Source: Anisus vortex (lineage: Eukaryota > Mollusca > Gastropoda > Planorbidae). From it: a stretch of 64,000 nt of DNA. Of this stretch, positions 1 to 64,000 are shown piece by piece (the first letter of the stretch is position 1; each line of letters opens with the position of its first letter). The stretch lies in contig OX421497.1 in assembly GCA_949126835.1 (NCBI GenBank), forward strand, positions 45,380,715 to 45,444,714. The letters are read 5' to 3'. Made by a program: the position numbers and the translations under genes. The notes below the pieces were generated by a model that saw only the letters and a list, made by a program, of their open reading frames with translations, was not told where the DNA came from and did no database searches.

Positions 1-969
1 CTTGGTGGGCCGCATTGTGGCCCTTCTGTTGCCTGTGGCACACCCCTGGAATAGATTAATCAATAGAGATATGTTATCTTTAATATATGGAAGAATATTC
101 AACACCAAGCTGTTTCTATTTTTTACTTGTGATTTTGTAGGCTGTATGATTTGGAACACATCTAGTTTCGCTGTAGTTTTAGATGAGTTGGGGGATATTA
201 TGTCGTCGAAGGTGTAACACAATAAGTTGCGTTTTTTTTTTTAAATCATCCCTGGGCACTGCTTTAAAATGCGAAATGTGTTTGCACGTAATACAACTGA
301 AAACTATTCAAATGTGAAATTCTTCCCCCAATTCTTACAAGAACAATCCTCGTTATATTATTTCACAAGAAACAGCATGTATAAAACATATTATATCATT
401 CAGTATATTTAAAATATCTTACAACAATTAGAAAATGTATACCATTATACAACCATTGGCATCTTTATACTATCTTAAATGTATTAGAATATTTATACCA
501 TGTCTTATCATCATTAACTTTAAACCATCTTAAATCATTTAGCATATTTATACCTTCTTACATCAATGAGCATCTTTATACTATCGTACATAATCATTAT
601 CTTTAGACCATCTTACATCATTCAGCATCTGAATACCTTCTTCCAAAATCAGCATCTCACTAGAAAACGTCTTACAACAAACGACATATTTCTAAAAGTG
701 TAAAACAAACAGTATCATTATATGATAAAATTTATTTTTTAAAAGTTTGAAATGTTACTTTGCAACAAAAAAAAATTGTAGAAGTCTGCAATTTGTATCT
801 CATATTGATTTTCAATAGTCTTTACTTGCGTCATGGATGTCATCCATTTCTGGACAACTGTAATTGGACACCGCTGTGTAAACTGATTGCCCATTCAAGC
901 ATCATATCATGTGTTGTAAACACCGTGGGATAACACCATCGCGCTGCCCATCTGATCATGCACGCTCAG

Positions 970-977
970 TATATAAG
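970..977 (+). promoter_or_regulatory. TATA box of secreted-peptide gene copy A
   Basis: TATATAAG lies 92 nt upstream of the start codon. The same octamer occurs at the equivalent place in copy B, and the flanking promoter (roughly 750-1061) is conserved between copies. Transcription probably starts about 30 nt downstream, near the shared ATTAGCCAGC. Confidence 0.65.
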
Positions 978-1061
978 TTAAATTGTGTTTTCGTTGATGT
1001 ATTAGCCAGCCAACGTCTGTCGCTTTTCGTTGTTCTGTAGTCACAATCTTGAGGAGAAAAA

Positions 1062-4000
1062 ATGGCCAACAAGTTGTTCATTGGTTTTGCAGTTCTCGTT
1101 GTCTGCCATGTTGCTTCCGCCAATTTATTGGCTCTTTCACAGTTGCTGGCCAACCGTAAGTCTGGCATTATAAATGTTTTGTTAATTTAAATAATCCCAA
1201 GCAATAAAATAGAACTCATGGTGTAATCCAGCAGTCCGCAACCTTTTGAAAACAGTGTTCCAAAAAAAAATATATTTCATTCAGCCTGCCAACATCCTAA
1301 AAACCATCCCGCCGTAGAACTGTATTTTTCTTGAAGAAGAGACTTGAAATTACGTTTAAGTTTTCTTCCGCGTGCCATTGAAAATCCCTAGGCGTGCCAA
1401 GTGTGGCACGCGTACATTAGGTTGCCGACCCCTGCTGTAAGAAAGGGCAGGAAGAGATTTGCATTCGTATCTATTTATCAGTTTTGTAGTCTTTAGTGAT
1501 GACATTAATAAGCCTTTTATACTCTCATAAGCACTGTACCCAAATTTATGTGAGGGCCCCTCATGGCCTCGCCCTACCTTCCACATAGGCCCACCTCAGA
1601 AAAATGCCGTTAATTCATGTTACATTTTGTACAATCATACATACTTTTTAAGTTGCGCTTAGCTTGGTTGGACTGGAGCGCTTAAATTGTAGGGAAATAA
1701 ATAAATTTTATTATACATTTTCAACGAAAGAATGGGGGTGTCACTAAACAAAATATTTTTGGGATGTGTGGGGGCCCCTATTGTGTGGGAGCCCCTGTTC
1801 CAATGGAACATGTGGAACATGCCTAAATACGCCACTGATTATACCAATTGTTTAGATGCAAGAAAATTACTTCTATATTTTTTATGTTTTTTGTTTCCAG
1901 GGACACTTGCGCCAATTCAACCTCTGAATGTGACCAACTTACTGGCACAGGGGCTGGCTAATTTGAAAGCCGTAGCGGCAGCAAATCCGACCAACTCTCT
2001 GCTTTCTAACTATGTGAACAGACTTCAGTCAGTCCGTAAGTGAATTTCAGTAGTGCAGCTAACACGGGATGGGTCAGCAGCCACAGTGGTCAAAGTTTCG
2101 GTACCAAAAATGATGACATCTATGTCAGTTAGCGTAGTAATTAACAAAAACCAACATGTTATATATGCGTTAATTTCCACTCTCCCATGAGGCAGCCCAT
2201 GCGCCTGTATCTCTAGCATTGACTCTGGTCAATTCAATCTTACTTCGCGACTAAACAATACATCAATACCTAAATCCTAACCTTGGGTTAAAGCTAGTTA
2301 CATTTAATAGTTACAACAATACGCCCTCATTAGCTATTTGTGATACAATAGACAATTTGTGTAAGTATTCATTCTTCTCAATTGTCATTGAACTATGCAG
2401 TGGTTTGTACGAACTAGTCAAAAAATAAAATACAAAAGAAAGCCACAAATCATTAAGGATTAAGTAAACTACAGACAAGCGTAGATGCACTACTGTCTGT
2501 AAAATAGCAAAAAATAATTAAATAAGTAAAAATGTTAACACTCGCCTACTATCCTTTTTAAAGTGTAGGTGTTGCTGGCTTTTTGTGAATCCGTTCATGG
2601 TATTTTCAGAAGGTAAATAGTTATGCATGTGCGGATAAGTATATTTAATTGAATCGTTTATTAGGAAAAAATTCGATCACGATCATGACATTTATTTTAG
2701 GAAACAGAGAGAGATGGGGTTATCAGCTTCAACAATCAGTCTTTAAATTATTTTATTAAAACAAACCTTGGGATTCCTCATTTAGAAATAACTTTGAATG
2801 CTGACAGATAAGAAGTTAATCTATCCCTTGTTTACCAAGACTAAGCAATAGTCTTGTCAACAGCAGCCTGGTCCAAGTGCCGTTAGTTGCCAACCCCTTC
2901 TTTACGCACTACATAACTTATAGTTTAGACTATAAAAGGACCGCAGAAAGCCTTTATGAAATGGTCATAGAAATCCTTCATTTTAGCACGGTATATTAAA
3001 CGTTACGTCATTTATTTTGTATTTTATACGACTATTAAAAAGAGTTTACCTAAAATTCTCTCGCGGGTAAGATATAAATTGCGCCTGGCAGGATATCGCC
3101 CGCTGGCCTTGAGTTTAACGCTTAAAAAGATAGTTTTAACAAAAACCAGCTCGTGATTGTCAAATCATATCTTCGAATGTTTCCCTTAGAAATGTTGCTA
3201 TAACTTGCTATAACTCATGTGTTCAAAGTTATTTATATTTTTGTTTAGCAAGCACAAATTACATTGTGAAATTTATAAATACCAAAAGAAGTGTTCTTTG
3301 AAGTATATTTTTTTAACATTTTTTCACAACATTGATGCTCTAGTTATTATTACTTTTGTGTATCTTTCCAGTCAACTCAACGGCTGCAAGGTTACCTATT
3401 TTAACTCTTAACCCTTTTCACACTCAACTCGCGCAAGCATTGACTAACTTGAGAGCATCAACATTGGCTACAAGTCTGAGTAATCTGCAAGCCTTGTTCC
3501 AAAACGCTTGTAAGTATTTAAAAAAAACACTAAAAAAAACAACAACAAACACATGCCATTTTGAAAATAGTTTTTTTGGTTTGTGTCGTTTTCATTATTA
3601 AAAAAAAAACACTTCTAAATTTAAGACCTACATCTTTTGCATCCAGCTTATATAAGCTTATACTGTTTGTTAAAAGAACAGTTGTTACAAATCCGGTTTT
3701 TCTGTCGTCTGTTTAGCATCTTTGCACTCTGAAATAATACCTTCAAGCCACTCTATGAATGTTTAAAAAACGAAATTAATGCTAGACCGTACGTACAATA
3801 ACTACAATCAAATTCACTGGTCAATACGTAGTAGCTTCTTTTGTCGCTAAGCGAATATAACAACACTGATGCGTATCTTATATTATAGATTTGTTTGAGG
3901 GTAGAGTTAGAATGGATTTTCACCAAAGTTTTAAGAATGCAGATAAGAAAACGAGTACTAGAAAGTTGTAGAGACTACGAGAAAACGTAATAGTGTATTT

Positions 4001-5555
4001 ACTTCATAACAAATAACTATCTATACAATTATACGCAAATAATATCTAAGCCAAAGTTGAATATAAATAAACAGATATAAATGAAATCTTGAGACAGATC
4101 CAAATACAATGTTAAAAAACCTGTTATACACGTATAACACAGTCCAATAGTTCTTTTTTGGTAACAATAATAATATTAATAATAATGAATATCGCTTCTA
4201 TTGATGCTATTTTATTACCGTATATACTCGCGTATAAGTCGCACTTTTTGTTACAGAAAATTTCGACAAATAGTAGGGGTGCGCCTTATACACCGGTGCG
4301 ACTTATACGCGAGTATATACGGTATGCTCAGGTGCGCTCTAGAAGATTATTACGTCCACTAGGCCCAAAACTCCCTTGACAGTCAGGAACCGCAGGACCA
4401 GCCGGCCTCACAAACTTGACATTTTCAACAATGTCCACGTTTTTAATATCATTCTCCTGCAAACACATTTTCTATCTAATGTGTTTAAATAAAAAAAAAG
4501 TTGAGGTGTTTCCAGAAACCTTTCCTTTTCCCTATAATAAGATTATAAGATACTGTTTTAAGATAAAAATAAGAATATAAGATACTGTTTTAAACTAAAG
4601 TCGCTAAATTTACGGAGGTAATTTGTTTCTTACATTTTCAGTGGGCGGAGGAGCAACAGCTGCTGTAAGTATAATATTATGTATAATGTTCAGCCAGTAA
4701 AGCCACATTTGTTATGTTCATTTTAAAAACAAAGAGAATTCTAAAAACAAAACAAGACACGTAAAGTAATTAAGAAATCTAACAAAACATCAGGATTCAT
4801 AAAAAGGAACTTTTACAAGCGTAATAAGAATATAAAACTAAAATGCTATCTCACATTAGTTAGACCTATATAAGAATATGCATCATCTGAATGGGATTCA
4901 TCAACTAAAGAAAACATACAAAAATTAGAACCAATTCAGAAAAGACCTGCAAGGTTCATTACTAGCGAATATTCACAAATGACAAGAGTAACACCAACAG
5001 TCAAATCACGAAACTTAGAAACACTAGAGGACAGAAGGGCAAAAAGTAAAGTAGTAATAATACATAAGGCATTAAACTCTAATTTAGAAATACAACACAA
5101 TAACAACCTGTTGCAAAGCTCAAATGGACATAAAAGACAAAAAAAAAGTTCCTTATCCCTTATGCAAGAAAAAAAGCATATAAATACTATTTCCTCCCGA
5201 GGGCTCTTGGGCTTGGAATGGGTTGCCTGAAGAAACCAGGAAGACCAGTATTAACATTATTTAAAATATTAATAGAGATGCAAGACTAGACTCGGACCAC
5301 GGATGAGCGTATGATGCAATAATTTTCTTTATAGAAGGAGCGTCAGTAATATATAAGATAAGATACATAGCTTACAATGACCTCATTAGTTTTTGTATGT
5401 TGTATATTTCAAATCCTCTTATAAATTTGCATAATATACATATTTTTTTGCTTAATTAATCCATGAACCAAATTTTAGAGTATTATTGAACTATTTTTTC
5501 TACTTATTTCGTATAAATGATTATTAATCTTTCTGTATTTCAGGCTGGAAAATAA
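1062..5555 (+). CDS. small secreted protein, unknown family, copy A (5 exons)
   Basis: I do not recognise the family. Coding exons: 1062-1155, 1901-2035, 3372-3509, 4642-4664, 5544-5555. All junctions are GT-AG; introns 1-3 are phase 1 and intron 4 is phase 0. The 133-aa product starts MANKLFIGFAVLVVCHVASA, a typical 20-residue signal peptide. Exon 2 contains NVTNLLAQGLANLKAV (an N-glycosylation sequon and an amphipathic helix). Exon 3 contains a similar TQLAQALTNLRAS segment, suggesting an internal duplication. Exon 4 encodes a short Gly/Ala linker (LGGGATAA) and exon 5 only AGK-stop. The Gly-Lys end resembles a C-terminal amidation signal. There are no cysteines after the signal peptide. 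The start is chosen because the signal peptide begins there, with a good context (A at -3, G at +4), and the same start is conserved in copy B. A secreted peptide, peptide precursor or antimicrobial-like role is inference only. Confidence 0.8.
1229..1434. mobile_element. hAT-type MITE in intron 1 of copy A
   Basis: The left end CAGCAGTCCGCAACC and right end GGTTGCCGACCCCTG form imperfect terminal inverted repeats matching the other copies here (19199-19396, 54534-54740, about 62589-62783). Flanking 8-mers (gtgtaatc and ctgtaaga) agree only partly, so this copy is older. It has no coding capacity. Confidence 0.65.
4218..4322. mobile_element. 105-bp TIR MITE with TA target site
   Basis: It begins CCGTATATACTCGCGTATAA and ends with the inverted equivalent, giving about 26-bp near-perfect terminal inverted repeats. 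It is flanked on both sides by TA (4216-4217 and 4323-4324). The TA duplication suggests a Tc1/mariner/pogo-type source, which is inference. It sits in intron 3 of copy A. Confidence 0.75.
4770..5372 (+). mobile_element. 5'-truncated CR1/jockey-like LINE (family A) 3' end in intron 4 of copy A
   Basis: A decayed frame reads like the C-terminal end of a non-LTR reverse transcriptase protein (phrases LVRPI, NLETLEDRRAKSKV, IIHKALN, then a WNGLPEE-like end). It is followed by a 3' UTR containing atgcaagactagactcggac and ggagcgtc, and a short TATAAGAT-type tail. The same 3' UTR recurs at 12935-13185, 18545-18805, 39250-39500 (minus), 43960-44190 and 58770-59000 (minus). The 5' truncation plus simple-repeat tail is typical of target-primed insertion. 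Confidence 0.75.
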
Positions 5556-5626
5556 GATATAAAATTAGTTTCAACTGACCAAGGATTTTTTTACCATACA
5601 TGACTGGAAATCGGTTTCGTTGAAGA

Positions 5627-5632
5627 AATAAA
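5627..5632 (+). terminator. polyadenylation signal, copy A
   Basis: AATAAA 72 nt after the stop codon, inside a block (GTTGAAGAAATAAATGAT) that is conserved at the same place in copy B. This marks the probable transcript end about 15-30 nt downstream. Confidence 0.6.
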
Positions 5633-6725
5633 TGATGTCATAAATTATACATACAGACTTATTTATTCATTGTATGTTTGTATGTCTTCTCGGATTACAA
5701 TCATTAAAAAAATTAACCTAAAAATTAATTTGCTGTTACTTCACACAGCCTTCACGAGAAAAAAAAAAGCAAAGAATTTCCTACTGGCATATGGTTTCAT
5801 TTTTCTTTTAAAGCCATGCTTCACTAAAGGCCAAGATTTACTAATCACTGGTTTAGTAAAATAATGATATAATACAAACCAATTTGTAATTATATTAAAA
5901 TTCTAATTATTAAAGACCAATAAAGTATATTATCTCATTCTTTTCGGAAATAAGGCCGGATTATGACCCTACGAGGCCCAGGGCGTTTAAATATTTTAGT
6001 GCCTTACTTAAATCAAAGACATGAATAAGATGGACCACTAGCTTTGATATTTCTGCTATTTGATAACTTGAAATACTCTTTTTTTCGGAATTTCCGAACG
6101 CACCTTGTCCTCTAGACTTCCGGTTTAGTAATTCGCTATGATTTTCTTAATAGAAAATTTAGATTAAAATCAAAAGTTGTATGCATCGGAAAACTTTAGG
6201 TAGGTTTAGGAGTAATTGAGGACAGCGTTATTGGTAGTGCACGAAGAAAACACTTAAGTAGATTCCGACCAAAATTCGGTTAAATTAAATATCTATTTTA
6301 ACTTTCAATTTTTAGACTGCAATAATAGTGCTACTTCTATTACTCTTCTTATTGATAATTTTGAATAACATTATACATAATACATGTGTATACAACTGTA
6401 TATTAAGCTTACATTTTCTATGTAGGGATGTTAAACGAATACCGGATTCCGATTTTCGGTTTTGTCGGAAACGAAATCATTTTGGAATTTAAAAAACTTA
6501 TATTGACAGCCTTAGTTCTATTGTTTACTTAGATAGAGTACCCATAAACTATTTAATATTACACTAAAATGTGCAATCTTTTAAAATCTGCAGTCTTTTA
6601 AAATCTTTTGTTTGGCTATTTCTATTTATTTTTCGGTTACGGTTTCGGTTTTGGCCGAATGTGTAGTAAAATTATCGGTATCATCTTAGGTTTCAGCCGA
6701 AAGTCAATTTATAACGTTCGATATG

Positions 6726-7019
6726 TATTGTGAGCTATTTTGAGTGAAAGAGAGTGGATATGAATGAATTAAAATCTATTGTCGACAAATGGGTGTGTGT
6801 AGGCGTGTATGTGTGTGTGTGTGTGTGTGTGTGAGCTCAGTGATGTTATTGTAAAGATAGGAATGAATGAACTCAAGTCAGTTAGGGGGAATCGTGAATG
6901 AAGGGAGCGAACACGGGGTGTGTAAGATAGGAAGACTGGACATTCGGGGTATGAGAGCTGAACAGGAGAGAGCTGTAGGGATTTTAATTGGTGATTCGGT
7001 ATGTACATGTAAAATAAAG
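6726..7019 (+). repeat. truncated 5' LTR
   Basis: Matches 9677-9971 of the 3' LTR, including a GT microsatellite and AATAAAG near the end. It begins TATTGTGAGC where the 3' LTR has TGTTGTGAGC. The match stops after 'aaaataaag', where the internal deletion begins. Confidence 0.85.
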
Positions 7020-8899
7020 TCTATACTAACAGAAGAGATGGAAGACCCAATAACCAGAACTGCATACGACTACCTGTTAAACTTGAAGAAGAAACTACAA
7101 AACGCATGCGCATTCGCGACAAAAAGGACCGAAGAAGGAATGGAAAAGTCAAAAAGTTTGCATCCATTAAAAAAATCGAAGCTGGAGATCATGTGTTAGT
7201 GTTGATACCTCAACAAATAAATAAATTGGAACTTCGATGGGGGGGTCCCTTCGAAGTGGTAAAGAAGATATCCAATTTAAACTATGAGGTTAGAGTGAAC
7301 GATAAAGTCAAAACATTTCATGTCAACAGAATCATGTTGTACCACCCCAGAAATAACACTATTGGGAAAAGAACACACTACAGAGTAAACACAATTTCAG
7401 GGGTGATAACAGAATACGACGAGGGAGGAAACGGTGACACAGTTGACCTCGACCTTGGAATACCCTTAAATATGGTGAAGACACCAGACTTTAATAACAA
7501 GACGGACCTGAAGGCCGTAAAAATCAGTGACAGCCTGAATGGTAAGCAGAGAAAGAGAATCGAAGAAGTAGTTTGTAAACACAGGGGCGTGATAAGTAAT
7601 GTCCCAGGCAAGACAAATTTAGTAGTACACGATATTATCCTCACCAATAAAAAACCTATTAGAGTAAGGCCATACGGAATACCATATGCGCAGAGGGAGA
7701 TAATGAGGAAAGAACTAGACGAAATGGAAACTTTAGGGATAATAGAAAGATCGAATTCCGATTTCAGTGCACCGGTAGTCCTAGTTAGGAAAAGAGACGG
7801 GGGGACGAGGTTCTGTGTAGACTTCAGAAAGTTGAATGCTGTGACAGTATATGACGCCGAACCAATACCAGACCAGGAAGAACTTTTTAGCAAGCTAAAT
7901 AGAGCAAATTATATGTCAAAGTTAGACCTCACAAAAGGGTATTGGCAAATAGGACTTAGACAGGAGTGTAAGAAACTCACAGCTTTTACAACACCATGGG
8001 GACTTATACATTTTAACTACCTACCCTTTGGACTGTCTACAGCTCCAGCAACATTTGCTAGACTTATGCGTTATGTGTTAGAAGGGCTAGACAATGTTGT
8101 TTCATTTTTTGATGATATATGCGTGTATAGTGAAACTTTTGAACAGCACGTACAGACACTAGACAAAGTTTTTTGTAGATTGAGTGAAGCGGGTTTAACA
8201 GTCAAACCAGAAAAACTAGAATTGGGTTTTGAGAAAATAAGCTTTCTAGGTCACATGGTTGAAAAGGTATAATAACACCTGAAAAATCAAAGATAGAGAA
8301 GATATTACACATTTCAGTTCCTAGAACAAAGAAACAGGTTAGAGCTTTAATAGGACTTATATCCTACTACGCGAAGTTCATACCTAACTTCAGTAAAATT
8401 AAAGCTGTTTTGACTGACCTACTTAAGAAAGGCAAACCAAACAAAATAAATTGGACAGGGGAGTGCCAAAGAGCATTAGAGTTATTGCAAAGTCACTTAA
8501 ACTCAGAGCCATTCTTAATTTTACCAGATGTAAACGGTAGATTTGTACTACGCTGTGATGCGTCTTCCAGGGGCGTTGGCGGGGTACTATTACAATATAG
8601 AGATGGGGCCTTGCGGCCAGTTAAATATGTAAGCAGAAAGCTGTTACCGCGAGAAACACGGTTCTCGACTATTGAGCGAGAATGTTTATCTATTATTTGG
8701 ACTATAGGAAAGCTAGCTTTGTATTTAAGTAATTCAAACTTTATACTGCAAACAGACCAGAGGGCTCTACAATATCTAAATAGCTGTAAATACAAAAACT
8801 CCAGGATAACAAGGTGGGCTATTTTACTGCAAGAATTTAAGTTTAAGGTGGAACATATACCAGGCAAATTTAATCGCAGATTACCTCTCAAGGAATTAA
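7020..8899 (+). pseudogene. broken pol: integrase C-terminus, reverse transcriptase, RNase H
   Basis: Longest open piece 7106-8272 (388 codons). In order: an integrase C-terminal GPY/F-like domain (GDHVLVLIP, then WGGPFEVVKKI), a linker, then reverse transcriptase with SAPVVLVRKRDGG, LDLTKGYWQI, LPFGLSTAPATF and the catalytic FFDDICVYS. RNase H follows in another frame at 8410 onward (RCDASSRGVGGVLLQ, ERECLSIIW, LQTDQRALQYL). Reading-frame breaks are seen near 7100-7110, near 8262-8270 (just after LGHMVEK), and near 8871-8876 before the family's terminal DYLSR motif. It cannot encode a working polyprotein. Integrase lying upstream of reverse transcriptase is the reverse of standard Ty3/Gypsy order. 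Confidence 0.85.
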
Positions 8900-9676
8900 A
8901 TTGTAGCAGTAACTTGCAAAAGAACATTTGTACATGAACAATTTTTTTTATTATTAAAGCAACAGGACTGTGTTGTTTTTTTTAAAACAGATTGATAAAT
9001 AAATGTGTAACAGTGCTCAGTCAGAATGACAAGAGGATTTGAGGATTGTGTACGCTCAAATATTTTTTGTCATGAGCACAAATGATGACAATTTTTCTTG
9101 TATTCATTATTTTTTTATTTTTTTTTTCTCTTCATTGTCAATGTGATTATATTCGCTTCTAAAGCAGAGTTATAATAAATGTATAACTTGTTCATACAAG
9201 TGTAATTAAAATGATTAGATCTATTCTAATGTCGTATTTATCATTAACTTAATGAGGTTACGGTAAAAGATATTATTATGGTAGTATTTTATAATAGGTT
9301 GTAGCGTTTTAATATGTATATAAAATGTAAAAGAACTTGACTATGTTATATGTAACCTACGGTATAATTCATTATTATGATCGCATTATTTGATTTCATG
9401 ACGTATTTAATATATATGCTTATAATATTATAATTAATGTGTAGATACTTTTGTGTACAAACTATTATTGTGTGGAAGTCAGTTCTGTTTGGTATAGATG
9501 TATTGTAAAAATAGATATAAACTATTTTGGTTGCACAAACCACGAAATTGTGATTAACTTTAAGGTATGTGAATGAAAGGTATAGACAAAATAACTCGGA
9601 TTGTAGTGTACATTTTTTTTCTTTTATTTTAGTTATCAGGCAATTAAAGGATTAATCGCCTTAGGGTGGGAGTAGA
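8900..9676. other. non-coding tail of the Gypsy element
   Basis: AT-rich, with no open frame I can assign. It ends in a purine-rich tract immediately before the 3' LTR, the expected place for the polypurine tract. Confidence 0.6.
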
Positions 9677-9754
9677 TGTTGTGAGCTATTTTGAGTGAAA
9701 GAGAGTGGATATGAATGAATTAAAATCTATTGTCGACAAATGGGTGTGTGTAGG

Positions 9755-9786
<32 letters not shown>

Positions 9787-10038
9787 AGCTCAGTGATGTT
9801 ATTGTAAAGATAGGAATGAATGAACTCAAGTCAGTTAGGGGGAATCGTGAATGAAGGGAGCGAACACGGGGTGTGTAAGATAGGAAGACTGGACATTCGG
9901 GGTATGAGAGCTGAACAGGAGAGAGCTGTAGGGATTTTGATTGGTGATTCGGTATGTACATGTAAAATAAAGGTGGAACTGAAACCCTTGTGTCCAGCGT
10001 GTTAGTTGAATAAAGAACAGTGTAATATAATTATAACA
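9677..10038 (+). repeat. 3' LTR of the 6.7-10.0 kb Gypsy element
   Basis: Starts TGTTGTGAGC and ends TTATAACA, 362 nt, carrying a (GT)n tract. Its last ~68 nt (including a second AATAAA) are missing from the 5' LTR. It is followed by the target duplicate ATATG. Confidence 0.85.
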
Positions 10039-10375
10039 ATATGGTTTCGTTTTCGACCGAAAGCAAAAATTTGGTTTCGGTCGGTCTCTACACTTAGCTC
10101 TAAAAATAGAGCAAGTGGTCCATCTTATTATATAGTCTTTGATTAAATATGTACTTGGATAATATAAACAATGTTAAAATTTATCTATTTTTATATTTAA
10201 AAATGAAACACTTCTTACAATAATACATGATACACATGATTAATTTAGAATAATTTTACTTTCATTTAGATTCCATTGTAGTTCCCTATCTTTGATCATA
10301 TTTCCTAAAACTTTAATTTGTTTTAGGCAAAAACAAGTTTCTTGTCAACTTATTTAATAAAGTTAACTGCGTTTA

Positions 10376-10612
10376 CCAGTTTCTGAGGCGACGGCATACT
10401 AGGGGGTGTGTAGCCAACACAACGCCTAGCCGCTTTTACTTTAACCCAACTAATGTCAGGTACCCAATCAGAGTTGGGTAGACTCAAGGACAGACTCAAG
10501 TCCCGGGAAAAAAATCCTAGCCTAGAGCAGGATTCGAGCCTAGAACCTTTGGATCGCCAGTCGAACGCGCTGCCGCCCAGCCACAGAGCCCCATATTCGT
10601 TACGGTTATGGC
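10376..10612 (-). mobile_element. tRNA-derived SINE (minus orientation)
   Basis: Member of the window's main SINE family: contains the shared blocks aatgtcaggtaccc, agttgggtagactca, and the B-box-like ggattcgagcc in reverse orientation. Other copies: 13848-14096, 15925-16146 and its duplicates, 27798-28052, 33678-33930, 38866-39136, 42531-42738, 43380-43619, 49108-49278, 49288-49550, 56745-57022. Confidence 0.75.
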
Positions 10613-10665
10613 GTACTAATAAAAATGCTCAAGATTGACTAAGAAATTACATTTGACGTGTACCG

Positions 10666-11228
10666 ATTGGGCGTCAATTCACATTTATCTACTGGGCATC
10701 AATTCACTTTATCTACTGGGCATCAATTTACTTTTGTCTAATGGGCAACAATTTACTTTATCTACTGGGCATCAATTCACTTTATCTACTGGGCATCAAT
10801 TCAAATTTATCTACTGGGCATCAATTCACTTTATCTATTGGGCATCAATTCACTTTATCTACTGGGCATCAATTCACTTTTATCTACTGGGCATCAATTT
10901 ACTTTTGTCTACTGGGCATCAATTTACTTGTATCTACTGGGCATCAATTCACTTTATCTACTGGGCATCAATTCACATTTATCTACTGGGCATCAATTCA
11001 CTTTATCTACTGGGCATCAATTTACTTTTGTCTACTGGGCATCAATTTACTTTTGTCTACTGGGCATCAATTCACTTTGTCTACTGGGCATCAATTTACT
11101 TTTGTCTACTGGGCATCAATTTACTTTTATCTACTGGGCATCAATTCACTTTTGTCTACTGGGCATTAATTCACTTTTATCTACTGGGCATCAATTCACT
11201 TTTGTCTACTGGGCATTATTTCACTTTT
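10666..11228. repeat. ~25-bp minisatellite
   Basis: About 22 tandem copies of a unit like ctactgggcatcaattcact plus a variable 4-6 nt T-rich end (24-26 nt). It stays open in several frames only because of the repeat. I see no reason to call it coding. Confidence 0.9.
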
Positions 11229-11479
11229 ATATTCAGTGAGAATAAATTTAAATGACACGGAATTGACATTAATGGACATATCACTTTGAAAGAAAAATAT
11301 ATAAATTTTTATTTATTTTGAAACTATCTCTCTTCTATTTAAAATTATTTAAATATTTACATCTTCTTATTCTTCATATTACTGTGGAGACATCATTAGG
11401 CCCGAGAAAAAAGTCCACAGTTTAACTTCATATACAATTTTATAACATACAAACAAGAATTACTAACAGTTGACGGAGT

Positions 11480-12300
11480 TTCATTTGAGGTATTTAGTCC
11501 AACCCATCAATGAAGATTTGAAAGCCGGTACAGAGGGGTGCAGTGATGGAGGCCTTGTCCAGTGTGTTACACAGTCTTATCTCCTTCACCTATCCCTTAA
11601 CCCGTGGGTGGGTCGTTGGGGCACCATCGTTGACTGTTCACTATCTCTTGCCATTTGTTCCGGTCCTGTGATGCCCTTTGGGAGTCGATGAACGACAGGC
11701 CGGTCCACTCCTTGATGTTGTCTTCCCATCTCTTCTTTTGCCTGCCTCTTTTTCTTCATCCCTGGACTGTGCCCTGCAATATAGTCTTTGAAAGACCTCC
11801 AGATCTTGCTACGTGTCCATACCATCTCAGTTTTTTCTTTTTAATTGAGGTGAGAAGGTCCTCGTATGGGCCGATGACAGCAGCTATTTTATTGCGACCA
11901 CTTCGTTTGTGATATGCTCTGTATAGGAGATGTTCAATATCTTGCGGTAACATCTCATCTCTAGCGCACTGATTCTTCTTTGGAAGTCTGCAGTGAGTGT
12001 CCAAGCCACGCATCCGTACAAGACCGACGTCGCCAGAGAGCGCATTAGTCGAATATTTGATCTGAGAGAGAGTTTCTTGCTTTGCCAGATGTGTTTAAGT
12101 TTGCTCAGCGCTGCGGTTGTCTGGGCCATTCTGGCAAGGATTTCTGGCTTTGAGCCTTGGTGGGATATTATGGCCACTAGATATTTGAAGGCGAAGACCT
12201 CTTCGAGATTTTGCCCGTTTATCCGAATTTCACTTGTGAATGTTCTGTTTGCCATGACCTTGGTCTTTTCTGCATTGATTTCCATACCACAGTGTCGGTG
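11480..12300 (-). pseudogene. RTE-like LINE (family C) reverse-transcriptase C-terminus
   Basis: Broken minus-strand frames spell the C-terminal region of a non-LTR reverse transcriptase protein: MEINAEKTKVMAN, FKYLVAIIS, LYGCVAWTLTADFQRRI, then LRWYGHVARSGGLSKTILQG and a terminal MVPQRPTHGLRDR. The family is also seen at 44193-44996 (minus) and 13310-13740 (plus). At least two frame breaks; 5' truncated. Confidence 0.8.
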
Positions 12301-12476
12301 TGTGATTGTTGAAAGTGTAGTTTGAGCTGATAGCCTCTGGTAGAGCGGGACACTTGTTGGATGCGACCTGGCTGTGTGAAGATTTCCACGTGGCAGTTCA
12401 TGATCTTATACATAGTGGTGACTTTGGCTACCGCTCTGCGGTGTTGTAAGGGCTCAAATTGAAGTTTGGCTACCAA
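12300..12476 (-). pseudogene. second LINE C-terminal fragment fused to family C
   Basis: The frame reads LQFEPLQHRRAVAKVTTMYK and an SRSTRGYQLKLH phrase, which resembles the C-terminal region of jockey/CR1-type ORF2 proteins. It stops at about 12298 where family C sequence begins, suggesting one truncated LINE inserted in another. Confidence 0.6.
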
Positions 12477-12547
12477 AGCAGATGCGTTTGGTTTATTTAT
12501 CTTGCATTAAATAGTTAGTTATCTAACTATTTGTTATGTCAGTCAGA

Positions 12548-12660
12548 TGGGCCGTATTGCTGCTGAGAGTTAACACCCTTGCCCATTTTACAATTACGGT
12601 ATATAAGATTGACTTGTATAAGGGGCAAGGATGTTAAGTTCTCAGCAGCAATACGGCCCA
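12548..12660. mobile_element. 113-bp TIR MITE
   Basis: The left arm TGGGCCGTATTGCTGCTGAG (12548-12584) is the inverted complement of the right arm (12622-12660), about 37 bp with few mismatches. Only ~37 nt lie between the arms, so RNA from it would fold into a hairpin. Target duplication unclear. Confidence 0.75.
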
Positions 12661-12719
12661 TTGACGGTTATAAAAATGAGAAAATGTATTTTAAAAAGAA
12701 ATAAAACAAATAAAACAAA

Positions 12720-12960
12720 CAAAACAAAGCGAAAAAAACAACAAATGAATTTTAATAAAAACTGAGATGAGAACGTTTCTTGCGGTATTTACTATTAGTT
12801 TTTCTTTATTATTTCCGGTCACCCTAACATAAGTATAAGAATTGCTATTAAAACGTAGCAAACGGTTATGAAGTTTTATTAATAATATAATCTATTGAAT
12901 AAACTAACAATAATACTATAAACAAAAAAGAAATTAATATAAAAGACATGAAGACAAAAA
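12720..12960. repeat. dispersed AT-rich repeat copy
   Basis: Shares phrases (gaacgtttctt..ggtattta, attaaaacgtagcaa, aactaacaataata) with blocks at about 20240-20420, 20570-20660 plus 21090-21330, and 21400-21480. Non-coding; probably an old mobile element. Confidence 0.5.
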
Positions 12961-13185
12961 CACTTTCATTATCCCATATGCGAGACACAAATGCATATAA
13001 GTACTCTTTATTCCCGAGAGGCATTCGGGTATGGAATGGGTTACCTGAACAAACCAGGAAAACCAGTAACTTAACATCATTTCAAATATTCATAAAAATG
13101 CATGACTAGACTTGGACCACGGATGAGCGTAGGACGCAATAATTTTCTTTATAGAAGGAGCGTCTGTAATGTATAAGATAAAAAT
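12935..13185 (+). mobile_element. LINE family A 3' end
   Basis: Contains the C-terminal coding remnant (reads like AYKYSLFPRGIRVWNGLPEQTR with changes) and the family A 3' UTR with gactagacttggaccacgga and a TATAAGAT tail. 5' truncated. Confidence 0.75.
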
Positions 13186-13309
13186 AATATGAAGAAATTT
13201 AAAAATAAATAGTACGGACCCGATGAACACATTAAATGCAGTTTTAAAAAAAAGCATTTAAAAAATTGACTCTAGTTTCTTACGTTATAAACATTAATCT
13301 CCTAAAAAA

Positions 13310-13740
13310 GCTTAGACTTTTCAGAGCCCTTGTAAAAACCATTATTCTGTATGGATATGAGACATGGACGCTTTTAGCAGCAACTGAAAAATCCTTCGAA
13401 TCTTTTACATAGAACACAAAACTAATCACTTTGTCTGTGAGAAAATATCCTCAACTGTGAGGGCCCTCAGAAAACCATTATGGCAACAATCAAGCGGCGC
13501 AAGCTGACATGGTTTTGTGATGTTTTGCTGCATAATAGCCTGCCATTAACCTTCCTTAAAGGTAGAAGGTGGACGTCGGAGAGTCCATCAGTGGAAATGC
13601 TTGTTCGACAATATAAGAGACTGGACAAATCTGCAAATGACTGAACTATTGACAGATAAACAAGAATGGAGATAGATGATTGCTGACTTGACCATTCGAT
13701 CCCCACAACGACAATAGCGATCAAGAGTTTGACGATGATG
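13310..13740 (+). pseudogene. decayed family C LINE fragment
   Basis: Plus-strand phrases LFRALVKTIILYGYETWTLL and [11 protein letters not shown] match the reverse-transcriptase C-terminus seen at 44193-44996, with many frame breaks and stops. Confidence 0.6.
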
Positions 13741-13847
13741 ATGATAATTTGTGTCATTACATCTTTGTTCTTTGCTTTCTTTTCTATTGTGTTTAAAGAC
13801 ATATACATAATAAATATACATAATATACATAATAAAGTTTGGGAAGG

Positions 13848-14096
13848 GAAAGGTGGCCTAGCGGCAGCGAGTTCCGCTGTTTTACCGAAAGTCATGGGTT
13901 CGTATCCTGGTCTGGCGGGTGTCTCTGAGTCTACCCAAGACTGATGAGTACCTTACTTTATTTGGGGTAAAGTAAAGGCGGCTGGGCATCGTGCTGTCCA
14001 CACCATCTCCTAGTATGCCGTGGCCACAGAAACTGGTTAACACTGCTTCACTGGCTCCATGGATAAAATTGGTCGGACGGGATACTTTACTTACTT
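13848..14096 (+). mobile_element. tRNA-derived SINE with internal Pol III promoter boxes
   Basis: A-box TGGCCTAGCGG (13854-13864) and B-box GGTTCGTATCC (13897-13907), spaced as in a tRNA gene, fit TRGYNNARNNG and GGTTCRANNCC with at most one mismatch. A tRNA-unrelated body follows (gtaaagtaaaggcggctgg, tgccgtggccaca) and a 3' end ggtcggacgggatactttac. It is not a functional tRNA: no cloverleaf past the T-arm. Confidence 0.8.
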
Positions 14097-15209
14097 ACAT
14101 AGTAAAGTTTAGATATTGAATATGTAAAATAGATTTTCATTGTTCTCCAGTAACATTCAGACATAAAATGGGTTGTCTGGTTTAAGTCTGGAAACCGACA
14201 ACTTTAAATCACATAAAACACTTATCAAAACACGAAACTTAAACCATAGACGCGATAATATTTTTTCTAAAAGAGAAGCGATTATATCAAGCGTAGATTT
14301 GTAGTGGACTAGTGAGTTTGTAGGCTGTATGATTTGTAACACAGCAAGTTTCGCTGTAATTTTAAATGAGGCGGGGGATATTATGTCGTCATGGCATGTT
14401 TTGTCGACGGCACAACACAAAAACTGCTTTTTGCTTTCTTTAAATCCACTATGGGCACTGCTTTGAGCTGTGAACCCAAAATATAAAGGTTTGTGTTTGC
14501 ACGTATTACAACTGAAAACTATTCAAACGTAAAATTATTCCTCTAAATCTTACAAGAACCATCCTCGTTATATTATTTTACAATAAACTACATGTTTAAA
14601 ACATCTTACATCGTTCAGCCTATCTAAATTATCTTACAACAATTAGAATATTTATACTATAAGACATCAATCAGATTCTTTATACCATAATATATCAATT
14701 GGCATCTTTATACTATCTTACATCGATTAGAAAATGTATACCATGTCATATCATCATCAACTTTATATCATCTTACATAAATGAGCATCTTTATGCTATC
14801 TTCCATCAATAAGAATCTTTTTACCATCGTACATAAACCTTATCTTTATACCGTCTTACATCATTCAGCAGATTAATACCTTCTTCCAAAATCAGCATCT
14901 CACTAAATAATGTCTTACAAAAACCATCATATTTCTACAAGTGTAAAACAACCAGTATTATTAAATGATAAATGTTATTTTTTCAAAGTTTTAAATGTTA
15001 CTTTAGAACAAAAAAAATGTATAAGTTTGCAATTTTTATCTCATATTAATTTTCAATAATCTTTACCTGCGTCTGTATGTCATCCATTTCTGGACAACTG
15101 TAACTGGACAGCTCTGTGTAAACTGATTGCGCCTTCAAATATCATATCATGTGTTGAAACACCGTGGGAAAACAACATCGCGTTACCCATTTGATCATGC
15201 AAACCAAAC

Positions 15210-15217
15210 TATATAAG
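15210..15217 (+). promoter_or_regulatory. TATA box of secreted-peptide gene copy B
   Basis: TATATAAG 95 nt upstream of the ATG, in the same context as at 970-977. Confidence 0.65.
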
Positions 15218-15304
15218 TTGACTTGTGTTGCCGTTTATGTATTAGCCAGCCCAACGTCTGCCGCTTTTCGTCGCTCTATAGTCACAATCTTGAGGAGATA
15301 AGAA

Positions 15305-18300
15305 ATGGCCAACAAGTTGTTTATTGGTTTTGCAGTTCTCATTGTCTGCCATGTTGCTTCGGCCCACTTTCCGCTTTTATCGTTGCTAGGCAACAGTAAG
15401 TCTTGTATTGTATAAATGTATTGCAAACTTAAATATCACTGGCGAAATATATTTTGGTGTTAGCAATTGCAAAGCTGACAATTCGCATCGCATATCTTCG
15501 CCAGTGCTGTCGTTTGTAGATAAGATATTATTGAGCTTTTACTCGATGTCTCAACAAAGCGCTATATATAGATGCATTAAAAGACTACACTATAAGTTCT
15601 TACATATTTATTTTCTCTCCAGACGCCAACTCCACATTGCAACTACAAAATATGACCAACTTGCTGGCTCAGGGTCTGGCTAATCTGAAAGCCGCAGTGG
15701 CAGCTAATCCAACCAATACTATGCTTTCTAGCTATGTGAACAAGCTTCAAAACCTGGGTAAGTAAAGAGGAAGCGGGAGAGGGGGGGGCTGAGGAATCGA
15801 AAGGAACCCCCATCTGCCAATGCTTTGTTAGGCGCCATTGCATAGCTATGTACCTTAACTTACTCAGAAATGAAAATCTATAGTTTAAATTTTAAATCGA
15901 ATCAAGTCAAAATGAAAATTGATCATAGGGCGGATCAGCAGCGTTCACTTGTTTCTGTGGCCACTGCTACCAGGGTATATGTGGCCAGCAGAATGCCTAG
16001 CAGCATTTACTTTACCCCAACTAATGTCAGGTACTCTTCAGAGCTGGGTAGACTCAGGGACACCATCCAGTACAAGGAAATAACAAATTGTAACCCACAC
16101 CTTTAGATAGCTAGTCGATCGCGCTACCGCTAGGCCCCCGTGCCCCTGATAAGAGAATAGCGCTTTACATTTATTTATACATGTATTTAAACAACGTTGA
16201 TGTTATGAATAGTATTTCTTTACTCTATCTTTACATCAGCTAACTTACTTTACTCTATCTTACCTGGGTAAGTAAAGAGGAAGCGGGAGAGGGGGGGGGG
16301 GGGCTGAGGAATCGAAAGGAACCCCCATCTGCCAATGCTTTGTTAGGCGCCATTGCATAGCTATGTACCTTAACTTACTCAGAAATGAAAATCTATAGTT
16401 TAAATTTTAAATCGAATCAAGTCAAAATGAAAATTGATCATAGGGCGGATCAGCAGCGTTCACTTGTTTCTGTGGCCACTGCTACCAGGGTATATGTGGC
16501 CAGCAGAATGCCTAGCAGCATTTACTTTACCCCAACTAATGTCAGGTACTCTTCAGAGCTGGGTAGACTCAGGGACACCATCCAGTACAAGGAAATAAAA
16601 AATTGTAACCCACACCTTTAGATAGCTAGTCGATCGCGCTACCGCTAGGCCCCCGTGCCCCTGATAAGAGAATAGCGCTTTACATTTATTTATACATGTA
16701 TTTAAACAACGTTGATGTTATGAATAGTATTCTGCTACCAGGGTATATGTGGCCAGCAGAATGCCTAGCAGCATTTACTTTACCCCAACTAATGTCAGGT
16801 ACTCTTCAGAGCTGGGTAGACTCAGGGACACCATCCAGTACAAGGAAATAACAAATTGTAACCCACACCTTTAGATAGCTAGTCGATCGCGCTACCGCTA
16901 GGCCCCCGTGCCCCTGATAAGAGAATAGCGCTTTACATTTATTTATACATGTATTTAAACAACGTTGATGTTATGAATAGTATTTCTTTACTCTATCTTT
17001 ACATCAGCTAACTTACTTTACTCTATCTTACCTGGGTAAGTAAAGAGGAAGCGGGAGAGGGGGGGGGGGCTGAGGAATCGAAAGGAACCCCCATCTGCCA
17101 ATGCTTTGTTAGGCGCCATTGCATAGCTATGTACCTTAACTTACTCAGAAATGAAAATCTATAGTTTAAATTTTAAATCGAATCAAGTCAAAATGAAAAT
17201 TGATCATAGGGCGGATCAGCAGCGTTCACTTGTTTCTGTGGCCACTGCTACCAGGGTATATGTGGCCAGCAGAATGCCTAGCAGCATTTACTTTACCCCA
17301 ACTAATGTCAGGTACTCTTCAGAGCTGGGTAGACTCAGGGACACCATCCAGTACAAGGAAATAACAAATTGTAACCCACACCTTTAGATAGCTAGTCGAT
17401 CGCGCTACCGCTAGGCCCCCGTGCCCCTGATAAGAGAATAGCGCTTTACATTTATTTATACATGTATTTAAACAACGTTGATGTTATGAATAGTATTTCT
17501 TTACTCTATCTTTACATCAGCTAACTTACTTTACTCTATCTTTACAGCAGCTAACTTACTTTACTCTATCTTTACAGCAGCTAACTTACTTTACTCTATC
17601 TTTACAGCAGCTAACTTACTTTACTCTATCTTTACAGCAAGTAACTTACTTTACTCTATCTTTACAGCAGCTAACTTACTTTACTCTATCTTTACAGCAG
17701 CTAACTTACTTTACTCTATCTTTACATCAGCTAACTTACTTTACTCTATCTTTACATCAGCTAACTTACTTTACTCTATCTTTACAGCAGCTTACTTACT
17801 CTATCTTTACAGCAGCTAACTTACTTTACTCTATCTTTACAGCAGCTAACTTACTTTACTCTATCTTTACAGCAGCTAACTTACTTTACTCTATCTTTAC
17901 AGCAGCTAAGTTACTCTATCTTTACAGCAGCTAACTTACTGTACTCTATCTTTACAGCAGCTAACTTACGCTATCTTTACAGCAGCTAACTTACTTTACT
18001 CTATCTTTACAGCATCTAACTTACTTTACTCTATCTTTACAGCAGCTAACTTACTCTATCTTTACAGCAGCTAACTTACTGTACTCTATCTTTACAGCAG
18101 CTAACTTACTCTATCTTTACAGCAGCTAACTTACTTTACTCTATCTTTACAGCAGCTAACTTACTTTACTCTATCTTTACATCAGCTAACTCACTTTACT
18201 CTACCTTTACAGCAGCTAACTTACTGTACTCTATCTCTACAGCAGCTAACTTACTTTACTCTATCTTTACAGCAGCTAACTTACTTTACTCTATCTTTAC

Positions 18301-19639
18301 AGCAGCTAACTTACTGTACTCTATCTTTACAGCAGCTAACTTACTGTACTCTATCTTTACAGCAGCTAACTTACCAACTCTGGTAAGGACACCAAATTTT
18401 AATCTGCAGCTCAGCACTTTGCTAACACAAGCTTTGGGTAACTTGAGAACATCACCATTGTTTGGAAATCTGAGCAATCTGCAAACTTTGCTGCAGAACG
18501 CTTGTAAGTATATTACACATATAAGACCAAAAACAGAAATAACCTTCGACATTCTTTTTGCTCATTGCTGTGTCATTTTTAGTCAACTTATCCCTTTTGC
18601 CAGAACAAATGCATTTAAGTACTCATTAATCCGGAGTGGCATCTGGGCATGGAATGGGTTTCCAGAAACAATCAGGAAAACCAGTAACTTAACATCATTT
18701 AAATTAAAAAGCTAACAGAAACGCAAGACTAGAATCAAATCACGGATGTGCGTAAGACGCAATAATCTTCTTTATTTTCGGAGCGTCTGTAATATATAAG
18801 ATATTAACTTGGTTCTATATTTATAGATTCGACTTCCTGATATTGTTATAGAAATGAATGTGCAGGCTACTGTTTGTAGAAACGAGACCCATAAACAGTT
18901 TAATACATCTTTAATTAAATTAACTTAACATTAAATTTTTTACCAACCTCCATGTCATTTATATCATCCTCCTGGAAAGGCTCCTGTACCTTTCTATTTT
19001 GTAAAAAAAAATAAAGCTAAATCGTTACCATAAACCTTTCATTTCCCTATAATAAGATAATAAGATACTGTTAAAGTCGCAAAATGTATAGAGATACATT
19101 TTTTCTTACATTTTCAGTGGGCGGAGGAGGAGGAGGAGCAGTTGTAAGTATATGTGCAGCCAGTAGAGCCGCTATTGTTTTCATAGTATAGTATAGACCA
19201 TGAGTCGGCAACCTTTTGACAACTGCGTGCCAAAGTGTGATTTCAGTGTGCCAACAACGTAAAAGTCATCCCGCTCTAGCAATCAATTTCCTGTAGAATA
19301 TATTGGAATTTCCTTTTTTGGTTAGTCTTCCGCGTGGCATTGAAAATCACTCTGCGTGCCAAGTCTGGCACGCACGACGTAGGTTGCCGACCTCTGGTAT
19401 AGACAAAGAAAAATGCTCAAAAAGAGACAAATAAAAAAAACTCACAACGGCATCATTATTTTAATATATTGTACAATTCAAATGCTCTGGTAAATGTGTA
19501 TGTTCACTTTCTTTTCGTGTGATTAAATAACACATTAACCATAATATCGAGAAATATTGAACTGTTTTTATTTATTTATTTATTTGATAAGTTAATTGAC
19601 TCTCAATGTTATCTATCTAAATTTTAGGCTGGAAGATAA
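15305..19639 (+). CDS. small secreted protein, unknown family, copy B (5 exons)
   Basis: Coding exons: 15305-15395, 15623-15757, 18366-18503 (or 18363-18503), 19118-19143, 19628-19639. The product is 133 aa (134 with the longer exon 3). Signal peptide MANKLFIGFAVLIVCHVASA, one residue different from copy A. Exon 2 contains NMTNLLAQGLANLKAAVAAN. Exon 3 contains LLTQALGNLRTSP and NLSNLQTLLQNA. Exon 4 encodes LGGGGGGAV and exon 5 AGR-stop, keeping the Gly-basic C-terminus of copy A. Differences concentrate just after the signal peptide, in the exon 2/3 linkers and in glycine number, while helical segments are conserved. That, and intact splice sites, argue that both copies are functional. Intron 2 is heavily remodelled. 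The acceptor of exon 3 reads acAGcAG, so NAGNAG alternative splicing adding one alanine is possible. Confidence 0.78.
15754..17530. repeat. tandem duplication of a ~510-bp block carrying the exon-2 donor and a SINE
   Basis: Blocks begin at 15754, 16261 and 17033, each with cctgggtaagtaaagaggaa, i.e. the last bases of exon 2 plus its splice donor. Each continues with a G-run of different length, a minus-strand SINE (near 15925, 16440, 17206) and one or two 30-bp repeat units. An extra partial SINE copy sits at 16732-16980. The duplicates are almost identical, so the expansion is recent. Confidence 0.9.
17485..18365. repeat. 30-bp minisatellite made of the exon-3 splice acceptor
   Basis: About 30 tandem copies of agctaacttactttactcta plus tctttacagc, with 25-nt variants lacking the middle ttact. 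Each unit includes the pyrimidine tract and AG of the exon-3 acceptor (ctatctttacagcagctaac). The last copy is the acceptor itself, and exon 3 begins inside it. The whole array lies in intron 2 of copy B. Confidence 0.9.
18545..18805 (+). mobile_element. LINE family A 3' end in intron 3 of copy B
   Basis: Coding remnant with TNAFKYSLIRSGIWAWNGFP and [11 protein letters not shown], then stop and the family A 3' UTR (gcaagactagaatc, ggagcgtctgtaatatataa). Absent from the same intron of copy A, so it inserted after the duplication. Confidence 0.75.
19199..19396. mobile_element. hAT-type MITE with perfect 8-bp target duplication
   Basis: 198 bp, ends CATGAGTCGGCAACC and GGTTGCCGACCTCTG, flanked by GTATAGAC on both sides (19191-19198 and 19397-19404). 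The 8-bp duplication and TIRs identify a hAT superfamily derivative. Intron 4 of copy B. Confidence 0.85.
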
Positions 19640-19703
19640 GATGTAAGTTATTCTCCACTGACCAAGGATTTTTGACCATACAGGAAATCGGCTTCGTTGA
19701 AGA

Positions 19704-19709
19704 AATAAA
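19704..19709 (+). terminator. polyadenylation signal, copy B
   Basis: AATAAA 65 nt after the stop, in the block conserved with 5627-5632. Confidence 0.6.
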
Positions 19710-20239
19710 TGATATCATAAGAAAAACATCAAGACTTATGAATATTTTATTCATTGTTTGTTTGTGTGTCGTCCCGCAATACAATCGTAAAATGTTATTT
19801 AACTAAACATTTGTTGGCTGTTACTTAAAACAGGCGTCACGAGATGCGCCACCAAATGATTCCTCAGTGGCAATTATGTTTGAATATTTATAGTAAATCC
19901 ATGCTTTACTGAAAGCCTTGGTTAACTAATTATTACAGGTTTAGATAAGTATTGTTTAAAATACCGAACAATTTGTAATTATATTAAAATTTCATGTGTT
20001 AAATATCAATAAAGCACTCTAATGGGTATAATTCTTTACATTAATATGTCCTACTGATAGGACCACTCAGTTTCAAATGTGTCAAAAATTATTTACCAAT
20101 TGTTAAAAATAAAGAGCATTCATTAAATATAAGTATACTAGTGGTTATGCCCGTCAAAATGACGGAGAAACGAATGACTACAATGTGTTTTGTTAAGAGA
20201 TAAAGAAAAGAGACTATATTACAATAAAGACAATGAACG

Positions 20240-21480
20240 TTTCTTTTTGGTATTTAGTATTTGTTCTGTTCAATTGTTTCTGGTCGCCCTGACCCTGGCA
20301 TGTGCATAATAATTGTTACTGTCAAGCTTCTGGTATTAAAACGTAGCAAGCAGTTGTGTTGACTTGTCATGTTATTAATAATAGCCTACTAAATTAACAA
20401 TAATATACTATCTAAAAGAAAAAAAACCCACAATACCAAACAATGAAAAGATAAATAATAAAAAAAAGCGTATAATAATATTTTAATACCATAAAATCTA
20501 AAGAGAGAAAGATTTTTTTCGTTATTTAATTTTTGTTCTTGCTTATTGTATTAATAAAAAAGTGTTGACAATGTTTCTTTCGGTATTTTTTTTTTTTTAT
20601 TTTTAATTGTTTCTAGTCGACCTGACATTGGCATATGAATAATAATTGTGGCCTCAAGGACTGGCGTAGTGTGTAAACCGCCGATACATTCCCATTAAGA
20701 ATACACTGCCGACGAACGCACGGGGCACAGCCCCCGCAGCGGGTCCGAGGTCTATTACACTGCCGAGAGGCCAATGGTCTCGGTGGGTAGGAAGCAATGG
20801 ACGCTGCAATCCCGTCTCAAGAACCACCCGGTGCCTGGATGCATGTACCTATAGTAGGCCTTTAGGATTTATGCTAACGGGTGACAGTGCAGCTATACTG
20901 GCGAGCCACCTCGATAATGATCTTTTGGAGAACCGCAGTGAACGATCGCTGGGCTGTGGAAACCTTCCCCGTTACACGGCACGCCACGCCTTCGGCGTGT
21001 CGTTGGGTGGCTGGAGCCTGGACAGAAATTGCTCAATCCTAAGGGTTACGCCCTGGACACAAGAGCCGAAAGAGACTTAAGAGACTTTTAAATTCGATAT
21101 TAAAATGTAGCGAACAGTTGTGTTGGCTTGCCTTGTTATTAATAATATTAAATTAACAATAATATAAGAATAAGAAGAAGGAGAAGAATGGGCATTTCTA
21201 TAGCTCTTCTATCCATGCTATTAAATTAGCATGCTCATATACTATCTAAAAGAAAAAAAATATATCAATACAAAACAATAAAAAAGGTAAATAATTCAAG
21301 CAAAATTAGAAAATAATATTTCAAGGCAATAAAAACTAAATTGAGAACGATTTTTTCTGTATTTAATTTTTGTTCTTGCTTATTGTATCAATAAAACAGT
21401 ACTGAGAATGTTTCTTTCGGTATTTAGTTTTTTTTTTTATTGTTGCTGTCAAGCTTGTGGTACCCGGTATTAGAAAGTAA
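20240..21480. repeat. three partial copies of an AT-rich dispersed repeat
   Basis: Blocks at about 20240-20420, 20570-20660 continuing at 21090-21330, and 21400-21480 share ttctttcggtatttagtttt-like, gtcaagcttctggtatt-like and gttattaataatat phrases. The middle copy is split by the GC-rich island. No open frames of note. Confidence 0.5.
20659..21086. other. GC-rich ~430-bp insert of unknown nature
   Basis: Much richer in G+C than its surroundings, it interrupts a repeat whose uninterrupted form is seen nearby. It has several short inverted repeats, for example cacgccttcggcgtg around 20985-20999. Both strands lack a long frame (the best plus-strand one is 69 codons) and no Pol III boxes are obvious. 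It could be a SINE, a LINE fragment or a retrocopy of a structured RNA. Confidence 0.45.
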
Positions 21481-22042
21481 TCATTTATAGGCGTAACTTG
21501 TTTTTTTATCATTCGTATCATTTATAGAGTGTATACAGTCGCCTATTAAAGGATATTCTCAATAGTGACGAAAATCCATTAAATAATTAAAACATTTGGT
21601 TACTTTTCACTTAAAAGGATAATGTAAACATCAGTAATGAAAAAATAAATAATTTGGTAGACATTACGTCATACGCTAGTATTTTTTAAAGTAAACAATT
21701 GAAACTATCCAAGCCAAATTGCGGTGCGTAACTTATAAAAAAGGTCTTGCCACATAAAAAAAACAACAGCATAATTGGGGAAACCCGAAAAGACCCTCGC
21801 GTTCAACATACAAAATATCGCGTTCAACATAGTAATGAACGGAAATGGACATTTGCTATGTACGGTTATATTTAATTTGCATGGCTGGATCTAACATTTT
21901 GAATGTTTTAAATTAACACACTCATGATTATAAGTCATAATATAAAATTATCTTTTGGAGTACGTTTCCGATTTATACATTTAATTTTTGTCCCGATTAG
22001 TCAAACGGCTTAGGTGCCTATAGCGAACAAATATATATATAT

Positions 22043-22478
22043 TGTTAGGTTACAGTGCATACATAGTTTAAAACACCCTTTTATTAATCCCTCGACAGAG
22101 TTTATATTTTAAAATACTTTAATTGTCGGGACACGACTGTTTATTTTTCTTCGTTGACTAAAATCTAATTAGGCTATAAACGCATCACTCTTGAAACCAG
22201 CGTAAACCAGTTAGAGCTAACGCGGAGGGATATTCAATTTCGCGTGCTTCCTAGGTACTATAAAAGATAGAGACGCGGACTATTTCTCTCTCTTTCCGCT
22301 GGGCACCACTGACAGTAGAACCTACGCCTTACATACCAATTATCACCATGTGCATTTGTTTCACTAACATCGTTTGATTTGCAATTAATAATAAAGTTTC
22401 TTCATTTATTAAATTAAACAGTCAAGGAGTTGGTTTTTGAATTAATATTATTATTGAGAACTTTTGAATGGTATCAGG
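22043..22478 (+). mobile_element. probable isolated LTR with primer-binding-site remnant (copia-like)
   Basis: Starts TGTTAGG after an AT run. Contains TATAAAAG (22259-22266), about 130 nt later AATAAA (22390-22395), and is followed by TGGTATCAGG (22469-22478), which resembles the initiator-tRNA-Met primer site of many Ty1/copia elements (TGGTATCAGAGC). No pol is nearby, so it would be a truncated element. The exact 3' LTR boundary is unclear. Confidence 0.4.
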
Positions 22479-22479
22479 A

Positions 22480-23404
22480 CAGACTAACCAAACTTGGAAA
22501 AACTGCTGCAGACTGTTTATCACTCTCAGAACGAAGTGAGTTCCCGCTGGCCTTAAAAATCAAACCCTAGTCAACCGCCAAAAGAATTGGAGTGAAAGCT
22601 ACAATTTAACAATATATAAATATATATATATAAATATATACATAATATAAAAACAAATAAACAAACTCACGGCAATTATATATGTTGATGTTGATAATTG
22701 GAAGATAGAGATGCAGACATATCTGTGCATGTAAAAAGAAATTGTTTAAACGTGGATGTTTTGATTATATCGATTGGTTAAGATCCACCATTTGCAGTAG
22801 TCTGCGTTTCATATGGACCATAATTATTTGCTTTTACATTAAAAATATCTCGATGGCGACTGGTTGCTTTAAACTTTTTTTTTTTGCTAAATGGTTATTC
22901 CAGCCATAATTATGCATAAAATTATCCAGTAAAATTGATATTGACAATATGTAATCAAATTGGATTTACTGTCCTGTTTCTTGCTCATAAGTAAAATTTT
23001 GTCAATAAGAAACAACAACAACAATAATATTCGTTTTTCTCTTGTTCTTAGTTTTTTTGTTTTTTATTTGGTCTAAATATTATTTTTGAGTTATCTCATT
23101 TGTTCAATCTTTCCTTTCGAGAAACATCTTCCAAAATTTCGCTCATATGTTTTTATGAAATTATTGACCTCCGTGTTTTCCCACGGGCTATTTCTCGTCA
23201 ATTATATTGGTTATTGATCTAACTATATAGGTTCAGTCAAAACAAGTCATAATACAATCGTGTTTTTTTTAACGAGGGGTCAATTAGTTGATCTCAGATA
23301 TTCCTTAAAGCAATAAACGTGTTTTTTTTCACGTAGGTGGGTGTCACCAATTTAGTTATTATTTATATATATATAACCATTTTAAGATCATTTTTCTCCC
23401 CCAT
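22480..23404. other. AT-rich intergenic DNA
   Basis: Simple AT tracts and no supported gene or repeat family on either strand. Confidence 0.6.
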
Positions 23405-26042
23405 CTACTTGCACTCTCGAGTGCAGTGACCATTTACAGTCTGGTTCATGTTCTCTTTAATATTACCATTCGATAGACAGGACGAGAGAGTGCAGTGACC
23501 ATTTACAGTCTGGTACATGTTCTCTTTAATATTACCATTCGATAGACAGGACGAGCGAGTGCAGTGACCATTTACAGTGTGGTACATGTTCTCTTTAATA
23601 TTACCATTCGATAGACAGGACGAGAGAGTGCAGTGACCATTTACAGTGTGGTACATGTTCTCTTTAATATTACCATTCGATAGACAGGACGAGAGAGTGC
23701 AGTGACCATTTACAGTGTGGTACATGTTCTGTTTAATATTACCATTCGATAGACAGGACGAGAGAGTGCAGTGGCCATTTACAGTGTGGTACATGTTCTC
23801 TTTAATATTACCATTCGATAGACAGGACGAGAGAGTGCAGTGACCATTTACAGTGTGGTACATGTTCTGTTTAATATTACCATTCGATAGACAGGACGAG
23901 AGAGTGCAGTGACCATTTACAGTCTGGTACATGTTCTGTTTAATATTACCATTCGATAGACAGGACGAGAGAGTGCAGTGACCATTTACAGTGTGGTACA
24001 TGTTCTCTTTAATATTACCATTCGATAGACAAGACTAGAGAGTGCAGTGACCATTTACAGTCTGGTACATGTTCTGTTTAATATTACCCTTCGATAGACA
24101 GGACGAGAGAGTGCAGTGACCATTTACAGTCTGGTACATGTTCTGTTTAATATTACCATTCGATAGACAGGACGAGAGAGTGCAGTGACCATTTACAGTG
24201 TGGTACATGTTCTCTTTAATATTTTCATTCGATAGACAGGACGAGAGAGTGCAGTGACCATTTACAGTGTGGTACATGTTCTGTTTAATATTACCATTCG
24301 ATAGACAGGACGAGAGAGTGCAGTGACCATTTACAGTCTGGTACATGTTCTGTTTAATATTACCATTCGATAGACAGGACGAGAGAGTGCAGTGACCATT
24401 TACAGTGTGGTACATGTTCTCTTTAATATTACCATTCGATAGACAAGACTAGAGAGTGCAGTGACCATTTACAGTCTGGTACATGTTCTGTTTAATATTA
24501 CCATTCGATAGACAGGACGAGAGAGTGCAGTGACCATTTACAGTCTGGTACATGTTCTGTTTAATATTACCATTCGATAGACAGGACGAGAGAGTGCAGT
24601 GACCATTTACAGTGTGGTACATGTTCTGTTTAATATTTTCATTCGATAGACAGGACTAGAGAGTGCAGTGACCATTTACAGTGTGGTACATGTTCTGTTT
24701 AATATTACCATTCGATAGACAGGACGAGAGAGTGCAGTGACCATTTACAGTCTGGTACATGTTCTGTTTAATATTACCATTCGATAGACAGGACGAGAGA
24801 GTGCAGTGACCATTTACAGTCTGGTTCATGTTCTGTTTAATATTACCATTCGATAGACAGGACGAGAGAGTGCAGTGACCATTTACAGTCTGGTTCATGT
24901 TCTGTTTAATATTACCATTCGATAGACAGGGCGAGAGAGTGCAGTGACCATTTACAGTCTGCTACATGTTCTGTTTAATATTACCATTCGATAGACAGGA
25001 CGAGAGAGTGCAGTGACCATTTACAGTATGGTACATGTTCTGTTTAATATTTTCATTCGATAGACAGGACGAGAGAGTGCAGTGACCATTTACAGTGTGG
25101 TACATGTTCTTTTTAATATTACCATTCGATAGACAGGACGAGAGAGTGCAGTGACCATTTACACTCTGGTACATGTTATGTTTAATATTACCATTCGATA
25201 GACAGGACTAGAGAGTGCAGTGACCATTTACAGTGTGGTACATGTTCTGTTTAATATTACCATTCGATAGACAGGACTAGAGAGTGCAGTGACCATTTAC
25301 AGTCTGGTACATGTTCTGTTTAATATTACCATTCGATAGACAGGACGAGAGAGTGCAGTGACCATTTACAGTGTGTTACATGTTCTGTTTAATATTTTCA
25401 TTCGATAGACAGGACTAGAGAGTGCAGTGACCATTTACAGTGTGGTACATGTTCTGTTTAATATTACCATTCGATAGACAGGACGAGAGAGTGCAGTGAC
25501 CATTTACAGTCTGGTACATGTTCTGTTTAATATTACCATTCGATAGACAGGACGAGAGAGTGCAGTGACCATTTACAGTCTGGTACATGTTCTGTTTAAT
25601 ATTACCATTCGATAGACAGGACGAGAGAGTGCAGTGACCATTTACAGTGTGGTACATGTTCTGTTTAATATTTTCATTCGATAGACAGGACTAGAGAGTG
25701 CAGTGACCATTTACAGTGTGGTACATGTTCTGTTTAATATTACCATTCGATAGACAGGACGAGAGAGTGCAGTGACCATTTACAGTCTGGTACATGTTCT
25801 GTTTAATATTACTATTCGATAGACAGGACGAGAGAGTGCAGTGACCATTTACAGTCTGGTACATGTTCTGTTTAATATTACCATTCGATAGACAGGACGA
25901 GAGAGTGCAGCGACCATTTACAGTCTGGTTCATGTTCTGTTTAATATTACCATTCGATAGACAGGGCGAGAGAGTGCAGTGACCATTTACAGTCTGGTAC
26001 ATGTTCTGTTTAATATTACCATTCGATAGACAGGACTAGAGA
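23405..26042. repeat. 69-bp satellite-like tandem array
   Basis: About 38 copies of a 69-nt unit (gagtgcagtgaccatttaca, then gt[g/c]tggtacatgttct, then a taatatta..cattcgatagacaggacgaga end). Variants at fixed sites (ctctttaa/ctgtttaa, accatt/ttcatt, gacgag/gactag) occur in repeating order, so higher-order units exist. Because 69 is divisible by 3, the minus strand stays open as MYHTVNGHCTLSSCLSNGNI-type repeats wherever gacgag has not become gactag (a stop). I treat the frame as incidental: no signal peptide, splice sites or promoter are seen. Confidence 0.92.
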
Positions 26043-27052
26043 GTAAAGGCACAGATGCAGTCATCTTTGTGTAAATGTATTCATTGTTCATGAAATACAT
26101 TTATTTTTAATGTGATATGTCAGATACAATTAGTTAATAAGTGAATATTTTTTTGAATACATACATATTTACAACAGTCGGTCGCTTATCTCCCCTTTGT
26201 TTAGTGCTAGACCTATCACGCATAGTGATTTTCAATGGCACGCGTAAGACTCACAAAAAGTAAATTCAAGTACCACATATGTCACATTTGTAAGGTCCTT
26301 TGAAGACAACCCTTTTTTTTCATTCTGGTTGAAAGATCCGAGGTGGTGATTTTGACAGACTGAAACTCCGCCTTTCGTATTTGATTGGGTGTTGGACCCA
26401 ACCTAAATTCTAGAAAACCACACTCCGGAGCACTCACGCTTCGTGTGGACGCGCAACAATTTGTGCACCCTTCTGACCACACAATTCTCTACCACTACAC
26501 TGAGACCTACTCATTTAGAAAATAAATGCATACATGCTTGTTTTATCTGTAGATTATTTATGAATAAAGGCAATATACAAAGTAATGTAATTATTTATAT
26601 TTATCTGAAAAAAAAGTGACATAATTTTTAATGTATTTTCTTACTATCTCGGCTCACATTGGCTGCGTTATCATTAATTTTATTTGTATTCGGAGCTGGC
26701 AACATTTTCTAACCAATGTTACTGCTACTACTGGGAATTTACAGATGTTTTTATAAAGAAAACAGGATGGGTGCTGTAACTAATTTAATCGTGGGTAAGG
26801 TCGTTTTTGGTTGCAGCTCACATTCCTCAGGACAACCTTAACATCAGTATTTTCAGAGCATCATATCCACAAAGTCCCATACATAATTAATAGTTTTAGA
26901 CTGGGGATGTGGAGATATCAATGGATTGAAATTGGTTACATAAGATACTCCTAAACATGTACAAGACAAAAAGTTATTACAAGCAAAATATTACAGAACA
27001 AGTAAGTACATCTATTTTAGAGCATCATGTACAAGTATAGTTATCTAATTAC
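26043..27052. other. intergenic DNA without a recognised gene
   Basis: Unique-looking AT-rich sequence. A 66-codon minus frame (26282-26482) shows no family resemblance and no convincing splice sites. Confidence 0.5.
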
Positions 27053-27325
27053 CTTAGAAACAAGTCCGTATGTTTTATCCACTACATTAACTTTTGTTTC
27101 AATACGTGTTAGCATTGCCTGCAATTCTGACATTTTTGTTGTAAGCTTTTTTTGCAGTTCAAAGAGAACTCTGTCGTCCAGACTTGATGGTCTTCCCATT
27201 GCTTCAGATCTCACTATAGCTGAATTGATTTTTCTAGAGCCGTATTGGTTAATGTAGTCGATGACACACAAATATGCGCCATATTTACAATTTTCTTGTT
27301 TAGCCACTGATACCACCATATTAGC
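27053..27325 (-). CDS. candidate exon, coiled-coil-like protein of unknown function
   Basis: A minus-strand stretch bounded by a good acceptor (cactcttag before 27325) and donor (AAG|gtaatt, ending at 27053), 273 nt (91 codons) open throughout. It could instead start at ATG 27319-27317 and reach the same donor. The product has a VVSVAKQENCKYGAYLCVID start and a charged helical second half (DDRVLFELQKKL, MSELQAMLTRIETKVNVVDK) suited to a coiled coil. No neighbouring exon could be matched confidently and no family is recognised. Confidence 0.4.
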
Positions 27326-27797
27326 CTAAGAGTGTGTCAGTTTCTTGTCTAGAAACATACATCATTTAGAAACATAACTTTTATAGAGAGACATAGACGC
27401 TATTTCCGACCCGTTAGTTGCTATATTAAATATTTTGACTCCATTTACAACATTAATTTCTGGTTGTTGTTCTGTCTACATGTAAGGTAGGCGTCGTAAC
27501 TCTTTGATTCATTAACTGATGGAAACTCCAAACTAAAGATGATGCCTTCTGTTGTGTTGATTGAAATTGTTTCTGAAATATATAATTAAAAAACACTGTT
27601 TCTAAGATTAAAGATCATTAGTTTTTAATATAAATTTTCTAATGATTCGATGGCAAGTATAAACGTCTGTTTGGGGATGTTTTAAAAACCACTAGGTGAC
27701 TAGATATAATAACTTACATTCTTTAACTATTGCAGTAAATGTACAAAAAATATATTCTATCTTATCATAATTAATCATACATCTTTCGTTATTATTT

Positions 27798-28052
27798 GGT
27801 ACTGGCGATCCGATGGTTCTAGGTTCGAATCCTGGTGCAGGCTAAGATTTTTTTACCGGACTTGAGGGTGTGCCTGAGTCTACCAAGCTCTGATGGGTAC
27901 CTGACAACTAGATGGGGTAAAGTAAAGGCGGCTGGGCATTGTGCTGACCACACATCCCCTTGTATGCCGTAGCCACATTAACTAGTGAACGCTGCTTCAC
28001 CGGCCCTATGATCAGTTTCGCCCGAAGGGTACTGTACTACTTAATATTATTT
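27798..28052 (+). mobile_element. tRNA-derived SINE
   Basis: B-box ggttcgaatcc near 27820, then the family body (gtaaagtaaaggcggctggg, tgccgtagccacatta) and end ccctatgatcagtttcg. Confidence 0.75.
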
Positions 28053-28569
28053 TGTATAATGCTTCATAAGTTAATAAAACTGAATGTTTAATTAAAACAA
28101 GAATGGAAGTCTATCCAAAAAACTTTTGACTAAAACCACAAATAAACAGAACACAATATTATGTATACTAAATATCCTATTACCTCCGTGTTTCGTCAAG
28201 ACACAAATTATCCATAGACAAAAGACTTTCGTAAAATCGTCAAGATACATTTTTGTAGGTAACTCTTCTTATTGAATGTATTGGGCGAAATTTGAAAACA
28301 AACAATATCAAGTATACATCTGGACTTATATTCAGGATGCAAGTCCATATAAAGACCATCTGTGACTCAAGAGATAATTGTTTTGTCGCTAGATAATTTC
28401 CTAAGGTAAACCAACAATTTATTGGTGCCATCAAATTGAAACATTTATGACACACCCATATGGCAAGATATACAATATGGAAAGCTATGGAAAGCTGAAA
28501 TTAGAAATATAAACCATTGCTAACTTATACTTATCCCTTGATCGCCGCTATTAGTCAACCATACTTTAT

Positions 28570-28642
28570 CAGAGAGAGAGAGAGGGAGAGACACAGAGAA
28601 AGAGACAGAGATAGATAGATAGACAGAGAGAGAGAGAGAGAA
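28570..28642. repeat. (AG)n-rich microsatellite
   Basis: Runs of agagag with acag and gata interruptions, just left of the Gypsy 3' LTR at 28666. Confidence 0.9.
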
Positions 28643-28665
28643 TTTGCAGGAATATTTGTGCACAC

Positions 28666-29264
28666 TGTCACGTGCGAAATCAGCTACTGACGTTAGATGA
28701 TATTTTTAGTAATGTATTATTATATATTATTTTGATTCATATCCATCTTGGATCTCACAAGGTTGTATAAGAATTTATATTGATGTTATTGAATTAGATT
28801 TGATGTTTATTTGACTCGTGGCGATATGAATCTTTTGTGTATAAAGTGATTTAGATAAACTGTACCTTAATATATAGGAAATCCACAATCCTGTTTGAAA
28901 TTGAACACAATTTTATTCCAACAAGTTGAGATGATAAAATATAACAATACCACAGAATACATGTATCAGTATTATATAATGAAACTTAATCAGTTGAGAT
29001 TCTTCTATAATGAATTAAGCCGTAATCCTATCTTTAAGAAAGTGGTCAAAAACAGTCCTCACACATTAGCGCCCAAACTAGAACTAAACTAAACGGTATT
29101 CCACCCTCGTGCATATGACGTATTTTATCGCTATGACGTAGTGTCTAGACATATGCATGTTTTATTCCTAACACGGAAACATTTCGGGTTTAAGATTATT
29201 TCATTTTAACTTTAGTTAATAATAACAGAACCAATATAATATGGAAATAAATCTACTCGTAACA
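28666..29264 (-). repeat. 3' LTR of the young Gypsy element
   Basis: 599 nt, TGTCACGTGC to CTCGTAACA as read on the plus strand. Matches the right LTR almost base for base. Confidence 0.92.
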
Positions 29265-29278
29265 CTCGCCCCCCCTTA

Positions 29279-30123
29279 AGACACAAAGGAATTACAGACA
29301 GCGTTAAGTATGGAATTCTTTGTAGAGTACCCATAAAATGAACCGAATTCCCAAACTATTCGTAAGATTTAATTGACTATTGGACAATCTTTTTAAGATT
29401 AAAATGAACCATATATTACATATTCCCTTAATAACAAAATCGCTATTATGGAATCCCTTATCACATTATTCTATCAATGATTATTAATTAAACATTTATT
29501 TATCAATTAATATTTACAATTATGATTATTGTGTACAACGTTGACCATAAAACTATTACCACCAATAACCAATTCCCACAGAATTGATATGAATTACCCA
29601 AATAAGTGGAACCGATTAATAATTGATAGATAATTCTTTAGAAAATTTAATTTATTTATAACCGATCACTGTATCATTAACTAATGATTTTCAGTTATTA
29701 TATGATTATTATGATGTCTCAATTATGACATCAAGAATATTAAAAAAAAAATGTTATAATCTCAGCTGATTTAGCTTTTACATAGCATAAAATAAGACAT
29801 CCAAATTATAACATGACGACATAGAAACAAACAATTTTCAAAACACATCAATAATCAATTGAACAAACACAAGTGTGGATGTATTCAAGTTAAATACCGG
29901 TGTGTGTGCAATTGCTGTATGCAATAGTTACCTTTTACCTTACAACGTATGATTGTTTCTAGTAGAATTTGAAGTTTTGTTCTGTAATGTCTCATATTGC
30001 AATATTTCAAAACATAGTTTATTTATTGTCATATTTACAATAATATAAATGTTAATCAATACAATGAATGACATAAAAGAAAACATTTAATGAGAAACTG
30101 ACTTTCATCTTCTGGTTTACCAG
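29279..30123. other. non-coding segment between pol and 3' LTR
   Basis: AT-rich, about 840 nt, no frame recognised. An envelope gene is not evident. Confidence 0.6.
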
Positions 30124-31974
30124 TTACATGCGCGACAACGTCTCAGCGACCACATTTTGTTTACCTGGTAAATATAACACATTTAAATTATATGCTTGGA
30201 GGAATAAGCTCCAGCGAATAATTCTTTGGTTCTGTTTAACCCTGGAAAGGAAAACTAAAGGGTTATGATCAGTTAAAATATCAATTGGATATGGAGAACC
30301 ATTGATATAAAAATCAAAATGTTTCAATGCCAGGATTAATCCTAAAAGTTCCTTTTCTATCACACTATAGTTTCTTTGATGCTTATCAAATTTTTGAGAG
30401 TAAAAACTAATCGGGTGTTCCAGTGAATCATCACCCTTTTGGGAAATGACCGCTCCCATCCCTGTATCACACGCGTCAACGGTAATTTTAAAGGGTTTAC
30501 TGTAATTGGGTGTTACTAATACAGGTGCCTCAGAAAGAACATCTTTTAATTTATCAAAGGCCTGGTGGCATTTATTAGACCATTTGAAAGTGCAATTCTT
30601 CTTTAATAGATTTGTTAATGGACATGCAATGGTTGAGAAATTTTGACAGAACCGACGGTAGTACCCCGCCATCCCGAGAAAACTACGGAGTTGTTTACAG
30701 GTTTCAGGAACAGGGAACTCACGAATAGCCTTAACCTTTGCATTTAATGGTTTTACCAAACCATTTCCCACCATGTGACCTAGATACTCGATGGTTGCAT
30801 GGCAGAACTGACTCTTAGTCAAGTTTATGGTGAGATTAGCATGAGTCAATTTCGTAAATAACAAATGTAGTTGATCTAAATGAGATTTAAAATCGTCACT
30901 AAAAACAACAATATCATCGAGGTATGCGTGACATTTAGGAATGTCCTGAGTAATGGTATTTATTAACCGTTGAAAAGTAGAGGGTGCATTAACCATACCA
31001 AAGGGCATGACCTTAAATTTGTACAGTCCGTCAGGGGTTACAAACGATGATATCTCCTGAGCCCTCTCCGTCAGTGGAATCTGAAAATACGCCGTCAATA
31101 GGTCAATTTTCGTCACAAACTTAGCATTACTCACTTGATCTATTAGATCGTCGATTCTTGGTATTGGATAGGAATCAGTTTTTGTCACTTTGTTTACCTT
31201 ACGGTAGTCCACACAAAACCTCATGGATCCATCGGCCTTAGGTACCAATACGCAAGGGGAAGACCAGTCACTACTACTAGGTGTAATAATGTCATTGTCA
31301 AGCATGTAGTGAACCTCTTTACGGATGCATTCTAACTGGATAGGATTTGACCTGTATGGATGTTGTTTAATAGCTTTAGTATTTTCATCTAAAATAACAT
31401 CATGCTTAACTACACTAGTTCTACTAGGTACATCTCCAAATAAATGGATATTTTCATTAAATAGACCTTTGATAGCGGATTGTTCGCAATCGGGTAAATG
31501 TGCCAATTTTTCATTTAGGTTTTTCAGAGCCTTTGTATTTTGCAGTTTGCTTTCTGCCAATTCACGTTCAATTTCGGGTGAATTATTCGCGACTCTAATA
31601 ACAGTGTTTACCGAGGCAACAACATTTTGTTCTTCTCTGGTAATGTATGGTTTCAACATATTGATGTGGCACACTCGTTGCGATTTCCGTCTATCAGGGG
31701 TCTTTACAAGATAGTTAACCTCACTAAGCTTAGCCATAACCTCATAGGGTCCTGTAAACTTGGCACTCAGGGGTTGACCAGACAGTGGCGTCAGCATGAG
31801 AACTCTATCACCAGGTTGGAAGATACGGGTTCTTGCGTTGACGTCATAATAGACCTTCAACTTGTCTTGTGCCTGCAAAAGATTAGATCTGACAACTTTT
31901 AATGCATTATACAGTCTATTTTTAAAATTTTTTAAATTATTAAGATGCCGGACGAGCCCCCAATCTTTTGTCAC
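30124..31974 (-). CDS. pol: Gypsy pol remnant: integrase C-terminus, reverse transcriptase, RNase H (open frame)
   Basis: Uninterrupted 616-codon frame, but its first ~10 codons are LTR/primer-site sequence fused by the deletion, and the apparent initiator is GTG, so the native start is lost. Domain order: helix LKNFKNRLYNALKVVR, integrase C-terminal GPY/F domain (QPGDRVLMLTPL, KFTGPYEVMAKL, VCHINMLKPY), a linker of about 100 residues, then reverse transcriptase (SPCVLVPKADGSMRFCVDYR, KIDLLTAYFQIPL, MPFGMVNAPSTF, catalytic YLDDIVVFS). RNase H follows (ITVDACDTGMGAVISQ, SVIEKELLGLILAL, DILTDHNPLVFL), ending in the usual ETLSRM. All RT and RNase H acidic residues are present. The catalytic integrase core and protease are not encoded here. 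Integrase upstream of RT in one frame matches Gmr1-like elements. Confidence 0.9.
   Translation of the reverse strand: MTKDWGLVRHLNNLKNFKNRLYNALKVVRSNLLQAQDKLKVYYDVNARTRIFQPGDRVLMLTPLSGQPLSAKFTGPYEVMAKLSEVNYLVKTPDRRKSQRVCHINMLKPYITREEQNVVASVNTVIRVANNSPEIERELAESKLQNTKALKNLNEKLAHLPDCEQSAIKGLFNENIHLFGDVPSRTSVVKHDVILDENTKAIKQHPYRSNPIQLECIRKEVHYMLDNDIITPSSSDWSSPCVLVPKADGSMRFCVDYRKVNKVTKTDSYPIPRIDDLIDQVSNAKFVTKIDLLTAYFQIPLTERAQEISSFVTPDGLYKFKVMPFGMVNAPSTFQRLINTITQDIPKCHAYLDDIVVFSDDFKSHLDQLHLLFTKLTHANLTINLTKSQFCHATIEYLGHMVGNGLVKPLNAKVKAIREFPVPETCKQLRSFLGMAGYYRRFCQNFSTIACPLTNLLKKNCTFKWSNKCHQAFDKLKDVLSEAPVLVTPNYSKPFKITVDACDTGMGAVISQKGDDSLEHPISFYSQKFDKHQRNYSVIEKELLGLILALKHFDFYINGSPYPIDILTDHNPLVFLSRVKQNQRIIRWSLFLQAYNLNVLYLPGKQNVVAETLSRM
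31945..31962 (-). promoter_or_regulatory. primer binding site, tRNA-Pro
   Basis: The minus strand reads TGGGGGCTCGTCCGGCAT, 6 nt inside the 5' LTR. It matches the tRNA-Pro primer site known from gammaretroviruses at 17 of 18 positions. Confidence 0.8.
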
Positions 31975-32566
31975 GTGCGAAATCAGCTACTGACGTTAGA
32001 TGATATTTTTAGTAATGTATTATTATATATTATTTTGATTCATATCCATCTTGGATCTCACAAGGTTGTATAAGAATTTATATTGATGTTATTGAATTAG
32101 ATTTGATGTTTATTTGACTCGTGGCGATATGAATCTTTTGTGTATAAAGTGATTTAGATAAACTGTACCTTAATATATAGGAAATCCACAATCCTGTTTG
32201 AAATTGAACACAATTTTATTCCAACAAGTTGAGATGATAAAATATAACAATACCACAGAATACATGTATCAGTATTATATAATGAAACTTAATCAGTTGA
32301 GATTCTTCTATAATGAATTAAGCCTAATCCTATCTTTAAGAAAGTGGTCAAAAACAGTCCTCACACATTAGCGCCCAAACTAGAACTAAACTAAACGGTA
32401 TTCCACCCTCGTGCATATGACGTATTTTATCGCTATGACGTAGTGTCTAGACATATGCATGTTTTATTCCTAACACGGAAACATTTCGGGTTTAAGATTA
32501 TTTCATTTTAACTTTAGTTAATAATAACAGAACCAATATAATATGGAAATAAATCTACTCGTAACA
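31969..32566 (-). repeat. 5' LTR of the young Gypsy element
   Basis: 598 nt; see 28666-29264. It provides the promoter for transcription leftward. Confidence 0.92.
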
Positions 32567-32570
32567 ACAC

Positions 32571-33119
32571 TCTGCATTGATTTCATACCCTCAAAAAACT
32601 TTTTTTTTTTTTTAAATAAACAATTTTAAACATTACAAAGAAATACAAGAGCATTTGTATTCAAGTAATGTCCATAATTTAATCCATTTATTTAGTTTTA
32701 AAAAGATACTTAGATACAAAACAATTAATTGCATCTAATAAAAATAACTATTTTGTTTCATTAGATTGAAACAAGGCTTACGTGATATGGTGAATATAAC
32801 AAATACATTTTAAACGGCATATAAAAACAATCATGTACACTAATGGAAAAAAAAATTACAATCATTTTCAAATGTATTTGTTTACAAATTATTATAAAAG
32901 ACAATGACCGTATAATTCATCGTAGTTACTATGGTAAGTTCTACAATGTTGGTATTCTCTTAGTTAGTAAACAATTCATTTCATTTGCCATACATGCAAA
33001 TTTTCTACAAGTGTTAAAATATATTTTATTAATCGCCTGCATTTCCCCGCAAACCCCTAGATTTACCAATGAAATACATTTACAATAGAACTGTTTCGCA
33101 AGTATTTAATATATAAAAA
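32571..33119. other. AT-rich intergenic DNA
   Basis: No gene, repeat family or regulatory site that I can support. Confidence 0.5.
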
Positions 33120-33440
33120 ATATTAAAATGCATTTGGCCAAAGAAAATATGCAACGTAGAATTGATGTCCCAATCCAACCATGATGACATGGACACAATC
33201 ATAATGAAAAAGCGTTTGACGATCGATTGGCCATGTGCAGAGAAGAGAGGAAGGCAACATCTGCAAGACAGGTCTACACCGGAAGCCAATGTAAAAAGAA
33301 TGAGAGGGTGACCAAAAGTAACCTGGCGCAGAGCTGTAGAGCAGGAACTAAAGGAGTTTGGTCACTCCTATCGTGGTAGACAAAAATGGAAAGACTTTGT
33401 TGCTGCCTTATGCGTTATGGGCAAAGTAGGTAAGTAAGTA
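33120..33440 (+). pseudogene. LINE ORF2 C-terminal fragment (family E)
   Basis: A plus-strand frame includes PKVTWRRAVEQELKEFGHSY, GRQKWKDFVAALC and MGKVGK, which resembles the basic tail of RTE/craniofacial-type non-LTR retrotransposon proteins. 5' part missing; stops upstream. Confidence 0.6.
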
Positions 33441-33677
33441 AATTAAAATGCATGGTACTAGAAGGCTAAACGTTTCTCAAATAGTTTGTTATTTGTTTTA
33501 TTTTTTTTTCCAAAATTACGAATTATGATTTTTTTTTTAATATTTCACTCTATTTAAATAATATTTTTTCCAGAAATTAAAACATTCTCAGAAACCATAT
33601 TTCGGAAAGTGAATAATTGAAAGGATGAAATACAAGGCGGCTGGGTTTTATCAATGCGATGGCATTTTAAAGTAGTG

Positions 33678-33930
33678 AAAGTATCCCGTCGGACCAAATT
33701 GATCCTTAGGGCCAGTGAAGCAGCGTTCACCAGTTTTTGTGGCAACGGCATTCTAGGTGATTGTGTAGCCAGCACTCTGCACAACCGCCTTTTCTTTACC
33801 CCAACTAAGTTCAGGTACCCATCAGAGTTGGGTAGACTCAGGGACACTCTACAGACCCGGGAAAAAATCCTAGCCTGGACCTTCGGTACGCCAGTCGAAC
33901 GCGCTGCCTCAAGGACACCATGCCTCCCAG
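33678..33930 (-). mobile_element. tRNA-derived SINE
   Basis: Family blocks: gtgaagcagcgttcaccagt, aactaagttcaggtaccca, gagttgggtagactcaggga. Reverse orientation. Confidence 0.7.
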
Positions 33931-34199
33931 TGGAGATACAGGAATTATTTGTGTTATTAAAATTGTGACTATATAATTTTATACCGGAAAAATAAAACAC
34001 TAAGAGAAGTGAACATGTCCTTGGGTTATCAATGTCATAAACTTAATTTTAAATAGTTGTTGTTTTGTTTATAGTATTTTTTGTTTATTTTTCTACAAAT
34101 CTACAAATTTGATGAAATAAAATATATAAGGTTTCGTTATCACGTCTGTTGTATAAACTATTCTGTCAGGAAACATCTGTGTTTCTGGAATTGAGATGA

Positions 34200-36232
34200 C
34201 GAGATAGTCTTGTTAGTAGGATTCGTATGACGGGATAGTATGGAGCCGGGTTGTACTAGTCTTGTTAGTAGGATTCATATGACGAGATAGTAGTATGGAG
34301 CCGGGTTGTACTAGTCTTGTTAGTAGGATTCGTATGACGAGATAGATAGTATGGAGCCGGGTTGTACTAGTCTTGTTAGTAGGATTCATATGACGAGAAA
34401 GTATGGAGCCGGGTTGTACTAGTCTTGTTAGTAAGATTCGTATGACGAGATAGTATGGAGCCGGGTTGTACTAGTCTTGTTAGTAGAATTCATATGACGA
34501 GATATTATGGAGCCGGGTTGTACTAGTCTTGTTAGTAGGATTCATATGACGAGATATTATGGAGCCGGGTTGTACTAGTCTTGTTAGTAGGATTCATATG
34601 ACGAGATATTATGGAGCCGGGTTGTACTAGTCTTGTTAGTAGGATTCATATGACGAGAAAGTATGGAGCCGGGTTGTACTAGTCTTGTTAGTAGGATTCG
34701 TTTGACGAGATAGTATGGAGCCGGGTTGTACTAGTCTTGTTAGTAGAATTCATATGACGAGATATTATGGAGCCGGGTTGTACTAGTCTTGTTAGTAGGA
34801 TTCATATGACGAGATATTATGGAGCCGGGTTGTACTAGTCTTGTTAGTAGCATTCATATGACGAGATAGAATGGAGCCGGGTTGTACTAGTCTTGTTAGT
34901 AGCATTCATATGACGAGATATTATGGAGCCGGGTTGTACTAGTCTTGTTAGTAGGATTCATATGACGAGATAGAATGGAGCCGGGTTGTACTAGTCTTGT
35001 TAGTAGGATTCATATGACGAGATAGAATGGAGCCGGGTTGTACTAGTCTTGTTAGTAGCATTCATATGACGAGATATTATGGAGCCGGGTTGTACAAGTC
35101 TTGTTAGTAGGATTCATATGACGAGATATTATGGTGCCGGGTTGTACTAGTCTTGTTAGTAGGATTCGTATGACGAGATAGTATGGAGCCGGTTTGTACT
35201 AGTCGTGTTAGTAGGATTCATATGACGAGAAAGTAGTAAGGAGCCGGGTTGTACTAGTCTTGTTAGTAGGATTCATATGACGAGATAGTATGGAGCCGGG
35301 TTGTACTAGTCTTGTTAGTAGGATTCGTATGACGAGATAGTAGGGAGCCGTGATGTACTAGTCTTGTTAGTAGGATTCGTATGACGAGATAGTATGGAGC
35401 CGGGTTGTACTAGTCTTGTTAGTAGGATTCGTATGACTAGATAGTATGGAGCCGGGTTGTACTAGTCTTGTTAGTAGGATTCATATGACGAGATAGTATG
35501 GAGCCGGGTTGTACTAGTCTTGTTAGTAAGATTCGTATGACGAGATATTATGGAGCCGGGTTGTACTAGTCCTGTTAGTAGGATTGATATGATGGGATAG
35601 TATGGAGCCGGGTTGTACTGTTCTTGTTAGAAGGATACGTATGACGAGATAGTATGGAGCCGGGTTGTACTAGTCTTGTTAGTAGAATTCATATGACGAG
35701 ATAGTGTGGAGCCGGGTTGTACTAGTCTTGTTAGTAGGATTCATATGACGAGATATTATGGAGCCGGGTTGTACTTGTCTTGTTAGTAGGATTCATATGA
35801 CGAGATATTATGGAGCCGGGTTGTACTAGTCTTGTTAGTAGGATTCGTATGACGGGATAGTAGTGTTTAGCCGGGTTGTACTAGTCTTGTTAGTAGGATT
35901 CATATGACGAGATAGAATGGAGCCGAGTTTTACTAGTCTTGTTAGTAGGATTCATATGACGAGATATTATGGAGCCGGGTTGTACTAGTCTTGTTAGTAG
36001 AATTAATATGACGAGATATTATGGAGCCGGGTTGTACTTTTCTTGTTAGTAGGATTCATATGACGAGATAGTATGGAGCCGGGTTGTACTAGTCTTGTTA
36101 GTAGGATTCGTATGACGGGATAGTAGTGTTTAGCCGGGTTGTACTAGTCTTGTTAGTAGGACTCATATGACGAGATAGTAGTGTTTAGCCGGGTTGTACT
36201 AGTCTTGTTAGTAGGATTCATACGACGAAGAA
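34200..36232. repeat. 52-bp minisatellite array
   Basis: About 39 copies of tagtcttgttagtaggattc plus an atatgacgagat..atggagccgggttgtac end. Small length changes occur at the atag/atatt/atagtag position. The right edge stops about 30 nt from the splice donor of the candidate exon at 36264-36284. Confidence 0.92.
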
Positions 36233-36263
36233 AGGGAAAATGACGACGGTGATGCTGTCTTAC

Positions 36264-36284
36264 GAAGGTCTGTGGCACTTGGCT
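36264..36284 (-). CDS. 21-nt micro-exon, leftmost one found
   Basis: Strong acceptor (tttactttcctaacag) and donor (CTTC|gtaaga) around AGCCAAGTGCCACAGACCTTC, phase 1, encoding a junction Gln then PSATDL. The 52-bp minisatellite begins about 30 nt into its downstream intron. Confidence 0.5.
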
Positions 36285-39200
36285 CTGTTAGGAAAGTAAA
36301 GTTTAATACTGATAAGTAAGAACACATTTATATGGCATTTATATACATTTAGTGTATTTATTAACATATAGAGCCCATATACATATGTATATATATATTC
36401 ACTTAATCTTACTCGAAATATTGCAACTGTGACGCATGAGGGCGAGTCTGGAGTTAGCCCCTACTAAGCTGTCAGTTAGGTGCTAACAAAAATAATTAGC
36501 TCCTAGGGCGCCCTTTCCCCCCATTGCCTGTATTTAAACGACTGTGTATATTGAGAGAGAGAGAGAGAGAGAGATAGAGAGATAGCGATAACGCTGAGAG
36601 AGAGGGGTGAAAAGATGTGGCTTTGAGTGGGTAATTGTTCAAATGGTATTATTAATAAGAATATGTTGAAAAAGGTATAGTCAAATAAAGAACATTAAAT
36701 GTATACCAAAATAGACTATTAGACCACCAGCACTGAAGGCCTAAGTCACACCCCTGAGTGCTTCCTGTGGAACTGGACTCCAAAATTCAGAGCACATCCT
36801 GCAATTGGTGTCCACTCTACAGAGATGACCCATAACCAGGCCTGGCCTCAGGGAGTCACCGTGGAGGAAAAGTTTTGGGACCCTAAGCCATTCTTACCCG
36901 GTGTGTCAGAGAAACAGGACCCGCCAGTCTGACACAACAAAGGAAAATGAAACTGGAACGCTAAAGAAGAAGAAAAATTATACCAAAGTATTTATCAAAC
37001 CCAATAACTTGCGTTGAAAATAAATGGTATAGATGAAGAAATTTCGAGCATACGAAGAATACTTTATAAGTAAGTAGGTGTCCCATTCAGACCGACTTAT
37101 TCAAGGGGCAAGTAGAGGAAGGCGTTCACTTGAATCAGTGGCCATGGCATACAACGAGATGTGTGACCAGCGCAATGCCTTGACGACTTACTTATCATCC
37201 AACCAATCTCAGGAACCCCTTAGGGCCGGATAGACATAGAAACACCCGCCACACCTGGTAACAAATTCTAGCCTTCACCAGGATACGAGCTCGGGACTTT
37301 TGTACGTACATCGCCAACACATCGTTTAGTCTAGTCTAATTTCTAATTCGCAGCCCAATCACCCTACAAAAATAATGAACTTTTACTTACGAGTTAATGG
37401 TTGGGCTCGTTTGCAACAACAGGAACATAGAGTCTCTTTGACTTTGACATTGGGACCTGATTAGATACAGGTATTTTAAAATAATTCATTACAAATATGA
37501 AATAGTATTTGTTTCTGTTTGTTCATTGTCAAAAAGTCTTTAAAAATATTTTAAAAAACTGGGTTTTATGTCACAGATAATTGAACCATTAACATTGTCG
37601 ATTGTGGCCATAAAATCGTTTGTTCTATTAGTTTAAAAAAAAACATTTTCGTGTATTTCGGCAATTTGTCTATAACTTTAATCTTAAAGGAAAATGTCCT
37701 TGATGTATCTGGAAGAAAGTCGGCAATTGGTTTACCATTATTTAAATTTCAATTATATCCACAAAATTCACGCTGAATGGGGATGCCATGGAAGCAAACG
37801 ACCATTATAGTCAACAAATGTTATATTTATAAAGTAAACTGCGATTTGATTTAACGTCTCACCCTTTCTCTCTTATTTCACACCTACAACAACTAGATCT
37901 TAACATTAACTGTATCGCCTTCCATTTAGAGTATTCGGCAGATTTCATTGACGCTGTGCCAGACTTTTATTAAGGTTATAATATTAATGTATGAAACTTA
38001 TTAACTGGCTTTTCATTTAGCAGTTTATATTATATTATGATTGATTTATTGCGATATCTCTGAACAACATTACACACACATATATATATATATATATCTT
38101 TTTAGACCATACTTACACACCAATAAAGCAAACTGTAAAGTATATTACCAACAAACTGGCCACTGGCCAACTTTTTTTAATAGCCAACGTATGGCTCTAC
38201 GACTTTAGATCATATTAGATCTATATTATGAAAGATGATCAACACATTATAGTGTCTGTTAGTAAACATCCAGTAGGATGAACTGTAGTTGATGCAGACT
38301 TTTTATTTCTATGTTTATGTAATAACAATATTCTAGTCTTCAAGGTATATAATATAATTACCTTTTAAATCTTGCCCTGAATGCATAACAAATAATAATG
38401 GTATTCTTTTCTTGAATGTATAAAATGCAATTACTTTTTCATTATTGTCTAAAAACTATGAACATAATTACCTTTTTTATTATTGTCTATAAAGTATAAA
38501 ATTTAATTACCTTTTATTTCTTGTACTAAAGGTAACAGTGATTACCTCTAAAAAAATTTGTAAATTATAATTACCTTTGAATATGTTTCTTTAAGGTATA
38601 CACGTTTAATTACCTTTTACTTCTTGTCTTGATGGTTTAGTAGATATCCTTGAATGCGAACTTTTGATGCTTTTGAGTTCTATGTATTATTTAAAGAAAA
38701 ACAACAAAACACTTACACTTAGATTCCGTACATAGCGATGACACCTTAGACCACACACATGTGTAATGTAATTTATTTTACGTTTGAAATTAAATAGACG
38801 TGCTTTTTATTCTTAGAAATAGGAATATTTTTTAACAATTGTGTATACAATTTAATATATAGTAAAGTATAGTACCCTTCGGACCGAATTGATCCATAGG
38901 TCCGGTGATGCAGCGTTCACCAGTTTCTGTGGCCACGGCATATTAGGTGATTGTGTGGCTAGCACTATGCACAGCCGCCTTTACTATACCCCAACTAATG
39001 TCAGGTTCCCATCAGGGCTGGGTAAACTCAGGGAAACCCTAAAGTACCGGGATAAAAATCCTAGCCTGCACCAGGAATCGAACCCGGGACCTTCGGTACG
39101 CCAGCGAACACGCTGCCGCACGGCCAACATGCCCCCTATTGAATATAGGACGAGGCTTTTTATGTTCTACTGTTATCTACGAGACAAAAAAGGGTCACCA

Positions 39201-42200
39201 TAAAATATATTTACATTTTAATGTTTGCTTTAATAAGTTAATTAAAACTATATAAAAATCTTGTCGTATCTTATATATTACAGACGCTTTTTCTATAAAG
39301 AATATTATTGCGTCCTATGCTCATCCGTGGTCTGAGTCTAGTCTTGCATTTTTATTAATGTTTTAAATGAGGTTAAGTTACTGGTTTTCCTAAGTTTGTT
39401 CAAGCAACCATTCTCGAAAGACACTCGGTAAGAAAGAGTACTTATGTGCATTTGTTCTCGCATAAATGATAAGGAAAGTGTTTTTGTCGTTATGCTTTTC
39501 TAAGCATTACAAAAGGTTTTTATTGGGTTGTATTTCTAAATTTTACTACTTTACTCTTGAAGTTATATTAAATAATTACTAGTCTAATTACCTTTTAGCT
39601 CTTGTCTTGAAGGTTTGATAGATATCTCTGATGGAGAAACTGTCATGTCTATGGGTTCTATAATTAACGATTAAAACAAAAAACCTTAAACTTAGATCAC
39701 ATTCATTTAATTTAATAGATATCACAGTTTAGATAAGCACTGGTGTGGGGTAATTTACGTTTAAAATCACATTGTGAGGCCGGGTGGTCTTGTCGTAAGC
39801 ACACCGAACACACACAAAAAATAGAATAAACGTGTGTAAGCTTATAAGACAAATAATCATTTATCGTAACATCATTACAAATTACCTTTTAATTCTTGTC
39901 TTGAAGGTTTAGTAGATATCTTAACATGTGTACTGTTTTTGTCGTTGAGGGCTATATTTAAATCATAAAAAAACAACAACATTGAAACTTATATCACTTG
40001 TAGGCCTAACATATTTTGTATAGACATCACAACAATGACAACGTAAACCCCGCACAGGAGTGTAGGGTAGTTCACGTTTAAAAACAAATAATGCGAAGTC
40101 TTCTTTTCCTAATATCAATATAAATATTACTATGTTGACAAATTGTCAAAAGTTTAATATAGACATGAAGTTTTTTCGTCTATTATTGTAATGTATGGAT
40201 GAACGGTTCATCACAAAATAATATCATATATATATATCTTATAAAATTGACAAGTGTTTTTATAATTATGTGTTACAGAATAGATTTTTTTATTTTGGGG
40301 GGTGGGGACATACCATAACCATCTTTCAATATGACGAATTTTCATATTTATTTTTAGAAATGAAATTCAATTCCGTGTTTAAAGACACAGATACATAATA
40401 CTTATACAAATATCCATATCTAGTATTAGTAAAAAGAACTTAAAAGCAGTTTATGCCTGATCATGATAAGAGACTGGGTTTCATGTTGCAGATAATTGAG
40501 CTATTAACACAGACATTGTCGATTCTAACCGTAGGCTTACAATCTTTCTTCTATTAATTTAAGAGAGTAATTTTCATGTGTTTTAACCTTTCGTCCATAC
40601 CTTCAATTTCCAATGGAAAAGTTCCTCGATGTATCTAAAAGCAAGCTGGCAATCGGTTAACCATTATTTAATTTTTTTATGATATGCATAATATCCACGA
40701 TGAATGGGATGTCATGGCAAATTTAATAGTATGAAGTAAAAGAATTCATTTTTCATTTTATTTTACATGAGAATTTACGAGAATGTACCTTGTTTATATT
40801 CCTTTGATTTCCGTCGGCAACAGCAATTGCAAAGTCGGGATTTACTTTTCCTTCTGGAATGTTTCTCTAAAAGTGTAACAGACAATAAAATATCCAACAT
40901 TAAAAAGTTACGTTGGACTCAGAATAAAGTTATACAATGACTAATGACAAGTTGCTTTAGGTTGTTGTAATTCTAAGCTGCACCACCTTTAAGCAACTCA
41001 TATGTCTACATTTTTTTTCAAGCTGTTTTTTTTAATTAGCATTAATTTAATTGAGATTGGAAGTTACACAATTGACAAACACAATTCATATCTTTAACCG
41101 GAATGCGCAACTGATAATTTTCCTTAAACCAAGAGCATCAGTTAGAATTGTAACAAGACTAGCAAGCCTAAATAAAACAAATATGATGCTTGTCCATCGG
41201 TTTCGATGAAGGCCGTCCTCTGACAGAGTAATAGTTGCTTGTGGGTCGGGAGATGGCTGATGAGGGCTATTCTTGCCCGAAAGTGTTGGGAGAACGGATG
41301 CGAGGCTTGATAGCCAGTGGTAGCGGAGCTGACTTCGCTGGATCTTCTGAGGTGTCGCATTTCAATTGCGACCAGCCGCATTTCTCTTCGTGGGCTGCTT
41401 CTCCAGTGAAGGTCATGTTGCGCCAAGAGGATCGGTCCTCGGCTGGGTTTATCCAGTTGTAAGGATCGATTTCAAAGTTTCTTCAGGGGGCCTTCAGGGT
41501 GTCTTTAAACCGCTTCTTTTGCCCTCCGCGCAAGCGCTTTCCTGCGACTAGTTCACCATAGAAAATCTTCTTGGGTAGTCGTCCTTCTGGCATGCGCACA
41601 GCATGACCTGCCCATCTGAGCTAGGCTTTTCCTAGTAGGGCGTAAATGCTTGGCATATCGGTCTGTCCGAGCACCTCAGTGCTAATGTAGGTGGTAGAAA
41701 TCGAACAATGAAAATAAAGGCGGAAAATGCAAATGTCTTTGTCCATATGAGATTAAGTTTAAATTAAATGTAACTGAATTTTTTCATTACATTCATCTAA
41801 AAGGACACTATAGTTGTACATAACATTCATCTATAAAGACAATATACTTTTACATTACATTCACCTCTGTGGGATTTCCTAGAATACAGCGAAGTTCCTC
41901 GCGACGATACAGTGAACGCTGGGGGGAGAAAAATTAAACAATATACATCAAGAGAAATTACTGGGATTTTAAAAATAAAAATGCAAGACTAGACTTAAGC
42001 CCTTGATAAGTGTATCGCACATAAGCCTTCTCTATCCAGCGAATATATGTTATACATTTTAATAAGTGAAGACGTTTCTTTAAAAAAAGTATCATAAACA
42101 TATTGTAAATGCAATAACTTATTATATTATATGTTTTTAAGCCAATTAAACTAGTATCAATGCAATTGTGTAGAAGTCATTCACGTAGGCCTACTTTCTT

Positions 42201-45200
42201 TTAAGACTGACATTTAAAAAGGTTTTCAAAACATTATTGACAATGGATTTAACTTAAGCCTTAACAAAAAAATACATATTTGTATGAGTTGAATTAACGC
42301 TCTGTGGACCGCACTATCAGGTAAGCAGCTTTGGGAAAGGAGACGCAAATAGTACAGGCCATCCTTGCAACAAAGGTCACAGAGAGGAGAGCCATCAGGA
42401 AAGCAAAAGTCAGTGACTTGCGTTTTTTGGACAGACGGATGCCATATATTTCATAAAATATAAAGTCATAGCAAACAATAAAACACGTATATCGGTATTC
42501 ACCATAAAAACAAATTAACATATTATCATAAAGTATCCCGTCGGACCAAATTGATCCATGGGGCCGGTGATGCAGCGTTCAACAGTTTCTGTGGCCACCG
42601 CGTACTAGGTTATTGTGTGGCCAGCACTATGCACGGTCGCCTTTACTTTACGGGGAAAAATGCTAGCCTGCACCAGGATTCGAACCCTGGACCTTCGGTA
42701 CGCCAGTCGAACGCTCTGCTGATCGGCCACCGAGCCCCTTGGTTTGCTTTTATGAGTTTATTTCGGGTTCCGTTACAAATGGCAAAAATAGTCACTAGGT
42801 GTTTGTTTCTCTGACAATTCTTCATGAGAGAGTGTAAATATGGAACAGATTTAACTTATTTAGTATACAAACCTTTGGAATCCGCCTTTGAGGAGAAAGA
42901 TGTCGCAATGGAGTGTCCACTTTTCTTTTCTCTATGTTCTGATTATTTAGAATTACAATGTTACTCAATTACTCTGAAACGCTTAAACAAAATACTATTT
43001 AAAAAACAAAACAACGTAAAGACAAACTCGTTATTTAATAGTAGGCTATATACAAGCTGCAAATGATAAAAGGTAAGTTTGAATTAAATAATACTATTCA
43101 AATAACTTACATTTAATTGTCTCACTTTTTCAATGTATTTGATGTTTCAGAACATAATTCTATTTTTAAGGGAAATGGTATCTTAAAAAAAAAAAAAACA
43201 ACGTATATTTATTCAAAGCGGGTGAAGTTTTTTGTACAAAGATAATTTGAACGTTTTGTTTACCTGATGTATGGTCTATAGATTTCTGTTTAGAGCAACG
43301 AAAGCAGCCACAAGACTTCTTTTTCTTAGTATGTTTATCTGAAGGTGTAAAAATAAATTAGCACTGAAAATGAAGTAAAAAGTATCCCGTGGGACCTAGT
43401 TGATCTATGGGGCCGGTGGAGCAGCGTTCAACAGTTTCTGTGACCACGGCATTCTAGGGGATTGTGTGACCAGCACTATGCACTGCAGCCTTTACTTAAC
43501 CTCAACTAAGGTCAGGAACACCCTCCAGACCCAAAAAAAAATAATATTTGACTTCAACCCAGGATTCGAACCCAGGACCTTCGGTACGCCAGTCAACCGC
43601 GGTGCGACCGTGCCTCCTTAGCAATGAAAAAAAATATATTGGACAGTGGTAGATATAGAGTCTAAATACATCCTAACAAACTTTATAGTAAACAAAGCTT
43701 CTGGTCCAGATGAAATGCCAGCAAAACTGCTTAAATAACTCAATAATGATCTCCAATATTTAAAATACTTTTTCAGGCCTCTCTAAACCAGGGCAACTGG
43801 AAAATAGCCAATGTCACCCCCCCCCCTTTTTTTTTTTTAAAAAGTAAATAAATCTGTCCCGGAAATTACAGACCTGCCTCCCTTTTAAGCATAACATGCA
43901 AAATACTTGAACATATAATATATAGTAGCATAGTAAATCACTTAGACAAACACTATGCACTGTGCCCACACGTTCCTTATCCGTTTTGTGAGAACAAATG
44001 CATATAACTACTCTTTCTTCCCGAGTGGCATCGAAGAATGGAATAGGTTTCCTGAACAAGCCAGGAAAACATAACTTAACATCATTTAAAACACTAATAT
44101 AAATGCAGGACTAGACTCGGACCATGGATGAGGGTGGGACGAAGCAATCTTCTTTAAAGAAGGAGCGTCTGTAATATATAAGATCATCATCATCAATCCC
44201 ATGACCGTTGAGGTCGTTGAGGGGAGCGAATGGACACTACGGCAGTCAACTTTCTCCACTTTTGCCTATCTTGTGCGGTGGTCAATAGTTGAGTCAACTG
44301 TAGCCCTGTCCAATCCTTGACATTGTCGAACCAGCATCTCCGCTGACGGCCTCTCTTACGCCCACCTTCTACCGTGCCCTGGAGGATTGTTTTTGTCAGG
44401 ATATTGTGCCGCAACACATGACCGGACCATGTCAGTTTGCGTCGTTTGATTGTTGCCATAATGTTTTCTTGAGGGCCTACAATTGAGGCTATTCTGTCTC
44501 ACACATACGCATTAGTCCTGTGTTCTACGTAGGAGATTCGAAGTATTTTTCTCATGCATTTATTTTCGAACGCTTGCAAGTTGTTTTCAGTTGCTGATAG
44601 AAGCGTCCATGTCTCAAATCCATACAGAGCAATAGTTCTGACTAGGGTTCTGTAAAGTCTGAGCTTTGTTGGGAGACCAATGCTTTTACTGGTCCAGATT
44701 AGGCGAGCCATTTGCGCCATTGCAGTCCCAATCCTTGCTTGAATTTCTGGCTCACAGTGTCCGTCTGCGGATATGGTTGCTCCTAGATATTTGAAACTAT
44801 TTACTTCTTCCAATTGTTGTTGGTTCAATATAATGTTTGCACTTCTGGCATCAGTGGTGTTCATCATTATTTTACTCTTTTCTGAACTGATTTCCATTCC
44901 GTATGCCTTTGCTCTATCAGCAAGCTCTATCAATATATTAAATAAGTATAACCAATTCTTATAATGGTTTGTTACAATCGTTACGTAACGATGCACAGAT
45001 TACGTTGTTTGTCCCATATTTCACCGAGGATGACCACGTGTCCCTATATCTTTGTACCCTCTGTGGTGGCTTATTAGGCCTATATACGCGCCCTGTAGAA
45101 AGTGCCTCTTTGCATAGTTCACACTTAGAGGATGTGGCTTTAAGAAATGGCAGCTCTATTCAGAGTGCATGACTTTGGATTTTCTTTGTGGCTGTTATAG

Positions 45201-47725
45201 CTCATCTTTTCACATTCAATGCTACTGCCAAGAGTGTGTGCCAGTTAAAAATAGCATGAAGCTAATTGGCTCGGTTCTTAAACGTAAGTAATAAATGTTA
45301 TCAAAAACATATATAAAAGTATTGTCTAGTTATGTATAAAATTGTATTTATCATCTCTGCAGTGGGAGTCCGAACAAAGACTATAGTAAGATGGACCGAT
45401 TGCTTTGATATTTCTGCTATTTGATAACGTGAAACACTTAGTTTCGTAATTTCCCATCGCACTTTCGGTTTAGTAATTCGCTTTGATTTTCTCAATGGAA
45501 AATTAAGATTGAAATTTTAAGTTGTATAGAGTTGAAGGAGCGTAGAAGTCATTCAAGTCCGTTGCGCACGGAAAAAAAGAACCAATAAGCTAGACTAGAG
45601 TATCAATGTGAGACTAGAGTATCAATGTGCGACTAGAATATCCATGTGAGACTAGAGTATCCATGTGAGACTAGAGTATCCATGTGAGACTAGAGTATCC
45701 ATGTGAGACTAGAGTATCCGTGTGAGACTAGAGTATCCATGTGAGACTAGTGACTAGAGTATCCATGTAAGACTAGAGTATCCATGTGAGACTAGAGTAT
45801 CAATGTGAGACTAGAGTATCAATGTGAGAGTAGAGTATCAATGTGCGACTAGAATATCCATGTGAGACTAGAGTATCCATGTGAGACTAGAGTATCCATG
45901 TGAGACTAGAGTATCAATGTGAGACTAGAGTATCAATGTGCGACTAGAATATCCATGTGAGACTAGAGTATCCATTTGAGACTAGAGTATCAATGTGAGA
46001 CTAGAGTATCAATGTGAGACTAGAGTATCAATGTGCGACTAGAATATCCATGTGAGACTAGAGTATCCGTGTGAGACTAGAGTATCCATGTGAGACTAGA
46101 GTATCCATGTGAGACTAGAGTATCAATGTGAGATATATAGACTAGAGTTACCTTTGGTCTCTTTCCTTGAATGACGGGACTCTTTCTGTGAAGGAACTTT
46201 CATCGTTTCCTCAAGTTCTATGTTTTCGATATATGAAAAACAATTGCTAAATTAAATATAGACAGAAATATAGTCATTTGTAGCTTAAAATGTAGGCATA
46301 TATAGCTTAAAATATGGGCATATATAGATTATAATATAGGCATTTATAGCTTATAATGTGGGCATATATAGCTTATAATATGGGTATGAATAGTTTATAA
46401 TGTGGGCATATATAGCTTATAATGTGGGCATATAAAGCCCCCGAGAGACCTTAAAGACATTGGAAGGTCTTTAACTATCCCTATAGGCCAGCGGTTCCCA
46501 AACTGTGGGTCGAATGACCATTTAATAATAATAATAATATTTGTATAGCGCTGCCAACAAACATAATGTAAGCTCAGAGCACGTTTAACATACAACTAAG
46601 AATACGAGGGTCGCCAATTATAGTCGCCAAAGACCTTCGGAAAACGTTCGTGTTGTCATTAGAAATATAGGCCTTAACCTATACCGGTATCTTGCAATAT
46701 TGAATAAATTTGTTTTAATGTTTTCTTTTCTTTTAAATGATTAATCGCTATTCTTTATTTAGGTTCGATTTGTAACAATAAAAATACATCTTGCATATCA
46801 AATATTTACATTGCATTAAGTACAATTCATAACAGTCGCAAAATGTAGGTATACAAATATTTCTTTTTTTTTTTTTTTTTTGGGGGGGGGGGGAGGGTCG
46901 TCAGAACATGAGAAACAGTATAAAGGGGTCGCGGCCTAAAAAAGTTTGGGAACCACAATAATATTAAAGGTGGAAATATCACACACAAAGAACAACTTTA
47001 TGAATAAGTTTGCATATTTGTTCGTAATTAAAGTTTTTCATGCTAGTTATCATTTTTCTTTGTAATAATTCTTATTTTAAAAAATTTAAACTGTGACGTT
47101 GAGATTATAAGCTTCTAACAATTGAGTGATCCAGTTACCTTTTTTAGCATGCATCGACATCAGCGAAGTCATGCGTGATAAATTTGATTCTGTGTTAGAA
47201 CATGAACATATTGTATAGAGATGGACCGGTATAATACGTAAGGAGTTGGATAAACAGGAAGATTTATCTAAATATATTTGTAGCTAAATATAAATCAAAC
47301 ATAGATACATTATTTGATACATTGTTAAATGTGCTGAAAGTTGGGAAAATTGACATATAGATAGACGGATAGATAAACAGACAGACAGACATGTAGATGG
47401 ATAGATAGATAGATAGATGCATAGATAGATAGATGAAGGATGGATAGAGGGATAAATGGTGGATGGATGAACAGACTGAGAGATAGATAGATAGACAATA
47501 TATACAGATAGAGAGGTAGTTGCATAAAAAGCTAGAAAGATAGATAGATAAATATATAGTAGTTGGATAGTATATTAGTTATATTGATAGACAGATAGAT
47601 AAATACATAGATTAAAAGATATATAGATAGATAGTTGATAGATAAATCGATATATTGATGATAGATATCTAAATAGATGAATAGACAGAGAGACAGATAG
47701 ACAGACAGATTGATTGATAGATAGG

Positions 47726-47822
<97 letters not shown>

Positions 47823-48273
47823 GATAGATAGATAGATAGAACTAATGTATTCACCTTGAGCTCCTGGTCTAGAAAAAAAGGAAGTTGTCATTTTTAGTGA
47901 GAGTGGTGATTGCTTCTTGTCACCAATATCAACTTGATGAAGAAAACAAACAACAACATTCACATTTATCAATAATTTATAAAGTCAATCGTCACATAAT
48001 GGAATATAAACGTAACATTAGAGCATAAGTTAGAAAATATACTAAGTCTATATACTATATACTATATACTATAATTAGACATTCATTTTTATAACCTGCC
48101 GAATGCGTCTTCCTGGCGTGGCAACATGAAACCAAGGTAGACAATTTGCTTCTCAAGTTTGGTTTAGATTTGATATCAGTAACTCTCGTTAAGGACTGTG
48201 CATGGGATATTGAAGCTTGTAGAGGACAAATCAATGCATACAATATATTCATTTCGACAGACTTAAGTTCGAT
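36264..48273 (-). CDS. micro-exon gene encoding a basic modular protein, unknown family
   Basis: Read on the minus strand. Candidate first coding exon 48252-48096 (ATG at 48252; exon may extend to 48273), then 47932-47855 (78 nt), 47189-47139 (51), 46217-46152 (66), 43338-43264 (75), 41918-41865 (54), 40866-40789 (78), 39951-39886, 39657-39592 and 38679-38614 (66 each), possible 15-nt exons, 37456-37391 (66) and 36284-36264 (21). Every internal exon has AG before and GT after, is a multiple of three, and is phase 1 at both ends. Joined in order they contain no stop. About 296 residues are visible; no terminal exon was found, so it continues left. The product is rich in Lys, Arg and Ser. A CxCC-type module occurs in two or three exons and an [15 protein letters not shown] end in three. 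The start [18 protein letters not shown] could be a weak signal peptide. Several transposons and minisatellites lie in the introns. I recognise no homologue; function unknown. Confidence 0.6.
36535..36605. repeat. (GA)n microsatellite
   Basis: Dinucleotide GA run with gata interruptions around 36553-36605. Confidence 0.85.
36720..37330. other. two decayed repeats in the intron
   Basis: 36720-36965 is a comparatively GC-rich segment without a recognised frame, probably an old retroelement. 37085-37330 resembles the SINE family in reverse (ggcgttcacttgaatcagtg, gtgaccagcgcaatgcc) but is heavily mutated. Confidence 0.45.
37391..37456 (-). CDS. 66-nt cysteine-module exon of the micro-exon gene
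   Basis: Acceptor ctgtatctaatcag, donor TAACTC|gtaagt. Encodes [20 protein letters not shown], a third CxCC module. Phase 1, ending in C rather than G. Confidence 0.65.
37480..37850. repeat. intronic duplicate of 40420-40740
   Basis: Shares, in order, actgggttttatgt, agataattga, cattgtcgatt, gatgtatct, ggcaat.ggttaaccattattta and gatgccatgg with 40460-40715. It accompanies the paralogous cysteine exons, showing that exon and intron were copied together. Confidence 0.7.
38362..38525 (-). CDS. cluster of candidate 15-nt micro-exons
   Basis: Three 15-nt segments, each with AG before and |gtaatt after, all phase 1: 38525-38511 (TACAAGAAATAAAAG, junction V then QEIK), 38486-38472 (ACAATAATAAAAAAG, D then NNKK) and 38376-38362 (GGCAAGATTTAAAAG, G then QDLK). 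They match the last 15 nt of the 66-nt exons plus donor, so they look like tandem duplicates of that exon end. A fourth unit near 38430 has a damaged donor. Whether they are spliced in is unknown; 15-nt exons are hard to recognise. Confidence 0.35.
38614..39951 (-). CDS. three paralogous 66-nt exons
   Basis: Exons 39951-39886, 39657-39592 and 38679-38614, all phase 1 with donor AAAAG|gtaatt and an acceptor like tatag. Encoded: [40 protein letters not shown] and [20 protein letters not shown], each then K plus a shared junction codon. The second half is nearly invariant, the first half variable. They arose by exon duplication. A LINE (39250-39500) and a SINE (38866-39136) sit between two of them. 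Confidence 0.75.
38866..39136 (-). mobile_element. tRNA-derived SINE
   Basis: Full-looking copy: ggtgatgcagcgttcaccag, actaatgtcaggttcccat, then ccaggaatcgaacccgggac (reverse B box). Confidence 0.8.
39250..39500 (-). mobile_element. LINE family A 3' end
   Basis: Reverse complement of the family 3' UTR (tatattacagacgcttttt, ctcatccgtggtc, gtctagtcttgcattt) and the end of the coding region. The TATAAGAT tail is at the left edge. Confidence 0.75.
40789..40866 (-). CDS. 78-nt cysteine-module exon of the micro-exon gene
   Basis: Acceptor acacttttag, donor AACAAG|gtacat. Encodes [20 protein letters not shown] then KEYKQ. A second AG 13 nt downstream (attccag) would break the frame, so the first is preferred. 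The exon and its left flank are duplicated at 37391-37456. Confidence 0.7.
41150..41700 (-). pseudogene. LINE fragment (family D) with C-terminal zinc-finger-like motif
   Basis: Minus-strand phrases [20 protein letters not shown] and [12 protein letters not shown] are typical of ORF2 C-terminal regions of non-LTR elements. They are followed by [13 protein letters not shown], which resembles the H..H half of a terminal zinc finger. Stops and shifts interrupt it. Confidence 0.65.
41865..41918 (-). CDS. 54-nt phase-1 exon of the micro-exon gene
   Basis: Acceptor atttttctccccccag, donor CAGAG|gtgaat. Encodes [17 protein letters not shown]. Confidence 0.65.
42294..42521 (-). CDS. possible membrane-protein fragment, 75 codons
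   Basis: The frame starts [20 protein letters not shown], has a basic stretch (RLSKKRKS) and a strong hydrophobic segment ([14 protein letters not shown]) before a stop. Two membrane spans with a basic loop could be a remnant of a receptor, but I see no diagnostic motif and no clear acceptor. It lies in an intron of the micro-exon gene on the same strand. Confidence 0.25.
   Translation of the reverse strand: MLICFYGEYRYTCFIVCYDFIFYEIYGIRLSKKRKSLTFAFLMALLSVTFVARMACTICVSFPKAAYLIVRSTER
42531..42738 (-). mobile_element. tRNA-derived SINE
   Basis: ccggtgatgcagcgttcaac, accaggattcgaaccctgga (reverse B box). Internally shortened. Confidence 0.8.
43264..43338 (-). CDS. 75-nt cysteine-module exon of the micro-exon gene
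   Basis: Acceptor ttttacaccttcag, donor CATCAG|gtaaac. Encodes [19 protein letters not shown] then IDHTS. The KH(T/S)..K start and clustered cysteines match the exon at 40789-40866. Confidence 0.7.
43380..43619 (-). mobile_element. tRNA-derived SINE
   Basis: ccggtggagcagcgttcaac, cccaggattcgaacccagga, with a deletion in the middle. Confidence 0.8.
43640..44190 (+). pseudogene. LINE family A with internal deletion
   Basis: Begins in the reverse transcriptase N-terminal region ([14 protein letters not shown], then frames reading [18 protein letters not shown]-like and [13 protein letters not shown] phrases) and jumps near 43955 to the C-terminal end and family 3' UTR (atgcaggactagactcggac, ggagcgtctgtaatatataa). 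Several frameshifts. Confidence 0.65.
44193..45240 (-). pseudogene. LINE family C ORF2 C-terminal part
   Basis: Two minus frames: [47 protein letters not shown], then [36 protein letters not shown] and DWTGL. A single break near 44480-44510 separates them. To the right (44990-45240) is a degenerate segment whose minus strand includes [12 protein letters not shown], possibly the zinc-finger tail of another LINE. Confidence 0.75.
45386..45545. mobile_element. half copy of the TIR element seen at 6012
   Basis: caaagactatagtaagatgg, ctgctatttgataac and tagtaattcgctttgatttt match 6012-6175. Confidence 0.6.
45592..46140. repeat. 19-bp minisatellite
   Basis: About 28 copies of gagactagagtatccatgt (ccatgt/caatgt variants). 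The right edge is about 12 nt from the splice donor at 46151. The donor flank (gactagagttac) resembles the unit (gactagagtatc). Confidence 0.9.
46152..46217 (-). CDS. 66-nt phase-1 exon of the micro-exon gene
   Basis: Acceptor atcgaaaacatag, donor CCAAAG|gtaact. Encodes [20 protein letters not shown]. The same length and basic, serine-rich character as the exons at 38614, 39592 and 39886. A 19-bp minisatellite starts within about 12 nt of its donor. Confidence 0.65.
46270..46440. repeat. ~21-bp imperfect tandem repeat
   Basis: Repeated 'gcatatatagcttataatatgg'-type units about eight times. Confidence 0.75.
46489..46955. mobile_element. hAT-type MITE containing a LINE tail
   Basis: Left end CAGCGGTTCCCAAACTGTGG and right end AAAGTTTGGGAACCAC are inverted. 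Inside, 46514-46590 is the reverse-oriented 3' end of LINE family B (tttgtatagcgctgccaaca) with its ATT tail. 46862-46893 is a poly-T/poly-G run. Confidence 0.65.
47139..47189 (-). CDS. 51-nt phase-1 exon of the micro-exon gene
   Basis: Acceptor ttctaacacag, donor AAAAAAG|gtaact. Encodes [16 protein letters not shown] plus junction Glu. Confidence 0.6.
47340..47845. repeat. (GATA)n microsatellite
   Basis: Pure GATA runs between 47720 and 47840 with degenerate GATA/GACA flanks back to 47340. It ends about 10 nt from the donor of the exon at 47855. Confidence 0.95.
47855..47932 (-). CDS. 78-nt phase-1 exon of the micro-exon gene
   Basis: Acceptor ttcatcaag, donor CAAG|gtgaat. Encodes [18 protein letters not shown] then FSRPGAQ. 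Its end (TCTAGACCAGGAGCTCAAG) aligns base by base with the TCAAGACAAGAGCTAAAAG end of the 66-nt exons. A GATA microsatellite begins about 10 nt into the following intron. Confidence 0.6.
48096..48273 (-). CDS. candidate first exon of the micro-exon gene
   Basis: Open from an acceptor-like ttttgtag (before 48273) to donor GGCAG|gttata. From ATG 48252 it gives 52 codons plus one base: [20 protein letters not shown], then [14 protein letters not shown] and [11 protein letters not shown]. The phase-1 end fits the next exon (47932-47855), which begins [11 protein letters not shown] after the junction. It may be a first exon or be preceded by another; the exon at 49670-49781 also ends in phase 1 and could be an alternative to it. 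Confidence 0.45.
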
Positions 48274-48529
48274 CTACAAAATAATGACACAATATTATTA
48301 TAATTAACACATTTTGCTTAATGATACGTTCATTCAAACAGTTAGTTTGTTTTAATTTTAATTTTATATATAGATGCAAATGAATGTATCCTTGACAGAG
48401 CAAGACCAAAAGTAGACGAGCAATCTTTAGCAAATGTTGCATGTAGCTAATAAAACAGTCTATGGCTTCAGCCATTATGCTATAACAGGGACCTTCGTAG
48501 TTATTATTTCTGGTATTGTTATTCTGGAT

Positions 48530-48720
48530 TTTTTGAAACTGTGGACCACTTCCTGCTTGAATGCTTGAATGCACTGAGCCTAACCTACATCAGATAAACT
48601 CTGCTCCCCCCTAAACCTACCATTACCAACACACTATTTAGCAATATGGAAGAACTGAAAACGACATTTGTTTGTCTGACATTGACTGCAAAAGAGCAAA
48701 CAGCTTTGCAGACTGGCTAA
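48530..48720 (+). pseudogene. LINE C-terminal relic (family F)
   Basis: The frame reads VDHFLLECLNALSL, then PTITNTLFSNMEELKTTF, resembling the terminal region of endonuclease/RT proteins with RNase H-like ends. Stops present. Confidence 0.4.
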
Positions 48721-49107
48721 TAGAAAAAGAAGTATTATTAATTGTTTCTGAGAGTAGCATAGGACTAAATCACGTTTTTAATAATGCCAGTATATCAAAC
48801 TGTCATTTAAAAGAAAAAAAAATATTTCTTTGTAGGAGGGGGGAAGATGGATGCTTATATCACAAGACAACAATTTCAATAAACCAAATATTGCTACAAC
48901 TTGGGAGATTTCTGCGGTTTCACGTGTTTTCTTCCATGGAAGGCGATGGACAGTTAATAATAAGACAGACACGACTTTGCGATCAGATGAAGATGTTACG
49001 CAGCAGATGGTCGTGTGGCACGAAAATGTGTCCTCGCTACAGCTGAGTTAGTATAGGCTACTTTGTGTGAGGGTCTAATTACGTGTGAAATTATATTTAG
49101 AACAATG
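48721..49107. other. intergenic or intronic DNA
   Basis: A plus-strand frame to 49046 overlaps the relic above; no independent evidence of coding. Confidence 0.4.
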
Positions 49108-49550
49108 TAAAGGGGCCTTTCGACTGACGTTCCAAAGGTCCTGGGTTCGAATCCTGGTGAAGGCTAGAATTTGTTCTCGGGTCTGGAGGGTGTCACCGAG
49201 TCTACCCAGCCATGGCTACAGAAACGGGTGAAGACTGCTTCACCGGCCCTATGATCAGATTGGCCCAATGGGTACTTTACTTTACAAGGTAGGGGGAACG
49301 GTGACCTACCGACAGAGCGTCGATAGAGCGTTCGACTGGCTTACCGAAGGACCTGGATCCGAATCCTGTAATCGAGGGTATCTCTGAGTCGACCAAGCTC
49401 TGCTGCGTACCTGACATTTGTTGTAGTAAATTAAAGGCGGCTGGGCATTATACTGGCCACACATCCACTAGTATGCCGTGGCCACTGAAACTGGTGAACG
49501 TTGCTTAACAAGCCCAATGATAATTTGGTCCGACGGCATACTTTACTTTA
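49108..49550 (+). mobile_element. two adjacent tRNA-derived SINEs
   Basis: First 49108-49278 (B box gggttcgaatcctggtgaag, shortened body), second 49288-49550 (gaccgacagagcg.., aggcggctgggcattatact). Both plus orientation, ending ggtccgacggcatactttac-like. Confidence 0.75.
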
Positions 49551-49669
49551 TTTACAGTTAGTTAGTTAGTATAATAAGCTTCTTTGTATGTATTACGTAA
49601 GGAATTATATTAAGAACAATGTAAAGATGCCGAGTTGAAGACTAAAAAACCAGTTTTGGTGATTCTTAC

Positions 49670-49781
49670 TTGCGCTGAATGTGATGGTTGAAAAATCTGT
49701 CCCATACTCCTCTGACCATTGGGCACTGGCACGGTCAACCTCCAAGCCATGGTCCTGTATATAGGTGCCAGACGCCTGAGC
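49670..49781 (-). CDS. candidate exon, unknown protein
   Basis: 112 nt between acceptor tatttccag and donor gtaaga. The phase-0 reading is fully open: AQASGTYIQDHGLEVDRASA then QWSEEYGTDFSTITFSA, ending in phase 1. Acidic and protein-like in composition, unlike the basic micro-exons. Phase would allow joining to 47932-47855, replacing the candidate first exon at 48096. The WSEEY motif vaguely recalls WxxxF/Y motifs of PEX5, which is not enough to name it. Confidence 0.4.
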
Positions 49782-49885
49782 CTGGAAATATTCAGCTTAT
49801 GTAAGCATTAATGTGTGTCTACGTTAGTCCTAACCCTGGCTTCTTACTAAGGGCCACTAATGACTACTTAACTTTAGTGGGTTTT

Positions 49886-50084
49886 TTTATGTGTTGGGTA
49901 TTTGTTGGGTATTTGTTGGGTATTTGTTGGGTATTTGTTGGGTATTTGTTGGGTATTTGTTGGGTATTTGTTGGGTATTTGTTGGGTATTTGTTGGGTAT
50001 TTGTTGGGTATTTATTGGGTATTTGTTGGGAATTTATTGGATATTTGTTGGGTATTTGTTGGGTATTTGTTGGGTATTTCTCGT
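49886..50084. repeat. 11-bp minisatellite
   Basis: About 17 copies of tgggtatttgt. Open in all frames of one strand as an expected consequence. Confidence 0.95.
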
Positions 50085-50700
50085 ATGTCTGACAAAGCAT
50101 CTATTTGTAACTTTCATAGAGCATCTTCCTACTCTTCTTTATTGTATTGTGAATACCACGTTACACGATGGAAAAGTCCACAGTTCATCTGGTTTAGCTC
50201 AGTTATGTCGGGTAGGTCAATTTTTCTATAAAACAAAATTACTCACATTCCGTTAATTATAGTAAATTGTCTCGAAATAATTAAAAACATAAAATATAAA
50301 TAAAATGGCAAAATAACTCGCATATTACCAAACTCTATAAGATAAGTATTTATCGTTTAATTGTGTATTATATTTAAATTTAGACTATACATAATTTACA
50401 TGTTTTATACTTAGGCTTGTAGTATGTATACCTGCCTTCATGAAATAGAATTCATGGATACTTTAACAAGCTTCAAGTATTTTACTAACGACTTTCTAAA
50501 ATCTAAAGCTTTGTAAATTTATAAGAACTTCACAAAGTACAGTAAGATATTATTAGTAATATTCGCCTCAATACGAAAATGTATTATTATAATGTTTATT
50601 ATTATTAACTCTTTTTTTTTTCGTAATTCAATACAAAACTAGAATTTCCGATCAACTCAAGTGCACTCCAATTTGTGTAGAAAAGATGTAGCAAGGTGCA
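50085..50700. other. AT-rich DNA
   Basis: No supported gene or repeat. Confidence 0.5.
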
Positions 50701-51187
50701 TAGAAGTAAGAACTTAATAACAGAATAGAAGACTCCAACCTACTTGGACCTCTTCGATTAGTTCCAGTCAGCTTACAGGAAGGTGTTATAGTACCGAGAC
50801 GGCACTGGTCAAGGTAATTAATGTTCTATTTTGCGCGTCTGACTCTGACCAAGTGTCAATTTTAGCAATGCTCGATTTGTCGGCTGCATTTGATACGCTT
50901 GACCAATGACATTCATATTGATAGATTGTCTGCTACATTTGAATGCTCGGGATGTGTTCGCAGCTGGTTTAGATCCTACCTAACTGAACATACGCAAAAT
51001 GTCATCATTGATAGGTCAATCTCCGCATGCTGGTCTCTGCAATATGGAGTACCACATAGGTCGGTTCTAGGACAAATACTGTCCACAATGTACATTCATA
51101 CACTTGGTGTATCAAGCTGTAACATACACGTGTCGTATAATATATATTATCGTCAGCAACGCTCTCACAACAAACACGGGATGTACA

Positions 51188-51188
51188 C

Positions 51189-51226
<38 letters not shown>
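51188..51226. repeat. (AT)n microsatellite
   Basis: Pure TA run inside the LINE family B insertion. Confidence 0.95.
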
Positions 51227-51228
<2 letters not shown>

Positions 51229-51384
51229 TCTCCTGCATAGGCCCTATATATGGTTTATTAACTGAACACAGAAATATCTATTAAAATAGTAAATAGCACA
51301 CACTCACTGTATAATTTTATGTCTAAAATACAATTTAAAGAATATCGGAATCCTATCTAGCGACTCTCTTCTTACTGAGGAGAT

Positions 51385-51505
51385 CACACACACTCTATGT
51401 ACACTGCCTACAACACACACACTATGTACACTGCCTACAACACACACACACTATGTACACTGCCTACAACACACACACTATGTACACTGCCTACAACACA
51501 CACTT
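51385..51505. repeat. ~28-bp tandem repeat
   Basis: Four to five copies of actatgtacactgcctacaa plus an (AC)n spacer. Confidence 0.85.
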
Positions 51506-52760
51506 GCCATACCGACTGTCCCCTACACCTGACCCGTGATAGAAAAATCGTGAACATTCTCTCTCGACCGTTAACAACACAGCATACTAACAATTGACCA
51601 GTCACGGTAGGCTTATCTACATAACACCTGTTACACAAGCGTTTCGTTATTTCATACCACTTCTACGCGGATGATTCGAAGTCCTTCCTATAGCCGTGGT
51701 ATAGCAGCTAACCTAAGTTTGGATAATTCTATTGTCTGCACTTGGACGGCGGAAAACAGACTTAAAATGAATGAGGATAAGATTGAGGTCATTCAAATCG
51801 GAACCCAAAATAAAATCCATAAAGTTAAGAGTTTGGAATCACTGATGCTAAAGAACTGCCATATCCGCTAGACTCACAGTTGTCTTTCGACGCCCACAGT
51901 AGAAATCTTTGCAGAGGCCTTTATTTACAGCTGCGTTTATTTGGTCAGATCCAATCTTATTTGTCGTTTGATTCAGTAAAGAAACTTGCTGCTGCCTTTG
52001 TACTCTCGCGCCTCAACTACTTGTATGTAATGCTCTGCTGATCGGGATACATGGCGATAAAGTCGCCAAATTACAGCGTATTCAAAACAGTGCCGCCCGG
52101 CTGCAACAGATCTCCTGGGTCGGCTTCATTGGCTCCTTGTGAGGGCAGAATTGAATACAAAAAACGATACTTTGCCATCATTGCCATCATAACAACGAGA
52201 TGTCGTCCTATCTCGAGGAACTAATTATTAATAATAATGGTCATTTTTATAGCATGCTCAGTGCGCTCTTGGTGTGAATTGCACTGGCAGATGTATTAGT
52301 ATTAAACCCTATGTTCCGCAAAGAACACTCCGTTCTGCCGATTTCTCCCTTTTGGAGGTGCCCCGTTTATTTCTGACGACTGTTGGCCTAAGAGCCTTTT
52401 CATTATCTGGCCCGAAAGTATGGAATATACTTCCCCTCCAACTTAGGCGAACAAGTTCAATCGTCACTTTTTTTTTAAAGAACTTGAAAACACATTATTT
52501 TAATATTTACGTTTGTTAAACATTTTTAGACGCCTACAGTTTTACTTGTATATTAGGTTGGTCAGTACTACATTTATTTGCTTGGTTCTATGTTTGTTAA
52601 GTTTTAAATTATTAATTAGCTTGATATCATTTTCAGTCCTATAGAATTGTATCTGTGTTCTTGGTTGTTTGTTGCAATATGATAAATGCGCTCCGAGTTT
52701 ACATTATGTTTGTTGGCAGCGCTATACAAATAGAATTATTATTATTAATAATATGACAAA

Positions 52761-53125
52761 ATAAATATAATTAATAAATATATTTAAAGATAATAAAAAG
52801 AGCTTTAGTGCTCTATTTATGACTAATGCATGTTTCAACCTTCTTCGCAAATTAGTTTGGAATTAATAGATTTATCTATTAGCTTCTTGTTTGTTAAGTG
52901 CAAACTAAACTTTCATGCTAAATAAAACAAAATTGATACAAACACTAGATAAACGATCATTAGTATTATTATTATGCATTTTTATTTAGAATAACAGTTC
53001 TTTTCTGAATTTCTTCCAGTTCTTTTCAAAAGTTTTTTTTAGTTGTAAGGTTATAGACTGGAAATTTATCTCTTAGTCTAACTTGTTTACTTGCTTGCTT
53101 AGTTCCTTTGGTTCCCCTTGGAATA
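52761..53125. other. AT-rich intergenic DNA
   Basis: No supported gene. Confidence 0.5.
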
Positions 53126-53129
53126 CAAG

Positions 53130-53458
53130 GGCCTCCACAGCATAGGGCCTCCACAACATAGGGCCTCCACAACATAGGGCCTCCACAGCATAGGGCCTCC
53201 ACAGCATAGGGCCTCCACAACATAGGGCCTCCACAACATAGGGCCTCCACAACATAGTGCCTCCACAGCATAGGGCCTCCACAACATAGGGCCTCCACAA
53301 CATAGGGCCTCCACAGCATAGGGCCTCCCCAGCATAGGGCCTCCCCAACATAGGGCCTCCACAACATAGGGCCACCACAACATAGGGCCTCCACAACATA
53401 GGGCCTCCACAACATAGGGCCTCCACAACATAGGGCCTCCACAACATAGGGCCTCCAG
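53130..53458. repeat. 16-bp minisatellite
   Basis: About 20 copies of agggcctccacaacat (caacat/cagcat variants). Since 16 is not divisible by 3, the unit is translated in all frames in turn, explaining three overlapping open minus frames. Not a gene. Confidence 0.95.
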
Positions 53459-54533
53459 CGCATTTGATTCTGGGCAGCCTGTTTTAAGTTCACCCCATGA
53501 AAGGTTGCAGCTCTTCCTAGTCAAGATAAAGTTAGCTAATTTGTTAAAGTATCTTATTTTAAAATCTTGTATCTATCTTTTCTCTGGTACGCTGCTTTTT
53601 GAGTTAGTAATCGTTGTTACTATAATGATATAATCTATAGTCAATATAAACATAAATCCTGCCCCTCATTAAGATCTAGAATTCGTTATATTAAATTCTT
53701 ACAGTTAATGTTTTGCTTTAATACATTATAAAATGACATAAGTAGATTTGCAAGTATTAAAGAAAATCATAAGGAAATGAAACGAAAGTGAAAAAAACTC
53801 AAGCCATAAGAACAAATGATTTATATATTAAAACATTTTTGTTGAGAAAAAATATATGAACAACATAGAATCAGAAGAAAATGTAAGCAAAACTCTACCA
53901 AACATTCACATATGTAAGCACATACAAATTGTAAGAAATGTATTCGAATTGGTTCAAAATGGTAACATCAGATTTAACTTAAGATATACAAATTCTCATT
54001 CACATGACAAATTAAGCAATACAAACAAAGTATACGTCTAACAAAGAGAAAAGTTATCATTAATGTACAACATTATATCAACTTTTAATCCCACAAAAGA
54101 GAAATGTATAGAAACCACTGATCTATAAATAGAATGGATAGCGCCTCCATATTAAATTTGTATGTGCAAATTGAGGCTAGAATTGATTACACTATCTACA
54201 CTAAACCATATACGCAAGTTATAGGAATAAACCACCAATTAATTAGAACAAATCTGTACGATAGACAGGAAGTCTAACTCACTTGAAATGTATTTACAGG
54301 TCAGTGTTTAGGAAATCTAATAATTGTATAGATAAGTGAAAACCTAATAATTTTGGCATCAAGAATATAGTGCCCAGGCCCAATTCAATCTTTTTTTATA
54401 AATCAGTGATAAAAAAAACAATTTTACATTCAAGAACATTTAAATATTTATTCTTTTTTTTTTACAATTGTAAGCATAGAATAGTGCCAATATTTTACTT
54501 TTAAACAGATTATGTGTAAGTGTAATCATAGAT
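53459..54533. other. AT-rich intergenic DNA
   Basis: A 61-codon plus frame at 53856-54041 has no family resemblance. Nothing else supported. Confidence 0.5.
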
Positions 54534-54740
54534 CAGGGGTCGGCAACCTGCAGTTGAAGTGTCATACATGGCACGCTGAGCGATTTTTATTTTAGCAGCC
54601 AGTGGCAGGCAGGCTAAAATATGCAATTCAAGCTGCTTCTAAAAGAAAAGGGCGGGGTATTTTTTTTTTTACTTTTGGCACGCTGAATGATTTTGAAATT
54701 TTACTTTGGCACGCTATTATCAATAGGTCGCCGACCTCTG
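54534..54740. mobile_element. hAT-type MITE with 8-bp target duplication
   Basis: Ends CAGGGGTCGGCAACC and GGTCGCCGACCTCTG. Flanks tcatagat and tcatacat agree at 7 of 8 positions. 207 bp, no coding capacity. Confidence 0.85.
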
Positions 54741-55476
54741 TCATACATCATACACATATAAGAAATTATTCTATTGAACACAATTGGCCAGTCAGAATAA
54801 GACAAAAGAGAATCTTTCTTATTTCTGCAATCAACCTTTCTAGCTCGCCTAACCATGTTACATAAACATTTATTTTTTGAAAACTTCTTTAAAAATTACT
54901 TATACATTTTAAAATGTTTTTAAACCTAAAAATATATTATGTACCCAAACAGTCATTTAAACAAACCAAGCTAATTAATTGGAGTAATGAGGCCAAAGTA
55001 AATAAAAGGGATTTATTATAGAAAATATGACGGAATAAAGGTTTCATCTTATTTAAATGAATAGCTAATTATATAAGGCTATGTATAATAAAAAAAAATT
55101 ATTATAATTAAGAAATTTAACTTTTTTTTTTTTCAAAATTGAATTATTCAAAAACAATCCTTAAATATAAATGCACATTTAGTATTATTTTAAAACATTT
55201 AAAAATAATGTATAAAAATACTTCAAATAACATTTGTTCAAGAAATCAGATTCAAAATTACGGTACATTAATTAAAATTTGTTAATATCCGAGTATATGG
55301 CCTTGAATTGAGGGAACAAAACTTGTATATTCACTACCAATTTATGAAAAAAAACTAAAACATTAAAAACAGTAGTTTAGCAAATAGTTATCTTTCCATT
55401 GAAACTGTGTGCTGTTCAAATGTGTTGGTGCCTCTTTGAAATGATTTAATACTGAAATGAAGGGGGTGTGAAATGT
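54741..55476. other. AT-rich 3' flank of AIF1
   Basis: Includes the presumed AIF1 3' UTR. A definite polyadenylation signal could not be chosen among the AT-rich options. Confidence 0.5.
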
Positions 55477-58400
55477 TCATGGCAAACTGGCAAGATCTCT
55501 CTTAGGTGGTAATCCTTTTGGTTTCTCTTTTGGCTTACCAAGTCCTTCAAATAGAAGAATTCTGTGGACAAAACAAAGTACAAGTGTATTAGTTCAGGCA
55601 ACCCATTCCATGCGCGGATGCCACTCGCGAAGTAAGAATACTTATAATATTCATTTGTTCTCGCATATGTTTTATGTTTATCTGAGCATTGTAATAGGAT
55701 TTAATACTGAAATAAAGGAAAATTTCGATGTTCAAGGTTTCTCTTTCGGAATATTTTAAAGAAAATTGTTCTGCCACTGAACTTAATGCTAGAAACACAC
55801 AAATAAAAATGGCTTCATTTGAAGATATCTGGCCCGAAGATGTTGAATCTACTACCTATGCAAATGTTTACTTTCAAAAACAACAATAGACCCCTACTGC
55901 TATAGATCCCTACTGCTATAGACCCCTACTGCTATAGATCCCTACTGCTATAGACCCCTACTGCTATAGACCCCTACTGCTATAGACCCCTATTGCTATA
56001 GACCCCTACTGCTTTAGACCCCTACTGTTATAGACCCCTACTGCTATAGACCCCTACTGCTATAGACCCCTACTGCTATAGACCCCTACTGTTATAGACC
56101 CCTACTGCTATAGACCCCTACTGCTATAGACTCCTACTGTTATAGACCATTGCTGCTATAGACCCCTACTGCTATAGACCCCTACTGCTATAGACCCCTA
56201 CTGCTATAGACCCCTACTGCTATAGACCCTTACTGTCTTACTTATATGTTAGGTCGGTTAATGCTTCATTTATTTAATTAGTCCAATGTTTGTAAAGTTT
56301 TAAATCATCTATTTTATCTTTATATTTCTTAGCCTAGAGATTATATCCGTGTTCTTAATCATTATTGTATGTTAAATGCTTCTGAGCTTTACAGTATGTT
56401 TGTTGGCAGCGCTATACAAATATTATTATTATTATTATTTGTATTAAATGACTAACATTTTAAGAATTGTAGACTTGGGTCCCAACATCATCCGAACAAA
56501 GTCCCTGTAGTTGATGGCATCTTTGTGAGTAGAGTCGACTTCTTTGATCATGTTCATTACTTCCAGGTGAGTTTTAGCCTGGCCTAGTTTCTGAAGCAAG
56601 TACTTCACATCCATAACATCTACACATATTGGAAAAATAAAAGAATATTAAAAACCAAACCCCAAAAATTAAACAATGTGCTAGTGATAAAAAAGAACAA
56701 TTTGTACATTAAAACAATTTTAATCTATTTTAGTGCAATTAATGTGAGGCATGGTTTTCCGAGCAGTAGCGCGTTCGACTGGCGATCCGAAGGTTCTTGG
56801 TTCGAATCCTGGTGGAGGCCAGGATTTATTTTTTTCCCCGATCTCGAGGGTGTCCTTGAGTCTACCCAGCCCTGATGGGTACCTGACTTTAGTTGGGGGT
56901 AGAGTAAAGGCGGCTCTGCATTGCGCTGGCCACACAATCACTAGTATGCCCTGGCCACATAAACTGGTGAACACGGCTTCACCAGCCCTATGATCAGTTT
57001 GGTCCGACGGGCACTTTACTTAGTGCAACTTATTGGCAGAAAAACATTCAAATGTTTTTATATTACTGAAGTTGTAACAAAAATATTTTAAAAAGCAACG
57101 TGAATCGCTTTCTGTTGCTGCGGCCCTTCACTGCCTCCCCCCCTCCCTCCCCCCCCCCCCCCCCGCAAATACTTAATCCTTCAATATTCAAACACGAGCT
57201 ACATTCCCCCGCGTTAAATAAAAAAGTTTTGTATAAGCTATATAGACCTAATTATTATTTATTGAGAACATATAGGAAAGTTTTTTAACGTAAATTTAAA
57301 TAAATAGGCCTATAAAGTAATTAAAAATAAATATTGTAATCAGTTTTAAAATTAGGCAAGTCAAGAAAAAGCTAAATTGCCTTGCCTTGCCTGTGGAAAA
57401 TAATAGCCTACATAGGCCTATAACTATAAATAAAAACTGTTATAAACTACAAAGAACAGAAAACTATAATAACTTTTAAGAAACTATTATTATTTATAAG
57501 AAAAATTATAAAATATGTATGCATTATATAATTATAACATGGAATCATTTTTGATATGGAAAATAACAATGCTTTTTTAAAATTTACATGTCGTTATAGA
57601 GGTTATTATTTCAGTGTCTGTTAGTTTGTTTTTTGTTTTGAAGTTACAAACAACACCAATAACTGTTATGTAAATTACCTAGATCGCCTGACAAGTCTTG
57701 ATCACACTCAATAAATTTGCCTGAAATTATACAAATAAATTGCATTCTTAATTCATTTGCTTTAAATTAAATTACTCCTGGTTAAGCCAAAATACATACA
57801 TTTTGTCTTGGATAACCAAAATGAAAGCGGTTATTTCAACACTAAAGCAAATAAAAATGTTAAATTTTAAAACTAGCAATATGTTTACACATTTTATACA
57901 GGCCTCTATTTTACATTTCATTGTTGGTCAATATATACATATAAACATATAGAGAGAGATATCGACCGTATCACAAACTACAGGAGATATAAAAATGACC
58001 TTATGGAATAAACTTGACTAAACTAATAATTTGAAGAAAAAAAAAAACTAAGTCTTCTCAACTTTTAATATTTTAAAACTCATAATACATAGAATACCCC
58101 TAGCAGTCATAACCAGTACTGTATATTTATTTGTTTTGTTTTCAGGGAAATAATTCTGCTTTTTATCGAACTTAAAATTAAAAACCTAATTATCTACCTT
58201 TGTATTCTTGTAGTTTAAAAGCCATGTCCTCGATATCGCTATAAGCTTCATCGTCAAGGAATTCCTGTACACAGAGAGAAGAAAATGTTTATTGTAGACA
58301 ATTTAAAGTTTTAATGTATATTTTTATTGGTCTAAACATTATTGTACATAAAGACGTACAGTCAATCTAAGGAAAGATTTATTTTAAAATACGTGCAGAG

Positions 58401-60613
58401 CAAGAGAAGACAGTAATAAACTATAGGCCTATGTTTTTACAATATATACAAATGTTGTTTAGTGAGTGAAAGTTAGGCCAAAAGTTATTGGAAAAGAATT
58501 GTAGCCTAACAATTATATCCTTTTTTTTTATTTTCACGTTACAATCACGTGTCTAATGGTAATGGGTTATGGATATTTTTAGAGTAACAAAAAACAATCA
58601 GTGTCCAAATTAAGTATCTGGAAAAAATTTAAAGATAATTATTACGTGTATTTTTGTTGTTGTTTATGTTTTTTCCTCTAATTATTCTTGACTACTGTCT
58701 ATAATAGCTTTGTGCATCTAAATAGGTCCAGTTAATCTTGTTAGATATTTACTATGTCATTAAACTTCTTATATATTACAGACGCTCCTTCCATAAAGAA
58801 GATTATTGCGTCCTAGGTTCATCCGAGGTCCGAGTCTAGTCTTGCATCTTTATTAATGTTTAAAATGACGTTAACTTACTTGTTTTCCAGGTTTTTTCAG
58901 GCAACCCATTCTATGCCCAAATACCACTCGGGAAGAAAGAGTACTTATATGCATTTGTTTTTTGCATAAGGAATTAGGAAAGTGTTTTTATCATAGGTAA
59001 ATGGCCTCAAGGTTTTGTAGCGTGGGTGCAGAATGGCGAATTTTTATGAAAATGTTTATACTTTATACAAATTAGGCGAAAGAAGAGGCACCCCCCCCCC
59101 GACCCCACTCAGCTCCAGACCCCCCAGTGAACGTTTTGGCAGAAGACCTATATAACAATGCTACTACTCACCTGATTTACTTCATCCAGTTGACGTTCCC
59201 ATTTCTTCATGTACTCACCAAAAGCTTTACCACCTGGAACATAAAAAAAAAAGATAATTTATGATCGATGCTCAGAAGTTAATCAAATATTTAAATACAA
59301 ACTATAGGCCTACCCAAGTCAAGTCACATTTTCACAGATAATGTAGTTATTGTAAGAATATTTTATTGTTCAGATAAATGTGTATGTGTGTATCTTTGAT
59401 AGTAGATAAACGCGTGTGTGAGCGTGTACGTTGCTATTTAGTGAATAGAAATACTGATAGCTTTATAACATTTCTTAGAATGTAACGGTACAGCGTTTTT
59501 ACTTCTTTTAATAAACCTACAAAGAACCCCTACAGTATTGTGTAGCCAATGCAAAACATGATAAACACAAAAGTCTTAAATCATTGTAGCTGTAGTAAGC
59601 ATATGTTAACTTCTTTTCACGAACAAGGAAGTTTATTCTTTAATTTTATACTTTAATTTACATATCATTACATATTTTTTTTTACGAAACTATTGCATTA
59701 TGAATAAGTGACTGTGAAAATATAAGATTAGATCTATAGTTTGTTGGAAGAAAACTTCTAATTTGAAAAGTGCTTTGATAAAAAAGTTATCTTAAGTTAA
59801 TTAAACATGTGTTTACTTGCATAAAGATATAATTAAATAAAACTTTACCTTGCATCATTCATACAATGCTTGAATTATAAACATTTCGTGTGAATTAAGT
59901 TTATAATAGTTTTTGTTTAATTCAGCTTAACTCTTTGATGAATCAGTAAATCAATAAAAGTGGTTTTTTTTCATAATAGTAAGTCAGTTATGAAAATAGT
60001 CAAATTTCATACGTTTAGACTGGTTTTCAAAAAGCATGTTTTGAAGTTCAAATAAAACTGACGAAAACCTGAGCACTAGGATATGTATGTAAATAGACTT
60101 TAGGTATAGAAATACCAGTTTACTAGGATATATAGTTTGTATAATAGCAGTATATCTGTAACTAGTAGGCTAATGTGTGTAGCTTGATCTGCTTGTGTAG
60201 TTTGGTCAGGATGTGTAGTTTGATCTACGTGTGTAGTATGTGTAGCCTAAGCATGTGTAGGCCTAATTTGGCTTTGTGTGTAGTGCAGCCTGCGTGTATA
60301 GTTTTGTCCATGTGTGCAGTTGAGAAAAACCAGAGTTCAACTCGAGCGAGTTTAAAATTACATTCTGCACTTACGACTCATTACTTGAACACATGGTTTG
60401 CTAATTATTTCAGAACGAATGCGCGTCAATACTAATAATATGTTTTTATTATACATCAGAGTTCGTAAGGCTGTTAACTTACTGCACGCTCACGGCGCGA
60501 GCGATTTCAATCTTAATGTTTTCGTCCATAAACGTTTTAAACGTTTGAACATCTGAAACCGCAGGAGTCATATTTAAAAATAGAATCTTCTACTCTTCAC
60601 TACCTGGCGGCAT
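55477..60613 (-). CDS. AIF1: allograft inflammatory factor 1 (EF-hand protein), six coding exons
   Basis: Coding exons on the minus strand: 60613-60604, 59233-59172, 58264-58198, 57720-57679, 56619-56457, 55561-55477 (stop 55479-55477). All GT-AG, phases agree, 142 aa (family about 145-150). Landmarks: GGKAFGEYMKKWERQLDEVN, EFLDDEAYSDIEDMAFKL, one EF-hand loop DQDLSGDLDVMD, helix KYLLQKLGQAKTHLEVMNMI, INYRDFVRMMLGPKSTILK and the proline-rich end PKGLPPKRDLASLP. AIF-1/Iba1 binds calcium and F-actin in the cytoplasm of macrophage-like cells. In molluscs it is linked to haemocyte immune responses (family knowledge). The ten-base first exon (MPP plus G) with donor gtagtg is the least certain part. 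Odd points: Cys where most relatives have an aromatic before the loop, Asp rather than Glu at loop position 12, and LLFEGLGKPKEK replacing a more acidic helix. The last exon uses donor gttagt. Confidence 0.9.
55590..55690 (-). mobile_element. short LINE family A fragment in the AIF1 last intron
   Basis: gttcaggcaacccattccat and atgccactcgcgaag match the end of the family A coding region in reverse. No 3' UTR. Confidence 0.6.
55886..56235. repeat. 16-bp minisatellite in the AIF1 last intron
   Basis: About 21 copies of cccctactgctataga with occasional substitutions. Directly followed by the family B LINE 3' UTR. Confidence 0.95.
56236..56442 (+). mobile_element. LINE family B 3' UTR
   Basis: Matches 52545-52745: ttaggtcggttaatgc, gtttgtaaagttttaaatca, gttggcagcgctatacaaat and an (ATT)n tail. 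It lies 14 nt from the AIF1 exon-5 donor. Confidence 0.75.
56745..57022 (+). mobile_element. tRNA-derived SINE in AIF1 intron 4
   Basis: A-region near 56756-56772, B box GGTTCGAATCC (56799-56809), body gtaaaggcggctctgcattg, end gatcagtttggtccgacggg. Confidence 0.85.
57023..57678. other. remainder of AIF1 intron 4
   Basis: Contains a C-rich run (57134-57163). Otherwise AT-rich with no supported feature. Confidence 0.6.
58770..59000 (-). mobile_element. LINE family A 3' end in AIF1 intron 2
   Basis: Reverse-oriented tatattacagacgctccttc, gtctagtcttgcatctttat and the terminal coding relic (ggcaacccattctatgc). Confidence 0.75.
60484..60577 (-). other. possible alternative 5' exon near the AIF1 start
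   Basis: An ATG at 60577 opens MTPAVSDVQTFKTFMDENIK and runs through to donor-like gtaagt near 60482. Its phase does not fit AIF1 exon 2, so it is either non-coding leader, part of another gene, or chance. It lies just downstream of the ten-base AIF1 exon 1. Confidence 0.25.
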
Positions 60614-60990
60614 GGTATGAATGTAGAGTATAGATTTGGTGTCAAAAGGTTATATTTAGATATTTTGTTTTATCATCTGCTACTGCCTGTTTCTGAGATA
60701 TCCGGCATATATCTATTTTGGGGAAACATGTATTTCTAAATATAGAACTCTAATTATGTGCTCACTGTTGTTGTTTTTATCTCAAGTAACTGCACGAGTT
60801 TAATATCAATATGACGCGTGACCTGTTGACTCAGTAATTTTTTAATGGATTAGAGTGTTAAAAGTGAAGAATACTTTTATTAACAACTGGCATCGGCTAG
60901 ACATTCTGGTTTGTCACTAGAAAGATATCTTTATTGCACCTATTTATGTATGTCAAATTATATCTATATATTTAGACATAGGTGTCAGTC
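60614..60990. other. AIF1 upstream region
   Basis: Presumed promoter of AIF1 (transcribed leftward). I cannot point to a convincing TATA box. Confidence 0.4.
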
Positions 60991-61381
60991 TATCTAAATG
61001 TATAGAGAGATAGATAAATAGTTATATATATATTTAGAAAGATAGATAGATGAAAGATAGATAGATAGATATTTAGAAAGATAGATATATAGATAGACAT
61101 TTAGATAGATAGATAAAGATTTTTAGAAAGATAGATAGATAGACATTTAGATAGATAGATAGATAGACATTTAGATAGATAGATAGATAAATAGATATAC
61201 AGATATTTAGAAAGATAGATAGACATTTAGATAGATAGATAGATAGATAAAAAGATAGATAGATTTTTAGAAAGATAGATAGATAGATAGACATTTAGAT
61301 AGATAGATAGATGATAGATAAATAGATAGACATTTAGATAGATAGATAGATAAATATTTAGATAGTTAGATAGATAGATAG

Positions 61382-61438
<57 letters not shown>

Positions 61439-61562
61439 GAAAGATAGATGGATAGACATTTAGATAGATAGATAGATGATAGATAGATAGATATTTAGAA
61501 AGATAGATGGATAGATAGACATTTAGATATATAGATAGATGATAGATTGATAGATTGATAGG

Positions 61563-61646
<84 letters not shown>

Positions 61647-61650
61647 GACT
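60990..61650. repeat. (GATA)n / GATA-ATTTAGA compound microsatellite
   Basis: GATA runs broken by acatttagat units, a pure TA run (about 61387-61434) and a pure GATA run at 61563-61645. Confidence 0.95.
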
Positions 61651-62588
61651 TAGATATCGGAACATTAGAATTAATAATAGATAATAGGCCTATTAAAACT
61701 ATAACGCGCAAATAGCTTTGACCCTTAATTTTTGGCCATAGTATCCAAAGGTGTCATCCTAAATACTGTCCACTCGCCTCCTTCTAATCTCTCAACCTTA
61801 TTTTAGTCAACCTCCAGGACTAGTAGGAGGTGGGGGAGAGGCATAGATGCATAGTAGCCGTAATGATTTGGGGGGAGAGGATATACATTCTACCAGGATG
61901 GGAACACGAGACATACAGAATAATTACAGAACTGTACTATTGTTGCCCCTGGTGACGTGTCCTTGAACTCTTTTAAGACGGTAAAAAAAGAAAGCCAGGT
62001 CATGCTGAACTGAATAGTGTGGAACGAAACGTAATATACAAGAACATTGTCATCATTTCAACAACAAAATAATAACGTTATACGTTGCAGTGTTTATGTT
62101 ATCTGTTTATTTTTTTAAAAGGTCAACCTAAACCTAAAACTTTAATCCTGACCTTAAAGAAATGTTGATGCAGGTAATAATAAAGAAATAACAAAAATTT
62201 AAAAAAAGTTTTGTGTCACGTGTAAAAAACAAAACAAAAACAGGATTGTTTGACGTCATATTTGACTTCCTGGTTGATTTTTAAAACTTCCTTTTTAGCA
62301 GCACTGAAACACAATAGCGATTTTTCACAGATTGAAATATTATGTATCTTCATGTGAAAGAACTAAGAAACGCCTTACGTATGATAGGTTTTCACACAAA
62401 TGTTATATAAAAAAAAATGTGACACCAGCTGTATCGTGGTGTAGTGTATTAATGCTTGAGTGATTTTAATGTCACATAGACATAGAAGGAAGATACTTGA
62501 TGATCTAACGGACTGGCATGACACGACAAAAAGAAAACAACAGAAATACTAGAGTTTGCCAGAAGAAACGTGTAAAGACATAATCGCC
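61651..62588. other. intergenic DNA
   Basis: No supported gene or repeat family. Confidence 0.5.
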
Positions 62589-62783
62589 CACGGGTCGGCA
62601 ACATAAGGCATGCGTGCCAGACTTGGCACGCGGAGTGATTTTCACACCCCAGAAAGCAATAATTAATGCATCTTCTGCCAAAAGTTGAGTGCTAGAACAG
62701 GATGACCTTTAGGTTGTTGGCACACTGAATCAATAAGAAATCATACTTTGAAACTCTATTATCAAAAGGTTGCTGACCCCTAG
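62589..62783. mobile_element. degraded hAT-type MITE
   Basis: Ends CACGGGTCGGCAAC and GGTTGCTGACCCCTA, internal gcgtgccagacttggcacgc as in the 1229 and 19199 copies. Confidence 0.65.
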
Positions 62784-64000
62784 CCTACGCCATCCGGCAT
62801 GGCACCTTATGATGATGATGATTTTAATGTCACGTGAAACAAAATGAACAAAATAATAATCATGTTGTTGCTGTATTTGTTCTTGTTGTTAGTGAAAAGT
62901 AAAGGCTTAGTAAGCACTGTACTGTCCACTCAACCCCACTTGTAGGCCGTGGTCAATGAAATGGGTAAACGCTAATTTACAACCCCCTATAAATCAACAT
63001 GCTCTAAATGTGTTGACCTTTCTCCTCACTTTCAGACAGTGTATCTAAACATTTATAAACAAACTGTGTATCCTCACAATACTTTACCATTGACATGATT
63101 TTTATGTCGTGACAAAGAATGTCAAATAGTGCATAGAAATCCTTAGTTTCGATCATCCAGTTTATTCTAAAAACTTTCATTTGATTGTGTGGAAAAATAA
63201 ATTGGAGAGAGAATGTCCAACAGTTCATTTGAACTTTTCCTGTGTATCAGTAGGCCTACTTGCTGTCTGAATTTTACGAAAAGTACATTTTTTTGTAAGC
63301 TTACTGGCGGTCCACATAAAATCCACTCGGTGGACCGCATTCGTCCCGCGGGCCGCGTGTTTGAGACCCTAGCTTTAGGCAGTCTATCTTTCAGACTACT
63401 TAGGTTTCTATGGGTAAGGAAGTAGACATCACCAGTATGTTTGGTAACTCGACATACCAGGGGATTGTGTGACCAGCTTTTACATTTACCCTAACACTAA
63501 CAAAAAAAAACACATTGCATTTCATAATATAGAGACAGTTTGTTTGTTTGTTTTTATTTGTCTGTTTAAAAATGACAATGAAGTCGTCGACGGTGCAGAT
63601 AACAGCTCGAGTGCTTTCAACAAGTTCACTTGAATGTACTTAACAGACTTCGCCATCGGTTTGTTTCGTTTCATCAGTGTCTCGAGATCCTATTGTTATT
63701 GTTTTGTAGTTATTGTGTTTGGTTACAATTTGTATTATTATTCTTCCTACTGGTTATCCCCAACAAATCTCTGTCAATTTGGATTTTTTTTCAGAACCAG
63801 AAAATCCGTATAATTTCCACCATATTCGTCTCACACTTCGTCTTCGCATGTCAAGGTCACTAGCGACGTGCGTGTCCGTGACCTCTCTCGTGAAGGTCAC
63901 AAAATGTGAGTTGTTTTTCAAGTCAACCTAACCGTCAGGCATAGTTTCCCGAGTGAGTGGTTCAAGTGCTCCCCACCTATCCCTTCCCCCCCCCCATTGG
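62784..64000. other. right-hand intergenic DNA with repeat relics
   Basis: 62890-62990 is a decayed SINE fragment (aaagtaaaggcttagtaagc, taggccgtggtca). 63305-63375 resembles one end of another hAT-type element (gcgggccgcgtgtttgagac). The remainder shows no supported gene; frames around 63630-63931 are open but unremarkable. Confidence 0.4.

Follow-up and report, generated by a model that had tools for sequence, protein, structure and literature searches.

Gene model and predicted product

On the minus strand of the window (the whole 64-kb stretch of DNA analysed here) we find what is probably a gene of small, symmetric phase-1 exons, encoding a modular basic product without a recognised family. 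The model comprises a first coding exon, a terminal exon and, between these, 11 internal exons measuring 51-78 nt; together they specify a basic protein of 321 residues, and all 12 introns are of the GT..AG form, with lengths of 163-2813 nt. An AIF1 gene adjoins the locus, and the candidate gene lies downstream of it. The initial annotation had drawn eleven minus-strand segments of 21 to 78 nt in this region, starting, in order, at 36284, 37456, 38679, 39657, 39951, 40866, 41918, 43338, 46217, 47189 and 47932, and all eleven exist as described, each preceded by AG and followed by GT, with a length that is a multiple of three and a phase-1 frame that stays open. As a list of exons, however, it missed one of 66 nt at 42938-42873, and its 21-nt segment, though present, has a weak donor (-1.2) and reads through in frame to a TAA at 36208; this segment is more likely the start of the terminal exon.

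At the 5' end, a TATA-like motif at 48362..48372 on the minus strand, 110-120 nt 5' of the ATG, is a candidate promoter by motif match only; such motifs are frequent by chance in AT-rich DNA. The first coding exon (E1, minus strand, 48096..48252), which we added to the earlier model, begins with the ATG at 48252, encodes a short hydrophobic N-terminus followed by a basic CC module, and remains open to the donor GGCAG|GTTATA, where it ends in phase 1. The 9-residue hydrophobic core, ILYALICPL, has a mean hydropathy of 2.42 and the best 19-residue mean is 1.11, values that are weak for a signal peptide; cleavage at SHA|Q, read by eye, is possible. The E1 frame also extends upstream without a stop as far as the AG at 48274, and the true 5' end is uncertain.

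The eleven internal exons, all on the minus strand, run from phase 1 to phase 1 and are delimited by splice motifs, and in ten of them the codon exactly six positions ahead of the donor encodes serine, a residue absent from Cys3 and from E1. From 5' to 3' they are: Dig (47855..47932, 78 nt); SNL (47139..47189, 51 nt), LEET (46152..46217, 66 nt, with a weak acceptor of -3.0), Cys1 (43264..43338, 75 nt), the previously missed HRE (42873..42938, 66 nt) and FTV (41865..41918, 54 nt), all five marked by composition and Cys1 further by its likeness to Cys2; Cys2 (40789..40866, 78 nt), marked by composition and by similarity to other Cys exons; LND (39886..39951), PID (39592..39657) and LKS (38614..38679), of 66 nt each, identified by their comparison as recent copies and, in the case of LKS, by composition as well; and Cys3 (37391..37456, 66 nt), which is Cys2-like and less certain than the other ten. 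In the terminal exon (minus strand, 36208..36284) the frame runs on through Ser-rich codons to the TAA at 36208. A 52-bp tandem array on the same strand (34205..36228), a candidate 3' untranslated region, starts inside the final codons of the reading frame, and the SYESY-stop of the coding end is matched at 31 places, of which the coding end is the first.

The predicted product has a pI of 10.1 and contains 61 Ser and 14 Cys, the latter arranged as four separate clusters plus one; its composition suggests that it is probably mostly disordered. Its modules are of two kinds: 1) Ser/Lys-rich modules ending roughly in [ST]-x-x-S-[RK]-x-x-x-[KR]-G, with deviations in single exons, and 2) modules in which a cysteine cluster (CNCCC, CSCCC, CGCFRC) comes after a basic stretch. 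In leave-one-out comparisons against 5,011 open windows, a null drawn from the whole 64-kb window with the gene included, the residue composition of 10 of the 13 exons fell in the top 6% and that of 7 in the top 1.1%, while E1, Dig and Cys3 were undistinctive (0.11, 0.12 and 0.08 of windows as good).

Excess of phase-1 exons and their probable common origin

With AG and GT as common as they are, a reader can always string segments together, and the exon chain might thus have arisen by chance; we consider this highly improbable. We counted 14 non-overlapping symmetric phase-1 candidates on the minus strand, against a control mean of 2.99 +/- 2.17 (maximum 11.0; 144 control counts), the controls being a comparison for one pre-selected region, chosen because it had already been picked out. 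The same splice-score cut-offs on the same strand gave 6 candidates in phase 0 and 3 in phase 2; stricter cut-offs gave 9 in phase 1 against a control value of 0.57 (maximum 5.0); and at each of four cut-off settings none of the 48 control strand-regions reached the observed count. The controls were 20 loci at round coordinates on nine contigs, taken regardless of genes or repeats and counted per 10 kb with each count scaled to 12.061 kb, and the splice matrices were generic ones, not trained on this species. When a bare YAG/AGGT rule replaced the matrices the excess was weaker, with 6 candidates in phase 1, 4 in phase 0 and 1 in phase 2, as compared with a control average of 1.00 (maximum 4.82; 120 control counts), and this only modest elevation is what a chance origin has in its favour, together with the controls' yield of about three phase-1 candidates per 12 kb. 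The latter figure fits the composition of the 14, which are the 11 internal exons and three extra candidates at 38448, 36960 and 36841; these are open and in phase 1, and were set aside as a number matching the background expectation. What argues against chance, besides the excess over all the control strand-regions, is the serine register shared by the exons and the constraint seen in their recent copies. As the exon set was first chosen by eye, these tests share some selection.

The serine register gave a shuffle p of 1.5e-5 (3 of 200,000 shuffles; ten exons, the three recent copies entering only once), and the serine is encoded by TCT, TCG and TCA alike. The sharing of this register by ten of the 11 internal exons makes the duplication of a single ancestral exon their probable origin. 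When ten modules were aligned with MAFFT the Cys exons fell out of register, and we used a right-anchored comparison from the donor end in its place. Leave-one-out scores of the exon tails were strong for 5 of 10 exons, and for Dig, Cys1, Cys2, LND and PID between 179 and 604 of 9,805 control donors scored equally well or better. Within the cysteine modules, Cys2 resembles both Cys3 (shuffle p 0.0005) and Cys1 (p 0.0035), the similarity between Cys1 and Cys3 being weaker (p 0.06); the Cys stretch of E1 in turn resembles Cys3 (p 0.001) and Cys2 (p 0.0095), and shuffling detected no resemblance to Cys1 (p 0.56). Both a common phase and a residue register, the marks of a gene of tandemly duplicated symmetric exons, are thus found here.

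LND, PID and LKS are recent copies and lie three in a row along the locus. Over exon positions 31-66 they are 83-92% identical to one another, whereas the upstream intron reaches only 52-66% (per-pair Fisher p 0.0006-0.0019, the pairs not being mutually independent), and all six donor bases are kept, which shows that the second halves and ends of these copies are under constraint. The first halves, at 37-60% identity, are no better conserved than the intron. This last observation would suit a formerly modular gene that has decayed and is now losing exons, as would the apparent broken copies of exon ends at 38.36-38.53 kb, in one of which the candidate 38448 ends, and the failure of protein searches to find relatives. 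We regard such a relic as quite unlikely, given that every one of the 13 modelled exons is open, that GT..AG introns occur throughout and that the second halves of the recent copies have been held against the intron background.

Two further candidates nearby were considered. The DTSR pair, at 40634 and 37708, was rejected: the whole block, flanks as well as the exon-like part, is 73% identical, and one copy has an indel and has lost its donor. The segment 37953-37863 has a Cys cluster and a good composition score, and leaves in phase 2.

Searches for relatives and the probable nature of the gene

The absence of a recognised family, which the initial annotation had reported, was borne out by our searches. 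Among 5.8 billion proteins no homologue of the predicted protein was found at E<=1 or E<=10, in a search that requires 5-residue words in common and lengths within 0.55-1.75 times that of the query. The same search with AIF1 as control returned 66 proteins, some of them with names from Biomphalaria, Physella, Lymnaea and Aplysia; a gene of comparable length that is annotated and well conserved should have matched. Pfam gave no match above cut-off, the near-miss to GeBP-like_C (E 0.013, 15.8 bits; cut-off 27) being taken as compositional; a PDB sequence search gave no match; and Rfam at gathering scores and ARAGORN found nothing over the window. In the snail's own 863-Mb genome all 13 exons match at this locus, E1 matching here only, and no second strong locus was found. 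Since just two weak matches lie elsewhere (E 0.45 and 6.5; 48 candidates scored), the exons do not look like a dispersed repeat.

In another reading, a larger receptor would have its 5' part further upstream and the exons would supply its cytoplasmic tail, the Cys clusters beside basic runs being lipid-anchored and the serines phosphorylated. The E1 frame, open upstream to its AG in phase 0, is compatible with this, as is the open segment 49781-49670, which runs from phase 0 to phase 1 and is matched in the genome at this locus only; that segment does not join E1 in phase. The other candidate 5' piece is a signal-peptide-like stretch at 50323-50246 that precedes a piece at 50225. When these 50.2-50.3 kb pieces were searched against the genome together with the 49781 segment, two matches fell at this locus and ten weak ones at other places (E 0.006 to 4.8); the 50225 piece accounts for most of the weak ones and may be a dispersed repeat. 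The repeat-like behaviour of the 50.2-50.3 kb piece and the lack of any transmembrane stretch in the model argue against a receptor tail, which we think improbable.

Taken together, the sequence features lead us to favour, with some confidence, a real, unrecognised and fast-changing minus-strand gene of a pulmonate-type snail, grown by duplicating one small phase-1 exon. Counting against such a gene are its weak donors, 10 of the 12 lacking G at +5, several poor acceptors and the empty homologue searches. The initial description of a modular basic protein built from small symmetric phase-1 exons gains support from the candidate excess and the serine register. The ancestral unit would have been a single phase-1 exon of about 22 codons, duplicated repeatedly, the duplicates diverging into the Ser/Lys-rich modules and the modules that combine basic stretches with cysteine clusters. 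With all internal exons in phase 1-1, modules could be gained, lost or skipped without damage to the frame, so that what varies, over evolution and perhaps through alternative splicing too, would be the number of basic and cysteine modules. The product is likeliest to work as a polycation through multivalent electrostatic binding of anionic partners such as membranes, glycans or nucleic acid, with the cysteines cross-linking, binding metal or carrying lipid; the short hydrophobic N-terminus of E1 slightly favours secretion.

Such a duplicated-exon gene could be expressed in either of two ways. We give an even chance to constitutive splicing into one long, probably disordered protein with no regulated skipping: duplication alone would account for the phase symmetry and the common exon ends, a duplicated exon is tolerated only if it is symmetric, and three of the copies are recent and in a row. 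Nothing speaks directly against this, although the inclusion of all 11 small exons despite weak splice sites would be somewhat unusual. The alternative, which we hold to be unlikely, is a secreted protein comparable to those of the micro-exon genes (MEGs), with one locus yielding many isoforms by combinatorial skipping. Weak donors are expected of optional exons, and the signal-peptide-like first exon, the chain of symmetric exons, the terminal exon and introns of 0.16-2.8 kb agree with that design; yet the neighbouring AIF1 has weak donors too (3 of 4 scored, -0.1 to 3.1), and the hydrophobic stretch is short, at 9 residues. The earlier claim that skipping never creates a stop holds for all 2048 patterns, since phase 1 and the usual AG|GT donor give a G- or C-initial codon that is never a stop. 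Open patterns are, however, automatic for phase-1 exons, and any duplication of such exons brings frame-neutral skipping with it.

Comparison with micro-exon genes and other modular systems

Tandem duplication of a symmetric exon has built collagens, mucins and other repeat proteins. Like genes of this type, the snail locus has repeated exons that are symmetric in phase and keep a residue register; it differs from them in the strong divergence of its modules, in their alternation with Cys-cluster modules and in the lack of a Pfam match above cut-off. Gastropod metallothioneins have dense cysteines, some of them adjacent, and the snail product is similar in this; it differs from them in having only 14 Cys in 321 residues and no Pfam match above cut-off. 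Even if constitutively spliced, the locus would be a clean record of gene growth by exon duplication, and if transcribed it would be a gene that arose through some ten copyings of one exon and for which a very large protein collection yielded no relative.

How far the locus resembles a MEG depends on the definition, as extracts of the literature give it. By the strict one, with exons of 3-36 bp making up to 75% of the gene (PMC10399815), the internal exons, at 51-78 nt, are too large, and the initial label of 'tiny' micro-exons is not supported in that sense; where a micro-exon is no more than 51 nt (PMC6600660), SNL alone qualifies, at exactly 51 nt. A looser usage, with exons of 3-81 bp and introns of up to 5 kb (PMC10526429), covers all 11 internal exons and every intron. 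An operational rule sets a minimum of 7 exons, of which half or more must be shorter than 70 nt and a multiple of three in length, with 4 or more of these in succession (PMC7653826); here 8 of 13 exons qualify (SNL, LEET, HRE, FTV, LND, PID, LKS and Cys3), and the run of four, LND, PID, LKS and Cys3, holds only if Cys3 is real. Symmetric, frame-keeping exons are found in 11 of 11 cases.

According to the available extracts, MEGs are apparently restricted to platyhelminths (PMC4350168), and those of the open-licence literature on mollusc or snail micro-exon genes or exon skipping describe no snail gene of this type. It is tempting, by analogy, to see here the first micro-exon-like diversity gene outside flatworms, converging on MEGs by skipping basic and cysteine modules into many secreted polycations, perhaps for defence; we rate this as rather remote. 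If the exons are skipped in combinations, the MEG design would have arisen independently in a mollusc, of the phylum that hosts schistosomes, and the locus would offer a simple system for how symmetric exons create protein variety. The search of 5.8 billion proteins, which may or may not include MEG proteins, showed no sequence relationship to MEGs; the schistosome exons are, in the extract at hand, mostly of 15 bp (PMC10526429) against 51-78 nt here, which also tells against a MEG-like reading; and a single locus was found in the snail genome, whereas MEGs form a family. Like the MEGs of schistosomes and other flatworms, as extracts of three papers portray them (PMC10399815, PMC10526429, PMC4015677), the snail locus has much of its coding sequence in small symmetric exons with introns of 0.1-5 kb between them, would permit frame-neutral skipping and would encode a protein without known homologues. 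It thus resembles a schistosome MEG in design.

Phase-1 exon excess and the corrected gene model

The eleven phase-1 segments that the initial annotation had listed on the minus strand are all present as described (11/11). We scored acceptors and donors with generic matrices, taking as candidates the open, symmetric, non-overlapping segments of 45-90 nt, and recovered on the minus strand of 36.24-48.30 kb 14 candidates in phase 1 versus 6 in phase 0 and 3 in phase 2. Twenty 10-kb stretches of the same genome and four from the rest of the window served as controls, giving 144 counts over two strands and three phases. The 14 phase-1 candidates compare with a control mean of 2.99 (s.d. 2.17, maximum 11.0), and under stricter cut-offs 9 candidates compare with a mean of 0.57 (maximum 5.0); the region itself had been picked for the finding, a selection that the controls leave uncorrected. 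At each of four cut-off settings 0 of 48 control strand-regions equalled the observed phase-1 count. A bare YAG/AGGT rule was less sharp, with 6 candidates in phase 1 (4 and 1 in the others) versus 1.00 in the controls (maximum 4.82).

In the corrected minus-strand model, the first coding exon E1 runs from an ATG at 48252 to 48096 and exits in phase 1. It is followed by eleven internal exons: Dig (78 nt), SNL (51 nt), LEET (66 nt), Cys1 (75 nt), HRE (66 nt, absent from the initial list), FTV (54 nt), Cys2 (78 nt), LND, PID and LKS (66 nt each) and Cys3 (66 nt). The 21-nt segment originally listed as an exon of its own has a poor donor (-1.2), its frame continues to a stop at 36208, and the whole terminal tail lies in the top 1.1% by residue composition; hence we take the exon ending at 36208 as terminal. 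The module-tail profile gives no donor downstream of it on the same strand more than 4.2, compared with up to 8.5 in controls. An open minus-strand segment at 49670-49781 enters in phase 0 and exits in phase 1, has splice motifs that look good (AQASGTYIQDHGLEVDRASAQWSEEYGTDFSTITFSA) and matches its own genome only at this locus; it may serve the predicted gene as an alternative 5' exon or be part of another gene.

The predicted CDS of 966 nt encodes 321 residues, with a pI of 10.06, a GRAVY of -0.94, 68 K+R versus 27 D+E, 61 Ser and 14 Cys, and the earlier description of a basic protein holds for this predicted sequence. The hydrophobic core of E1 is short (9-residue mean 2.42), and nothing in E1 resembles a transmembrane stretch (highest 19-residue mean 1.11). 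Judged from sequence, the N-terminus would be a weak signal peptide or none, with a slight lean towards secretion. We infer that the product would be a flexible polycation with repeated cysteine clusters.

Shared register, probable copying and apparent decay of modules

In a gapless, end-anchored alignment all ten exons from Dig to LKS carry a serine at codon -6 (TCT, TCG or TCA), a register reached in 3 of 200,000 shuffles of residues within exons, with LND, PID and LKS moved together at weight one. Cys3 and E1 lack this serine and have the Cys-cluster pattern partly in common with the Cys modules (p: Cys2-Cys3 0.0005, Cys3-E1 0.001, Cys1-Cys2 0.0035, Cys2-E1 0.0095, Cys1-Cys3 0.06, Cys1-E1 0.56). 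Leave-one-out tail scores were strong for LEET, FTV, SNL, HRE and LKS (matched or exceeded by 0, 3, 4, 33 and 46 of 9,805 control donors, respectively) and not strong for Dig, Cys1, Cys2, LND and PID (179-604 of 9,805). Under the full tail profile the ten exons, from which that profile was built, supply the window's ten best donors. Along the gene, a Cys module and the two or three Ser/Lys modules after it form a unit that occurs three times, and Cys3 and the terminal exon come last.

The consecutive exons LND, PID and LKS are recent copies, with upstream intron copied along. Their pairwise identity is 83-92% over exon bases 31-66, above that of the upstream (52-66%) and downstream (47-53%) introns, and 37-60% over exon bases 1-30; thus, the module end is constrained and the front free to change. 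The six donor bases are the same across the trio, and NG86 dN/dS pairs for the second half, from very few sites, are 0.075/0.536, 0.075/0.137 and 0.160/0.505.

At 38329-38629 (-) an exon end with its donor recurs in four places (AAAAGGTAAT), the first being the LKS exon; these repeats appear to be broken copies of that Lys/Ser end. Together with the trio, the apparent broken ends near 38.4 kb suggest that modules are both gained and decay. A further open segment, 37863-37953 (-), exits in phase 2; its cysteine cluster resembles those of the gene, and it may represent a Cys exon that has decayed. A 52-bp tandem array of ~39 units, 34205-36228 (-), begins inside the last codons of the predicted CDS and matches the coding end SYESY-stop at 31 places, as if it had grown out of the end of the gene.

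Phase-1 symmetry would allow modules to be duplicated, lost or skipped with the frame unchanged. The weak donors of the predicted exons are compatible with optional exons, and hence with putative variation of the modules by splicing, but weakness is also seen in three of the four scored donors of the neighboring gene described below.

Genomic setting

The window corresponds to C6:45380715-45444714 of an 863-Mb assembly (159 contigs). In it the predicted gene lies ~7 kb downstream, on the same strand, of a gene for the EF-hand calcium-binding allograft inflammatory factor 1 (AIF1; Pfam PF21008, E 1.3e-47), which occupies 55.5-60.5 kb (-) and ends at ~55.48 kb, its first coding exon being provisional. 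Its top match, at 87% identity over 83% of the query, is a protein named Biomphalaria glabrata AIF1-like, followed by Arion, Physella and Lymnaea proteins at 79-85%; these matches point to a pulmonate-type snail near, yet distinct from, B. glabrata. AIF1 is a handy anchor for locating the same interval in other snails. Tandem repeats and mobile-element remnants surround the predicted gene, and a frame at 44.5-45.0 kb has a reverse-transcriptase (RVT_1) match below cut-off (E 0.00036, 20.8 versus 29.6 bits). Elsewhere, long open frames at 30124-31986 (-) and 7013-8937 (+) read like putative polymerase regions of LTR retrotransposons. Long open stretches of a 69-bp repeat at 23419-26044 (-) (38 copies, 96% match) read as a repeat of 23 residues (SCLSNGNIKQNMYQTVNGHCTL...), and at 16479-16984 a 253-bp unit is duplicated in tandem almost perfectly (two copies, 99%).

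Relatives and comparison with micro-exon genes

When the joined protein was searched against its own genome, 48 candidates were scored and 15 reached E<=10; these were the full set of 13 exons here and two weak hits at other places (E 0.45 and 6.5). Among 5.8 billion proteins the full predicted protein had no match at E<=1 (1250 candidates) and its 199-residue core none at E<=10 (206 candidates); AIF1, as a control in the same set, recovered 66 proteins, many of them molluscan. A hit in this search requires five-residue words in common and a comparable length, so that a fast-evolving or differently annotated relative could have been missed. Pfam returned a sub-cut-off match alone and PDB none, in agreement with the initial failure to recognize a family.

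The gene had also been called a micro-exon gene (MEG), a class apparently confined to platyhelminths according to PMC4350168. By the strict definition in PMC10399815, exons of 3-36 bp, the internal exons of 51-78 nt fall outside the class, and the statement that the predicted gene is a MEG is not supported. It might perhaps work like one. Its internal exons fit the looser range of 3-81 bp in PMC10526429, and the gene fits the operational rule of PMC7653826 only if Cys3 is real.
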